Below are positions 1 to 64,000 of a stretch of 64,000 nt of DNA, in pieces. The translations under genes and the position numbers were made by a program. The notes below the pieces were generated by a model. That model was not told where the DNA came from. It saw only the letters and a program-made list of their open reading frames with translations, and did no database searches. The DNA comes from Liolophura sinensis (lineage: Eukaryota; Mollusca; Polyplacophora; Chitonida; Chitonidae). The stretch's first letter is position 1. Every line of letters starts with the position of its first letter. The stretch covers positions 8,257,704 through 8,321,703 of the forward strand of contig NC_088304.1 in assembly GCF_032854445.1 (NCBI RefSeq), read 5' to 3'.

Positions 1-389
1 TAGAAAAGATTTATCGAACTCAGAAAAACGAGAAACAGTGTACCGTTTACCATTGGCTGCAGCTGCGGCTATGATATATAGCCCCGTATAGAGGAGTTGA
101 AATAGCCACCCTGGGGCTACTGTACGTTGATTGCTGGCCCACCACTCAGATGTTCATTGAGAAAAGAACCTTCTTTAAGTTAGTTTTTTTAGTGAATTGA
201 TGTCAATCTGCCATGTTAGAGCAGCCTCAGCTTAAGAAACCACAGCACTAAGCGTACTCCACTAAAAGTAAGCCCCTAGTTGCCTGTTTGCTGTCTGCCT
301 AGTTGAGAGCTAGCCCTGGAAGCCTAGTCGGCCTACTCTTAGACATGTTTGATGGAGCGAAATCGAAACTGCGATGAACATGGTAACAC
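1..389 (-). other. Probable intron 1 of the RPAIN-like gene
   Basis: I see no second exon here on the minus strand. The stretch at about 45-105 resembles part of the inverted-repeat element at 36,795-37,400 (the CCATTGG...GGCTA(T/C)GATA region), so a related dispersed repeat may be present. Confidence 0.35.
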
Positions 390-482
390 CTTTCTGTAAG
401 TTTCCTTCCAAGGTGGCGTTGATGACTTATACATTTGTTTGTGTCTTGACACGGCTGGTGATCGCTTAACCGACCCGTCCAT
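390..482 (-). CDS. RPAIN: RPAIN-like (RPA-interacting protein), first coding exon
   Basis: Partial gene, first exon only. ATG at 482 lies in a good start context (A at -3, G at +4). The exon encodes 31 residues ending in a block reading MYKSSTPPWKETYRK, which resembles the conserved N-terminal block of RPA-interacting protein, the importin-beta adaptor that carries replication protein A into the nucleus. The exon ends in phase 0 at AAAG|gtgtta, a rather weak donor. The rest of the gene, including the zinc-binding C-terminus, would lie beyond base 1; bases 1-389 show no further exon. It is divergent from the INPP5K-like gene, with 503 bp between the two ATGs. The identification rests on one short motif and could be wrong. 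Confidence 0.6.
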
Positions 483-985
483 GATAACAAATCTCCACTG
501 ACTTCGTCTGTGTTTATCACGGCGTCCGCAGTAATGTGTTTTCAGCAATTTCGCGGGTAAGAGCGCCACCTGTGCCAGGGTAGTGGGAATCAAAAAGTCA
601 AATCTAAATTCTACTTGGGAACCGAGTTAAATGTTTATATCTTGTTTTAAATTTTATAAAATATCATGTATTTACCACAAATAAGAAACAATTTCTGATA
701 AAATATATTTTATAGTATATTTTTATATGAAATGTTGCGATTGTATGCTGCTATTTTGTGACGTCCATTACATTTTTCATATCTCAGCCAGATTTGAATT
801 TTTTTGCATGGTTGTCTCCCTTGAATAAGATACAAGTTGCTTGTAAACAGGTGTGGATGCCTAAACTGTCAAACTTGTCTTTGATTTTTATTTATGTTGG
901 TGTCGGCTTGGCGTCACGGTTCAGATCACGATGTAGTTTGGGGCCTGTTAGGTCAGAAAGCTGCGCCGCTCGGACACTCTGTGAA
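483..985. promoter_or_regulatory. Putative bidirectional promoter between RPAIN-like and INPP5K-like genes
   Basis: Start codons of two divergent genes lie at 482 (minus) and 986 (plus). The part nearest the minus-strand gene (about 483-560) has several CpGs, while 600-730 is very AT rich. No convincing TATA box was found for either direction. The plus reading frame is open upstream of ATG 986 back to 758, so an earlier start is formally possible, but 986 has the better context and fits the compact family N-terminus. Confidence 0.5.
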
Positions 986-1053
986 ATGGCGTCCAAAACA
1001 ACACAACACCAGCAAAAGGTGGATAAGCTGTCACGAAAAACCAAGCATTTTAG
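986..1053 (+). CDS. INPP5K: INPP5K-like exon 1 (start)
   Basis: Encodes residues 1-22 and two bases of Arg23. Start context has G at -3 and G at +4. The exon ends AG|gtgagg and joins the G at 3421 to give Arg, leading directly into the [10 protein letters not shown] motif, which supports both the start and the join. Confidence 0.8.
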
Positions 1054-4000
1054 GTGAGGATCATCGCCTCCAATATGCTACTGTATACCTGCAGTTTGTT
1101 AATGGCCTAAACGCTAACATGTACAGGTATATTTAAACTCCGTGCTAAATATAATAGGTTGTATTTGTATATGGCTGTGTGCTGTGAAAAGGTAAATAAA
1201 ATACCCTGCATGTCACGTATTGTCAATAGTATATTTGTAATTTATAGACTTATTTAAATTATCAGCTCGCTTAAATTTCGTTGGTAGTACTAATATTATA
1301 ATGTAAACATTCGTCCTTTTGTTTTCACTGGCACCAAAGTACTGTAGAAACTAGATAGTTCTATAGATTGGGTATTTAGAGCTGTAGTATACAAGTCTGA
1401 CTCCATGCGTTGTAGTACGAAATGTACAAGTAGCGCAGCACAAGTAGATAATGTCATTTTACAGACATGTTAGATGGATGCACAGTGCTGTTTTAAAGAC
1501 AAAGAAAGTAATAAAATGAAGCGTACATGTATATCAGATAAAAGACCAGTAAACACTGTCCAGAAAAATAGTTTCATTTATTTTTTTTAGAATTTTTCCA
1601 ACTACATAATGTGGTTTTAAAACGTTAGGTTCTGCGATGATCTGTATTGTGACCCAAACCTTATCAGTGACATCACATCCATATTTTTGCTTGTGATAGT
1701 TTGTTACCAGTTCCATTCAGTGAATACATTCACTGATCTATATTTATATGTACTTAGCATGATGAAATCTAGCAGTTTGGGTGTCTTAAGTAGCAAAAGC
1801 CTGGTGTGATGTCACTGATCCTGATATGGTCTCAAAGTTTCAAACACATTTTACTGGGTTGAAAAAACTCCAAATAAAATAAATCCCAACTATTTTGTGA
1901 ACAGTGTTCAATAGCCTTTCGTCTGACATTTACTACGCGTTAGTGTTTTCCTTGCCTTTCACATTCATGATGTGACAGACATCATGAGTATCACAATGAA
2001 AGTTTTAAATAGGGCATCCACCAGATGTGTTAAATAGGGATGCCCATGGAATACTGTTAAATACTTACTGTGCAGGGAAAAAACATAAAAAATGAAATAT
2101 CATTGTCAGTAAAGACTTACTTCCTTTTTTGATTTTTCCCTCACTTGATTAAATGCAATAGTAGGAGTGGATTGTAAGGAAGGCTTTAAAGACCATATGA
2201 ATTCATTTGATAATGTATGTCATCTGTTATGTCACACAACTGTTTATATGTTTTTAGAAAAAGTTCAGGTGAGAATAAAATTCATGTTAATTTGAAAGAA
2301 AAGACAACAAATTACGTAACCTGAGCTGTTTAGGAAGAGGAAAGCAAAATGTCAGCCACTTTTTTCTGACTTGTCGGGTAATTCTATAAATCAAGTTTTA
2401 ATCAGGAATTCTTATCATTCGGTGATGAGAGGCGCCATGTTAGAGTAGCCGGAAACATGGTGCTGGATCAGTCATACCGCACATACACATGATTAAAATG
2501 CAAAACAGGGTTTTGGTAACGCTAGCGGAAACAACTGTATCCTCTGGTTATAGAAATAACTCACGCCTGATTGGCTAAATTTGATCACATGGTGGTACTT
2601 TCTGTTTGCACAATTTTGCTTACTTTGAACTGCGATATTTTGGTTGTGCGGTATTACAAGAATAAAAAGTTATACTGTATAAACTTTCTGCGAAGTACTT
2701 TTTGGATGCATATGTACATTTGGCCTAGTGTCTTTTCGTTTAAATTATGTTGTGAGTGCCTCTGCACAAAAAAGCAAATCTGACACTAAATTAGTTTTAG
2801 AGATAGGCGGAGGTTGGTTTGATGGACAAATATGATAGCCTACGTTATGAATATTGTCCATGAAGCTCACCTTAGTATTCAAACATTTGACTGCATTTAA
2901 TTGAAATTATGAAAAAAAAATAAAATAATATATTCAAAAAAAATAATAATAATAATAAATAAATAAAGGTATTTTCACATGCAGTTTTGGATTGACTTTC
3001 TACCTAATATTTAAGCAATTTGGTACTAAGCCACAATCATATATTTGTAATGTTCCTTTCCCTTTAAATATGTAATATATGTACCTCTATGTGTAAAATT
3101 TGAGCCATTATTTCTTCATTTATTGATTTCTAAATATTAATTTACTTATCGATCTTTATTTATTGAAAAATATTTGTTTGTATATCTTTATTTACATCTG
3201 TTTATTTTATTTATATCTTAATTGTTTAATTATTTAATTATTTTTTCTTTCTGTCTGCATGTACATGTAATTACTATTTATTAATCAGATATTAGGGGAT
3301 TTGTACATTAGCTTCATGTTTGGATTAAAAGATAATCTGAATCAACGTTATACATGTACACACCTCAAACTGCAGATAATACATGTACATTTGGTAATGT
3401 TTTTGAATGTCACTTTACAGGTTTCATCTGTGTACTTGGAATGTCGCTTGGAACGATCCTACTGAAGACTTCACAGAGGTTTTATATCTGAAAGCAAAAC
3501 CACTGCCAGATGCATATGCTATTGGGTACAGAATGATTACTGTATAATTTACTGTAAAGAAGTATACATGCTAACAGGAAGAAGCTACCACTTCTGGTTT
3601 TTGTTGTTTAATCAATCATGATCCGGTATTTTAGTTTCACTTTCTAATTGTTTGTGTTGAGATAAGATTCATGCCCTTTACATATAAACTTACAGTAAAC
3701 CAAAAACCTCTGTCATCATGCTCATGCCTGTGATCTTCTCATGCCTACAGTAAACCAAAAACCTGTCGTGTCTGTGACAATCTCATACCTATGTGTAAAC
3801 GAACTGTATACAGTAAACCAAGAACCTGTCAGGTCTGTGGCTATCTCGTACTATGTGTTAACAAACTGTATACAGTAAACCCAAAACTTGTGGCATGCCT
3901 GTGACCACCTCATACCTTTGTGTAAACGTGCTGTATACAGTAAACCAAAAACCTGTCATGTCTTTGGCTATGACATACCTTTGTGTAAACATGCTGTATA

Positions 4001-7000
4001 CAGTAAACCAAAAACCTGTCATGTCTTTGGCTATCACATACCTATGTGTAAACATACTGTATACAGTAAACCAAAAACTTGTAGCATGCCTGTGACGGTC
4101 TCATCCCTGTGTGTAAATGTACTGTATACAGTAAACCAAAAACTTGTGGCATGCCTGTAACCATCTAATACCTACGTGTAGATATGTGTTGTTCTGATTG
4201 TAGGTTACAGGAGGCAGGTCAACCAAACTCTAATGTGGTGACTCACATCTGGACCGTGGCACTCACAGACGCTCTGTCACCCAGAGGCTATGTTCGGGTA
4301 AGAGCAACATTCAGCTGACAACTACATACAGCAGAAATAAAATTTTAGCTATTTTTATCTCAACTGTTACTTGTGTCTTGTCTGTTACACCTGATGTCTG
4401 TGGTTACAGGTGAAGAGTGCTTGTGTACAGGGCCTTATGTGGTTCTGTGTGTACTTGTGTCTCATCTGTTACACCTGTTGTCTGTGGTTACAGGTGAAGA
4501 GTGCTTGTGCACAGGACCTGATGTGGTGCTGTGTGTACCTGTGTCTCATCTGTTACACTTGTTGTCTGTGGTTACAGGTGAAGAGTGTTTGTGTACAGGA
4601 CCTGCTGCTGGTGCTTTGTGTACCTGTGTTTTATGTGTTATGCCTGTTGTCTCTGGTTACAGGTGAAAAGTATACGTTTACAAGGCCTTATGTTGCTGCT
4701 TTTTGTACGTGTCACCCATCTTTTACACCTGACCAACATAGAATCTGAGTTCACGCGTACTGGGCTTGCCGGCTTCTGGGTAAGTACATTCAACACATAT
4801 ATTTACTTTAGAATTGAGAGTTATGTACTTGCTAATTAAAGTTTGAATATCTCTAATGCTCAGCCTTGCTTTAAGCTTTGTTTTCCTAAATCCATGTTTT
4901 TTGTTTTGTCCCAAACATTCAGGTGTGTAAACTGTATTTACCATCTCGTCAGATATTTAGTGCCAAATGAAATGTACTACACCTACATAAAGATTCTCAA
5001 TCCTTGAATGTAGTAGGTCACACTTCAAGAATGGAACCCAAGAGCATCCCACCAATGCGGTCGCCTTGAGTTCAAGTCCAGCACATGATGGCTTTCCTCA
5101 CCAGCAGTGCATGGGAAGGTCTGACAGCAACCTGCGGATGGTCGTCGGTTTTCTCACAGGCTCTTCCCATTTTCCTCCTACCATAATGCTGGCAACCATA
5201 GTGAAATATTCTTGTGTTACATAACACACCAATCAAATAAATAAACAAATTCAAGCCTAAGAGTGTGGAAGTGAGAAATAATGATCATTGTAGTGAAGTT
5301 GTCATCACTTTGTGTGTGTATAATTGCGGAGATTGATGGTTTACACCACTAAAAAAGTTCTGTTTGATTTGCAGGGTAACAAGGGTGGTGTGAGTATCAG
5401 AATGGATGTGAACGGAATCAACACCTGTATAGTGAACTGTCACCTGGCAGCTCATCAGGATGAGGTGGGAGAGCGCATAGAGGTAAGTTAGGCTCTGGTC
5501 ATGTGGGCCACTGCTGTGTTCTTATTGTGTACATATACTCACATATTTAATTTGTTGTGTATGTATTTTAAGCGAAATGTAACAGAAGGCTTTTTCCTAC
5601 TTCAAGTAGATATAATATCCTAAACTGATGAATCAAGACCAGAAAAAATACTGGTTTGAACGAGACTGGAACTCAGGACCCGAGGTGTTTAGTCCCACCA
5701 TTCTACAAGCTGAGCTGTCTGGCCAGATGGGATTGGCTCACTTGTTTGAGTTTAGTTACATGCACTGACAGATTTGTCACAAAAACAGTATATTTTTTTG
5801 GAGCCAGTATTTTCACTGGTCTCGATTTTCGATATTCCTGGTTTTTCCAATATGGTGTATCCATATTTGGTCAAGTAATAATATTCTGATATGGTGTATC
5901 CAGTGGCCTCATAATAATTCTCCAATATGGTGTATCCCATGGCATTGTAATAATTTTCTGATATGGTGTATCCCATGGCCTCGTAATAATGCTCTTATAT
6001 GGTGTATCCCATGGCCTCGTAATAATGCTCTAATATGGTGTATCCAGTGCCTCATAATAATGCTCTAATTTGGTGTATCCGGTGGCCTCATAATAATGCT
6101 CTAATATGGTGTATCCCATGGCCTTGTAATAATTCTCTGATATGGTGTATCCGGTGGCCTCGTAATAATTCTCCAATATGGTGTATCCCATGGCCTCGTA
6201 ATAATGCTCTAATATGGTGTAGCCCATGGCCTCGTAGTAATTCTGTAAATATTGTGTATCCCATGGCCTTGTAATAATTCTCCAAAATGATGTATCCGAT
6301 GGCCTCGTAATAATATGGTGTATCCAATGGCCTCGTTATAATTTTCAAATACGGTGTATCCCATGGCCTCATAATAAGTTTCTAATATGGTGCATTCCAT
6401 GGCCTCGTAATAATTCTCTGATGTGGTGTATCCCATGGCATCATAATAGTTTCAGATTTAAACTTGGTTTATAGTGTTTATACCAAGCACTTGAGGAAAA
6501 AAAAGGCTGCGGCCTTTTAGTCTATGTTTGACGTCAAAATAAGATTTTGTAAGCCTTGACTTTTCTTGTGTAACATAAGATGCTCGTCTGATGACGAAAT
6601 TCTACGGAATAAATTGTACGGAATCAATCTATAAAACAGAATGTTTTAGTTGAGAAGAAATCAATGATTGGACCCACACACCATGCCACAGTGTACAGGG
6701 TCGGACTGGAAATTTGTAGGTTCTCCTGCCCTTGCTACCTCTATGGCGCTTCAGTTCGCGCTTTGATTCTTACAGATTGATACTGATACATACTGACAAA
6801 TGTATGTACAACATATTTGCGGAACAAAAAGTCGTTGTACATATCCTTACGTTACATGTGGAAAAGAGGTCATTGTTTTCTATCAGACTGTCTAATCTGC
6901 AAAATGTCATTGTTTTCAATCTGGCACTCTAACCAGCAAAAGGTCATTGTTTTAACCATTCACTCTAACTTGCAAGAGGTCATTGTTTTCCACCAAGCAC

Positions 7001-10000
7001 TCTAAATGGCAAAAAGTCATTATTATCCCAAGCACCTTACCTGCAAAAGGTGATTGTTTTCTACGGGGGCATTGTAGCCTGCTAAAGGTCGATGTTTTCC
7101 ACCTGGCACTCTTATATGCAACAGGTCATTGTTTTCCACTGTGCACTCTAACCTGCAAAAGGTCATTGATTTCCACTGTGCACTCTAACCTGCAAAAGGT
7201 CATTGTTTTCCTCCAGGTACTTCAACCTGCAAAAGGTCATTGTTTTTCCTCCAGGTACTCTAACCTGCAAGTTTGTTTTCCACCTGGAAAGGTTTTTCTC
7301 CAGGCACTCTAACTTGCACAAGCTCATTGTCTTCCACTGTGCATTCTAACTTGCAAAAGGTCATTGTTTTTCACTGTGCACTCTAACCTGGAATAGGTCA
7401 TTGTTTTCCTCCAGGCACTCTAACCTGCAAAAGACCATTGTTTTCCACCTGGCACTCTAACTTGCTAAAGGTCATTGTTTCCCCCCGGGCACTCTAACCT
7501 GCAAAAGGTCATTTCCACCTGGCACTCTACCTTGCAAAATGTCATTGTTTTCCACTGTGCACTCTAACCTGCAAAAGGTCATTGTTTTCCTCCAGGTACT
7601 CTAACCTACAAAAGGTCATTGTTTTCCTCCAGGCACTCTAACCTGCAAAAGGTCATTGTTTTCCACTGTGCACTCTAACCTGCAAAGGGTCATTGTTTTT
7701 GTCCAGACTCTCTAACTTGCAAAAGGTCACTGTTTTCCATTGTGCACATCTAATCTGCAAAAGGTCATTGTTTTTTTCCAAGGCACTCTAATCTGTAAAA
7801 GACCATTGTTTTCCACCTGGCACTCTAACCTGCAAAAGGTCATTGTTTTCCTCCAGGCACTCTAACCTGTGAAGGTCATTGTTTTCCAACAGGCACTCTA
7901 ACCTGCAAAAGGTCATTGTTTTTTCACTGGGCCACTGTAACCTGCAAAAGGTGACAAATTTTTGAGTTTGTCGTCAGACTTCAGTCAAATACATACATAT
8001 GAATGATCGATGCGATGGATTTTGGTCAGTGAGTTTCTGCTCTGCCAAAGGCCATGTGTTGTAGACATGACAGCCCTAGAACCTCATTATTAACCCTTTG
8101 TTGGTCATCAGTTTAATTTTGTTGGTACCTGTACTCAGCATCCCAAAGGCCTGCTCCCTTGGGATTGTTTTCATGATAATTTTAACATTTTAGACCAGTG
8201 ACTTCTGATAGATTGTAATTAACATCACAGCATTTGTGGCTAGAAAATCTTGCTTGCGTCATGTTGCCAGGAGGAATGTTTTCACTACTGTTTAAACATT
8301 TACATGAACTCTTCCATTTACAAGAATAAAAGTGTGTTAAACTAAGGCACATTCTATATGCAGATATAATGGATTTTACCATTTACATCTGTCATTTATA
8401 GCACCACCTTTTATATATTGTTTGATATATGTTGTTTGATAGATTTATATTAAATGGAGCTTTATTAGCAGCAGAAATATATGTATTTCATCTCTTTACA
8501 GGATTTTTATACCATTGTTGAAAATCAGCGCTTCAGAGATAAAGATGTAGACTTTATCCTGGACCATGAGTGAGTAAGACATTCAATTCCAGTTCAGTAT
8601 TTATTCAGAACATATAGAATTTAGTTTTTGCTCCACAGAAACTATTTGGCTTTTGTTTTGTACACTTTTAAGTGGTATTGTATGAGCCCATGTTGTGTAG
8701 GAAATCCAAAGCAGAGTTTCAGTGTGGATGAGTACAGTATTGTTAGGTTATTGTGAAGGGATTTTGTACACTTGAGTGGTGTTGTCCGAGTGCATGTTGT
8801 GTAGGAAATCCAAAGCAGAGTTTCAGTGTGGATGAGTACAGTGTTATTAGGTTATTGTGAAGGATTTTGTACACTTTCAAGTGGTGTTGTCCGAGTGCAT
8901 GTTGTGTAGGAAATCCAAAGCAGAGTTGCAGTGTGGATGAGTACAGTGTTATTAGGTTATTGTGAAGGATTTTGTACACTTTCAAGTGGTGTTGTCTGAG
9001 TGCTTGTTGTGTAGGAAATCCAAAGCAGATTTGCAGTGTTGATGAGTACAATATTATTAGGTTATTGTGAAGGATTTTGTACACTTTTAAGTGGTATTGT
9101 ATGAGCCCATGTTGTGTAGGAAATCCAAAGCAGAGCTTCAGTGTGGATGAGTACAGTGTTATTAGGTTATTGTGAAGGATTTTGTACACTTTCGAGTGGT
9201 GTTGTCCGAGTGCATGTTGTGTAGGAAATCCAAAGCAGAGTTTCAGTGTTGATGAGTACAGTGTTATTAGGTTATTGTGAAGGATTTTGTACACTTTCGA
9301 GTGGTGTTGTCCGAGTGCATGTTGTGTAGGAAATCCAAAGCAGAGTTGCAGTGTGTATGAGTACAGTGTTATTAGGTTATTGTGAAGGATTTTGTACACT
9401 TTCGAGTGGTATTGTATGAGCCCATGTTGTGTAGGAAATCCAAAGCAGAGGTTCAGTGTGGATGAGTACAGTGTTATTAGGTTATTGTGAAGGATTTTGT
9501 ACACTTTCAAGTGGTGTTGTCTGAGTGCTTGTTGTGTAGGAAATCCAAAGCAGATTTGTAGTGTTGATGAGTACAATATTATTAGGTTATTGTGAAGGAT
9601 TTTGTACACTTTCGAGTGGTATTGTATGAGCCCATGTTGTGTAGGAAATCCAAAGCAGAGTTTCAGTGTGGATGAGTACAGTATTATTAGGTTATTGTGA
9701 AGGATTTTGTACACTTTCGAGTGGTATTGTATGAGCCCATGTTGTGTAGGAAATCCAAAGCAGAGTTTCAGTGTGGATGAGTACAGTGTTATTAGGTTAT
9801 TGTAAAGGATTTTGTACACTTTCGAGTAGTGTTGTCAGATTGCATGTTGTGTAGGAAATCCAAAGCAGAGTTTCAGTGTGGATGAGTACAGTGTTAATAG
9901 GTTATTGTGAAGGATTTTGTACATTTTCGAGTGGTGTTGTCCGAGTGTATGTTGTGTAGGAAATCCAAAGCAGAATTGCAGTGTGGATGAGTACAGTGTT

Positions 10001-13000
10001 ATTAGGTTATTGTGAAGGATTTTGTACACTTTCGAGTGGTGTTGTCCGAGTGCATGTTGTGTAGGAAATCCAAAGCAGAGCTTCAGTGTGGATGAGTACA
10101 GTGTTATTAGGTTATTGTGAAGGATTTTGTACATTTTCGAGTGGTGTTGTCCGAGTGCATGTTGTGTAGGAAATCCAAAGCAGAGTTGCAGTGTGGATGA
10201 GTACAGTGTTATTAGGTTATTGTGAAGGATTTTGTGCACTTTCGAGTGGTGTTGTCCAAGTGCATGTTGTGTAGGAAATCCAAAGCAGAGTTTCAGTGTG
10301 GATGAGTACAGTATTATTAGGTTATTGTGAAGGGTTTTGTACACTTTTAAGTGGTATTGTATGAGCCCATGTTGTGTAGGAAATCCAAAGCAGAGTTGCA
10401 GTGTGGATGAGTACAGTGTTATTAGGTTATTGTGAAGGATTTTGTACACTTTTGAGTGGTATTGTATGAGCCCATGTTGTGTAGGAAATCCAAAGCAGAG
10501 TTTCAGTGTGGATGAGTACAGTGTTATTAGGTTATTGTGAAGGATTTTGTACACTTTCGAGTGGTGCTGTCCAAGTGCATGTTGTGTAGGAAATCCAAAG
10601 CAGAGTTTCAGTGTGTATGAGTACAGTGTTATTAGGTTATTGTGAAGGATTTTGTACCCTTTCGAGTGGTGTTGTCCGAGTGCATGTTGTGTAGGAAATC
10701 CAAAGCAGAGTTGCAGTGTGGATGAGTACAGTGTTATTAGGTTGTTGTGAAGGATTTTGTACACTTTTAAGTGGTATTGTATGATCCCATGTTGTGTAGG
10801 AAATCCAAAGCAGAGTTGCAGTGTGGATGAGTACAGTGTTATTAGGTTGTTGTGAAGGATTTTGTACACTTTTAAGTGGTATTGTATGATCCCATGTTGT
10901 GTAGGAAATCCAAAGCAGAGTTGCAGTGTGGATGAGTACAGTGTTATTAGGTTATTGTGAAGGATTTTGTACACTTTCGAGTGGTGTTGTCCGAGTGCAT
11001 GTTGTGTAGGAAATCCAAAGCAGAGTTTCAGTGTGGATGAGTACAGTGTTATTAGGTTATTGTGAAAGATTTTGTACATTTTCGAGTGGTGTTGTCCGAG
11101 TGCATGTTGTGTAGGAAATCCAAAGCAGAGTTGCAGTGTGGATGAGTACAGTGTTATTAGGTTATTGTGAAGGATTTTGTGCACTTTCGAGTGGTGTTGT
11201 CCAAGTACATGTTGTGTAGGAAATCCAAAGCAGAGTTTCAGTGTGGATGAGTACAGTATTATTAGGTTATTGTGAAGGGTTTTGTACACTTTCAAGTGGT
11301 ATTGTATGAGCCCATGTTGTGTAGGAAATCCAAAGCAGAGTTGCAGTGTGGATGAGTACAGTGTTAATAGGTTATTGTGAAGGATTTTGTACACTTTCAA
11401 GTGGTGTTGTCCCAGTGCATGTTTTGTTGGAAATCTGTGTTGGACGAGATGCCTGTGGTGCCTCATCCAGTGTGGATTTTCATCTTGGTCGAGTCCAGTA
11501 CTACTCCGTATTGTACAAATCACTTCACAGTGACCTATTCATTTTATAACTCCAAGGACTTTTGCCTCATGTACCAATATCTATTGAAGTTACTTGTACA
11601 GTTTCAGCTGGCCTCGATTTATTATTTTGGAGAATGTGGAAATTTCATTTCTCAACATTTTCGTGTCAGTGTTCACAGATAAACACAGAGCAAATGATAT
11701 GCGCTGCAGGGCCCCTAAATGCTTTGATCTCATGAAGTCATGTTTCTTTACTGTCATATAATACAAAGAAAATATGGCTGTCCAGGATCCAATATCTCTC
11801 TAATGTACAGGCTGGTCATGTGGTACGATCGCCACTGATTTCATTGAACCACATTTATAATTATATATAAATAAATGTATATTTTACCCAGAAAATATAT
11901 CCATTGATATGCAATATTAATGCGGTTTAATGTGGGGTACTTCTGCTGACGTGAGAGGCTGCCACTAAATCAATGTAAATTTATGGCCATTTTCATATCT
12001 GTCTGTAATATATGGAGAAAGTTCATGAGTAACTTTGCCAAAGGTTGGTGGTTTACAACAGTTTCCTCCATGTTTTGACACTGAGCGCCATGGTATTAGT
12101 GAAAACTTCATGCAGGGCCGTCTTTAGTCTCTCGAAACCAGACTGTCCTAACCAACCGGTACCCTACAGGTTTACAGTCTGTCAAAATACCTATCACATT
12201 CTTATACAAGTGGACAGTGATGTAATCGGTATTAGCCAATGAATGCTCTGTCCAAGAAAAAAATCTTTGCAGAAGGCTACAAATTTTCATTGGTTGACGT
12301 GGGGGTGTGTCTTCATCAATATTCATCATCGTGCAAGAACTGGCCAAAGTAAGATGTCAACCAAAGAATTGCTGTTTGTTCATTTCCCACTGCTCTTTAA
12401 TATCCTTGCAAATATCCTTGCTCTCTCATTTTTAATCTGGAAGTTATCCAAGAGCTCCTTAGAAGCCTTACTTTACGTCGTCAAATCACGCCTTTGGGCT
12501 GTCACAACACGATTATTCACTGTGGATGCTAGCTGTGCTAAACAAATTCTACAGTAAACCTTGAAATCCAAGTAATCTTTCCATTTCTTTGGCGTGGCCA
12601 TCGAGTCGCATGATTGTCGTGTATAGAGCTATAGGTGTCTGTACATGTCAACTGTCATTTACTGTTTACGAATTCACGCCAGGAGATCATAGAGTCATTG
12701 CCATTGGTTGGCCAGGATTATGTTAAATAGCTATGTTTACGTCACCGTGAGCGAGTTGTGCAGGCTTTTCAGCAGAGGTTGAGCCATTTTAGTTCTCGAA
12801 AACGTTGGGGCTCCCAAACTGCATATAGTCAAGCTGTATTAAAACTAACAAGTACATGTGAATATGATGGTTTACCAATAAAAAGTTAAGTTTTCATCCA
12901 AATCTTTTTCTTTCATAGACTCAGAAACTCTCGTCATTTTGTTACATTTCATAAAATTTCTTTCTGCACGCTGTCACAATGCCACCTTTAAAGTTTGGGT

Positions 13001-16000
13001 CAGAACCTTCAATTTTTTTCTAGATATGGTCCTGTCATGAGTTGTTTGTTAGACAAACACATAATGAATACATGTGTATAAATGTACATTGTGGTTTTCT
13101 GTTTTCTCAGCTATGTGTTCTGGATTGGAGACCTGAACTTTAGACTGGATGATCTCAAGAATGAGGAGGTCATGGAGTGCATTAAGAAGAGAGAATATAG
13201 CAAACTATGGCCTTACGATCAGGTGAGACATTGAGAGGTGTGTTAAGGGGAGCGAGTATAGCAAACTATGGCCTGACTATCAGGTGAGACATTGTGAGGT
13301 GTGTTGAGTGGAGAGAGTAAAGCCAACTGTGGCCTTACGATCAGGTGAGACATTGAGAGGTGTGTTAAGGGGAGAGTGTATAGCAAACTGTGGCCTTATG
13401 ATCTGATGAGACACTGTGAGGTGTGTTGAGGGGAGAGAGTACAGCCAACTGTGGCCTTATGATCAGGTGAGACATTGAGAGGTGTGATGAGGGGAGAGAG
13501 TATACCAGAGTGTGGCCTTATGATCAGATGAGACATTGTGAGGTGTGATGAGGGGAGAGAGTATGGCAGACTGTGGCCTTATGATCAGGTGAGACATTGA
13601 GAGGTTTGTTGAGGGGAGAGAGTAAAGCCAACTGTGGCCTTACAATCAGGTGAGACATTATGAGGTGTGTTAAGGGGAGAGAGTATAGCAAACTGTGGCC
13701 TTACGATCAGATGAGACATTGTGAGGTGTGTTAAGGGGAGAGAGTATAGCAAACTATGGCCTTATGATCTGATGAGACACTGTGAGGTGTGTTGAGGGGA
13801 GAGAGTACAGCCAACTGTGGCCTTATGATCAGGTGAGACATTGAGAGGTGTGATGTGGGGAGAGAGTACAGCCAACTGTGGCCTTATGATCAGATGAGAC
13901 GTGAGGTGTGATGAGGGGAGAGAGTATGGTAGACTGTGGCCTTATGATCAGATGAGACATTGTGAGGTGTGATGAGGGGAGAGAGTACAGCCAACTGTGG
14001 CCTTACGATCAGGTGAGACATTGAGATGTGTGTTGGAAGAGAGTATTTCAAACTGTGGCCTTGTGATCAGGTGAGACATTATGAGGTGAGTTGGGAGAGA
14101 GTACAGCCAACTGTGGCCTTATGATCAGGTGAGACCTTGAGAGGTGTGTTGAGGGAAGAGAGTATAGCAAACTGTGGCCTTATGATCAGGTGAGACATTA
14201 TGAGGTGTGTTAAGGGGAGAGAGTATAGGAAACTATGACCTTATGATCTCTTGAGACATTGAGGTGTGTTGAGGGGAGAGAGTATAGCACACTGTGGCCT
14301 TATGATCAGGTGAGACATGCTTCTCTCTTGTGTGTTACCGGCTTTATTTCTTATTTGTATAATTTCCTACATACCTTTGTCTTCGGGAGTTAGTGTTAAA
14401 CGTTGTTGTGGAAATAGATCTTGCGATTATCGACTTGAAACGCCCTTTACGGACTACGAATGGTATAGGAATGTCTGACTTGACGCTTGTATTATGAGGT
14501 GTGTTGGGAGAGAGTATAGCAAACTGTGGCCTTACGATCAGGTGAGACATTGTGAGGTCTATAGAGAGTAGAAATTACAATTACCTACTGCCTTATGATC
14601 AGGGCAGACATTGCGAGGTGTATAGAGAGTAGAGATTACAGTTACCTACCACCTTATGATCAGGTGAGACATTGTGAGGTGTATTGAGGGGAGAGATGAC
14701 TTACCTGTGGCCTTACAATCAGGTAAGACATTGCGAGACTTATTGAGAGTAGAAATTACAGAAGCCTGTGGCTTTTTGAGCAGGTGAGACATTTTATGGT
14801 ATGCTGTTTGTTAACGACTTCAGAACAGTATGAGCACCTGTTGTAATGTGCCCACTGTGAGAACACACATGTAAGCCTACCTAAAAGTTTGCATAAATTT
14901 ATGCTGAACGCTTGAATCTAGTTACATCTATTAACCTGAATTCCTCCAATGCATCAAGATACTGCTTGAGACAGTTTTGTTGTGTTTTCAATTTTGCAGC
15001 TGAATAAGAGTCGTGAAGATGGGGTGATTTTTCTTGACTTTGATGAGGGCCCTCTTGACTTCCCACCCACATACAAGTTTGATCTGGGAACCGATACCTA
15101 CGACACTTCAAAGTGAGTTTTGTTAAGGTGCTTAGCTTGAAATTGCGCGATCACATGAACTTTGGGATCAATGCCATTCTTGGACAGGGAGTTTTCAGTA
15201 GTTTCATGATGCCTCCTCTCATAATTCACTCCCCCTGGCCCTGCGCAGTGTCCCCTCACCATTATGCTGTGAAATATGCTTGAGCACAGCATAAAACACA
15301 AATCTATGAAATAAAGTATAAATAATATATTCATAGCAGCAAGATACTGTTATGTGTTACTGTACTTTTAGTTACAGCATGAAGGTACATGTACAGTTAT
15401 GTGTTACTGTACATGTAGTTACAGCATGAGGGCATGCTGGCTTCCTCTCCGGCCGTACATGGGAAGGGCTGCCAGCAACCAGCTGATGGTCGTGGATTTC
15501 CCCCAGGCTCTGCCTATTTTCCCACCACCATAATGCTGGCCACTGTCGTTTGAGCGAAATATTCTTGAGAATGGCAAAAACACCAATGAAATAAATAAAA
15601 AAATAAATACAGCGTGAGGGTACAGTTATGTCTAACTGTAGCATGAAGTTACTGTTGTGTGTTAGTGTAGTTACAGCATGAAAGTACTGGTATGTGTTAA
15701 TGTAGTTACAGCATGGAGGTACTGTTATGTGGAGGTACTGTTATGTGTTAGTGTTGTTACAGCATGGAGGTTCTGTTATGTGTTAGTGTAGTTACAGCAT
15801 GGAGGTACTATTATGTGTTAGTGTAGTTACAGCATGGAGGTACTGTTATGTGTTAGTGTAGTTACAGCATGAAGGTACTGTTATGTGTTAATGTAGTTAC
15901 AGCATGGAGGTACTGTTATGTGTAAATGTAGTTACAGCATGGAGGTTCTGTTATGTGTTAGTGTAGTTACAGCATGGAGGTACTGTTATGTGTTAGTGTA

Positions 16001-19000
16001 GTTACAGCATGAAGGTACTGTTATGTGTTAATGTAGTTCCAGCATGGAGGTACTGTTATGTGTAAATGTAGTTACAGCATGGAGGTTCTGTTATGTGTTA
16101 GTGTAGTTATAGCATGGATGTACTGTTATATGTTAACATAGTTACAGCATGGCGGTACTGTTATGTGTTTGTGTAGTTACAGCATGGAGGTACTGTTATG
16201 TGTTAGTATGCTGTTGTATGTTTGTGTAGTTACAGCATGGAGGTACTGTGATGTGTTAATGTAGTTACAGCATGGAGGTACTGTTATAAGTTAGTGTAGT
16301 TACAGCATGGAGGTACTGTTATGTGTTAACGTAGTTACAGCTTGGAGGTACTGTTATATGTTAGTATGCTGTGATGTGTTAGTGTAGTTACAGCATGGAG
16401 GTACTGTTATGTGTTAGTGTACTGTTGTATGTTTGTGTGGTTACAGCATGGAGGTACTGTGATGTGTTAGTATAGTTACAGCATGGAGGTACTGTTATGT
16501 GTTAATGTAGTTACAGCATGGAGGTACTGTTATGTGTTAATGTAGTTACAGCATGGAGGTACTGTTATGTGTTAGTGTTGTTACAGCATGGAGCTACTGG
16601 TATGTGTTAGTGTACTGGTATGTGTTAGTGTGGTTACAGCATGGAGGTACTGTTATGTGTTAATGTAGTTACAGCATGGAGGTACTGTTATGTGTTAGTG
16701 TTGTTACAGCATGATGGTACTATTATGTGTTAGTGTTGTCACAGCATTGAGGTACTGTTATGTGTTAGTGTACTGTTATGTGTTAGTGTTGTTACACCAT
16801 GGCGGTACTGTTATGTGTTAGTGTACTGTTATGTGTAAGTGTAGTTACAGTATGGAAGTACTGTTATGTGTAAGTGTAGTTACAGCATGGAGGTACTGTT
16901 ATGTGTTAATGTAGTTACAGCATGGAGGTACTGTTATGTCTGTGTATGGCTGTGTATAGCAAACATATTTTATTTCTGTTCCTATTAATCAATGTCAAAA
17001 TGTTGTCAAAATTAGGAATGTTTAGTGAAATTATATAACAAAACTATAAATACTCAAGGCAGTTTCACAACAAGCTGATATTCAACACAAGTAGTAATTC
17101 TCCCCTATATTTGTGTTGTAAAGTAAATACAACTTCTTTTGCAGAAAAAGTCGTAAGCCTGCTTGGTGTGATCGCATCCTGTGGATGGTTCATGAAGATG
17201 CCTTTGAAGGTATTGAGCTGGAAGCAAAGCAGTTGAATTACACCAGTCACACCTCCTACACCCTGAGTGACCACAAACCTGTTACTGCTCTCTTTGACAT
17301 AGTGGTGAGTCCCACAGCTGAGTTACACCAGTCACACCTACACCCTGAGTGACCACAAACCTGTCACTGTTCTCTTTGAGATAGTGGTGAGTCCCTCAGC
17401 TGAGTTACACCAGTTACACGTACACCCTGAGTCACCACAAACCTGTCTCTGCCCTCTTTGACACAGTGGTGAGTCTCACAGCTGAGTTACACCAGTCACA
17501 CCTACACCCTGAGTGACCACAAATCTGTCACTGCCCTCTTTGACACAGTGGTGAGTCCCACAGCTGAGTTACACCAGTCACACCTCCTACACCCTGAGTG
17601 ACCACAAACCTGTCACTGCCCTCTTTTACACAGTGGTGAGTCCCACAGCTGAATTACAGCAGTCACACCTACACCCTGAGTGACCACAAACCTGTCACTG
17701 CCCTCCTTGAGACAGTGGTGAGCCCCTCAGCTGAGTTACACTAGTCACACCTACACCGCGAGTGACCACATACCTGTCACTGCTCTCTTTGACATAGTGG
17801 TGAGCCCCTCAGCTGAGTTACACTAGTCACACCTACACCGCGAGTGACCACAAACCTGTCACTGCTCTCTTTGACATAGTGGTGAGTCCCACAGCTGAGT
17901 TACACTAGTTACACCTACACCCTGGGTCACCACAAACCTGTCACTGTCCTCTTTGACATAGTGGTGAGTCCCACAGCTGAGTTATACCAGTCACACCTCC
18001 TACACCCTGAGTGACCACAAACCTGTCACTGCTCTCTTGGAGATAGTGGTGAGTCCCACAGCTGAGTTACACTAGTCACACCTACACCCTGGGTCACCAC
18101 AAACCTGTCACTGCCCTCTTTGACATAGTGGTGAGTCCCACAGCTGAGTTACACTAGTTACACCTATACCCTGGGTCACCACAAACCTGTCACTGTCCTC
18201 TTTGACATGGTGGTGAGTCCCACAGCTGAGTTACACTAGTCACACTTCCTACACCCTGGGTCACCACAAACCTGTCACTGCACTCTTTGACATAGTGGTG
18301 AGTCCCACAGCTGAGCTACACTAGTTACACCTATACCCTGGGTCACCACAAACCTGTCACTGCCCTCTTTGACATAGTGGTGAGTCCCACAGCTGAGTTA
18401 CACCAGTCACTTCCTACAAACCTGTCACTGCACTCTTTGACATAGTGGTGAGTCACACAGCTGAGTTACACCAGTCACACCTCCTACACCCTGAGTGACC
18501 ACAAACCTGTCACTGCCCTCTTTGACACAGTGGTGAGTCCCACAGCTGAGTTATACCAGTCACACCTCCTACACCCTGAGTGACCACAAACCTGTCACTG
18601 CTCTCTTTGACATAGTGGTGAGTCCCACAGCTGAATTACAGCAGTCACACCTACACCCTGAGTGACCACAAACCTGTCACTGCTCTCTTTGAGATAATGG
18701 TGTGTCCCTCAGCTGAGTTACACTAGTTACACCTATACCCTGGGTCACCACTATCCTGTCACTGTTCTCTTTGACATAGTCGTGAGTCCCACAGCTGAGT
18801 TATACCAGTCACACCTCCTACACCCTGAGTGACCACAAACCTGTCACTGCTCTCTTGGAGATAGTGGTGAGTCCCACAGCTGAGTTACACTAGTCACACC
18901 TACACCCTGAGTGACCACAAACCTGTCACTGCCCTCCTTGAGACAGTGGTGAGCCCCTCAGCTGAGTTACACTAGTCACACCTACACCGCGAGTGACCAC

Positions 19001-22000
19001 ATACCTGTCACTGCTCTCTTTGACATAGTGGTGAGCCCCTCAGCTGAGTTACACTAGTCACACCTACACCGCAAGTGACCACAAACCTGTCACTGCTCTC
19101 TTTGACATAGTGGTGAGTCCCACAGCTGAGTTACACTAGTTACACCTACACCCTGGGTCACCACAAACCTGTCACTGTCCTCTTTGACATGGTGGTGAGT
19201 CCCACAGCTGAGTTACACCAGTCACACTTCCTACACCCTGGGTCACCACAAACCTGTCACTGCTCTCTTTGACATAGTGGTGAGCCCCTCAGCTGAGTTA
19301 CACCATTTACACCTACACCCTGGGTCACCACAAACCTGTCACTGCACTCTTTGACATAGTGGTGAGTCCCACAGCTAAGTTACACTAGTTACACCTATAC
19401 CCTGGGTCACCACAAACCTGTCACTGCTCTCTTTGACATAGTGGTGAGTCCCACAGCTGAGTTACACTAGTTACACCTATACCCTGGGTCACCACAAACC
19501 TGTCACTGTCCTCTTTGACATAGTGGTGAGTCCCACAGCTGAGTTACACCAGTCACACTTCCTACACCCTGGGTCACCACAAACCTGTCACTGCACTCTT
19601 TGACATAGTGGTGAGTCCCACAGCTGAGCTACACTAGTTACACCTATACCCTGGGTCACCACAAACCTGTCACTGCCCTCTTTGACATAGTGGTGAGTCC
19701 CACAGCTGAGTTACACCAGTCACTTCCTACAAACCTGTCACTGCACTCTTTGACATAGTGGTGAGTCCCACAGCTAAGTTACACTAGTTACACCTATACC
19801 CTGGGTCACCACAAACCTGTCACTGCTCTCTTTGACATAGTGGTGAGTCCCACAGCTGAGTTACACTAGTTACACCTATACCCTGGGTCACCACAAACCT
19901 GTCACTGTCCTCTTTGACATAGTGGTGAGTCCCACAGCTGAGTTACACCAGTCACACTTCCTACACCCTGGGTCACCACAAACCTGTCACTGCACTCTTT
20001 GACATAGTGGTGAGTCCCACAGCTGAGCTACACTAGTTACACCTATACCCTGGGTCACCACAAACCTGTCACTGCCCTCTTTGACATAGTGGTGAGTCCC
20101 ACAGCTGAGTTACACCAGTCACTTCCTACAAACCTGTCACTGCACTCTTTGACATAGTGGTGAGTCACACAGCTGAGTTACACCAGTCACACCTCCTACA
20201 CCCTGAGTGACCACAAACCTGTCACTGCCCTCTTTGACATAGTGGTGAGCCCCTCAGCTGAGTTACACTAGTCACACCTACACCGCGAGTGACCACAAAC
20301 CTGTCACTGCTCTCTTTGACATAGTGGTGAGTCCCACAGCTGAATTACAGCAGTCACACCTACACCCTGAGTGACCACAAACCTGTCACTGTCCTCTTTG
20401 ACATGGTGGTGAGTCCCACAGCTGAGTTACACCAGTCACACTTCCTACACCCTGGGTCACCACAAACCTGTCACTGCTCTCTTTGACATAGTGGTGAGTC
20501 CCTCAGCTGAGTTACACCATTTACACCTACACCCTGGGTCACCACAAACCTGTCACTGCACTCTTTGACATAGTGGTGAGTCCCACAGCTGAGTTACACT
20601 AGTTACACCTATACCCTGGGTCACCACAAACCTGTCACTGTCCTCTTTGACATAGTGGTGAGTCCCACAGCTGAGTTACACCAGTCACACTTCCTACACC
20701 CTGGGTCACCACAAACCTGTCACTGCACTCTTTGACATAGTGGTGAGTCCCACAGCTGAGCTACACTAGTTACACCTATACCCTGGGTCACCACAAACCT
20801 GTCACTGCCCTCTTTGACATAGTGGTGAGTCCCACAGCTGAGTTACACCAGTCACTTCCTACAAACCTGTCACTGCACTCTTTGACATAGTGGTGAGTCA
20901 CACAGCTGAGTTACACCAGTCACACCTCCTACACAGTTGAGTTACACCAGTCACACTTTAATTCTTTATTACAACATTCAACACAAGTTAAACAAATAAT
21001 TAAACATATTAGAATGTCTGAAATTTGTGTAGTGAGTTCATGACTACTTTTTGTTACCTTGAAGTTTTATGAAATCAACCAAATGTAGCCTACATTTGAA
21101 TAAGAGTTTAATCTATCAAACAGAAGGATGTGTAAACAGGGTATTATCCAAAAATTTTAATGAAAGTGTTCAAACGTCCCTTTTCGAGGCTATTTTGTTA
21201 TAGCAGAGTGTCCAGATTTCATTTTCTCCTATGTTAAAAGTGCTTAAAACAAGGTATCCAAATAGCACCACATTTCTGTTTCACGGGTAGCTGGCTAACC
21301 CTAGGTGTGTAAATCTTACAGATTGTTCTACTTCCTTATTTGAATGTTAGGTTTTGGCGCATCCCAGGCCATCGCCCGTCACCTTTGTACGAACAAGTCG
21401 GTGGTACAAGACATCAGATAACACAGTAACCTACAGAGTGGAGGCTGGTATGGCTGTCAGTGGCTGGGATTGGATTGGACTCTTCAGGGTATGGCCTCTA
21501 GATGGAAATACATCACTTAAAGGAAACATGAAAGGCTTCCTTTATATTTCATAGTACACAGTTAACATATATGATCTGGTCTAACATGTTACAGGACATT
21601 AAAACTTCTCAGCTACCTTCTGCTCAAGCTGGCTTCCTCTCCAGCTGTAGGTGAGAATGTCTGCCAGCAACCTGCAGATGGTAGTGGGTCTTCCCCGGGC
21701 TCTGCCTGGCTTATAATGCTTTCCACTATGATGCTGGCAGCCATCGTGTAAGTAAAGTATTCTTGAGTACGGAGTAAAACACCAATCAAATTAATAAATA
21801 AATCCCAGGAGGTCAGTCCAGAAATGAGCTGGATTTGAACCATGTTATTTAATTACAAGGTGCAATACTGCAACGTGCAATATTACCACAGCAATCATTA
21901 AAATAAGTGTGATTGCTTGGTACTACAACATGGGATAACTGGTGAATTTGTTTTCTCAATTAATGGTTTGTTTATACATTCAAAAGATCGAATGAAGATA

Positions 22001-24898
22001 ACTTTCAGATTTTTTAAGGCCTTAATGTTAGCCTGATTTAACTTAAATGTAACATCCTTTGTGGGACTGTGATTTGTGTATAGCTGTGACCATTGGCCAT
22101 ATCTGATATCTGAAGCCCTCCTGAACCTCTGGCTCATTGGCCAGTTATCTGAAGCCCTCCTGAATAGACCATAAGCCAGATCAACAGGGAAGCTAGTCAC
22201 CTCTGGCTCGGCGGCCTGAAGCCTCCTGAAGCCCTATCTGAAGCCCTCCTGAACCTCTGGCTCATTGGCCAGTTATCTGAAGCCCTCCTGAATAGACCAT
22301 AAGCCAGACCAATAGGGAAGCACGTCACCTCTGGCTCTGAAACCCTCCTAAATAGACCTGCAGCCAAACCAGCAGGGAAGCACATCACCTCTGGCTCATT
22401 GGCCAGGTATCTGAAACCCTCTTAAATGGACCTGCAGCCAAACCAGCAGGGAAGCACATCACCTCTGGCTCATTGGCCAGGTATTTGAAACCCTCCTAAA
22501 TAGACCTGCAGCCAAACCAGCAGGGAAGCACATCACGTCTGGCTTATTGGCCAGGTATCTGAAACCCTCCTAAATGGACCTGCAGCCAGGCCAGCAGGGA
22601 AGCACATCACCTCTGGCTCATTGGCCTGGTATCTGAAACCCTCCTAAATTGACCTGCAGCCAAACCAGCAGGGAAGCACATCACCTCTGGCTCAATGGCC
22701 AGGTATCTGAAACCCTCCTAAATAGACCTGCAGCCAAACCAACAGGGAAGCACATCACCTCTGGCTCATTGGCCAGGTATCTGAAACCCTCCTAAATAGA
22801 CCTGCAGCTAAACCAACAGGGAAGCTTATCACCTCTTACTCATTGGCCAGGTATCTGAAACCCTCCTAAATGGACCTGCAGCCAAACCAGCAGGGAAGCA
22901 CATCACCTCTGGCTCATTGGCCAGGTATTTGAAACCCTCCTAAATAGACCTGCAGCCAAACCAGCAGGGAAGCACATCACCTCTGGCTCAATGGCCAGGT
23001 ATCTGAAACCCTCCTAAATAGACCTGCAGCCAGGCCAGCAGGGAAGCACATCACCTCAGGCCCAATGGCCAGGTATCTGAAACCCTCCTAAATGGACCTG
23101 CAGCCAGGCCAGCAGGGAAGCACATCACCTCTGGCTCATTGGCCAGGTATCTGAAACCCTTCCAAATGGACCTGCAGCCAAACCAGCAGGGAAGCACATC
23201 ACCTCTGGCTCAATGGCCAGCTATCTGAAACCCTCCTGAATAAGCTTCCAGGTATCTAAATCGCTCAGGAATAGACCGGTAGCCAAACCAGTAGAAAAGC
23301 ATGTCACTTCTGGCTCATTGGCCAGGTGCCTGAAGCCCTCCTGAATGTGTTGCCAGGTATCTGAAGTCCTCGGGAATAGGCCTGCAGCCAAACCAACAGG
23401 AAAGCCTGTCACCCCTGACACATTGAGCAGTTAACTGAAGCTCTCCTGAATAGTACATAGGTATGTGAAGCCCACCTAAATAGGCCTGCAGCCAAACCAG
23501 CAGGAAAGCATGTGACCTCTGGCTCATTTGCCAGGTGTCTGAAACCCTCCTAAATATGTTGCCAGGTATCTGAAGCCCTCAGGAATAGGCCGGCAGTCAA
23601 ACCAGCAGGGAAGCACATTCAAACAAAATGGTTGGACGTGTTAGCAAATTTAGCCGGCAAACTTCCCCCAAAATGTTTTTGTACATGGTGTCTGTAACAA
23701 CTACATGTAACACTGTATTCGTGTCAGAATGTTCTCTTTATCCTTTAGGACCGCTTTGGTTGTCTTATGGTTAGAATGTCTGCCTCCAAGTTGGAAGACC
23801 TGGGATCAAACCTGGGTCAGGTTATGCTCTTTGCTGCCTTATTTGGCGCACTTAACTGAGAGGTTAGAGCAAGGAAACAGGACTGGTTGGCTAGGTATCA
23901 GTATAATGTGACTGAGTGAGGTGTCATGTCTAGTGTCTTCGGCATGATGTTTCAATGGTGGCAGCACTTTGGCGGCATGGCCACAAGAGGACCCTGCATA
24001 TGTACACACACACCTATTCACTCCTCGTTGTCTTTTGACTGAAAAATTGTTAAGTACGATGTCAAACCCCTAGCATTCATTTACTCATTCTTTTCCTTCA
24101 GGCTAATTTCCGTGATTTTAAAGACTACTCCCTGTATGTGTGGGCCATTGCTGGTGAGGGGAAGCCAGAGTACTCGGTGACATTCAGTAAACCGTCTCTG
24201 CTACCCTTGGAAAGTACAGGCTCTGCTACATCAGCAGTGCAAACGACACGCTGATGGGCATGAGTGAAGAATTTGAGGTAGGTACCACACTTGTAAGTAC
24301 ATAGTGCATCTATGTGTTCCAGCCTTCAACCATTACGGACCGAGCTATGTTGCAATTCCCACATTCAGTACTGAGGGTTGCAGGTGGGGGGATGTGAGAA
24401 GTATATGTTGGCTCCCTGATTGTCATTGTATTTTATTGAAACTTGATACATGGTTTCACCATAAAATGGTGTTGGGCCTGCAGCCTCAAAAGAGAACTTG
24501 TGGTTTAGGAACAAGTGGCCAAAATTAAATAATGAAGAGGAGAATGTTTATCTATTCATGGTTCTCATATACATTTACACTGTAATACTGTGAGCTTAGG
24601 TTTCAAAAAGGATTTTGAGCATTAAAGATCCTTACACTTTGATATTTACTTCTACTTTATAAATTCTTATCCTCATTTCTTGTATGTTGGCTTCCTGTCC
24701 GGCCGTACTTGAGAAGGTCTGTCAGCAACCTGCGGATGGTCGTGGGTTTCCCCCAGGCTGTGCCTGGTTTCCACCCACCATAATGCTGGCGGCCGTCGTA
24801 TAAGTGAAAAATTCTTGAGTACAGAGTAAAACACCAATCAAATAAATAAATAAATAAATCATTTCTTGTACTGTTTTTTTTTCTAGCTTGCAGAGTAA
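986..24898 (+). CDS. INPP5K: INPP5K/SKIP-like inositol polyphosphate 5-phosphatase with C-terminal SKICH domain (12 exons)
   Basis: Exons: 986-1053, 3421-3525, 4204-4297, 4663-4779, 5375-5482, 8502-8569, 13111-13222, 15000-15112, 17145-17304, 21351-21488, 24102-24277, 24887-24898. Every join keeps codon phase with GT-AG borders. The product is about 423 aa (human INPP5K is about 448). The family removes the 5-phosphate from PI(4,5)P2, PI(3,4,5)P3 and soluble inositol phosphates, at the ER and ruffling membranes. Motifs: TWNV (28-31), GLQE (58-61), NKGG (130-133), NCHLAAH (149-155), FWIGDLNFR (190-198), [10 protein letters not shown] (265-274) and SDHKPV (303-308). SKICH occupies about 320-418. 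No proline-rich extension is seen, which favours INPP5K over INPP5J. Oddity: the SKICH exon 11 is one base short, so the frame as written stops early although the conserved SKICH end continues in the next frame. Introns carry nine large tandem arrays. Confidence 0.9.
1054..3420 (+). other. INPP5K-like intron 1
   Basis: A 2.4-kb AT-rich intron without exon-like sequence. It holds a simple AT-rich run at about 2,908-2,968 (AATAAT/AAAT units) and ends in cactttacag at 3420. Confidence 0.7.
3421..3525 (+). CDS. INPP5K: INPP5K-like exon 2
   Basis: Encodes the first strand of the 5-phosphatase fold, [10 protein letters not shown], and ...PDAYAIG, leading to the Mg-binding QE in the next exon. The donor is GG|gtaca, with the glycine codon split. 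Confidence 0.88.
3690..4175. repeat. Tandem repeat, ~63-bp unit, INPP5K-like intron 2
   Basis: About seven diverged units sharing the core ctgtatacagtaaaccaaaa, which includes the palindrome CTGTATACAG. The array ends 30 bp before the exon 3 acceptor. A 63-bp unit is a multiple of three, so short reading frames through it are not evidence of coding. Confidence 0.85.
4204..4297 (+). CDS. INPP5K: INPP5K-like exon 3
   Basis: Begins LQEAG, the catalytic motif that contains the metal-binding Glu, and ends ...SPRGYVR at CGG|gtaaga in phase 0. Confidence 0.88.
4395..4735 (+). repeat. Exon-4-edge tandem repeat, ~85-bp unit, 4 copies
   Basis: Units start at about 4395, 4480, 4564 and 4649 with gtctgtggttacag followed by GTGAAGAGT. 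The last unit is the true exon 4 acceptor and exon start; the three upstream units are copies of ~20 bp of intron end plus ~63 bp of exon. Each keeps a usable-looking ttacag|GTGAA acceptor. Confidence 0.88.
4663..4779 (+). CDS. INPP5K: INPP5K-like exon 4
   Basis: Encodes 39 residues, [17 protein letters not shown]...TRTGLAGFW, typical of this family between the QE and NKGG motifs. Its acceptor and first ~60 bases are the last and least altered copy of a four-unit array. Confidence 0.88.
5000..5252 (+). mobile_element. SINE (family A, tRNA-derived, V-/Deu-like core), plus orientation
   Basis: Contains the AATGCGGTCGCC...GAGTTCAAGTC tRNA-like end, the CAACCTGCGGATGGTCGT core, CCTACCATAATGCTGG and the tail ending caatcaaataaataaac. 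Diverged but nearly full length; intron 4. Confidence 0.8.
5375..5482 (+). CDS. INPP5K: INPP5K-like exon 5
   Basis: Encodes [10 protein letters not shown] and the IVNCHLAAH motif. It ends ERIE|gtaagt in phase 0. Confidence 0.92.
5848..6455. repeat. Tandem repeat, ~36-bp unit, intron 5
   Basis: About 16 units of the form atatggtgtatcccatggcc plus tcgtaataattctct. The 36-bp period gives a 12-residue repeat ([12 protein letters not shown]-like) on the minus strand, but frames break repeatedly. Confidence 0.9.
6880..7960. repeat. Tandem repeat, ~38-bp unit, intron 5
   Basis: About 26 units built on cactctaacctgcaaaaggt followed by cattgttttcc. Many keep the octamer AAAGGTCA, which equals the NR4A/NGFI-B monomer binding site. 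Confidence 0.92.
8502..8569 (+). CDS. INPP5K: INPP5K-like exon 6
   Basis: Encodes [11 protein letters not shown]...DFILDH plus two bases of Asp187. The acceptor is ctttacag and the donor GA|gtgagt. Confidence 0.85.
8656..11436. repeat. Tandem repeat, 105-bp unit, ~26 copies, intron 6
   Basis: Units share gtgtaggaaatccaaagcag with starts 105 bp apart (8700, 8805, 8910...). The unit is a multiple of three and one minus-strand frame lacks stops, so antisense frames of 562 and 358 residues run through it as a 35-residue repeat. Variants recur 945 bp apart (10,231 and 11,176), showing a nine-unit higher-order repeat. I regard it as noncoding intron satellite. Confidence 0.93.
11437..13110 (+). 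other. INPP5K-like intron 6, remainder
   Basis: Unique-looking sequence after the 105-bp array, with no exon-like signal that I trust. Around 12,090-12,760 it has a patchwork resembling old DNA-transposon remnants, but I cannot delimit an element. Confidence 0.5.
13111..13222 (+). CDS. INPP5K: INPP5K-like exon 7
   Basis: Encodes [15 protein letters not shown], the WxGDxNxR signature with the catalytic Asp and Asn, and ends KLWPYDQ|gtgaga. Its last ~50 bases plus donor recur about 24 times in the next intron. Confidence 0.92.
13173..14800 (+). repeat. Exon-7-edge tandem repeat, ~62-bp unit, ~24 copies
   Basis: Each unit is ~50 bp matching the 3' end of exon 7 (core AGCAAACTATGGCCTTA and CGATCAG) plus ~12 bp of intron starting gtgagacattg. 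The first unit is the real exon end. About 16 of ~24 units keep CAG|GTGAG or CAG|GTAAG; others carry CAGATGAG or similar changes that remove the donor GT. A unique insert lies at about 14,320-14,490. Confidence 0.92.
15000..15112 (+). CDS. INPP5K: INPP5K-like exon 8
   Basis: Encodes [20 protein letters not shown]...[17 protein letters not shown], the family segment preceding the PAWCDR motif. Donor AA|gtgagt. Confidence 0.9.
15200..15345 (+). mobile_element. Degenerate SINE (family A) 3' part, plus orientation
   Basis: Weak match to the SINE core and tail (ccattatgctg, tgaaatatgcttgagcac, ataaaacac). Intron 8. Confidence 0.45.
15425..15612 (+). mobile_element. SINE (family A), 5'-truncated, plus orientation
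   Basis: Has GCTGGCTTCCTCTCCGGCCG, the GATGGTCGTGG core, ACCATAATGCTGG and the tail caatgaaataaataaa. It sits within the start of the 35-bp satellite region. Confidence 0.85.
15640..16940. repeat. Tandem repeat, ~35-bp unit, ~35 copies, intron 8
   Basis: Unit of the form gttatgtgttagtgtagtta followed by cagcatggaggtact, with scattered short deletions and partial units. Confidence 0.92.
17145..17304 (+). CDS. INPP5K: INPP5K-like exon 9
   Basis: Encodes the substrate-binding [11 protein letters not shown] signature and the catalytic SDHKPV motif (His-containing), ending ALFDIV|gtgagt. The 3' half of this exon with its donor is the founder of a 3.6-kb tandem array in the following intron. Confidence 0.92.
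17222..20958 (+). repeat. Exon-9-edge tandem repeat, ~82-85-bp unit, roughly 44 copies
   Basis: The unit contains ~72 bp matching the end of exon 9 (codons for [20 protein letters not shown]) plus ~12 bp of intron beginning gtgagtcccacag. The first unit is the functional exon end. Most copies keep the strong donor GTG|gtgagt. Blocks of several units are themselves duplicated, for example a ~400-bp block (about 19,370 and 19,770) and segments near 17,750 and 18,990, showing recent unequal exchange. Confidence 0.94.
20959..21350 (+). other. INPP5K-like intron 9, unique remainder
   Basis: AT-rich intron sequence between the exon 9 array and the exon 10 acceptor. Nothing else seen. Confidence 0.6.
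21351..21488 (+). CDS. INPP5K: INPP5K-like exon 10 (start of SKICH domain)
   Basis: Encodes the linker after the catalytic domain and the SKICH start [21 protein letters not shown], ending AGG|gtatgg. Trp-Asp-Trp-Ile-Gly is a SKICH hallmark. SKICH directs the human enzyme to membrane sites. Confidence 0.88.
21625..21812 (+). mobile_element. SINE (family A), 5'-truncated, plus orientation
   Basis: Contains GGCTTCCTCTCCAGC, GCAACCTGCAGATGG and the end ttgagtacggagtaaaacac with caatcaaattaataaat. Intron 10. Confidence 0.85.
22080..23615. repeat. Tandem repeat, ~74-bp unit, ~20 copies, intron 10
   Basis: Unit core ggctcattggccaggtatct then gaaaccctcctaaat and cctgcagccaaaccagcagg. Units at both ends are more diverged and vary in length. 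Confidence 0.9.
23727..24070 (+). mobile_element. SINE (family B, tRNA-derived), near full length
   Basis: The tRNA-like head has an A-box-like tggttagaatg and a B-box-like gggatcaaacc. The body contains agaggttagagcaaggaaac, gtcagtataatgtgac-like sequence and the end gactgaaaaattgttaagta. The insert ends about 30 bp before the exon 11 acceptor. Other copies lie at 58,041-58,236 and 32,190-32,300. Confidence 0.75.
24102..24277 (+). CDS. INPP5K: INPP5K-like exon 11 (end of SKICH domain, apparent 1-base deletion)
   Basis: Encodes [20 protein letters not shown]...VTFSKPS in frame. It then needs a shift near 24,200-24,212 to read on as [20 protein letters not shown], the conserved SKICH end. The exon is 176 nt, with phase 0 needed at both ends, so exactly one base is missing. 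In the literal frame a TGA follows at about 24,253. A sequencing or assembly error, a polymorphism or a real truncation are all possible. Confidence 0.82.
24683..24862 (+). mobile_element. SINE (family A), 5'-truncated, plus orientation
   Basis: GGCTTCCTGTCCGGCCGTAC, GCAACCTGCGGATGGTCGTG, CACCATAATGCTGG and an (AAAT)n tail. It ends about 25 bp before the terminal exon acceptor. Confidence 0.88.
24887..24898 (+). CDS. INPP5K: INPP5K-like exon 12 (terminal: three codons and stop)
   Basis: A long pyrimidine tract ends in ttctag at 24886, then CTT GCA GAG TAA closes the frame in phase 0. A second AG six bases downstream (24,893) would skip the stop and open a repetitive tail, described in the findings. 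A longer tail or another terminal exon cannot be excluded. Confidence 0.55.
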   Translation, partial: LAE

Positions 24899-24944
24899 TG
24901 AAATGCTCTCACCACCATTCTGTGATATACCATCTAAGAACAGG

Positions 24945-25650
24945 ATATGCTATATATGGTCATGGGAACTACAGTCACAGGATACATTGTACATGGTCAT
25001 GGGAACTATAGTCACAGGATACATTGTATATGGTCATGGGAACTGCAGTCACAGGATGCACTGCATATGGCCATGGGAACTATTCACAGGATATATTGTG
25101 TATGGTCATGGGAACTACAGTCACAGGATATATTGTGTGGTCATGGGAACTACAGTCACTGGATACATTGTATGTGGTCATGGGAACTACAGTCACAGGA
25201 TACATCTTGTGTGGTCATGGGAACTACAGTCACAGGATACATTGTATATGGTCATGGGAACTACAGTCCCAGGATACATCTAGTGTGGTCATGGGAACTA
25301 CAGTCACAGGATATATTGTGTATGGTCATGGGAACTACAGTCACGGATATATTATGTGTGGTCATGGAACTACAGTCACAGGATATATTGTGTGTGGTCA
25401 TGGGAACTACAGTCACAGGATACACTGTATATGGCCATGGGAACTACAGTCACAGGATGCACTGTATATGGTCATGTGAACTACAGTCCCAGGATACATC
25501 TAGTGTGGTCATGGGAACTACAGGCACAGGATACAGTGTATATGATCCTGGGAACTACAGTCACAGGATACATCTAGTGTGGTCATGGGAACTACAGGCA
25601 CAGGATACAGTGTATATGATCCTGGGAACTACAGTCACAGGGTATATTGT
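24945..25650 (+). repeat. Tandem repeat, 37-bp unit, ~19 copies, probable 3' UTR of the INPP5K-like gene
   Basis: Unit of the form ggatacattgtatatggtca plus tgggaactacagtcaca. Because 37 is not a multiple of three, a reading frame through it cycles all three frames, and all are open over long stretches (up to 236 residues). I did not notice a canonical AATAAA between 24,899 and about 27,000, so the transcript end is not located. Confidence 0.9.
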
Positions 25651-26690
25651 CATCTGAAAAACAATCACAGGATTACAAACACAAGACTTAAGTTGGAATA
25701 ATTTTTGAAAGTTTCAGTCAAATATAACCTACTATATTTTTCTATGTGTACAGAACATTGATCAGTTTAGATTTTTAGCTCACTTGTGTGTATCTGAATG
25801 GAAAAATGTCGAAAATCACGTACGTAATGATCAGTAAATCTCTTCAAACTGAATTGATTTATTATTTGCACTTTAACTTAACGAAATCTTGAAAATGTTG
25901 GATATTGCACTTATAATTTTTTTAAGTGTGGTTGAAAAGGTTAATATTTTGTTAAATGGTTGATAATTTATGTAAGCACCTGCAGGGGTTTATGTTGCAA
26001 GAGAAATGCTCCAAGAATGTATTTATACAAGATCTGGAAGGTTTAGAGAGACAAAGGTTTAGGTAGACAAAGACTTTTATTTTACTTTCAGGAATTTCTG
26101 GCATAATAACCAAAGCAATCCATGGCAGGGTTAAGACATTGTGTTTTGAGTCAGCATGTAATTTAGATTTTAGCAAGAAACTGTGGTCTTTGCCGGGAAT
26201 GGATGGAAATATTTTTAAAATGGTTCTTGAATGTGAATTTTTAAAAAGTGGTATTGGTGTGCTTTGGACACTGAAATGGTGTTTGGTTTTTTTAATGTTT
26301 CTCCCATATGCAGTGTGGTATTCCATCTGTGATATTATTGCACATAGAGGAAACATTTAATCTATACATCCTTGGTTGTACTGTTCAAATTGATTGCTGT
26401 ACATGTATCTGCATATATTGAACGTTTGGTGGAGGCTATTTTCTGTTTCTGAAAGTATTTGGAAAGAATTGTACTGTGATTAGTACATCTGCAGGTAGAA
26501 TTTAAAGGGTTGGGTTTAGCAAACTTTATGACTTTTGTCTCCTTACAGATGCTGAAGTGTCCCAAATTTCTGCTCTAACTAACCCTCAGCCTGAAGCCTA
26601 ATTTTTTTATGTATCCATGCCATAAATTCAAAATTCCATTTTGAAAAGGTTATCATGTTACGCTGTGTAATATCAATATTACCGTTTGTA
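25651..26690. other. Downstream region of INPP5K-like gene, no feature seen
   Basis: AT-rich sequence without exon signals or repeats that I recognise. Open frames on both strands near 25,950-26,360 overlap each other and match nothing I know. Confidence 0.5.
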
Positions 26691-26696
26691 TACTAC

Positions 26697-26830
26697 ATGT
26701 AGCCTCTCTGGCTGTATGTGGAAAAGTCTTGCAGAAACCTTCGGATAGTTGTGGGTTTCCCATTTTCTTCCCACCCAAATGCTGACCCCCCCCCCCCCAT
26801 TGTATAAGAGATATATTCTTGAGTACCAAT
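26697..26830 (+). mobile_element. Degenerate SINE (family A) fragment, plus orientation
   Basis: Matches CTCTCTGGCTGTATGTGG, CGGATAGTTGTGGGTTTCCC, CCCACCCAAATGCTG and TATTCTTGAGTAC. A run of C occupies about 26,787-26,800. Confidence 0.7.
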
Positions 26831-27149
26831 GCCCTGCATTGTAAAGTAGACTGCTTTGATCAGAGTTGCTCACCATTATGCATTCTATATTCTTCATTAT
26901 GAGTCGGTCCTGGTAGAGTTTGCAGGATTATAACCTCCGCCTGGTGTGCAGTCAGTTACGCCAGAAATCATTTTTCATCTACAACACGCTCTTGGATTCG
27001 ATTGTGGAATTAGGCAGAACTTCCCTCCTATGTTGAGTATTGTGACAACATCCAGACACCATAAACATGACAAAAACCCATAGACTTTACCAATCATGCT
27101 GTGTATTGTCATTCTATGAATTCATTTCATTTCCTCAGGACACTTTCAT

Positions 27150-27290
27150 GCACAGCATAATTTCAGTACTGGCTCAACAATCCTTTTACATGCTCATTAC
27201 CAAACCAGAATTTGTGTTTGCAATTGATTTGTCAATTATAACTTGTTGGTGCAGGCATGAATTTGCAGAACCATCTCCTGTGATAACGTT
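27150..27290 (+). repeat. Dispersed direct repeat, copy 1
   Basis: Shares gcataattt, gctcattaccaaa.cagaat, ttgtgttt.caatt and attataacttgttggtgcag with 28,525-28,660. The copies differ by indels not in threes, so it is probably not an exon. Confidence 0.7.
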
Positions 27291-27809
27291 GCTCTTGACA
27301 CTTTCTGTAAATGCATGACATTGCCTGCATGGCATTGCCTGCATGACATTGCCTGTGTGACATTGCCTGCAGAGGAATTCCAGGAAATTATCTGATATAC
27401 AGCAAACAGGAAATTATTATTCAGAATTTTGTGCTGAAGCTCTACATACTGCACTGTTGTACTGGAAGTTTCTGCACTGTTAGGTTGCATCTAGTAAGAA
27501 CATCTATTAAAATGTTGTCTCTTTTGGAGGGAACAGAACTTTTTTGGCAGTGTTACTTTCTACCCCACTTGAGGTTACCAAGGTAACAAAATGCTAGGAT
27601 TTCACATCCAGCAAGCACGGTTCAAAAAAGTGGTGGTTATTCTAGGTTGATTTTTTGATATGCTGTAGAGAAAAGTGCAAGTATGGTGGTGGTATGGCAT
27701 TGTACCATGCTAAAGGTAGGGCATGCATATTTTTCAGGTTGAAGTTGACAGATTTACTACATAAATAGTAAGAAAAATCAGTGAACTCGTGTAACCTGTA
27801 AATGTACAT

Positions 27810-28145
27810 GTCTGTGATGTAGACATGTGGTGCTAAAAGCTGCAGTTAGGTGTGAAGTGTGCGCAACTCATGAAAGCAGGTTTAGGGGACTTTTCAGGTG
27901 TATGGTGTAGACATATATGGGGATAAAAGCTGCAGTTAGGTGTTGAACATACTGGTGAAAGCAAGTTTAGGGGCTGTTCACGTATATGGGTTAGACTTAT
28001 GTGGGGACAAAATTTGCAGCTAGGCGTAGAACGCACTGTTGAAGGTTATCAGTTAAGGGGGCTGTTAACGTGTATAGTGTAGACATATATGGGGATAAAA
28101 GCTGCAGTTAGGTGTTGAATATACTGGTGAAAGCAGGTTTGCATG
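27810..28145. repeat. Tandem repeat, ~85-bp unit, ~4 copies
   Basis: Units share gtagacatatatggggataa and aagctgcagttaggtgt, with diverged joining sequence. Confidence 0.8.
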
Positions 28146-28524
28146 GTTATGGCATTGGAAGTACGTTTGTATGTAGGGTGTTGAAACTAATTGTAGTTTG
28201 AAATGTATAGTGCGCTGCTGACAGCAGGCACCCCGCACTTTCAAACCTTTATGTCAAGCTCAGTGTGGGCACTCTAGCGACCATCCTTACATAACTTGTG
28301 TAGACTTGATTGTTTTACCTTTATCCAGTTTTGTTGCCTTTTTATCTCTAATAATACTAAAGCATAATTTACTGACTTACAAAGTGTACCTTTTTATTTT
28401 AATATGTATGTATTTTGTTTAACCAATAACTTTATTGTTTTATGTTTACTGGAAATGGGAATCATTTAATTATACTTTCAAACTATTTTCGTTTCATTGT
28501 AGGAAGAATGTTGTATGCAGCATG

Positions 28525-28660
28525 CAAAGCATAATATCAACACTGTCACAATCCTGTCAGGCGCTCATTACCAAAGCAGAATTTGTGTTTACAATTTGTG
28601 CATTATAACTTGTTGGTGCAGACATGAATTTCTGTCAAAGACTTCCAGAAAACATATAAT
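28525..28660 (+). repeat. Dispersed direct repeat, copy 2
   Basis: Partner of 27,150-27,290, about 1.37 kb away, same orientation. Confidence 0.7.
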
Positions 28661-29400
28661 CTCCTGTGAGTATATTTCTGTCGGCATCATTTTCGTGTCT
28701 GTTATTCCCAATTATAGTATGATCTGTAAGATAAATCTACACTGGTATGCTTAGCCGATTTTAGGCTTTACAAGAGGTACAGATGTTTGGTGTGGACAAA
28801 ACATTGCCAAAACAATTTTACTTGTACTTATGTGTGCAAATATGCCTAAATGTAGGGTGTTCCAAATATTTACTGGCTAGTTAGGCTATTATATGTGTTG
28901 GTCGCAAAATTTTTCAACTGATTTTTGGCAACAAATTGGTGCGTTTTTGACAAGTTGAGAAATTTCGTTGATGAATACATGTTTTTTTTTTAACGTTAAG
29001 ACAGCATGGCATTATTCTATGTAGACTGATAAAATTACACTTTTTGTGAATCCCGGATATTGGCGAATCCAACCTATGTGGTTTTGTCTCCAGAATCAAA
29101 TTAAAAATGGACATTAATTGTGCTTAAAGTGGCTCTTCCGTGTGCGAAAAGGTTGAGGAATTACGGTAGACACATTTTGTGTCCTCAGGATGCTGTATTT
29201 CTTACGATTTGTATCGGTGAACAAGTTGTTTGATTTATAGCCATGGTATGTTGAGCGCCATACCCTGATATGGGACAGGTACATGTACTAACATTTATTA
29301 TTAGATCTGTTTAAATCATGGAGGTATATATGGACCTTGTTACATCTTTGTTGTACGCAGAATTTGGAATTGACGCTTTCTTACTCAAAGTAAGTGCGGA
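28660..29400. other. Intergenic stretch, no feature seen
   Basis: No repeat or exon signal that I can support. Confidence 0.4.
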
Positions 29401-29423
29401 TGATGGGATAACTTTTCTTGACA

Positions 29424-29563
29424 GTTCACCCTAAGCCAGGCTGGCGTATTTGCTGTGAAGCGCGGTATCAAACACTGAACATCAGAGACCGCGTGGCCAC
29501 GGGAGATTTCATTCCGAGTAGAGAGGCACAGAGGATATGTCCAGCCGGCTCGCTGGCTGACTG
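29424..29563 (+). CDS. Candidate exon of unknown gene (weak)
   Basis: The stretch is bounded by tttcttgacag and TGT|gtgagt and is open in one frame, reading HPKPGWRICCEARYQ...ICPAGSLADC. It is cysteine-containing and unlike any family I recognise. No neighbouring exon was found to join it, so it may be chance. Confidence 0.2.
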
Positions 29564-29639
29564 TGTGAGTTGTTGCTCCTTGCGTATGTACCTCCATGTT
29601 TAAATCATGGCAACTTGTGTGGAGTGTAAATCTTATTGA

Positions 29640-30590
29640 GTTCGTATACTTGAACATGAAACCAGGAGGCCACTGTTTACTTACATGGGCCTAAATATTA
29701 ATACATTTTAACAGTATTAAAACACACACCACAAGTGCCGATAATGTTACTAAAATACCATTTTGCGTTATTGTGCACAGTGTTGATTTCTGAGAGTATT
29801 AGAACACTGGTCTAAGAGTCTTTTTCCTGTTAGCTTGGTCCTGGGCGTTTTTTGATATGTAGTTATACGTCCAGTGCTATATTGAAAGGAATATTGACAA
29901 TCCTTAACAATCCATGGAGTAAGTTAGCTGAGTGTGTATGCACATGTGGTTGGCATGCTTATAACCACACGTACGTTGAAGACCACTTGTCTTCCACCAG
30001 TCCACGTACATTGAAGACCACTTGTCTTCCACCAATCTTGTATGTATATTTTTTACATCTGGGAATGGTCGTTGATTTACACGGGCACTCCATATTTCCT
30101 TCACCCATAAAATAGACAAATTCTTGAACGAAAAAATATAAATCATTGCTGTTAAAATCTGTAGGCCTACATGTAGTTGAACTATGCCCTGAAGCTAGCG
30201 TGCAGACTCGAATGGTTTTATGAAATAACACATGAACAAGTAGTTGTCATTACAAGAAGGACCAGTGACAGTTACTTAAATCAGAATGAATTTCACAAAG
30301 GTGGAAATTGTTTGGTGTTCATGGTAACGTGATTATAGTATCCATGTGTTTGGGGCGTTTAGCCTTTCAACTTACGTTTACGAGAAATACATATTTATAC
30401 ATTGTTTATTATGTCATACAACTCAAAACTCTGACAGGCAGATACAAGATATAAGAATAAATACTTGTTTTAGTATGAAGTATTTGCTTGTTTTGTGTTT
30501 TTATTCGCCTGCTCGCTATTAGGTAAGGCTCGGCGTATTCATATCTCAATGTGGAGTGCTCATTTCCGTTGTTGGCACGGTGATCAGATT
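29640..30590. other. Intergenic stretch, no gene seen
   Basis: A short direct repeat near 29,970-30,035 (acgttgaagaccacttgtct-like, two copies) is the only local structure noted. Confidence 0.4.
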
Positions 30591-30609
30591 TCTTGTACAG
30601 TCTAATTAG

Positions 30610-31305
30610 ATCCGTTGCAGACGAGAGCTATGTGCTTAGCAAAAATTCATTCGTGGCACTTGCCTTAGGCACACAACTCTTGTATGGGGTGTACTTTTCT
30701 GTAAGTTTTTGCCTTTTGTGGAGCTGCGCCAAATATCTAACGTGTTTGATAATTTCTCTCATTCATACACGATGCCTTACCGCGTCCAGGGAACGAAAGC
30801 TGTCGCCTTTCAAGTAGTCGCTAGCGCTCGTTTGCGGGACACATGATCCGGAAGATGGCGGGCCACAACGACATCATGCAGACTGCCGATCAAAGCGGAC
30901 ATCCGTGTGTTATGAACGTATAAATGCAAATATTACCAGTTCTCTTATCCCGATCTTGGAAATCTGAGGAGCGAAAATAATTTACACATGGATATTCTGG
31001 TCATAATTTAAATAACTTATCTTCTAATATAGCGTCTGCTACCATATCGTTGTGGACATCCATCTTGTAGATCATGTGACCCTGGAACGCATGCGCAATG
31101 GCGACTACTAACAAGGCTGTAGCTTTCGTTCGCCGTACGCGGCATCGTGTATGAATGGAAGAAATTATCAAACACGTTAGGCCTAGATATTTGGCGCAGC
31201 TCTACAAAGGACAAAAACTTTCAGAAAAGTTCGCAGCAGACAAGAGTTAAGTGCTTAAGGCAAGTGCCACGAATGAATTTTTTAAGCACCTAGCTCTCGT
31301 GTGCG
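30610..31305. mobile_element. Foldback/MITE-like element 1: long inverted repeat
   Basis: Left arm 30,621-30,890 and right arm 31,027-31,300 are reverse complements at high but imperfect identity (outer end acgagagctatgtgcttag against the reverse of ctaggtgcttaa-like sequence; inner end near agatgg..ccacaacga). A spacer of ~135 bp separates them. No transposase is seen. Target-site duplications are not clear. Confidence 0.8.
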
Positions 31306-32065
31306 CCGGGTTTAAAACTTATTTTTAACAGTTTTCATTGTTTTGTACATAAATAAAGATGACAATGTGTCGACACTCACATGCCCATTTTCGAGGTCGT
31401 CATGGTAATCAGATCGCATTGTCCCCAAAATATTCTCTATAAATAGGTATGACTGCAGTTACAACGGATGTGCCGCTTGCTTTACATCACTGTCACCACG
31501 AGACAAGCTTGATCATTGGACAAGCCTGTGCGACGCACGTTGGATCGTTTAGGCTTATCCTTACCACTGGTGTTTTGGCGCGGAAGTATTTAGTCAGCAT
31601 TCAGCAATAAAGTTGGTTTAGGTATTGGTTAGAATCGTGTTGTGCATACTTTAGATAAAATGTCTGTATTTAGAGTATTATTAGATATAAAGGTTGAGAC
31701 GGAGGTTTTGTGTTTTCTGGTATCACTCCCGGTTTCATCAGAGTGACCCCAAGTGACGTCTTTGTTCAAAATTCTGCGCAAATCTTGATAGTGATGGTAC
31801 TGATGTAACGCGACCGTAGAGAGTGGGGCATGCGCTGTAAGGAGTATGTGTGATGTTAACCACACCACCATTTTCCCAATATATAAACTATATAGAATAT
31901 GACTGTATATGGGACACAACACAATTGTTTTTCTGTATATAGTTTTGATTTTTGGTAGATATATATATCAAGAACTATCGGTGTGTCGCAACACATTTGT
32001 CTGTTTCCGGGGTTGCCATGGTAACCAGATAGATATTTCCTTGATACACATATAACTCTCAGCGA
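31306..32065. other. Intergenic stretch with weak internal duplication
   Basis: Segments near 31,380-31,450 and 31,985-32,050 share ggt..catggtaa.cagat-like sequence and may be pieces of the same dispersed repeat. No gene seen. Confidence 0.35.
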
Positions 32066-32145
32066 CTGCATTGGTGAGGGGCTCCTGGGTCATTACGCTG
32101 CGTTAGCGCGCTAACCGACTGAGCCACGGAGGTCCCCTCGAGCTA
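32066..32145 (-). mobile_element. SINE (family A) tRNA-like head fragment, minus orientation
   Basis: Reads on the minus strand as the SINE 5' end: CTCCGTGGCTCAGTCGGTTA, then the GACCCAGGAGCC segment and CACCAATGCAGTCGCTG. Confidence 0.8.
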
Positions 32146-32189
32146 CTTAAGCTTCTCCTAATGTCAGATATCTACAAATTTGTATCCGA

Positions 32190-32300
32190 CAAATAGTGCC
32201 TTGCTTGGTGCACAGCACTGAGAGGTTAGAGCAAGGAAACATGATTAGTTGGTCCGGTGTGAGTATAATGTGAGGCATGGCCTAGACCTCAAACAGATAC
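32190..32300 (+). mobile_element. SINE (family B) internal fragment
   Basis: Shares gagaggttagagcaaggaaa and gtgagtataatgtga with the fuller copy at 23,727. Confidence 0.6.
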
Positions 32301-32358
32301 CAATGGCATCTTTGGCATCTTCACTACATAAAATAACTTAAAAAAAACAACAAATTTT

Positions 32359-32632
32359 CGTAAGATTTATTTATTTATTTGATTGCTGTTTCACGCCGTA
32401 CTCAAGAATATTTCACTTATACGACGGCAACCAGCATGATGGTGGGAAGAAACCGGGCAGAACCCTGGGGAAACCCACGACCATCCGCAGGTTGCTGTAA
32501 GACCTTCCCACGAACGGCCGGGGAGGAAGCCAGAATGAGCTGGGCTTGAACTCACAGCGACCGCATTGGTGGGAGACTCCTTGGTCATTGGGCTGCTCCA
32601 GCGCGCGAAACCAACTGAGCCACGGAGGCCCC
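32359..32632 (-). mobile_element. SINE (family A), full-length reference copy, minus orientation
   Basis: Complete on the minus strand: tRNA-like head (GGGGCCTCCGTGGCTCAGTT, then GAGTTCAAGCCCAGCTC), GGCTTCCTCCCCGGCCGTTC, core CAACCTGCGGATGGTCGTGG plus the GGGTTTCC...CGGTTTCTTCCCACC block, and tail CAATCAAATAAATAAATAAA. The core resembles the conserved V-/Deu-SINE central domain, hence the inference of a molluscan V-SINE relative such as RUDI. Head-to-tail length is about 270 bp. Confidence 0.88.
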
Positions 32633-32835
32633 AGATTTCATAAAATAGTAATGGTATATCGACATGCCCACATATGATTCACCTATCATTCTATTCAGCC
32701 ATCTTGCACTTACCGCATCGTCCACATATGCATGTATTCTAGATCCACGGGTTTAAAACAGTCTTACACTTAACTCGTACAAAAGATCCACAACTCTAGC
32801 GATCGTGCACAGGAGGATGGCTGCGAAACTCGTGA

Positions 32836-32995
32836 GGCCTCCGTGGCCTTGTGGCTAGATTGATGGTTTATCTAGGACCCTCTTGTTAATGCGACCTTTG
32901 TGAGTTCAAGCCCAGCCCATGCTGGCTTCCTCTGTCAACAATCTGGTGGTCCTGGGTTGGCTCTCGGTGAGAATATAAGGGAAATATTCAATACT
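32836..32995 (+). mobile_element. SINE (family A), internally deleted, plus orientation
   Basis: Head GAGGCCTCCGTGGCCTTGTG and GTGAGTTCAAGCCCAGCCC present; the core is shortened. Confidence 0.65.
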
Positions 32996-33204
32996 CAGAT
33001 CTCACGAGGCTGTGCTCAGGAGAGCTGTGTATATACAGTGTCTGAAGTTATAAAACATGTAACTGAGTTCGGACAAAGTTGAGTACGATACTGAGTTCTT
33101 TACATTCGATTGTGTCAAATCTCCTTCAAGAGGCAGCCGGAAAAATCTTACAGATTCGCCATAAGTAAAGTTACAGTAAGTATTGTTAACTTGTTTGTTT
33201 GTTT

Positions 33205-33225
33205 GTTTTTTTTTTTTTTTCAAAT
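33205..33225. repeat. Poly-T run
   Basis: Simple T tract preceded by (GTTT)n. Confidence 0.7.
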
Positions 33226-33337
33226 TTCATTAGTGTTTCGCATTGTCTTCAGAAATAATTCACGTGCATACACACGGTCAGACGTATCAGTGGAGGAAGC
33301 CAAGTGAACATCACACTTCAACGCTTTCCCGACAAAC

Positions 33338-33402
33338 GTAGTTGTAGTAGCAGTAGCAGTGGCAGTAGCAGTAGCAGTGGCAGTAGCAGTAACTGTAGCA
33401 AA
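33338..33402 (+). repeat. AGC/AGT trinucleotide microsatellite
   Basis: Imperfect (AGCAGT)n run with AGTGGC interruptions. The open frames across it (poly-Ser or poly-Ala/Thr) are a by-product of the repeat. Confidence 0.9.
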
Positions 33403-33527
33403 ATATCTATAAGGAGCACTGGAACTCATGGTTTACAGAATAATAAATATCATAACAGTAGATATCATTCCGAGAATTTGACTCGAAATGCAGCGCAGTT
33501 GAAAGCGAACAGCTTAACTTCACTACC

Positions 33528-33700
33528 TTTCATTTATTTATCTGATTAGTGTTTTACGACGTATACAAGCATATTACACTTAGACAAGGGAGACCATCAT
33601 TATGGTGGGGGGAAATGAACAGAGCAGAGAACGAAGAAACAAACGGCCGTCCGCAGGTTGTTGGCAGACGTTATTACGTACGACCGGAGAGGAAACTAAC
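33528..33700 (-). mobile_element. SINE (family A), 5'-truncated, minus orientation
   Basis: Minus strand shows the GTTTCCTCTCCGGTCGTACG-like segment, CAACCTGCGGACGG, a degraded core and a tail ending AAATAAATG. Confidence 0.75.
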
Positions 33701-34409
33701 ATTTATAGTGATGCTATGATTAAAGATGTACAAATATATTAAATATGTTAAAAGGACCTGGTACGTTAAGGCAGAGAATCGGCCCCAGAGAGGTACGATA
33801 AGAAAGTGCCAATTTCAAAGCCTAGCACAGTTTTGTAAACTTCCAAATCAGAAGTATAAATCTTGGTCGAATCATCCATAAAAGTCATATGGCCATAAAA
33901 GAGATGGTTGCTTAGTAATAACCCACCAAAATTGCTCTCTCTCGATTAAAAATGACAGTTTTTCGTTCAGACGAGGTATTATGTCTTCAATTTACAGTAT
34001 GAAGATCAACGGTAAGCAGAAAAATATCTGTACTGATACTTTCATGTGTCTGTTTCTACTTTCGTTCAAAGATACTTTCTTTCAACGTATCGTTTTGGTT
34101 AACGTTTGTCTTCATATGTAAAAAATAACCTTTATAATGTGATCAGTTTTGTTATATTTTGGAAAGCTTGAAATGCGTGTTTCTACCATAGTTTGTCAGA
34201 CATCCTACATAGTACAGTGAACTCATGCAGCCATTGTAAAGAGCAAGCTGCACCTCGAAGCAGAGTTCGAATCTCTGTGCATCTTCTTATCCTTTGGCAA
34301 AATACTGTTTGTGTGAGTAACGATATAGGCTGTCTTGCATTAAATAAGTGTTATCATGAATTGGAATGGATACCTGTGCAGCTATAGTATTACGTAACGT
34401 GTGGCAGCC

Positions 34410-35470
34410 ATAGCCAAATCGTACGTGAATGCTGGTTGAAAGCACATGTGGTCATTTAACTATGAATATCATTAACATGTTATGTGTAGCAAAAGTATAA
34501 GGCTGAAAATTTGTTATATATGTACTTAATTGATTGGCGCATATCTGTGTGCTCAAGAATTTTTAAGGAAAGTTACGTTTGTAGTGCAGTGATTCTACTC
34601 ACAATGTCTTACGCCAAAAGATATTTCAGTGTGACTGAAGAAGGCCACCACCAGTTTTCGATTTTATGACCTATACATTACTTCAGTGCATTTTTGGAAT
34701 TTTATCGCATGCTTGCCATATAAAAGAAAAAAGTAAAACAGAACTGAAAAAAGAAATGTCAACAGCTATCACTCACAGCTATAGTCAGTTTCGCTTCTTG
34801 GGATGCACAGTTTCTTGCACTGGGGCCGATTCCCGCCTTATCATACGAGGCATATTGCCATTTTCATTTTCTGTTCCATGGCCGAGCGTATGCCTGCTAC
34901 CCACCTTAATGCTTCTACCCTTGTGCTTCGTGGTACTCAGTAACAAAATTCCAACGCATACAATACATTAAATATTGCAGGGTGAAAGGACCTGGTAACT
35001 CTGGGAATCGGCTGCAATGCAAGAAATTGTGCACCTCAAACAGCGAAATAGACTCTAGCAGTGAATGACAGTTGTTAACATCTTCATAAAGCCACTTCTT
35101 TTCTCAGTTCAGTTTTACTGTTTACTACTTTTCCCTGTTATATGGCAGGCATGCGATTTATAAAGCTCTGAACATGCATTGAAGCCAGTCTGTATCCGTG
35201 TTGTCGATGTATAGGTCATAAAATCGGAAAATGGAAGCTAATTGTCACAATGAATGTCTTTTTTTCCGTTAGATTTTAAAGTAGGGAAAATCATTGCATC
35301 ACAAATGTAACTTACCGAAACGTTCTTAAGCACGCTGTTAAACCTCAATCAAATAAATAAATATATAAGAAAACGTAACTTTCAGCCTTGTAATTCCGCT
35401 ACATATTACACATAACATGACACCTTAATGCCAGACAACCACGTGGCGTTCTACTCACAAGCAGAATTCA
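34410..35470. mobile_element. Foldback/MITE-like element 2: large inverted repeat
   Basis: Left arm about 34,410-34,850 and right arm about 34,985-35,470 are diverged reverse complements. Shared blocks include tcgattttatgacctataca, catgcttgccatataa, cagttt.gc...cgattccc and acataacatg. The spacer is ~130 bp. A further partial copy of the arm start (aaaaggacctggta) occurs near 33,752. Confidence 0.75.
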
Positions 35471-35967
35471 CGTGTGATTTCGGTACGGTTGCCGCTCGAC
35501 TTCAACATCAACCTAAGCACACAGTGTCATAGCGATGGACTGCACCTATAATGCGTTGTTCATGGCTATCACAATATCATTCCTCACAAGCAACACTCAC
35601 CAGGAAATTTAAAACCTCAGCACCATTATCTGTGACAATTAGTCAGTAACTTGCGAAAGGTCGGTGGTTTATCCTACGCTCATAACATCAGCAGTCTCTC
35701 TCGTCACACTTTAATCCGAAACGGGTAAAGTGTAATATGACGAGATAGTGCGCAAACATTCTGAGCGTATGCGTCTCTCGACTGCGAGACGGACGCAATG
35801 ATGACCCAAGGAATGTTCCACGGGGTATGAATTAAATCAGTATTCAAACTGCCTACCATGCTTTCATATAATATATATTCATATGTATATCTCAGTTGCG
35901 CTTTAATTGCAACTGTCCATATATTCAACGTGGCGATCTAATTCAGCACAATGGATTTACAGCCCAT

Positions 35968-36375
35968 AGCCATGATATTGTAGTTAACCACAAAATCGTT
36001 CTCAGGAAAGCTATACAACATTAAACAACATAGATACATATTTACAAACATAAAGAAAAGCTAAAAAAGTTTAGATGCAAGTCATCGTATTTATTTGATT
36101 AGGCACTTGACAAAGACTGGTATGTATTCATTGTCTTCCATTGAATGTAAGGATTATATTTACGACATTTATGATGTTGCAGTTAAGCACAAAATCGCAC
36201 TCAGGAAAGCTATAGGCCTCTACAACTGGCGAACTCAGAGGCAATGATTTATAAACACACAGGGAAGGGAGGAAAGGTTCTGATGCAACCTATCGTATTT
36301 ATTTGATTATGCACGTGAAAAAGACTAGTCTAGTTTGTCTTCCATGGACAGTAAGAATTATATATTGGAGAGTAT
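35968..36375 (+). repeat. ~205-bp tandem duplication
   Basis: Two copies (about 35,968-36,162 and 36,163-36,368) share gttaa.cacaaaatcg, ctcaggaaagctata, atcgtatttatttgatta and tgtcttccat. They are diverged. Confidence 0.8.
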
Positions 36376-36393
36376 CGGTAGTAAGCCTACAGC

Positions 36394-36591
36394 TTAATAT
36401 TTCACTGATGACACGGTGTACCGGATGATTTGCGCTAGCGTTGGAAAGTTTCTCGGTTCCAGTTCGGGTACCTTAGTGAAGCCAACTTGATCGGCGCGGG
36501 AACAATAGCCATCAAACGTCCTGTAACCTTCAAAAGGCAGCACGAAAAATCTGACGACATCGCCATTCCTGAAAAGACATACGGCTCGTGG
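36394..36591 (-). other. Coding-like segment of a dispersed repeat (related copies at ~33,000-33,310 and ~39,003-39,060)
   Basis: On the minus strand an acceptor-like gtatgtcttttcag is followed by an open frame (GDVVRFFVLPFEGY...ADQVGFTKVPELEP...) ending in TAA near 36,392. Parts recur at 33,090-33,310 (VRFFRLPLEG-like, then disabled) and at 39,003-39,060. Homology extends into the flanks, so it looks like a repeat family rather than a single-copy exon. No protein family recognised. Confidence 0.4.
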
Positions 36592-36794
36592 CAACAAACA
36601 TATGTAGACAAAACGCTGACTAGTTACTGGAAAGTATGTATTGTTTACTCATTTTTATTGAATAGATAGGTGTTTAGGAATAATTCACTTGCTTACAGGG
36701 TAGTTTGATATATCTGTGGAAGAAACCGAGCAAAGACCACAATTTCACACTTACCCTTTGACCCCCCCCCCCCTCCCTTGATAAACTACCCCAC

Positions 36795-37400
36795 AAACTA
36801 GCCCCATATGGTTTCTTCAACTCATGTCTTTATAGTGGGTTGGCAGAGTACTGTAGCCACAGGAAGAATCAATGGTAAACCATACACCGATTCACGCTAT
36901 GTCCGATAAGTCCTTCCAAACAATGGCTGCATTCCAAAAGTGGTGTCAGCTTTGGCTCTTACTTCTTAACTCGCCCGTACACGCAACATCTCACATATAT
37001 TTTACTTGCTAAAAACACACGAGACCCACATTCACCTCACAGTCATCGCTTAAGCAGCATCCAGTTTGCCTTCGCCACAGTTAAGACTCGAGTCTTGAAA
37101 AAGCGTTAAACCTGAAAAGACGAGCCTAATGGCCGCCTTGTACAGAAATGGTCTGCCGTGTCATGAATACTGGGCTGGTGTGCCATTACCGAATGGACTA
37201 TACCTGGGATGTTGCGTGTGAGGGCGAGCTGAGAGGTAAGAGCCAAAGTTGACACCACTTTTGCACTGCAGCCATTGTCCGGAAAGGATTTATCGGACAT
37301 GGCGTGAATTGGTGGATGGTTTATCATTGGTTCCCCTGTGGCTACGATACTCCGCCAGCCCAATATAAAGAGAGGAGATGAACTAGAAGCACGCTCCATC
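36795..37400. mobile_element. Foldback/MITE-like element 3: long inverted repeat
   Basis: Arms about 36,795-36,992 and 37,205-37,400 are reverse complements sharing gtccgataa.tcctt, acaatggctgca and aaaagtggtgtca.ctttgg. Spacer ~210 bp. A possible relative lies at 45-105. Confidence 0.8.
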
Positions 37401-37492
37401 CGAACCGACGGGAGTTATATTCGAACACGTCATACACCTGAATGTAATCTATTTTTCTTTTAGCGGTGTAGGGGAGGTAAATCTTCCAGAGC

Positions 37493-37853
37493 TGGTATGT
37501 GTAAGTACAACTTGCACTGAGTGAGCCATGGGGGCCGCGCGGTCTTCCTTGCCCCAGACCACACCGCGAGCCTTTCATTATAGTCTATTTCTTTTACAGA
37601 GTTAATAATATGAACACAAAACATATCAGTGTGTAGAACTTGTATTGTTATGTGGCAGTGGCCAAAGGCAATGTTGGTAGCGAGTGTGGCTGATTTTACA
37701 GACACCTGAATATAGGCGACTCGTTAAAAGAAATAGACTATTGTGAAAGGCCAGCGGTGTGATCTGAGGCAAGGCAGACCGTTCTTCCGCCAGGGCTCAC
37801 TCAGTGCTATTGCATGAAAGCTGTACTTACATATACCTCAAGAGTCCCTTCCA
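37493..37853. mobile_element. Foldback/MITE-like element 4: inverted repeat
   Basis: Arms 37,493-37,602 and 37,726-37,853 share gcactgagtgagcc, atagtctatttctttt and the gtaagtacaa/gtaagtacag ends. It lies ~90 bp from element 3. Confidence 0.78.
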
Positions 37854-37859
37854 AACATC

Positions 37860-38555
37860 ACCAAACTAAGGATGTCGTAATTTGGTGTTTTCATTCATCG
37901 CTTGATAAAATCTACGTGGCCATTTGGAGATGCGCATAATGATGAATTTGACATAGGCTTTGGTGTTTTTAAGTTTGAGTCATTAACCCTTAACCCTCAT
38001 CAGACATCAGCACCCTGAGGACACTGTAAAATCATTACCTATTTAAACGTAAACTGCTGTTTAAATGTAAACCCAATGTGAAATGTTCAAGGCTTATCTA
38101 CAAGACAGTTAAATTTGTATTTTATTTTTTTCAAATTTGCAATTATACGGATAATAGGATATATGGTGAAATACCTACCTGCAGAGAAGGAGCCTCGCGA
38201 AGTTTGGTAGCTGTAGGAGGTGGGCAGAGGTGTCATTCTGAAGTCAGAGGATACCGATTATAGTATTTATAGTATAGTATAAATTGCCTTCAGAACCCAA
38301 GGCAAAACGGAATGCAGAAACGTCGAGTAACTGTAGATTCTTAAAAAATAAAATAAAATTAAGAATCAGCTGTTACAAGGCGTGTTTTCTACAAAAACCA
38401 TTTAGATAGGAGAAACTTGACAGTGCATAGCATTGACTGTTGGTTATTTTTCAGGAATAGACAGTCTTTGAGCGTGGTGTTATTCAAATAAATGAGCATT
38501 CGATGTCTAATAAAATAAATGATTGCTGGTATGCTTCGTCGTAACGCACTACAAC
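37860..38555. other. Intergenic stretch, no feature seen
   Basis: AT-rich, with no gene or repeat that I can support. Confidence 0.4.
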
Positions 38556-38802
38556 GCACAGTTAGTGCATTTGATGTGATAATTCTACTTGCACATTTAG
38601 TGCATTTGATGTGATAATTCTACTTGCACATTTAGTGCATTTGATGTGATAATTCTACTTGCACATTTAGTGCATTTGATGTGATAATTCTACTTGCACA
38701 GTTAGTGCATTTGATGTGATAATTCTACTTGCATATTTAGTGCATTTGATGTGATAATTCTACTTGCATATTTAGTGCATTTGATGTGATAATTCTACTT
38801 GC
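38556..38802 (+). repeat. Near-perfect 35-bp tandem repeat, 7 copies
   Basis: Unit gcaca(g/t)ttagtgcatttga then tgtgataattctactt. Only single substitutions (gcaca/gcata, gtta/ttta) separate copies, so it is much younger than the other arrays in this window. Confidence 0.95.
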
Positions 38803-39369
38803 TGGAACATCATGGAATTTCATGGACAGATCAAGGCTTCACCTTGAGTGTTGACTATCTGACTTTCATGCAATGGATAACGCGCTTCTGTTCTTGTATT
38901 GAAATGATGTAGCTATTCAGAAAAGGGCATATACAAAGAGCTGGTCAAGGAAAATGTTCTATTCCACCTAAGTTAAGGGTGGTTGTTGTAATCATGTACA
39001 CTACTTGGTGACACAGTGTACGGGATGATTTTGCGCTTTTGTTGGATAGTTTCTCGGTTCCAGTTAAATACATGTACTTCTTAGCCTGTCCCACTGCTTG
39101 CTGTATACATTTCTAGCCTACCATGTATTTTTTTAACCTGCTGCTGTACGCTAAGCAACCCCACCCTTTCTCCTGACTATCGGTAGAACTTCGTGCTCAT
39201 CTCCCCAGCCTGTAATGCACTTCTGGTATCATAGGGTAAGCATTGCTTATATATCTGCATTGTCTGTATAATGTTGCCCACATGTATATACCTCTTTATC
39301 CCCTGCAATGGTCCCGCAACAGCCATGTGTGTAACGCTGCGTGTATTTTATATTGTATATGTGTATACT

Positions 39370-39594
39370 TGGGGGCTACCGTGGCCTCATCAATGCGGTC
39401 GCTCTGAGTTCAAATCCAGCTAAACCTCTCAGCTCGTACGTGGGAAGGTCTACGGGCAACCTGTGGATGGTCGTGGGTTTCCCTGGGATCTAACCGGCTT
39501 CCTCCCACCATAATGCTGGCCGTCGTCGTATAAGTGAAATATTCTTGAGTACGGGCGTAAAACACCAATCAAGTAAAAAATAAATAAATCGGAT
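39370..39594 (+). mobile_element. SINE (family A), near full length, plus orientation
   Basis: CTACCGTGGCCTCA, AATGCGGTCGCTCTGAGTTC, CGTACGTGGGAAGGTCTACG, GGTCGTGGGTTTCC, CTCCCACCATAATGCTGGCC and the tail caatcaagtaaaaaataaat. The A-box part of the head is shortened. Confidence 0.88.
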
Positions 39595-40014
39595 GTAGTC
39601 AATGTTGCCAGATTTTTTCTAACCAGGTATAGTCCTGGTAGGATTATGAAGAACAATTATTAAGCATCGTATCCTAAGCAGAGATAAATCATCTCACTAA
39701 TGCGGGCCATATCCAGTTCTTGGTTGCTAGGTTCCTCCAAAAATTCGTTAGAAGTGATATAATGTTCAAGATTTCGTATGAAAACAGTGAGAAATTTACT
39801 CAACATTCTATCCAAACTTTTTGGAAAACTGTTTGAGACTGGAGATTTAAAGGAGAGCGTAAGCAGCTGCCCCATGCAACACGTAATTCAGAAAACCGCG
39901 TGATCTCTTCAGCGGAATCTGATGATAATCTGCATGGTCAGAATATATTTATATTTGCAATTGATTAGAGCTTAGATCCGTGCTCAAGAATGACTGAGGA
40001 AACCGTAATTCACG

Positions 40015-40255
40015 GGGAATCTTATCCACCGTCCTTCACCAGGTACCTGACAAACGGCGGAATCAATACACCGCTCTTCACGAAGTACCTGACAAACCGG
40101 CGGACTCACACCACAGCCCTTCGCCAGATACCGGTCAAACGTGTGGAATCAGTCCACTGCCCTTCGCCAGGTACTTGACAAACGGCGGAATCAATACACC
40201 GCTCTTCACGAGGCACCTGACAAACTGGCGGACTCAAACCACCGCCCGACCCAAA
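40015..40255. repeat. Tandem repeat, ~40-bp unit, ~6 copies
   Basis: Units share cttcacnaggtacctgacaa followed by acggcggaatcaatacaccg, with variants. Confidence 0.8.
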
Positions 40256-40516
40256 CCAGGTATGGTTAGCTGTGTATCTAATATTTACGCGACAGCTGTT
40301 TGTGTGTCACATATCTAACTAGAAAAAAGCTGTTTTGCTTTCAGTATCTGATCGGCATAGTGCACATATACTTATTTTGAAACTGATTTTTCCGGCGGCA
40401 GCTGTAAGTGATAACAGCTAGGCAGAGACTGTATATAGTAAATACTTACATAGTATTGTAGCACGTAACCGAAGAACTGCGGCGATGAGTACCGTAAATA
40501 ATCACTGCAAAAAAGA

Positions 40517-40592
40517 TAATGCTGGCGGACGTCGTAGAAGTGAAATATTCCTGAGTATGGCGAAAAACACCAAACAAATACATTAATCCATA
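40517..40592 (+). mobile_element. SINE (family A) 3'-end fragment, plus orientation
   Basis: ataatgctggcggacgtcgt, then gaagtgaaatattcctgagt and a caaacaaatacatt tail. It lies immediately beyond the last identified VWDE-like exon and would be in the read-through 3' end. Confidence 0.8.
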
Positions 40593-40636
40593 TCTGAGGG
40601 GGATTTGAAAATAAAGATAATAACAAAAATCAATAC

Positions 40637-40888
40637 CTCCAAATTATTACAAGTGAAGTTCAAGCCGTTTACGTCACAAGTGAAATCATCCGAGTGGAAA
40701 GGAAGAAAGAGTTTCGGCTGGCTGAACACACGGTTGTTGTTGCTCACAGAGATGTAATAACCTCTAGGTTCGGCCGTGCCGTTTGTAATAATGCCTGGTC
40801 GCGTGGGGCACACGACTTCACCAGAGTGGCGGAAGACTGCTGTTGAATGGTAAGGCGAGATAGTCTCTGTCAGTGTTCCGTTGCCTTC
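40637..40888 (-). CDS. VWDE: VWDE-like exon 16 (last identified exon)
   Basis: EGNGTLTETISPYHSTAVFR...VVCPTRPGII...YYISVSNNNRVFSQPKLFLP...CDVNGLNFTCNNLE. The cysteines at the end (FTCDVNGLNFTC) look like the start of a further Cys-rich module. GAG|gtattg is a weak donor; reading through instead adds 17 residues with a short hydrophobic run and stops at 40,583. Confidence 0.8.
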
Positions 40889-43800
40889 CTGGAATTAGAA
40901 TATAATATATTTACTTTATTTACGTGGATTTAACGATTACGCGACTATGTTTCAGGTGTGATGACAGTCAGGTTTATGGATGGAGGAAACCCGGAGTAAA
41001 CATTTACCCTTCGCTAGGTACCTATAAGAAACTTCCTGACATTATGCCGAAGTTTATAAGCATGCAGCGAGAGCTGGATTCGAACATTCGATGGTTAAGA
41101 GCCTATCAGTCGCCCAGAGCCAGGACTTTAAGCATGAACCGGCAAGGCCTCATTACAATAATCATTCTAACTTTATATCCCCTGAATATTCCAGAACAGA
41201 TTGTCGTGGTTTATTCTGGTGAAGATTTTTCTACAGAGTAATTAATAAATCAGAATAGATTTTGGCCTTATGTCTGTAATTTGGAGCAATAGAGGCGAAG
41301 ATTGGTCATCTGCCTCAATAAGACCAGCATGTCTGTAACAAATAAAATGCTGACTGGGTAGCGTGATATAAAGGGGAACAGCAAACAGGCTAGATAACGA
41401 ATCGATGGATTGTACCGTCTCAGATTTCTAGTTTGATAAAATCGCACCCATGGTCAACAGGATATCTCCAAGTTATTCATAAGAGGTATATATTCATACA
41501 AATTCACTGTGCACGTAGGGTCAGGTTTTGACCCACATCTCCAATGCCATATCGAGTACAAAAAGCACTTTTAGTTACATGTCCTCAGTCACGTCCCGCT
41601 CCTACACTTTATAAAAGTAAGAGCCACCTTTTGTTCATCGTTCATACTTACAAAGACCGTTACAAATCTGCAAGTGAGGCCTGTGGAGGGTACAAACCCC
41701 GAACCGTACACTACAGTTTGATCACATTTTCGGGTTTTAAAATCACATAGTCCCCCTCTTGGCAAGCCCAGAACTTCGGGTGGTGTGTTGTTGTCAATGG
41801 AGCAGTCGTCCCCGATCCAGTCCGCTTCACATCGGCATACACCTGAAGGATGACAAGACGTATTACACGAGCTTTTCACGCCATCTGGCATACCCTAGGT
41901 TTTACAGCTTGAAATACTATCACTGTCAGCTTTTGGAATCATTCTTTGACTTTTTTACCTGTCACTTTTTATCATGGATGATAACAGATTAACTGAAAAA
42001 TGAGTTTTAAGCGCGATTTCCCGTTATCGATGGGATGCTGGTCCTTATTAGCCTACTGTTCACAAGAATACCAGATGTCAGTGGTTTCTGTACACTACAT
42101 CTTCAGGAATGGTGGTCAGCTAAACAAACGAGTGCTGTGACGACATCCCTTGGCAGAATTCAGGTTGCCAGATTAAACCCTTTATAAGAAGAAAAGTTAT
42201 CGTACCCTTAACACAACTTCCGTGGAAAGAACATTCGTTCGGGCAACTAGACTCCATCACTTGATCAAGTATGGACGGGGAGCCTCCTTCCGGCATCCAC
42301 AGCGTCGTGTTCCTTCGCACCTCAGACCTGCAGTTGTGTTTAAACGATTCCAAGGAGGACAGGGTCCATTCTGTCGTGCCAGAAAGCTGTGGAGGGCAAA
42401 ATACTGTTGAAAATACTAGTCACTAACATGGGAAAGCTTTTATTTCTATATCAAAACTAGTTTTAAATGTGTCATTAATAAAAGTTGTTCCAGTGAGCTT
42501 GAAGCCTATTCGACTGTGTTTTGAATCAAATGTTGAATCTCGGGGTTTTTACTGTGTGCATCAAACTTACCAGTATGTCAGCAGTGCAAAAGTCGATGTC
42601 ACGATCCATTTCCACGTTACCGACTTTTGAGCAAGGTTGAAACGCAGGGGACCGTTGAAAAAAGCGTACACAATGCTGTCTAGCTTTCTGCTCATTCCAT
42701 CCATTGCTCCATTTAGGTACCTGGAGGTTGACAAACCCCGCATATATAATCAGTACTGTCTGAAATATCTCAAGAGGCATACATTTCGGTCACGGAAGGC
42801 TTCCCCATTTCACCGGTTCAGTAAACGACATTGACTTCAAGCCAATGTAGATATTATAAACATATGAACATTTCATCCTGGTTCTGTTAATCTTAGCCTG
42901 CCCGAGATATTCGCCAAAAACAACTCAGAGTGATTCAGGGCACCCAGAGTCAATCTGGACACTCGGAGTCTATCAGAGGTTACTCAGAGGTCAGAGATCA
43001 TTCAGATGTCAGAGATCACTCAGAGGTCAGAGGTCACTTGCAATCAGTTAGAAATCACCCAGACGTGAGCTCAAATTACCCTCGCAGCGACGGCATTGGT
43101 TCCTGTATTGGCTCCTGGGTCAATGCGTTATATTACCCCGCCAACCACTAGGTCAGTGAGGCCCCAGCCTTGTGATATCTAATAGGTCTGATATTTACTG
43201 TCAAGTACACATACGTAAACTGGTTACATTTTGGTGTAGCCAGATGATATGTACGACCTGTCCTATTTAATCTAATTCACCTCGCAATTGGCTGTTTTTC
43301 TGGATTGCAGAACAAAGTTACCAACCTATGGTGATTTTGACGTTATACTGCAAAATTTATAATTATTGCTAAAAGCTATAACCGTTTCCGGAAGTGCCTT
43401 CAATCACACTGCATCCATGAATGCGTCTACATTGTTGTAATTCTTAAATATCTAAGGGAAATAATGTCAGGTGCCGGAATAGGCCCACATTCTGTATTGA
43501 CTGCCAAAATGGGTCTACATTGATGTAACTCTTTAATATCTAAGATATTATGGCTTTGTATCTAAGATACATGACTTCATGGATCCAAATATGCCTACAT
43601 ATTTTGTAATTATTTTCTGTCTATGTCTATTATCAGCCTAGATTGGTGCAATTCTTCTGCATTAGGTAGAATGTCTCCCTAAATTTACTTACCGTAAATT
43701 GGGTATTCGTGTACAACGGGAAAACAGGCCTGACATCGTCGTCATTCAAACCATCGCTATTTTCTGCTTGTCTCTTTCTCCGCCCGGCTGACGACTGTGG

Positions 43801-46800
43801 AATCTGAGTACAGTACTCATCCGTCACCACGGGGTCAAGAGTACCGCACGGCTGGGGGGACACCCTGCTACAGCTCACATTCTTTGACACCTGTCCAAAT
43901 TGACTGGTACAAGAACATTGACCCACCTGGGCTGGGTCAAGGTCGATATCAGGATAACCATAATACGACTCCTTTGTGGTTTTAATTCTGAAAAGCGGGG
44001 GAATAAAGATCAAACTATTAAGGACAATCACACGTTTTCTTTCAGAATGCGTTACTTGATGACGGTTTCGTCTTGGCGACAGCTGTAATGTTCATGTGTG
44101 GAGGAAATTCGGTAAAGCCCATGAAAATCATCATGTACCCGACCAACGTCAGCCATCAGAGCTGGAGCCTGTTTTACAAACCATTTTGTAGATTAAACCT
44201 TTTGGATGCCTTGCTGGATACCTGGCTTTGTTAAAGTTTGTTAAAGAAAATGAAGCTTGTGAAACTGTACTCTAGGAAAATAGTTAAACACAATGAAACC
44301 CGTCACTCGGCGCGTAATACGTCTCAGAGTGCTTTCCGGAGACAACTACAAGCAGAGACAGAGAACGGATAACTCTGATTAGATGAAAGGGTGTGTTTAG
44401 GCAAAGAATGTTATGAAAATGGTGAACAAATCCAGCTGGCTTAATACCAGGGTTCTATCTATATCTAAATGTCTACGTATACAAAATCGTTCAAACTTCA
44501 TGTCGGCCATTTTGAAATTTGAAAACATTCTTCTTTCTTCAAGGACATGTTATTATCTCCTGGGGTGTTAGTCAGTGGGTTATGAAGAAAATGCTCCAGT
44601 AATCGCTGAAGCGACTGAAGATGTACCAAACAATTTGTATAGAAGTGGATCATATGTGTGGGGATACTGAAAACGCAATAATGAAAATCGTACTAACCAT
44701 ACACTCCCTTTCAAATCAAGATTTATTTACCTCCATGTCTCTCCGTACTTATTGACCACACAAAACACGTTCACGAAAAGGAAGTCACAGTCATTGCTGT
44801 GCTGGACCCCATTTGGGTCTATGTACTCGTCCTTCTTTTCCCCGTTAAAGTTCCCGCACAGCCCCATCACCTGTCCCACGTCAGCCGGGGAGGGGATGAT
44901 CTTGACGTAACCTTTCCTGATCTCAACTACCAAACCAGTAGGCAGTTCTACCTGTGAAACGTAACCAACAGCACGGTACGAGGAATCAAACTTTAAACAT
45001 TCACCAGCAAAAAATAAACCCCACCAAAAACACAGACATTTTTTAGTTTAAAGCAGGATGACAAACTGAACAGTCATACTGTATAGTCAAATGTTAGTCC
45101 TTATATGTAAGATATTTTATTCCTTCGATGAGTAAGTGGTGAAAGTCGAATACCGTGTCCGAAATATATGACTCATATACATTCTGTTAAGTTTAATTTT
45201 CATCAGATAACGTTTTGGGGATTCTAAAAGCCGTGTTAGTGGGCATTTAATATGTTGTTATGGATCTAGACAGCGACCACCACAATCAACGTTCCAAGAT
45301 TATTAACAAAAAAATAATGTATCAACTACAAACATATATAACCATACAATAACATTTCCAGGTACATTTTCAGTTTGGTCTTGGATAATACCCTAGCACA
45401 TTACCGATGTCGCACACAAAAAGCTTGGGAATATATTAACACTAGTTAGCTGTATATCCCCAGTCCCTGGGTATGTTCAAGACAGTCCTATACATCCAGC
45501 AAAGCCAGCTTAGGTCGTTCGCTCTAAGTAGACATACAAGGTCGAGTCCAAGTGCAACCACAATGACCAAACATCGTGACTGATAAGGTGCTCTATGATC
45601 AGCCAGCTGAAAGGGCGATGATTAAAGATCGTAACTTTGGAATTGCAATATGGCAGGCTAACTGGAACTACAATGACCAGAGATCGTGACTTTTGAGTTG
45701 CACTATAACAGACTAACTGGAACTACAATGACCAAAGATCCAACTTGACTTCTGAGTTGCAGTATTTGATTAACTGGAACTGCAATGATCAGAGATCATT
45801 ACATTTGAGTTGCACTATGGAACTAACTGGAACTGCAATGACCAGAGATCGTGACTTTTGAGTTGCACTATAATGGACTAACTGGAACTACAATGACCAG
45901 AGATCCGGCGTGACTTCTGAGTTGCAGTATTTGACCAACTGGAACTGCAGTTACCTGAGATCGTGACTTTTGAGTTGCACTATAACAGACTAACTGGAAC
46001 TACAATGACCAAAGATCTAACGTGACCTCTGAGTTGCAGTATTTGGAACTGCAATGACCAGAGATCGTGACTTTTGAGTTGCACTATAACAGACTAACTG
46101 GAACTGCAATGACCAGAGATCGTGACTTTTGAGTTGCACTATAACAGACTAACTGGAACTGCATTGACCAGAGATCGTGACTTTTGAGTTGCACTATAAC
46201 AGACTAACTGGAAATGCAATGACCAGAGATCTTTACATCTGAATTGAACTATGAGGCCAACGGCAACTGCAATGACCAGATATCTTGACAGACTTCTCTT
46301 TGGCAGGCCAAGCAGACCGACAATGACCAGATTCCAGTTCCAACTAGAACGGCAAAACCAGATATCTTGATTGTCAGTCTGTTTTTGATGGGCCAACGCA
46401 TACGGCAATGTGGTTACTGTAAGGCTTACTTTTGATAAGCCAATTAAAACGGCAATAACCAGATGTGGTTACTCTTTCGTTGCATTGACAGGGCAAGTGG
46501 GGGCCGAAATCGGGGAACTAGAATGGCACGGACTAATGTCAAATGTATATAATGTATCAGATTTAGACCTCATATAGCAGGAACAAAAAAGGTCTTAGTG
46601 GTCATTAATGTTTGTTAATTAGATGTGATGACAATGTGGCATTTGAAGCAATTCTAAACGTCAAATATATTGCAATTAACATCACTGCAGTTTTTCACCT
46701 AATTCTACTTAACGTATGGTGTTAGGGAGCGTGTCATTTTATCTAATTAGCATTTACATGAACAGTTGAAATAAAACCCTCTATGAGGTAAATTGGAAAG

Positions 46801-49800
46801 AGTCGTATAACAGCGGTGATGTCTGACCATTTGTCAGCAACCCTACTCTTGTCGCTGCTCTGATTTTGCTTTCTGTGTTGTAGTGTTTCATACCTTGTAG
46901 TTAGTGCCTTTATCCGGTGTGGTGACTCTCATCTGGTTCCTATTGCAGCCGTACACCCGCACTCGGGTTGTCTGGTAAGCCAGGTTATCTTTACAGGTAG
47001 AAAACACAAAAATCTGCTCGCCCGATCTAACAGCCGCACCACAAATACAACGTGGGATAGTCCCACAAGGCTGGAAAAATCCTCGCACCTGAAATGCACA
47101 TCATTAAAGGTAATGCCAAGTCATAATGCGTATGCTTCATTTTTAGGGTAACTAATTCAATTAAAATTATATAATAACATACTGGCTTACTCTTCAACCG
47201 TACGTGGGAAGGTTCCCCAGCAACCTGGGGATGGCTGTGGGTGTCCTCCGGGCTTTGTCCGGTTTCCTCCCACCATAATGCTGGTTAGCGTTTAGGGTTT
47301 AGAGTTATGGTTGGGGCCATCGTCGTATAAGAAAAAATTTCCTTGAGCATGACGAAAGACATTAAACAAATAAATAAATAATCACACAGACATGGGGGAT
47401 GGCTGTGGGTGCCTTGATTGGCATGATGGACACATGTCACTCTTAGTAATAACATCATCGATTACTTTCAGCATTCACAAATTTCATCATGCATCTACCT
47501 TCCCATCAAGCACAAAAAAAATTTTAATTTCGTCGCGCATCACACTTAAATTTTCATGTAACAACTCAAAACAATGACATTGCACAGCGTTTATTAAAAG
47601 CGATGCCAGCTTTTCGTTTCGATTCGGAAGATGAAATTCAGGGGAGATAACCATCTTATTAGACACAATAAACAATTGTGACCAAAACTGATGGAAACTA
47701 TAAATAGCCAGACGTCTCTTCCTACATATTTAAAAATTTTTGTTCTGACATGTTTGACAACTTCTTATGAGGCCATGAAATAGGTCACGTTTTCGGCGTG
47801 CTGTTTTTTTTTTTAACATTAATCACAACAAGTTATACGTCCTAATTCCTATATTTACTATATCCAAGACACCTGGGAACAACACAGCACCATTTACACT
47901 CGCTTCAATTAGTGTACATTCACAAACTATATAAATATGTAATAATAATGTGGTAAATGAGGCATATTTACCTCTATAGGTAAGGTCTTGTGGCGGTACA
48001 ACACAAACTCGCCGGGCAGTTGCACGTCAAATGATCTGTGTGGGAAATAAATATCATTCGTGAAACTGAAAATTTGTCCACTAATTAGTCTCGCGACACA
48101 TGGCAGATATTACGATTGGTGCCACAAGAAAATAGCAATCGACAGGAGATATACATCATTACAAAGTGTAGACCTATCATGCACCCAATAAACTTTTCAA
48201 ACCTCCACTCTTGAGAGAAAGAGATGTCTCATGAAACTGGGCTCAGATATCTTTCTAAAGCACTTGCATTCCTCATATATCCTACAAAACTGAATTAAAT
48301 GTCACCAGCTGAGTTAGTCATTTATAAGCTCTAAGAAAGGTGGCCGAGGCATGGCTGAAATACTGCCGTCGTGACGTTAAGTCAAAATAATACATCCATT
48401 CTACAAGACACGTGGCCAACGCATGGCTGAAATACTGCCGTCGTGGCGTTAAGTCATAATAATACATCCATTCTACAAGACACGTGGCCGAGGCATGGCT
48501 TAAATACTGCCGTCGTGGCGTTAAGCCATAATAATACATCTATTCTACAAGACACGTGGCCAAGGCATGGCTGAAATACTGCCCTGTTGGCGTTAAGTCA
48601 TAATGATATACCCATTCTACAAGACACGTTGCCGAGGCATGACTGAAATACTGCCGTCGTGGCGTTAAGTCATAATAATATATCCCTTCTACCAGACACG
48701 TTGCCCAGGTGTGGCTGAAATACTGCCGTCGTGGCGTTAAGTCAAAATAATACATCCATTCTACAAGACACGTGGCCGGGGCATGGCTGAATTACTGTCG
48801 TCGTGGCGTTAAGCCATAATAATACATCCATTCTACACGGCACGTGGCCAACGCATGGCTGAAATACTGCCGTCGTGGCTTTAAGTCATAATAATACATC
48901 CATTCTACAAGAGACGTGGCCAAGGCATGGCTGAAATACTGTCGTCGTGGCGTTAAGCCATAATAATATACTCATTCTACAAGACACGTGGCCGAGGCAT
49001 GGCTGAAATACTGCCGTCGTGGCGTTAAGCCATAATAATATACCCATTCTACAAGACACGAGGCCGAGGCATGGCTTAAATACTGCCGCCGTATCGCTGG
49101 GCCATAATAATATACCCATTCTACAAGACAGGTGGCCGAGGCATGGCTGAAATACTGCCGTCGTGGCGTTAAGCCATAATAATACATCCATTCTACAAGA
49201 CACGTGGCCGGGGCATGGCTTAAATACTGCCGCCGTATCGTTAGGCCATATTAATACATTTAGCCTACAAAACACGAGGATTTTGAGGCGATTGTGAATG
49301 ATTAGAGCGGGATCGTACATAATACACTTGGCATGCAGTTTTTATACTCCATAAGTGAAGGTTTACACCAGAATCTAAGTGCTCATCATCAAAAAACAAT
49401 ATTTATGAGCAAGCAGTCATTGTCGTCAAATGTCAAAATTACAGGTAACTTGAATAGGAAGTCAGAATGATTACCTTCCATCAAATGATCTAAAATGGGG
49501 GTCGTCACGTATTGTGCAGTACGATCCTGGAGTCAGAGCGTCTTTATCTATGATGTTAATCTGAAAAAATTACAATGAAGACAAATAATAAAATCAAAAG
49601 CAATATAATGATTACAACTGATGAATATTATATAAACAGTATATAAATCTAATAAGCATAATGAATATAGGTGGTTTATTTAAGTTGGTGTAATTGGAGA
49701 TGTGTTCAAAATGTTAGCATATTTTTTCATCGCTAATTTCAAACTGTAAGACTCTAGAATGATGAGATCTGCACCAAATTGCAGCCCGTGTTCTTGCCTT

Positions 49801-52800
49801 TCATATGTATGTAACGGACTGGAGATACGGTCAATATTTTTTCTACAGATTTCCGAATGATGGAAACTCTGCCTTGTCCGGTAAAAGTCATATCTTAAAG
49901 AGAAATTACATTTTATACTCCCCTTCTCACCTAGCATCGGAGTGTAGAACTTAAACACAAAAGAAATTTCTAACAATCAATCCTTTCTGTCGGCTACTAA
50001 ACTATCAGCAGTAAATCAGACTTACAATTCAGCAGCGCCGGTATAAGTAAACTGTTACAATATATTCTTTCTATTTACTGATTTTCAGTACTAGGCCCAA
50101 TGCACATAAACCTATCTGCCAACCTACTCTTCTCAGGTTCAAATTCAGTTTATCCTTTTTTATTCTCATTGTGGATGTTGCTTTTTTTAATATCACGCTA
50201 ACAGCGCGGAGTTCCGCTAACAGGTTTAATATGATATTTGAATGACGGCTGCTTTGCATTACCTTAACGCGTGCTACGCTTGCCCACTTTCATCAGCTGC
50301 TATATATGCGTTAAACTTAGATTTAAAATTTTGAATTAATCCAAAAACAGATACCGCAGATGGTAAGTACGCGAGCTAGTAACGTCTAGAAGAAGGAAAG
50401 TAGGTCTCTACTGAGCTTACTCACAACGACCGGTTGGGGCTTTACGTCAGCCCACACGTGGTTGGGCGCACTGAAGGCTGGGGGTGTTGAGGTCAGGAAC
50501 AGTTGGCTTATGCGACTACCGAACATGCCGTCGAACTTCGCTGTCACTGTCAGTTCGTGAATGGCCATCCAGTTCTTTGCGGTCAGCTCAAATCCACAGC
50601 TCCCTTTTTCTGTTGTCTTACACCCATTATTTACATCCGTTTTCAAGTCAATGAAGCGAACAATACACGGAAATGGAGAGTTAATTTGGCAGGGAACAGG
50701 CACGGTGGATTGGAGCCGAATAATGACAGGATCTCCCTCCTTCACATCAACGACTGGATTTAAAACCTGGACAAAACAAACACTCATTTTAAGTGTTTCT
50801 GAAATCATGAATTTCTGTAATAAGTCAGATTACTGTTTCGAGGGCATCAGTGCACAAGACCACAACGGGCCATACATGGAACAAACAAAAGCTGAGTGCG
50901 ATTTATCCCAGTGCTATAACCTTGACGATTTTGGCGAAAAGCCAGGATTTGGCTGGGTTCTCGGTAAAAATGTCCTAGACTTAAAGCTATGCTCAAACCC
51001 AAGAATAATTTCAGTGGTCGCAAATATTAATTTGAAACGCACGAAATATGCGCAATTGTGCATGGCTGCCAGCCGAGGGTTATAATGGTTTAACATGGAT
51101 ACAGACAAACCACATGACTGTTTGTTCCACAGAGAAATAATCCCCGTCACGAGCGCTCGAAACAGTTGTCTAGCTTTTAGTCATATACACTTTCGAATGT
51201 CTATTTCATCACTAACAACAATAGTAATTTGAACCACTATTATTGGAATTATGTCGATGAGGTAACATCGTGGAGCATTCCGAGAACAAGCACGGATTCT
51301 TGGGCGTGCCAATCGATGACCTTGTGACTTACTTGAGTCTGATCTTGTCATGTTGCCTTCATCCCACGAAAATCTGTTAACTGCAGTGTCCAGGACTGGT
51401 TACTCCTTCGGCTATAAGTCAATGATCGTGTCGCGCTATTGTATTAGTTAAGCTTACTTTCATCCGACGAAGAATTCTTGACTCTGGTGTTCCGGACTTG
51501 TCTGACATTTTCTCGATAGCTTCTTAATGAAGATTACTTTCATTCGACGAAAAAGTTTTGGCTCTGGTGTTCCGAACTCCTTGAGTTGTGGATCAATACA
51601 CTCGTATCTGACCTTTCGCGTCAGTGTGTTAAAGCTTACCTTCAGTCCGGCGAAGAACTGTTGACTGTGGTGTTCCGGACTGGGCACTCCATTGGCCGAG
51701 TTGCGAACTCTGACGGAACACTGGACCTGTAGTGGACATGGAATATAGTCTTTGTTACACGTGTAAGGCTGTTAAAATTAAAATATTTATTAATTAACGA
51801 CACAGCCTTACATGATCAACTGTTTATGATCTCTTTTATAGAGATTTTACGGTGATTTCGGTCATTTTAAAACACAATTCATAAATATGAAAAAAGACAT
51901 CAGCCCTAATAAGGAACGATTTACGTAAGCATGAAGCAAGCAGGTGAATACTGGATTCTTCAAGGGTAATTAAATCAATGAAAATATTCTTGCATAGAAT
52001 TATCTGATTGATAAAAGAGAATATGAAATGTGGACTGAAGTGGTGTGAAACATTTCTAGCTCGTACTAGAAGCTAGCTTGTACCGGAAGTATAGCACTAG
52101 TGTGGCTTTAAGCGGGGCTATGAAAGTATCACACTGTTGTGGCTTTAAGCAGAGCTATGGAAGTATAGCACTATTGTGGCTTTAAGCCATAGCCATACGT
52201 TCAACTCAAGACTCATTCATCAAAATCGTACATTACTAATTTAACTTTATTGATTATATATTGGGTCTACATAGTCATCTTACGTTCATGCCAAGCTTGT
52301 ATTGGCCAGTCCACATCGGCTCTAGCAGCTGAGCGGCGGCAGGCAGATCAGCTCCGGACTTCTGGGTTATCCGGGCCACTTCATCTCCGTTTATTCTCCA
52401 AACGACGTCGTAGAAATAACTTGGGTTTGGGGAGATAAATTTACAGTCGAAGCGTAAGTCTTCAAACGCGGTGTTAACTGTGCTTTTCCCCAGGAGTGGG
52501 GCGACTTCTGGTTTAATTTCGATGGTAGGGAAATTACCTGCAAAAGTCAACACGTTTTACATATATTAAAGGACGTATCAACTGCTGGGGAGCAGCTGTT
52601 AGCTTTCAGGAGCTTATATATCTACCAATCGCCCAAAGCACATTATATTTTTATTATTTTATTTCTCTTGATTTGCCAAGCTGTGAATCAAGGCCGAGTG
52701 TTGTCAGTGTGTTGGGGCGGTATCAGCGTGTATGTGTGGTAGTAACATTGCGTTGAGGTCTTGTCGGTCTGTATGAATCACAGTATTTGTGTTTTGAAAT

Positions 52801-55800
52801 CGTGTCTGTGTTGAGACGTTGAGGTAGCGATGTGATGAAGCAGTGCCTGTGTTGAGGCGTTGAGGTAGCGATGTGTTGAAGTCGTGTCTGTGTTGAGGCG
52901 TTGAGATAACGGTGTGATGAAGTCGTGTCTGTGTTGAGGCGTTGAGGTAGCGATGTAATGAAGTCATGTCTGTGTGAGGCGTTGAGGTAGCGATGTGTTG
53001 AAGTCGTGTCTGTGTTGAGGCGTTGAGGTAACGAAGTGTTGAAGTCGTGTCTGTGTTGAGGCGATGAGGTAACGATGTGTTGAAGTCGTGTCTGTGTTGA
53101 GGCGTTGAGGTAGTGATGTGTTGAAGTCGTGTCTGTATTGAGGCGCTGAGGTAGCGATGTGTTGAAGTCGTGTCTGTGTTGAGGCGTTGAGGTAACGATG
53201 TGTTGAAGTCGTGTCTGTGTTGAGGTAACGATGTGTTGAAGTCGTGTCTGTGTTGAGGCGTTGAGGTAGTGATGTGTTGAAGTCGTGTCTGTTTTGAGGC
53301 GTTGAGGTAGCGATGTGTTGAAGTTGAGGCGTTGAGGTAGCGATGTGATGAAGTCGTGTCTGTGTTGAGGCATTGGGGTAGCGATGTGATGAAGTCGTGT
53401 CTGTGTTGAGGCGTTGAGGTCGGGTAGACTAGTCGTCGTGGTATCAGTGTGCTGAGACCGTGTCACCGTCGCGGTGTTAGTGTGTTGAGCTCATGTCCGG
53501 GGTTTTTCGTTATTACTATACTGAAGTGGTGTCAGCTAGCAAAAAAGGCGTTGCGGTATCCGTGCGTTGGGCTCATATCAGCATGATGGGGTCGTGTCGG
53601 CGTGTAGGCTAGACGTCACATTGTCTGTGCTTTGGGGTCGTGTCAGCGTGTATACTAGACATCACAGTGTCTATGTTTTGAGGTCGTGGCAGTGTGTAGG
53701 TGTAGCAATTTCAGTGTGTTGGGGTCGTGTCAGCGTGTAGGCGTTGTAGTATCAATGTGTTGAGGTCCTGTCAGCGTGTTGAGGTCGTGTCACCGTGAAG
53801 GCGTCGAGATGTCTGTGTGTTGTGGTCGTGTCAGCGTGTTGGGGTTGTGTGAACATTTACGCTAGACGTTGCGGTGTCATTGTGTTACGGTCATGTCAAC
53901 GTTTTGGGATGGTAGTGGTGTAGTCTAGACGCCGCGGTATCAGTGTGTTGAGGTTGTGTCAGCGTGTAAGCGTCGTTATGTAAGTGTGTTGGGAATTGGT
54001 AAGAGAGTTGAGGCCGTGTGTAGGCGTCGCTGCGTCAGTGTTTTGAGGCTGTGTCAGCATCTTGGGGTCCTGTTTGGGTGTTAGCCAGACGTGGAGGTAT
54101 CGTTGCGATATCAGTGTTTTAATTTCATGTCAGTGTGTTGAGATCGTGTCAGTATGTTGAGGTCGTGTCAGCGTGTTGGGGTCATGTCAGTGTGTTGAGG
54201 TCGTAGCAGTGTGTTGGGGTTATGTCAGCGTGTTGGGTTCATCGTGTTTTTATGCGTTGCTGTATCTGTAGGAACTCACTTGAACATGGCGGAGTGCCAG
54301 TCTCCGAAGATGTCCCCCGTGGACATGAGGCTTTCAGATCTGTAACGTGAATAAAGAAAAGTATTATGATTCTTGGTTTTCATTGGTCAAAACACGCTCA
54401 CATGACATTCCGCAAAACATGATGTACAACGATAACGTGCTCAAACAGGCAACGTGACGCTCGCAATGTAATATTCCACCTTCACGGGGCAATAGCCAAC
54501 GATCTCGCGCCATAATCCAAGGATTATGTGGGTTTATTCTGCCTTTGTGTGCTCTCTGGCGTCTACTCGTTCGAAAGTAAACAACCGGAAAATGGCTAGA
54601 TCCGCTATGGAAGTACAATTTTAGCGGTTTAGCGGTTTAAAGAAACAACTGAGTAGGTAAGCTGTTTTAACGGTAAAATAAAACTGATGATACATGCTAT
54701 GGGATGGAATATCATGTATTGTCATCTCTCGACATGTGATGTTCACTTCTCTCGAGGTGACAACGTCCCATTGCGCAGGATGCACTATACAACACTGTAC
54801 ACCTGTTGTATACACCGGTGACTTACCAAAACAGTACCCAGCCGTACAGAACGGTGTTGGTTTTAATTCGTACACTCGATATTGACCACAGTTCTTTACT
54901 TTGATCGGGAGTTTCACTGCGCATGGGTTGTTTGGTGATGCCACAATGCACGCTGTCAATCCCCTCTGTTGGTTGAGAACAGCTGGTATTGTTCCTGAAA
55001 CACATCGTTTTGAAATAATTACCACGTCCTTTGCAGATGGTTCCATTTCAACTAAAGGTGTAGTGTTAGGTAGAGACAAACCACTCAGTGTTATACAGCA
55101 AAAGGTTGAACAGGAGAATAACTAACCATTTACTCCTATTCGTGGGTACAAAGAAATCCCACTATTATATGGAATATGTTGACACTTGGACAGGAGAATA
55201 GCTAACCATTTACTGTTATTCGTGTATACAAAGAGAAATCACTATAGTATAGAGTATGTTGACGCTTGGACAGAAGAATAGCTAACCATTCACTGTTATT
55301 TGTGTATACAAAGAGAAATCACTATAGTATAGAATATGTTGACGCTTGGACAGGAGAATATCTTACCATTTACTGTTATTCGTTTATACAAAGAGAAATC
55401 ACTATAGTATAGAATATGTTGACACTTGGACAGGAGAATAGCTAACCATTTACTGTTATTCGTGTATACAAAGAGAAATCACTATAGTATAGAATATGTT
55501 GACGCTTGGACAGGAGAATAGCTAACCATTTACTGTTATTCGTGTATACAAAGAGAAATCACTATAGTATAGAATATGTTGACGCTTGGACAGGAGAATA
55601 TCTTACCATTTACTGTTATTTGTGTATACAAAGAGAAATCACTATAGTATAGAGTATGTTGACGCTTGGACAGAAGAATAACTATCCTTTCACAGACATC
55701 CGTGTGTACAAAGAGAGACCATTGTTAGAAATTGAACAAAATAACTAACCTTTTACTTTCATTCGTGTACATACAACTCTAACAGAAACAGTGACGTTTG

Positions 55801-56492
55801 TGCAGCTAAAGAACTAACCTCTCATCCAGATAGGAAATCTTGTATTACATGAGCCTAGCTTGGGGGCAGAGGTAGCCAGGTCTACATCGTCGCTGCCCAC
55901 CTTGAGCCGGTACCAACCCGGCTTGAGGGAGATGTCACAAAAGCCGTTGATGATCTGATCAGGTTTCTGTACGTGATTCGAGCCTCTAGTGCTGTCACTC
56001 AATAACACAGTATTGTTAACACACGGATCTGTGAAATAATCAAAAGTTTATGTTTTTCAATTATTTAATTCATCAATGATTTATGTTCAGAACAGCGGAA
56101 GAATCCTCTGCTTCCTGTTCTATGTCTCACGTTGAAAACTGGCATCTACAGTACATTCTCGTCTCTGTCTACCTCATTATGTACTGTTAGTAACGTTTTG
56201 TCTGTCAAGCTGTTTGGGCGGCAATGTCCCCCTGTAACCTTATCTAAGCTCAACCATCTATGGAAACCATGCAAGACCGCCGAGAGATAGACTGCTATAG
56301 AAGCCATCAATGAAAAGGTAAACATAAACAGTTCATATAATAAATAAATTTGCAAATTGTCAATGTAAATGTCAAGTGGCCTGATGAAGTCAATTCAAAC
56401 CCAAACACTCTCGCATTTTTCTACAAACCTTGAAGCCAAGCTGGTGTAAAGCTGAGGAAGGCAGCCAGCACAGGTAGCAGTAACCGGACCAT
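40637..56492 (-). CDS. VWDE: VWDE-like secreted protein: D8C, VWD and EGF-like modules (16 exons found, 3' end uncertain)
   Basis: Exons in transcript order: 56492-56429, 56028-55819, 54994-54827, 54339-54280, 52537-52284, 51768-51640, 50766-50425, 49560-49475, 48035-47972, 47088-46894, 44951-44731, 43987-43693, 42720-42571, 42386-42206, 41842-41652, 40888-40637. Phases agree at all joins and give 954 codons with no stop. Signal peptide 1-19 or so; D8C/uromodulin-like module about 22-150; VWDE-type region 150-410; VWD domain about 424-600, with DPHFRSFDG and GLCGNFNG; furin-type RRKR at 667-670; cysteine-rich and EGF-like parts around 790-825 (CPNECSFHGSCVKGVCRCEADW); then VWDE-type segments. 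This order matches von Willebrand factor D and EGF domain-containing protein, a secreted extracellular protein linked to regeneration and wound tissue in vertebrates. The human protein has many more EGF repeats; those exons are not found here. Either the gene ends soon after 40,637 or more exons lie further on. Confidence 0.85.
40960..41130 (-). mobile_element. SINE-like element (third family), minus orientation
   Basis: The minus strand carries a B-box-like GAATGTTCGAATCC and downstream CTCCGGGTTTCCTCCATCC, a Deu/V-like core block. It lies in the intron between VWDE-like exons 15 and 16. Related pieces seem present near 44,095 and 36,715. Confidence 0.5.
41652..41842 (-). CDS. VWDE: VWDE-like exon 15 (end of EGF-like module and following segment)
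   Basis: GVCRCEADWIGDDCS closes the EGF-like module; then PPEVLGLPRGGLCDFKTRKC and VVYGSGFVPSTGLTCRFVTV, a VWDE-type IPT/cysteine segment. Donor TTT|gtaagt. Confidence 0.87.
42206..42386 (-). CDS. VWDE: VWDE-like exon 14 (start of EGF-like module)
   Basis: LSGTTEWTLSSLESFKHNCR...CPNECSFHGSCVKG: the last part is the first half of an EGF-like module. Donor AAGG|gtacga. Confidence 0.85.
42571..42720 (-). CDS. VWDE: VWDE-like exon 13
   Basis: VPKWSNGWNEQKARQHCVRF...VEMDRDIDFCTADIL. The Trp- and Cys-containing pattern W.....A...C matches VWDE after the VWD domain. Donor CTG|gtaagt. Confidence 0.85.
42920..43065. repeat. Short degenerate tandem repeat (~9-18 bp)
   Basis: Repeated cagaggtcagaggtcact-like units (AGAGGTCA/AGAGATCA), VWDE-like intron 12. 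Confidence 0.75.
43075..43165 (-). mobile_element. SINE (family A) tRNA-like head fragment, minus orientation
   Basis: Minus strand reads GGGGCCTCACTGACCTAGTG then TGACCCAGGAGCC and CAATGCCGTCGCTGCGAG. Confidence 0.75.
43693..43987 (-). CDS. VWDE: VWDE-like exon 12 (post-VWD, furin-type site)
   Basis: Cysteine-rich after the VWD (CSCTSQFG...CSRVSPQPCGTLDP...YCTQI), then AGRRKRQAENSD: a basic R-R-K-R motif suited to furin-type cleavage, followed by an acidic stretch DDDV. Donor ACG|gtaagt. Confidence 0.85.
44731..44951 (-). CDS. VWDE: VWDE-like exon 11 (VWD domain, GLCGNFNG)
   Basis: VVEIRKGYVKIIPSPADVGQ, then VMGLCGNFNGEKKDEY and NKYGETWR. GLCGNFNG is the VWD hallmark. Donor AG|gtaaat. Confidence 0.93.
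45570..46300. repeat. Tandem repeat, ~55-67-bp unit, ~12 copies, VWDE-like intron 10
   Basis: Units share gactaactggaactgcaatg then accagagatcgtgacttttg and agttgcactata. Edge units are diverged. Confidence 0.9.
46894..47088 (-). CDS. VWDE: VWDE-like exon 10 (VWD domain)
   Basis: VRGFFQPCGTIPRCICGAAV, then SGEQIFVFSTC and VRVYGCNRNQMRVTTP, with conserved cysteines. Donor AAG|gtatga. Confidence 0.87.
47186..47382 (+). mobile_element. SINE (family A) with an internal telomere-like insertion, plus orientation
   Basis: CTGGCTTACTCTTCAACCGT, CAACCTGGGGATGGC, CGGTTTCCTCCCACC and ATAATGCTGG are followed at about 47,285-47,314 by TTAGCG-TTTAGGG-TTTAGAG-TTATGGTTGG, then the normal ccatcgtcgtataag continues to an (AAAT)n tail. 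Confidence 0.82.
47972..48035 (-). CDS. VWDE: VWDE-like exon 9 (VWD domain)
   Basis: A 64-nt exon, SFDVQLPGEFVLYRHKTLPIE, matching the G(E/T)(F/Y)VLY strand of VWD. Donor GAG|gtaaat. Confidence 0.85.
48325..49262. repeat. Tandem repeat, 72-bp unit, 13 copies, VWDE-like intron 8
   Basis: Unit ctacaagacacgtggccgag then gcatggctgaaatactgccg and tcgtggcgttaagtcataat. The 72-bp period (24 codons) keeps minus-strand frames open for several units (MYYYGLTPRRQYFSHASATC-type repeat), but frames break between blocks. Considered noncoding. Confidence 0.93.
49475..49560 (-). CDS. VWDE: VWDE-like exon 8 (VWD domain start)
   Basis: INIIDKDALTPGSYCTIRDD then PHFRSFDG, the C...DPHF.(S/T)FDG opening of a VWD domain. 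Donor AG|gtaatc. Confidence 0.92.
50425..50766 (-). CDS. VWDE: VWDE-like exon 7
   Basis: Largest exon (114 codons): VLNPVVDVKEGDPVIIRLQS...CGFELTAKNW...AKFDGMFG...APNHVWADVKPQPVV. Typical of the VWDE region just before the VWD domain. Donor GTT|gtgagt. Confidence 0.85.
51340..51690 (-). repeat. Exon-6-edge diverged repeats (VWDE-like gene), ~4 copies
   Basis: The 3' end of exon 6 with its donor (plus-strand view gcttacc ttcagtccggcgaa...gtggtgttccggactgg) recurs at about 51,537, 51,455 and 51,355 with changes (ttactttcattcgacgaa, ttactttcatccgacgaa, gccttcatcccacgaaaa). Spacing is ~80-105 bp. Confidence 0.8.
51640..51768 (-). CDS. VWDE: VWDE-like exon 6
   Basis: Encodes PYTCNKDYIPCPLQVQCSVR...SPEHHSQQFFAGLK|gtaagc. 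Its 3' end plus donor recurs as diverged copies in the following intron. Confidence 0.8.
52284..52537 (-). CDS. VWDE: VWDE-like exon 5
   Basis: Encodes NFPTIEIKPEVAPLLG...LRFDCKFISPNPSYFYDVVW...GQYKLGMN, an Ig-fold-like VWDE segment. Donor AAC|gtaaga. Confidence 0.85.
52720..53435. repeat. Tandem repeat, 41-bp unit, ~17 copies, VWDE-like intron 4
   Basis: Unit gttgaggcgttgaggtagcg then atgtgttgaagtcgtgtctg t. With a 41-bp unit the minus-strand frame cycles through all three readings and stays open for 247 codons; no sign of real coding. Confidence 0.92.
53436..54250. repeat. Degenerate tandem region, ~20-bp motif
   Basis: Loose repeats of tgttg(a/g)ggtcgtgtcag(c/t)gtg continue from the 41-bp array to near exon 4. 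Probably an older, decayed array. Confidence 0.7.
54280..54339 (-). CDS. VWDE: VWDE-like exon 4
   Basis: A small 60-nt exon, DLKASCPRGTSSETGTPPCS; acceptor cgttacag, donor A|gtgagt. Phases 1 and 1 fit both neighbours, which supports this short exon. Confidence 0.7.
54827..54994 (-). CDS. VWDE: VWDE-like exon 3 (D8C module, second part)
   Basis: Contains CIVASPNNPCAVKLPIKVKN, then CGQYRVYELKPTPFCTAGYC, the closing part of the D8C module. Acceptor tgtttcag, donor G|gtaagt. Confidence 0.88.
55110..55695. repeat. Tandem repeat, 81-bp unit, 7 copies, VWDE-like intron 2
   Basis: Unit tgttgacgcttggacaggag then aatagctaaccatttactgt and tattcgtgtatacaaagag. Copies are highly similar; a degenerate unit continues to about 55,770. 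Confidence 0.93.
55819..56028 (-). CDS. VWDE: VWDE-like exon 2 (D8C module, first part)
   Basis: Starts DPCVNNTVLLSDSTRG and continues to CDISLKPGWYRLKVG and CNTRFPIWMRG. This is the typical uromodulin/VWDE N-terminal pattern (DPC...TRS...GWYRF...CGT..P.W). Confidence 0.88.
56429..56492 (-). CDS. VWDE: VWDE-like exon 1 (signal peptide)
   Basis: The ATG is followed by Val-Arg, then a hydrophobic run LLLPVLAAFLSF and TPAWLQ: a classic signal peptide, probable cleavage after Ala18 or Gln21. Donor G|gtttgt. ATG context ACACCATGG is strong. Confidence 0.85.
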
Positions 56493-56542
56493 GGTGTTGA
56501 TAGTGTGTGCAAGCACCAATGTCTGAGGCCCGCTCTACTGCC

Positions 56543-56554
56543 CCGTATATAACC
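56543..56554 (-). promoter_or_regulatory. TATA box of the VWDE-like gene
   Basis: Minus strand reads GGTTATATACGG. A TATA element here places transcription start near 56,520, where TCAGACA fits an initiator, giving a 5' UTR of about 30 nt before the ATG at 56,492. An E-box CACGTG lies just upstream at 56,565-56,570. Confidence 0.65.
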
Positions 56555-57114
56555 TACCTGAGGTCACGTGAACCATTGGATCCGGTATTACATTTATCGT
56601 AATTATACATTCAATACAATGGCTTTTTACCTTTATACAAAGTGTTAAAAACAGGATATTTATGCGAAACCAATTAGGGTACTTCTTCAATCTGAACTAA
56701 TTAAAATCTTTCACGTTTGAAAATTTAGCCATGGGCAGACGCCTTAGAATACGGATATTATATGTCAGAAAAAACGTCGTAAACAGACGGTGAAGGTAAA
56801 CAGTGTCAAGATGATAGAATGTCAGAATGCTAGACAGCATGTATACCGTGGGTTGCAGTATAAATCAGGCTCATCAAGTAACCTCCTCACAAGCCGCACT
56901 TCTTAACGCACTGAATTAGTAATCCCTTATTAAAGACGGGGGAAATTTAAAAATATATATATAACGTTCAGGTCAGATGTTGGGATAAATTTACTGCGTT
57001 GGATTTGTTTGTTTAGTATTAATGCACTTTAGAACATGTCACCAGTATATGTTATCGTTAAAGTTTATGGGTGAAGGCTACCACCACACCTTCCCCATTA
57101 CTGGGTGATTCTTT

Positions 57115-57122
57115 TGACGTCA
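57115..57122. promoter_or_regulatory. CRE-like palindrome TGACGTCA
   Basis: Perfect CREB/ATF consensus about 620 bp upstream of the VWDE-like ATG. Function is inference. Confidence 0.3.
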
Positions 57123-57689
57123 TGCCGCAGCCGAGACAACGAAAATCCTCACAGATAACTAATTAAACTTGATAAATTATAGGACAGAGCTCATTAAAAG
57201 ACGCACCCAGCAGAGATGAAAACATGTAATTATCTAACAAAGATTGTGATTCTTTCTACCACCTCCGTGAACACTTCACGAGCGAATTACTATTGGTAAA
57301 TGTGTTTCTCGTTCTGCGAGACTTTCTCTTTTCTTACATGAAATTTTTACAGTGTGAGAGCCAATCCTATGTTCTACGTTCTATTTACCAGACCGATCTG
57401 AACTGAATTGTGGTGTGGTGGTGGTGGGGATGGGGGGGGGGGGAAGGGTGATAATGATCATGGCATGCCTCAAGAAATATATCACACAAGCAACGCTTTA
57501 CTTAACATATCTTCACTGTTAGCATATTAGATGAAAAGGTCAAAAACATTCAGGCTGCTGAGGTCAGTTTAATATGTTTCTGTCCCCACGGATAAAGCGC
57601 TGGATAGTGCATCTGTGCACAAGTGTTATTCGAAGCTCTTGTACATGTAGACAGATTAGTGGAAAGATCGCCAACATCCCTTATTTGTA

Positions 57690-58035
57690 ACACTTTTAAG
57701 ATACAATCCCTAATATGTGAGACTAAGAAGTCACAATCAATAATATGTAAAACTCTGAACACACAATGACTAATTTGCAACCCTCTGAAGGCACACTCGC
57801 TAATTTGCAACACTCTGAAGACACACTCGCTAATTTGCAACACTCTGAAGACACAGTTACTAATTTGCAACCCTCTGAACACACAATGGACTAATTTGCA
57901 ACCCTCTGAACACACAATGACTAATTTGCAACCCTCTGAACACACAGTTACTAATCTGCAACACTTTGAAGACACAATCACTACTATGTAACTCTGTGAA
58001 GACACAATTCTGAATTTGTAATACTGTGTAGACAC
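57690..58035. repeat. Tandem repeat, ~30-bp unit, ~11 copies
   Basis: Unit of the form ctaatttgcaaccctctgaa then cacacaatga, with length variants. Confidence 0.88.
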
Positions 58036-58040
58036 AGTCA

Positions 58041-58236
58041 CTATTGGTCCGGTGTCAGTATAATGTGACTGGTTGGGCTGTCATGCCTGGTGTATTCGGC
58101 ATGATACTTCAGTGGCGTCAGCACTTCCGCGGCATGGCCTGCCACAAGAAGACACACTATATGTACACACACCTAATGACTCCTCTTCGTCTTGTGACTG
58201 AAAAATTGTTAAATGCCACGTTAAACCTCAAGCATG
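58041..58236 (+). mobile_element. SINE (family B), 5'-truncated
   Basis: Shares gtcagtataatgtgactgg, ttcggcatgat, gcggcatggcc and gactgaaaaattgttaaat with 23,727-24,070. It begins directly at the end of the 30-bp array. Confidence 0.75.
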
Positions 58237-58747
58237 CTCTCTAACACATAATCACTAATTTATGACATTCCAACTCATTGTAATGTACATGCAAAGAGCA
58301 AACAATCTGTGACAATGTGTGTGATTTTCACCTAATTTCCCCTGACATTGGCCTTGGATCTGTAAGCTCCGTGTTCTAATATCACCGTAACGTGTATAAA
58401 CAACAGTAAGACGTGAAATTTAAATTGGACAATGTACATGATAACACACTCTCTTGTTATGTTCAGAATACCGTATAATACTACATACAGCACTTGCCTT
58501 TTATTATATTTAATAAGAGGCTTATCACGTTATCAGCAGTACTTCATCCACCACATTACGTAACGAATATATAACAGAGGGTATTATCTTTTCGAAAATA
58601 TCAGCGGAGAGAGTTGACGTTTCTTCTTACAGGTCTTTTTTCTCTCAATCTCAACTTATCCCTGTCTCTCTGTCCTGCGTGCACTTCTAGTTGACTTTCT
58701 CGAATTTTCTATCATGTAGCCTTTCTCGTCTACGGGCGGCAGCTATT

Positions 58748-58810
58748 GCTGAACTCACAGCGACCGCATTGGTGAGAGGCTCTTGGGTCATCACACTGAG
58801 CTAGTACCAC
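58748..58810 (-). mobile_element. SINE (family A) tRNA-like head fragment, minus orientation
   Basis: Minus strand shows GACCCAAGAGCCTCTCACCA and ATGCGGTCGCTGTGAGTTC. A C18 run follows at 58,812-58,829. Confidence 0.75.
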
Positions 58811-58811
58811 G

Positions 58812-58829
58812 CCCCCCCCCCCCCCCCCC
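58812..58829. repeat. Poly-C run (18)
   Basis: Uninterrupted C tract. Other G/C runs lie at about 57,432-57,443 and 59,690-59,702. Length may be unreliable in assembly. Confidence 0.85.
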
Positions 58830-60170
58830 AGTAAAAGTAAAGCAATCACACACGCTCAGGGTCCAGCGCAGACCCATTCACACAGGGTCACAGCCCCTCC
58901 TCCAGCATAAGCCACACCTATATACACGCTTCCCCTTCCCATCAGACATACGCGCGCAAACATACACCACCGAACGTTATTTTCTCCCACACTTTAAAAA
59001 TATGTATCAAAAGGCAGATTTTCTCTCTAAAAAGAGCATACATGAAGGACGCCGATCGCTATGCTCCGGTAACGTCTACATTTGAAATTTATTCAGCTGG
59101 CTTAATTGTTCTTTTTAAGGACGACCAATGAGGCTTTACACTGTATACATGAATTGTGATAGATGTTAAGGTTGCATAGGCGTACCTGATGTTACTCACA
59201 TTTTACTTCAATTTGGGTTGCGGGCCGTGTTAAATAAAGTGATCCTTTCAAACAACATCGATTGTGCCAGTCATCATAACGGCTGGTACGTTTACCTCCC
59301 CGAATAAAAAACACCTTATTGGCGTTTATTTCTATAAATAAAAGGATTTGAACATGTTTACGTGTTAGATTTGGTTTTCTGATTTACATGAATACATACG
59401 TGAAATATCGTGATTTCCTTCAGTGAGAAAGTTGCTATTTTCACATGGTTTATAGATATCATTTTAGTTGTCAGAAAACTTTTACATTCCTACTTACGTC
59501 ATGCAACAATCACACACGATTTTATTCTTACGCAGCTTTGAAATATCTTGGTCATCTGTTCATCTTGACGTTGATTGGTGTAAATCTCATGGACCTGCGA
59601 AGGCGTGTTTGTGTTGTGGTGGGGAGGGGGTGCGTTGGGCTACCGGCAGTATGAAATATGCCGTTTTTCATTACTCTTTCTTCATTTTGGGGGGGGGGGG
59701 GGTAAAATTGACTATAACACCTTCGTCATGGTGTTTGTAGCGTAACCCAGTACCGCTGAAACCGCGGAAATCATCTCCTGTCGCTACTGTCAATTGCCAT
59801 CCTGCTCACAGTGACAGTTCTTCTGCGAAATGATGCAAGGGCTTTCTTGGTTTGCGCTTGAGGTTGTTATTATATAACAAGTGTAGCCCATGAATTAGGC
59901 CAAGCTAAAATAATCCTTGCTAACCATCTGCCTACAGTATGCTGTTAAATGCATGGGATAATATCCCTTTCCGCCTAATACTGGTGTGTGAAACAAGTTT
60001 TGCCTTACGAATTAGACCTTTTATTCGAAGATAAACTTGCGGAAAGCTCCCCCACCCCCGCCTTCCTTTGCACGATAGGCTGTTAGCTGAAGTATATTGC
60101 ATTGAGCCTTCAATGAAAGAATACCATATATCATCTATTTTTTTCTAGATTTACTATAATATACTTAAAC
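58830..60170. other. Intergenic stretch, no gene seen
   Basis: No exon-like structure that I can support on either strand; one poly-G run near 59,690. Confidence 0.4.
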
Positions 60171-60173
60171 TTA

Positions 60174-60276
60174 GCCCTGCGGATGGTCGTGGGTTTCCCC
60201 TGGGCTCTGCCCGGTTTCTTCCCACCATAATGCTGGTCGCCGTCGTATAAGTGAAATATTCTTGAGTACGGCGTAA
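60174..60276 (+). mobile_element. SINE (family A) 3' half, plus orientation
   Basis: CTGCGGATGGTCGTGGGTTT, GGGCTCTGCCCGGTTTC, CCACCATAATGCTGG and GTATAAGTGAAATATTCTTG, ending ACGGCGTAA, where a 25-bp array begins instead of the usual tail. Confidence 0.85.
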
Positions 60277-60485
60277 TCATGCTCTTGATACATCTCTTAG
60301 TTAATGTTCTTGATACACCGTCTCGTTAATGCTCTTGATACACCGTCCAGTTAATGCTCTTAATACACCGTCCAGTTAATGCTCTTGATACACCGTCCAG
60401 TTTATGCTCTTGATACACTGACTCGTTAATGCTCTTGATACACCGACTCGTTAATGCTCTTGATACACCGACTCGTTCATGCCGC
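60276..60485. repeat. Tandem repeat, 25-bp unit, 8 copies
   Basis: Unit gttaatgctcttgatacacc then gtcca/gactc. Related to the array at 61,215-61,505. Confidence 0.92.
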
Positions 60486-61214
60486 CGAAACACCTGCTTG
60501 TTAAAGGAGATCCCCAACGGCTTTATTTTCATACTAAATGTTCCCTAGACACCATATTTATGCTATGTTAGTCTGTCAACTGCATTTAAAAATGATTTGT
60601 CAACTAGTTCCATTAAAAAAAATTAAAGCTGGACCTTCTGCCTATCTTGTCGACCGGAGAGCCCCGGCCATGTGAAGTCAAGCCGGTAAGACCTGCCCGG
60701 TTTGTCTATTGAAAAGCCCTGTGAAGCATTGCCGAATACATGCATTAGGCCTACCCACTGGCGTGCTATTCCAGAAGCCATCGTGTGACTTAATCTATAA
60801 TTACCCTTGCCTGTACACCTTTTAATTAGCATCCTGAAAATGATATAAGTTTTAGAACAGTTTTACAACAAATACTTTGAAAGATGGGCTACCGTATTAG
60901 ATCCTGAAAAAGCGTGTACAGCATAGCGACCGGGCTATACGATGACCGATTTTCGCTCATATAATGGCCACATAGATGACACGTGTTCCCGTCTGGATTG
61001 TCTGGCACGAACATTTATGGAATTACAATAGTATCTGTGGAGAATATGGCACTGTTTCGTATTCCACTATAAATTCCATAACCAAGTCAAGCTATACCGG
61101 CTGCAATACGAGGATCCATGCAGTCCCGCCAGCGGATTGTGAGTTGCAGTGACGACAATAGTCGTCAACCCACATGTCTGCAGTTTGGAAGGCATAGCAC
61201 TGGGCATTTAGTTT

Positions 61215-61505
61215 AATGAAAGCCGTTGATACACCTTCTAGATAATGCTCCTGACACAATTTCTAGTTAATGCCGTTGATACACCTTCTATATAGTGCCG
61301 CTGATACACCTTCTAGTTAATGCCGTTGATACACCCTCTATAAAATGCCGCTGATACACCTTCTAGTAAATGCTAATGATACAAGCGAATGCTAATGATA
61401 CACCTTCTAATTAATTCTGTTGATATACCTTCTAGTTAATGTTCTTGATACATAATGATGTAGATGCACCTTCTAGTCAATTCTGTTCACGCACCTTCTA
61501 GTTAA
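61215..61505. repeat. Tandem repeat, ~25-bp unit, ~11 copies, related to 60,276-60,485
   Basis: Unit gttaatgccgttgatacacc then ttcta. More diverged and irregular than the first array. Confidence 0.88.
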
Positions 61506-61701
61506 TACTGTTGGTGCGCTCTGGTTGTCGCATGATGCCGAAGCCGCCATAAAACGTCGTACTGTATGTAGCATTTCGCATCTTTACTCGCATATGAACT
61601 CGTTCTAGTACAGCCCAGATAACGTCATTTATCACAGAAGTTACAAAACTGAAGATTGACAAAGTTCTGTCGAAAAGAGATACGGCTACAACCGGGTACA
61701 T
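61498..61701 (-). other. Unexplained open frame, hydrophobic N-terminus (weak)
   Basis: An open stretch begins MYPVVAVSLFDRTLSIFSFV and runs 67 codons to the edge of the 25-bp array. No family recognised and no clear splice signals. It could be chance or an exon. Confidence 0.15.
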
Positions 61702-62109
61702 CTGGCCATAGGCTATATGGTGAGTAGCCTTATCCAGCCAATGAGCGGGCGGGATTCAGGGGCTGAACCATCCTGTATTTCAAATACATCCTGTTCACCT
61801 AATTAGCTGAGTCCGTTTAAACTGAGTGTGGACCCGCATCCACCCAGTCACCCATCACCTTCGACAAACAAATAAATAAATCAACAAATAATTCAATCTT
61901 TCACGATGGGGAACTCGTAAGACTTCTTTCCGTCGTTAACAGTACTTCATATTAAGCTACGTACAATTTTGTTTCTGTAATATGTTCCTCTCACCGTGAC
62001 ACTCTCTTCTGTTCTGCCTTATGTATGTGTTTGTGCGTATTCACAGAACCCTATAAAGGTGGAACAGAAGCCCTACAGCTTATCTGCAACACCGACCTCC
62101 TCGTGTAGC

Positions 62110-62880
62110 CCCCTGGCCACTTGTAAGCGGGCATAAACTATTATGCCTTGTGATATGTGTTAATGTACAGGTTTGTTACTGGTCAGTAAAACTGTGATAA
62201 ACTGTTATACCCCGTGATATGTGTTAGTGTACAGATTTGTTACAGGTCAGTGTGTGATAAAATCAAAATGAAGTGTGATAGACTGTTATACCCCGTAATA
62301 TGTGTTTGTAGGTTTGTTAGTTGTTAATGTAAGTGTGATAAATTCAAAATTAAGTGTGATAAACAGTTACGCCTTGTGATATGTGTTAATGTACAGGTTT
62401 GTTACTGGTCAGTAAAACTGTGATAAACTGTCATACCCCGTGATATGTGTTAGTGTACTGATTTGATACAGGTCAGTGTAAGTGTGATAAAATCAAAATG
62501 AAGTGTGATAAAGTGTTATACCCCGTAATATGTGTTTGTAGGTTTGTTAGTTGTTAATGTAAGTGTGATAAATTCAAAATTAAGTGTGATAAACAGTTAT
62601 GCCTTGTGATAGGCGTTTGTGTTCAGGTTTGATACTGGCCAGTGTAAGTGTGATAAACTGTTATGCCCCGTAATATGTGTTTGTTACTTGTCAATGTACG
62701 TGTGATAAAATCAAAATGAAGTGTGATAAAGTGTTATACCCCGTAATATGTGTTTGTGTATAGGTTAGTTACTTTTCAATGTAAGTGTGATGAAACTCTT
62801 TTGCCCCGTAATATGTGTTTGTGTATAGGTTTGTTACTTGTCAGTGTTAGTGTGATAAAATCAAAATGAAGTGTGATAAA
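62110..62880. repeat. Compound tandem repeat, units ~85-120 bp
   Basis: Units combine ctgttataccccgtgatatg, tgtacaggtttgttactggt and aagtgtgataaaatcaaaat in varying order, a higher-order arrangement of shorter pieces. Confidence 0.85.
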
Positions 62881-64000
62881 ATTATGGCAATTTCTGCACC
62901 CAAAAGGAATGATTCTTTAAATCTGTTTTTTTTTAATGTATGCAGTACAGCAAACCATGCAGTACAGCAAACCATTTCGTACCGAAATTTGATATGCTTG
63001 TTGTTACTTTTGCAGCTGTATTTAACACTAAACTAATTGGAGCAGCTCTAACAGGTTGTAAAGGTTGAACTTGTGTGACGTAATTTGGCGGAGATTATCG
63101 AGCTTTGGAGCAAAAAATGCCTAAAACTAGCCTCATTGTGTAGTGATTTTAAGAGCCACATTACTAAGATTATTGTACCCTCGTTTTTGACACTCTGTTT
63201 AACGATTTATATAGGGGTCACTAATTATGCATAAATGATGAATATGGACACTAATCCTTTAACCCATGGTGCTAGAGAAATTCTAAATAGCTACTATTTA
63301 TGCGTCTAGATGAACAGTGAGAATAAAACCCTGACTGAGGTAAACTAACAAGAGGCCGTCGATGCTGTGGTTTTACTCTCTATGCTGTGTCTTTAATTAT
63401 GCTACAGATGCAGGGTTAATGGGGCGGTAATTACATGTAGATAAATAGGTATGATTCTTTTTCGGTTTTGGAAAGGAAAATATACGTTCCACTCCATGAC
63501 AGTGGGAAATTACCAGTTACGTAAATGTCATTTAATAAGCCCAAGAAAGTTAAAATGAGCACATGGTAAGTTATACAGAAACTTACAGTAGACGTTATCA
63601 GGAGCACACATAGTGGAGTGTTTGAGCTTTACTATAGGGAAAAGACGTCTGTAATATTCTGACATTTTAGAGGAGAAAAGGAAAAAAATCTATTTTCTCT
63701 TTCTGATTTTAGTATCCTGAAGCACAGTGGACATATTTTCAAAACAAAATTTCTCAGACATTATTTTAGCCACCTTATTAGGTATATCGCGTGGAGAAGA
63801 TGGAATATAATTACAATTTGTTAAATGCTGGCGTTTGCTCATCGTTTTAGTTCCTTACCTTAACCAAGACCGAAGTACATCGATTTTAATCGATTTTATC
63901 TCTAAAATTACGATAGTGACTTGAATTATTACGAGTAGGACAATATTTAAAACTATGTCAGCCTTTTTACGACCCTCAAGGGCTTTGCGATAATCATTGT
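62881..64000. other. Intergenic stretch, no gene seen
   Basis: The segment near 63,255-63,370 resembles 46,720-46,800 (gaacagt.ga.ataaaaccct, gaggtaaa), so a dispersed repeat is likely. Nothing else supported. Confidence 0.45.

Follow-up and report, generated by a model that had tools for sequence, protein, structure and literature searches.

Minisatellite-like tandem duplications lying across an exon/intron boundary, termed mirages, have been reported in amphioxus in Adh3, in the globin genes BflGb6 and BflGb9 and in troponin C, with similar repeats in PGBD5 (PMC3087553, PMC3902484). According to these reports, they occur at both 5′ and 3′ boundaries, have units of 10 to 160 bp, carry the AG or GT in many but not all copies, and do not disturb regular splicing (PMC3087553, PMC3902484); they have also been proposed as a step towards new introns (PMC3087553). 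Splicing and length polymorphism are reported to have been examined in amphioxus, with 6 and 3 units in two BflGb6 haplotypes, whereas the arrays described here, in a mollusc, the chiton Liolophura sinensis, are described from genome sequence, reach 45 copies at one junction, occur three times in one gene and have a frequency estimated by sampling (14 of 165 exons). Like those of amphioxus, the chiton arrays cross either boundary and keep splice signals in many, though not all, copies. They belong to the mirage class, here in a mollusc, and are apparently common.

Turri et al. (1995, NAR 23:1854) are said to have described a minisatellite with multiple splice donor sites in human IFI6 (6-16, G1P3). 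Two downstream repeat units of this gene are reported as used donors, yielding three mRNA species (PMC4526556). As at E8, the chiton exon on which we focus, the IFI6 repeats include the 5′ splice site of an exon end; however, later donors are used in IFI6, whereas those of E8 run into a stop. Splice signals are likewise multiplied when an intron is gained through tandem duplication of an AG/GT-containing sequence, but the chiton array multiplies an existing boundary. Among the literature matches listed, and in the excerpts that these provide, no description of junction-spanning arrays in a mollusc was found; those concerning a minisatellite within an intron of an abalone gene and the intron repeats of earthworm metallothionein describe no repeat across a junction.

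The window, i.e., the whole 64,000-nucleotide stretch analyzed, contains an INPP5K-type gene with ten modelled exons, all with AG/GT borders (Table 1). With the authentic E8 donor, the spliced model is an open frame from E1 to E9. Its catalytic domain is complete (PF22669, Exo_endo_phos2, profile positions 1–287 of 288, E = 2.6e-75, 254 bits), SDHKPV and another catalytic motif are intact, and INPP5K is the closest solved structure to the model protein (6.3e-73). No exon before E1 was found in a short motif scan of positions 1–3400, which does not exclude one. The SKICH profile is matched at positions 1–65 of 103 in the frame of the gene; E10 then has a stop in this frame, and the C-terminal end of the domain (80–102) is matched weakly, with a score under the curated threshold (E = 0.0028), in a different frame of the same exon. 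Tuning of SKICH inclusion through array length, raised as a question in the original prediction, therefore has little support in this assembly, the SKICH frame being already broken two exons downstream of E8. Family searches, which may miss weak matches, returned no second locus in the genome with both a 5-phosphatase and a SKICH domain. Of the sequence running from E1 through E10, 63% consists of tandem arrays.

Table 1 Exons, authentic E8 donor and junction arrays of the INPP5K-type gene, in window positions.
Feature	Position	Strand	Evidence
Exon E1 (...AIG)	3421..3525	+	spliced model
Exon E2 (...RGYVR)	4204..4297	+	spliced model
E3 acceptor-type junction array, 3′ splice site and E3 start, 84-bp unit x 4.3	4368..4731	+	
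Exon E3	4663..4779	+	spliced model, INPP5K alignment
Exon E4 (GNKGGVSIR...)	5375..5482	+	profile match, spliced model
Exon E5	8502..8569	+	spliced model
Exon E6, catalytic GDLNFR motif	13111..13222	+	profile match, spliced model
E6 donor-type junction array, end of E6 and GTGAGA donor, 61-bp unit	13189..14793	+	
Exon E7	15000..15112	+	profile match, spliced model
Exon E8	17145..17304	+	PF22669 match; spliced model open; INPP5K alignment
E8 donor-type junction minisatellite, 45 donor-bearing copies and a final partial copy	17230..20958	+	
Authentic E8 5′ splice site GTG/GTGAGT, first of 45 donors	17305..17310	+	
Exon E9, SKICH domain first part	21351..21488	+	SKICH match, spliced model
Exon E10, SKICH second part, frame interrupted inside	24102..24277	+	spliced model, weak SKICH match in another frame

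The unit of the E8 array consists of the last 75 nt of the exon and 10 intron bases. Donor-anchored counting gave 45 copies, copy 1 being the authentic exon end, with lengths of 82 bp (n = 28), 85 bp (n = 13) and 68 bp (n = 4) and 31 distinct sequences; TRF called 44.3 copies of an 82-bp unit at 17230–20863, with higher-order repeats of 249 bp (ending at 20934) and 331 bp (ending at 20927). All 45 donors have GT (37 GTG/GTGAGT, 6 GTG/GTGAGC, 1 GTC/GTGAGT and 1 ATG/GTGTGT). The window has 46 occurrences of the core TGGTGAGY, where shuffling leads one to expect 5.4; none of 100 shuffles reached 46, and 43 of these sites lie inside the array. Reading past the authentic donor leads to an in-frame TGA after 15 codons, 48 nt separating the donor from the end of the stop.

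These results bear out the original prediction that an exon end and its 5′ splice site are repeated here, that the genuine end of the exon is unit 1, as the reading frame indicates, that most copies have a strong donor and that a TGA follows some 15 codons past the normal exon end. The predicted dimensions (about 44 copies in 3.6 kb) needed slight revision, to 45 donor-bearing copies in about 3.7 kb. Similarly, the unit was correctly seen as an exon end with its donor, but the part matching the exon already begins at 17230, upstream of the SDHKPV codons where it had been placed, and its intronic part has 10 bases instead of about 12. The exon called number 9 is indeed coding; it is the eighth of the ten modelled and, as the gene may have an exon before E1, its number is tentative.

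That the E8 array is one of a kind was ruled out by the arrays at E6 and E3, and then by the exon samples described below. The E6 array has 24 copies including the authentic one, with GT kept in 16 and lost in 8, and is divided into a compact part (13189–14318) and a degenerate part (14524–14793). At E3, three decoy acceptors with exon-like starts at 4410, 4494 and 4578 precede the authentic start. In all three arrays, the unit joins the edge of an exon to the adjoining intron; the splice signal is kept in every donor-bearing copy at E8 and in two thirds of the copies at E6.

A partial copy of the gene, inverted and broken, lies ~41 kb upstream and carries nine units of the E8 array. Unit 16 of the window array is identical to unit 3 of this paralogue, the paralogue units interleave in a tree, and the unique sequence beside both arrays, E9 included, is 87.9% identical. 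Because the upstream copy holds E8 units and unit types are common to both, the array is older than the gene duplication. The nine units there, compared to 45 in the window array, are suggestive of array turnover, as seen in one haplotype.

Donor strength cannot explain donor choice at E8, since 36 of the 44 other copies are predicted to pair with U1 at least as strongly as the authentic donor (mean of copies −8.4 kcal/mol, authentic −8.7 kcal/mol). In an array on a myosin exon, the copies average −6.8 vs −11.7 kcal/mol for the authentic site. U1 pairing was measured in 12 of the 13 known donor arrays (C9:5672128 left out), and the authentic donor equalled or exceeded the mean copy in all 12 (10 stronger, 2 equal), as would be expected if selection acts on the authentic site only. 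Splice positions were more conserved than the remaining anchor in 11 of 15 arrays, a weak signal, as the copies had been found through the same anchor.

By prediction, the authentic E8 donor also opens more readily than most copies (2, 10, 9 and 1 of 44 copies are easier with flanks of 70, 50, 100 and 150 nt, respectively), and the 22 copies with the GGGTCACCAC variant are predicted to be harder to open. Hiding of decoys by RNA structure was rejected as a general rule: in the other 11 donor arrays measured, the predicted cost of opening the authentic site lay below that of the mean copy in five and above it in six, leaving this as a local idea for E8 only.

To estimate how often such arrays occur, we sampled 166 of 260 listed Pfam hits, picked for short exon clusters before array inspection; the 260 include four hits in the window gene and one in its partial copy, and these five were left out. 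Junction-spanning arrays at other genes were found at 14 of 165 sampled exons, 11 at donors and 3 at acceptors, both boundary types thus being affected, as with the donor arrays at E6 and E8 and the acceptor array at E3. Exons of myosin, kinesin and SNF2 type are among those carrying such arrays. The manual count drops C4:1247172 and C8:57507741 (arrays confined to the intron), C6:81217734 (1.8 copies, covering no more than 10 nt of exon) and C11:27414708 (a copy inside an array). The acceptor at C9:4628084, which is counted, has only about 7 nt of exon in common with its array. GT or AG was kept in 232 of 263 non-authentic copies from 15 of the 17 known junction arrays, C9:5672128 (no copies at threshold) and C1:4181132 being omitted.

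An automatic count, which takes C6:81217734 and omits C1:4184566, whose hit spans two exons, gave 14 junction-crossing arrays out of 74 after collapsing (10 donor, 4 acceptor). If the founder had the size of the present unit, 4.5 crossings would be expected (P = 4e-5), a figure somewhat lowered by taking the shortest period for merged arrays; a cruder version without collapsing gave 3.2. With founders 1.5x and 2x longer, the expectation rises to 7.2 (P = 0.009) and 9.9 (P = 0.10). The 10 donor-crossing arrays compare with 2.2, 3.6 and 5.0 expected at 1x, 1.5x and 2x (P = 3e-5, 0.0025 and 0.022), and the four acceptor-crossing arrays, with 2.2 expected, show no clear excess (P = 0.39 for at least 3). 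A donor preference of the arrays is suggested, but it depends on how large the founding unit is taken to have been. Judged by 30-nt windows repeated nearby, splice junctions hold no more repeats than introns do: such windows were found at 10 of 126 called donors (one of them belonging to a copy within an array) and 2 of 103 called acceptors, compared with 4 of 166 mid-exon positions and 259 of 1500 random positions outside exons. Array coverage on the donor side is 6.8% at 0–25 nt from the exon and up to 14.4% at 400–800 nt, and on the acceptor side it goes from 2.5% near the exon to 15.7% further out.

Very probably, the E8 array is a mirage whose first donor is used and whose other copies are non-productive decoys carried as a tolerated passenger; judged from the reading frame, the exon-proximal donor is most likely the one used. 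A tandem duplication across the E8/intron boundary would have grown to 45 copies by unequal exchange or replication slippage, and growth on the intron side would leave the copy next to the exon as the real exon end. By exon definition, the spliceosome would pair the upstream acceptor with the first donor, giving the shortest exon (160 nt), and the entire array would be spliced out as intron. Transcripts using a later donor would meet the early stop and probably undergo nonsense-mediated decay. With first-donor splicing and decay of wrong transcripts, the array would thus be a tolerated, turning-over passenger.

Were the decoys appreciably used, array length could instead set the fraction of transcripts ending at the TGA and hence the enzyme dosage. 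Such regulated unproductive splicing would fit the matching U1 pairing predicted for 36 of the 44 copies, the early TGA past the authentic donor and the use of downstream units as donors in IFI6 (PMC4526556). We find it quite improbable, considering that the mirages in Adh and troponin C of amphioxus reportedly yield no aberrant mRNAs (PMC3902484), and that 8 of the 24 E6 array donors lack GT, so copies are not generally maintained. The frame interruption in E10 means that the gene is possibly decaying, an INPP5K copy losing its function in which arrays build up because selection no longer acts on splicing accuracy, and the 63% of the span taken by arrays and the broken partial copy upstream would agree with this. 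Decay is nevertheless unlikely, given the open frame of E1–E9, the intact exon borders and catalytic motifs, the strong Pfam match, the lack in family searches (weak matches may escape) of another locus with 5-phosphatase and SKICH, and the similar arrays on the myosin, kinesin and SNF2 exons. That mis-assembly created the array or its copy number is extremely unlikely: long tandem arrays are error-prone and the HiFi coverage is reported as 14x, but the 45 units include 31 distinct sequences, an independent nine-unit array of the same family exists at another locus, the same structure is found at other genes, and the mean HiFi read length, given as 8,347 bp, exceeds the 3.7-kb array (PMC11068029).

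Returning to tolerated mirages, we tentatively propose, as a broader reading that is possible but less than probable, that splice junctions, and 5′ splice sites above all, are favoured founders of minisatellites in chitons. Mirages would then be no amphioxus oddity but a class recurring in two or more distant phyla of bilaterians, and a considerable fraction of the genes in genomes of this kind would be spliced past dozens of near-identical decoys by position (exon definition), not by site strength. The choice between near-identical competing donors is usually studied with engineered constructs. The chiton offers many natural cases in one genome, with up to 45 donors per array and an authentic site known from the protein; since the arrays recur at junctions of other genes, they form a natural test of splice-site choice among look-alikes. 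Because the decoys are weakened in the myosin array and hardly at E8, the effects of exon definition, site strength and distance could be separated by ordinary RNA-seq. The chiton arrays extend mirages from cephalochordates to molluscs and link minisatellite growth to the evolution of gene structure.

TRF confirmed that the end of exon 8 (E8) of the INPP5K-type gene is tandemly repeated together with its 5′ splice site, at the position that the original prediction had given. A donor-anchored count yielded 45 copies, authentic exon end included, of 82 bp (28 copies), 85 bp (13) or 68 bp (4), with 31 distinct unit sequences. The unit comprises the exon's last 75 bases and the intron's first 10 bases, and those 75 exonic bases bear out the proposed homology to the exon upstream of the donor. 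They also place the start of this homology before the codons of the SDHKPV motif; the predicted exon-end origin of the unit thus stands, while its supposed start at SDHKPV and its ~12 intron bases do not. The GT is kept in 45/45 donors, and most copies indeed carry GTG|GTGAGT (37/45), with GTG|GTGAGC in 6/45. The window holds 46 occurrences of TGGTGAGY, 43 of them inside the array, against 5.4 in shuffles. As anticipated, the first unit is the real exon end, authentic by coding frame, and the use of later donors would lead to an early in-frame TGA, met after 15 codons.

Coordinates of the gene, its arrays and the related stretches of the same assembly (window positions unless a contig is named)
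Feature	Location	Strand	Description
E1	3421-3525		first modelled exon
E3	4663-4779		acceptor array upstream
E6	13111-13222		donor array at exon end
E8	17145-17304		donor array at exon end
E8 array	17230-20863		82-bp unit, 44.3 copies (TRF); higher-order periods 249 bp (to 20934) and 331 bp (to 20927); final partial copy ends ~20958
E9	21351-21488		exon after the E8 array
E10	24102-24277		last modelled exon
Intronic minisatellite	8656-11435		large, purely intronic
Partial gene copy (L005)	G000:C10:8226001-8236000	minus	E8, 9-unit array, E9, flanking intron arrays; ~41 kb from E8
SNF2-type exon (L057)	G000:C10:23493000-23495700; exon match C10:23493386-23493511	minus	48-bp junction array after exon, 8.6 copies (TRF)
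Kinesin junction array (L037)	G000:C11:27407000-27415000; 7709-7831		one longer copy near array end
Myosin exons (L011)	G000:C1:26636600-26646500; C1:26642195 and C1:26643291		two similar adjacent exons

GGGTCACCAC, complementary to the donor region, was present in 22/44 copies (17230-20958), and the E8 decoy donors carrying it are predicted to be harder to open. No comparable trend in predicted opening was found for the decoy donors of the other arrays.

The ten modelled exons, each with AG and GT borders, form a single open frame from E1 into E10 once spliced. The product covers the full length of the inositol 5-phosphatase domain (PF22669, 254 bits); SKICH is matched in part. Among solved structures, INPP5K is the closest in sequence. 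A stop is reached in the gene's frame within E10, and positions 80-102, at the end of the SKICH profile, are weakly matched in another E10 frame; hence the SKICH domain encoded by the gene as assembled is incomplete. An assembly error, a polymorphism or genuine decay of the gene could each account for this frame break. Tandem arrays account for 63% of the E1-E10 span and 31% of the window; large purely intronic minisatellites lie at 8656-11435 and in other introns of the gene, one example having a 105-bp unit in 26.5 copies with a 92% match.

Two further junctions of this gene are repeated. The end of E6 and its GTGAGA donor form a 61-bp unit in 24 copies, authentic one included, with GT kept in 16/24, and the 3′ splice site and start of E3 form an 84-bp unit, three decoy acceptors preceding the authentic one. 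In the E8 and E6 donor arrays it is the first copy that holds the authentic junction, in the E3 acceptor array the last.

Among the scored matches of an assembly-wide DNA search, one other place, inverted, had the E8 exon with its array. Its E8 lacks parts of the catalytic motif and has lost the frame, and its nine donor-anchored units (the first of 78 bp, the remaining eight of 85 bp) keep the GT in 7/9. Over 813 aligned columns of unique sequence next to the arrays, E9 among it, the two places share 87.9% identity. Since one of the nine units has an exact counterpart in the window array and the units of both arrays interleave in the tree, several unit types predate the duplication. The 82-bp and 68-bp types are confined to the window array, which suggests a later expansion there.

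To see whether such arrays form a class, exons of four families (5-phosphatase, myosin head, kinesin and SNF2) were listed by protein homology, and 55 stretches (243 kb) containing 166/260 family matches were examined; one match, a copy inside an array, was set aside. Arrays covered 14.0% and 15.2% of the two sample batches. On inspection, 14/165 exon matches had an exon edge and splice site inside an array (11 donors, 3 acceptors), 9/123 in the first batch and 5/42 in the separate second sample, SNF2. They include a kinesin exon end repeated ~22 times (73-bp unit) and myosin and kinesin acceptors repeated ~43 and ~44 times (32-bp and 27-bp units). The longer copy in the L037 kinesin array extends further into the exon and scores as a separate kinesin match. 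The two L011 myosin exons overlap in profile positions and are possibly mutually exclusive alternatives.

Under a null model of uniform placement and full tolerance of founding units, 4.5, 7.2 or 9.9 junction-crossing arrays would be expected for a founding unit 1, 1.5 or 2 times the present one, against 14 counted automatically. The excess sits on the donor side, so that a donor-side enrichment is suggested, though not settled. Random intron positions nevertheless fell inside repeated sequence more often than donors (259/1500 vs 10/126 windows), because the arrays are long.

Across 13 donor arrays, made up of E8, E6 and the 11 from the sample, reading past the first donor meets a stop before the second one in 9/13, and the second donor shifts the frame in 2/13. 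The remaining two (C9:5672128 and C10:23493386) would gain in-frame sequence if a later donor were used; the latter array, at the SNF2-type exon, is open in frame as far as the fetched stretch runs, and each unit included by use of a later donor would insert 16 residues behind the motif GTPIQNNLQ.

In predicted U1 pairing, the mean copy did not exceed the authentic donor in any of the 12 arrays measured, the pattern to be expected if unused copies drift. For 36/44 copies at E8, however, the predicted strength matches that of the authentic donor, so that donor choice must rest on something else. Most likely, the first donor would be chosen through exon definition from the upstream acceptor, and the products of wrong donors would be degraded. 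The nearest support for this is that amphioxus mirages are reported with regular splicing (PMC3087553, PMC3902484).

The name mirages was given to tandem repeats spanning an exon/intron boundary in amphioxus, where they are described for Adh3, globins and troponin C; similar repeats are reported in PGBD5 (PMC3087553, PMC3902484). Human IFI6 is described as having a minisatellite with multiple splice donors (PMC4526556). The chiton arrays share with mirages every structural feature that could be compared here. Among the literature matches listed, as far as their available text goes, no report of junction-spanning arrays in molluscs was found. What the chiton arrays apparently add to mirages is a phylum, the copy number, the co-occurrence of three arrays within a single gene and an initial frequency estimate.
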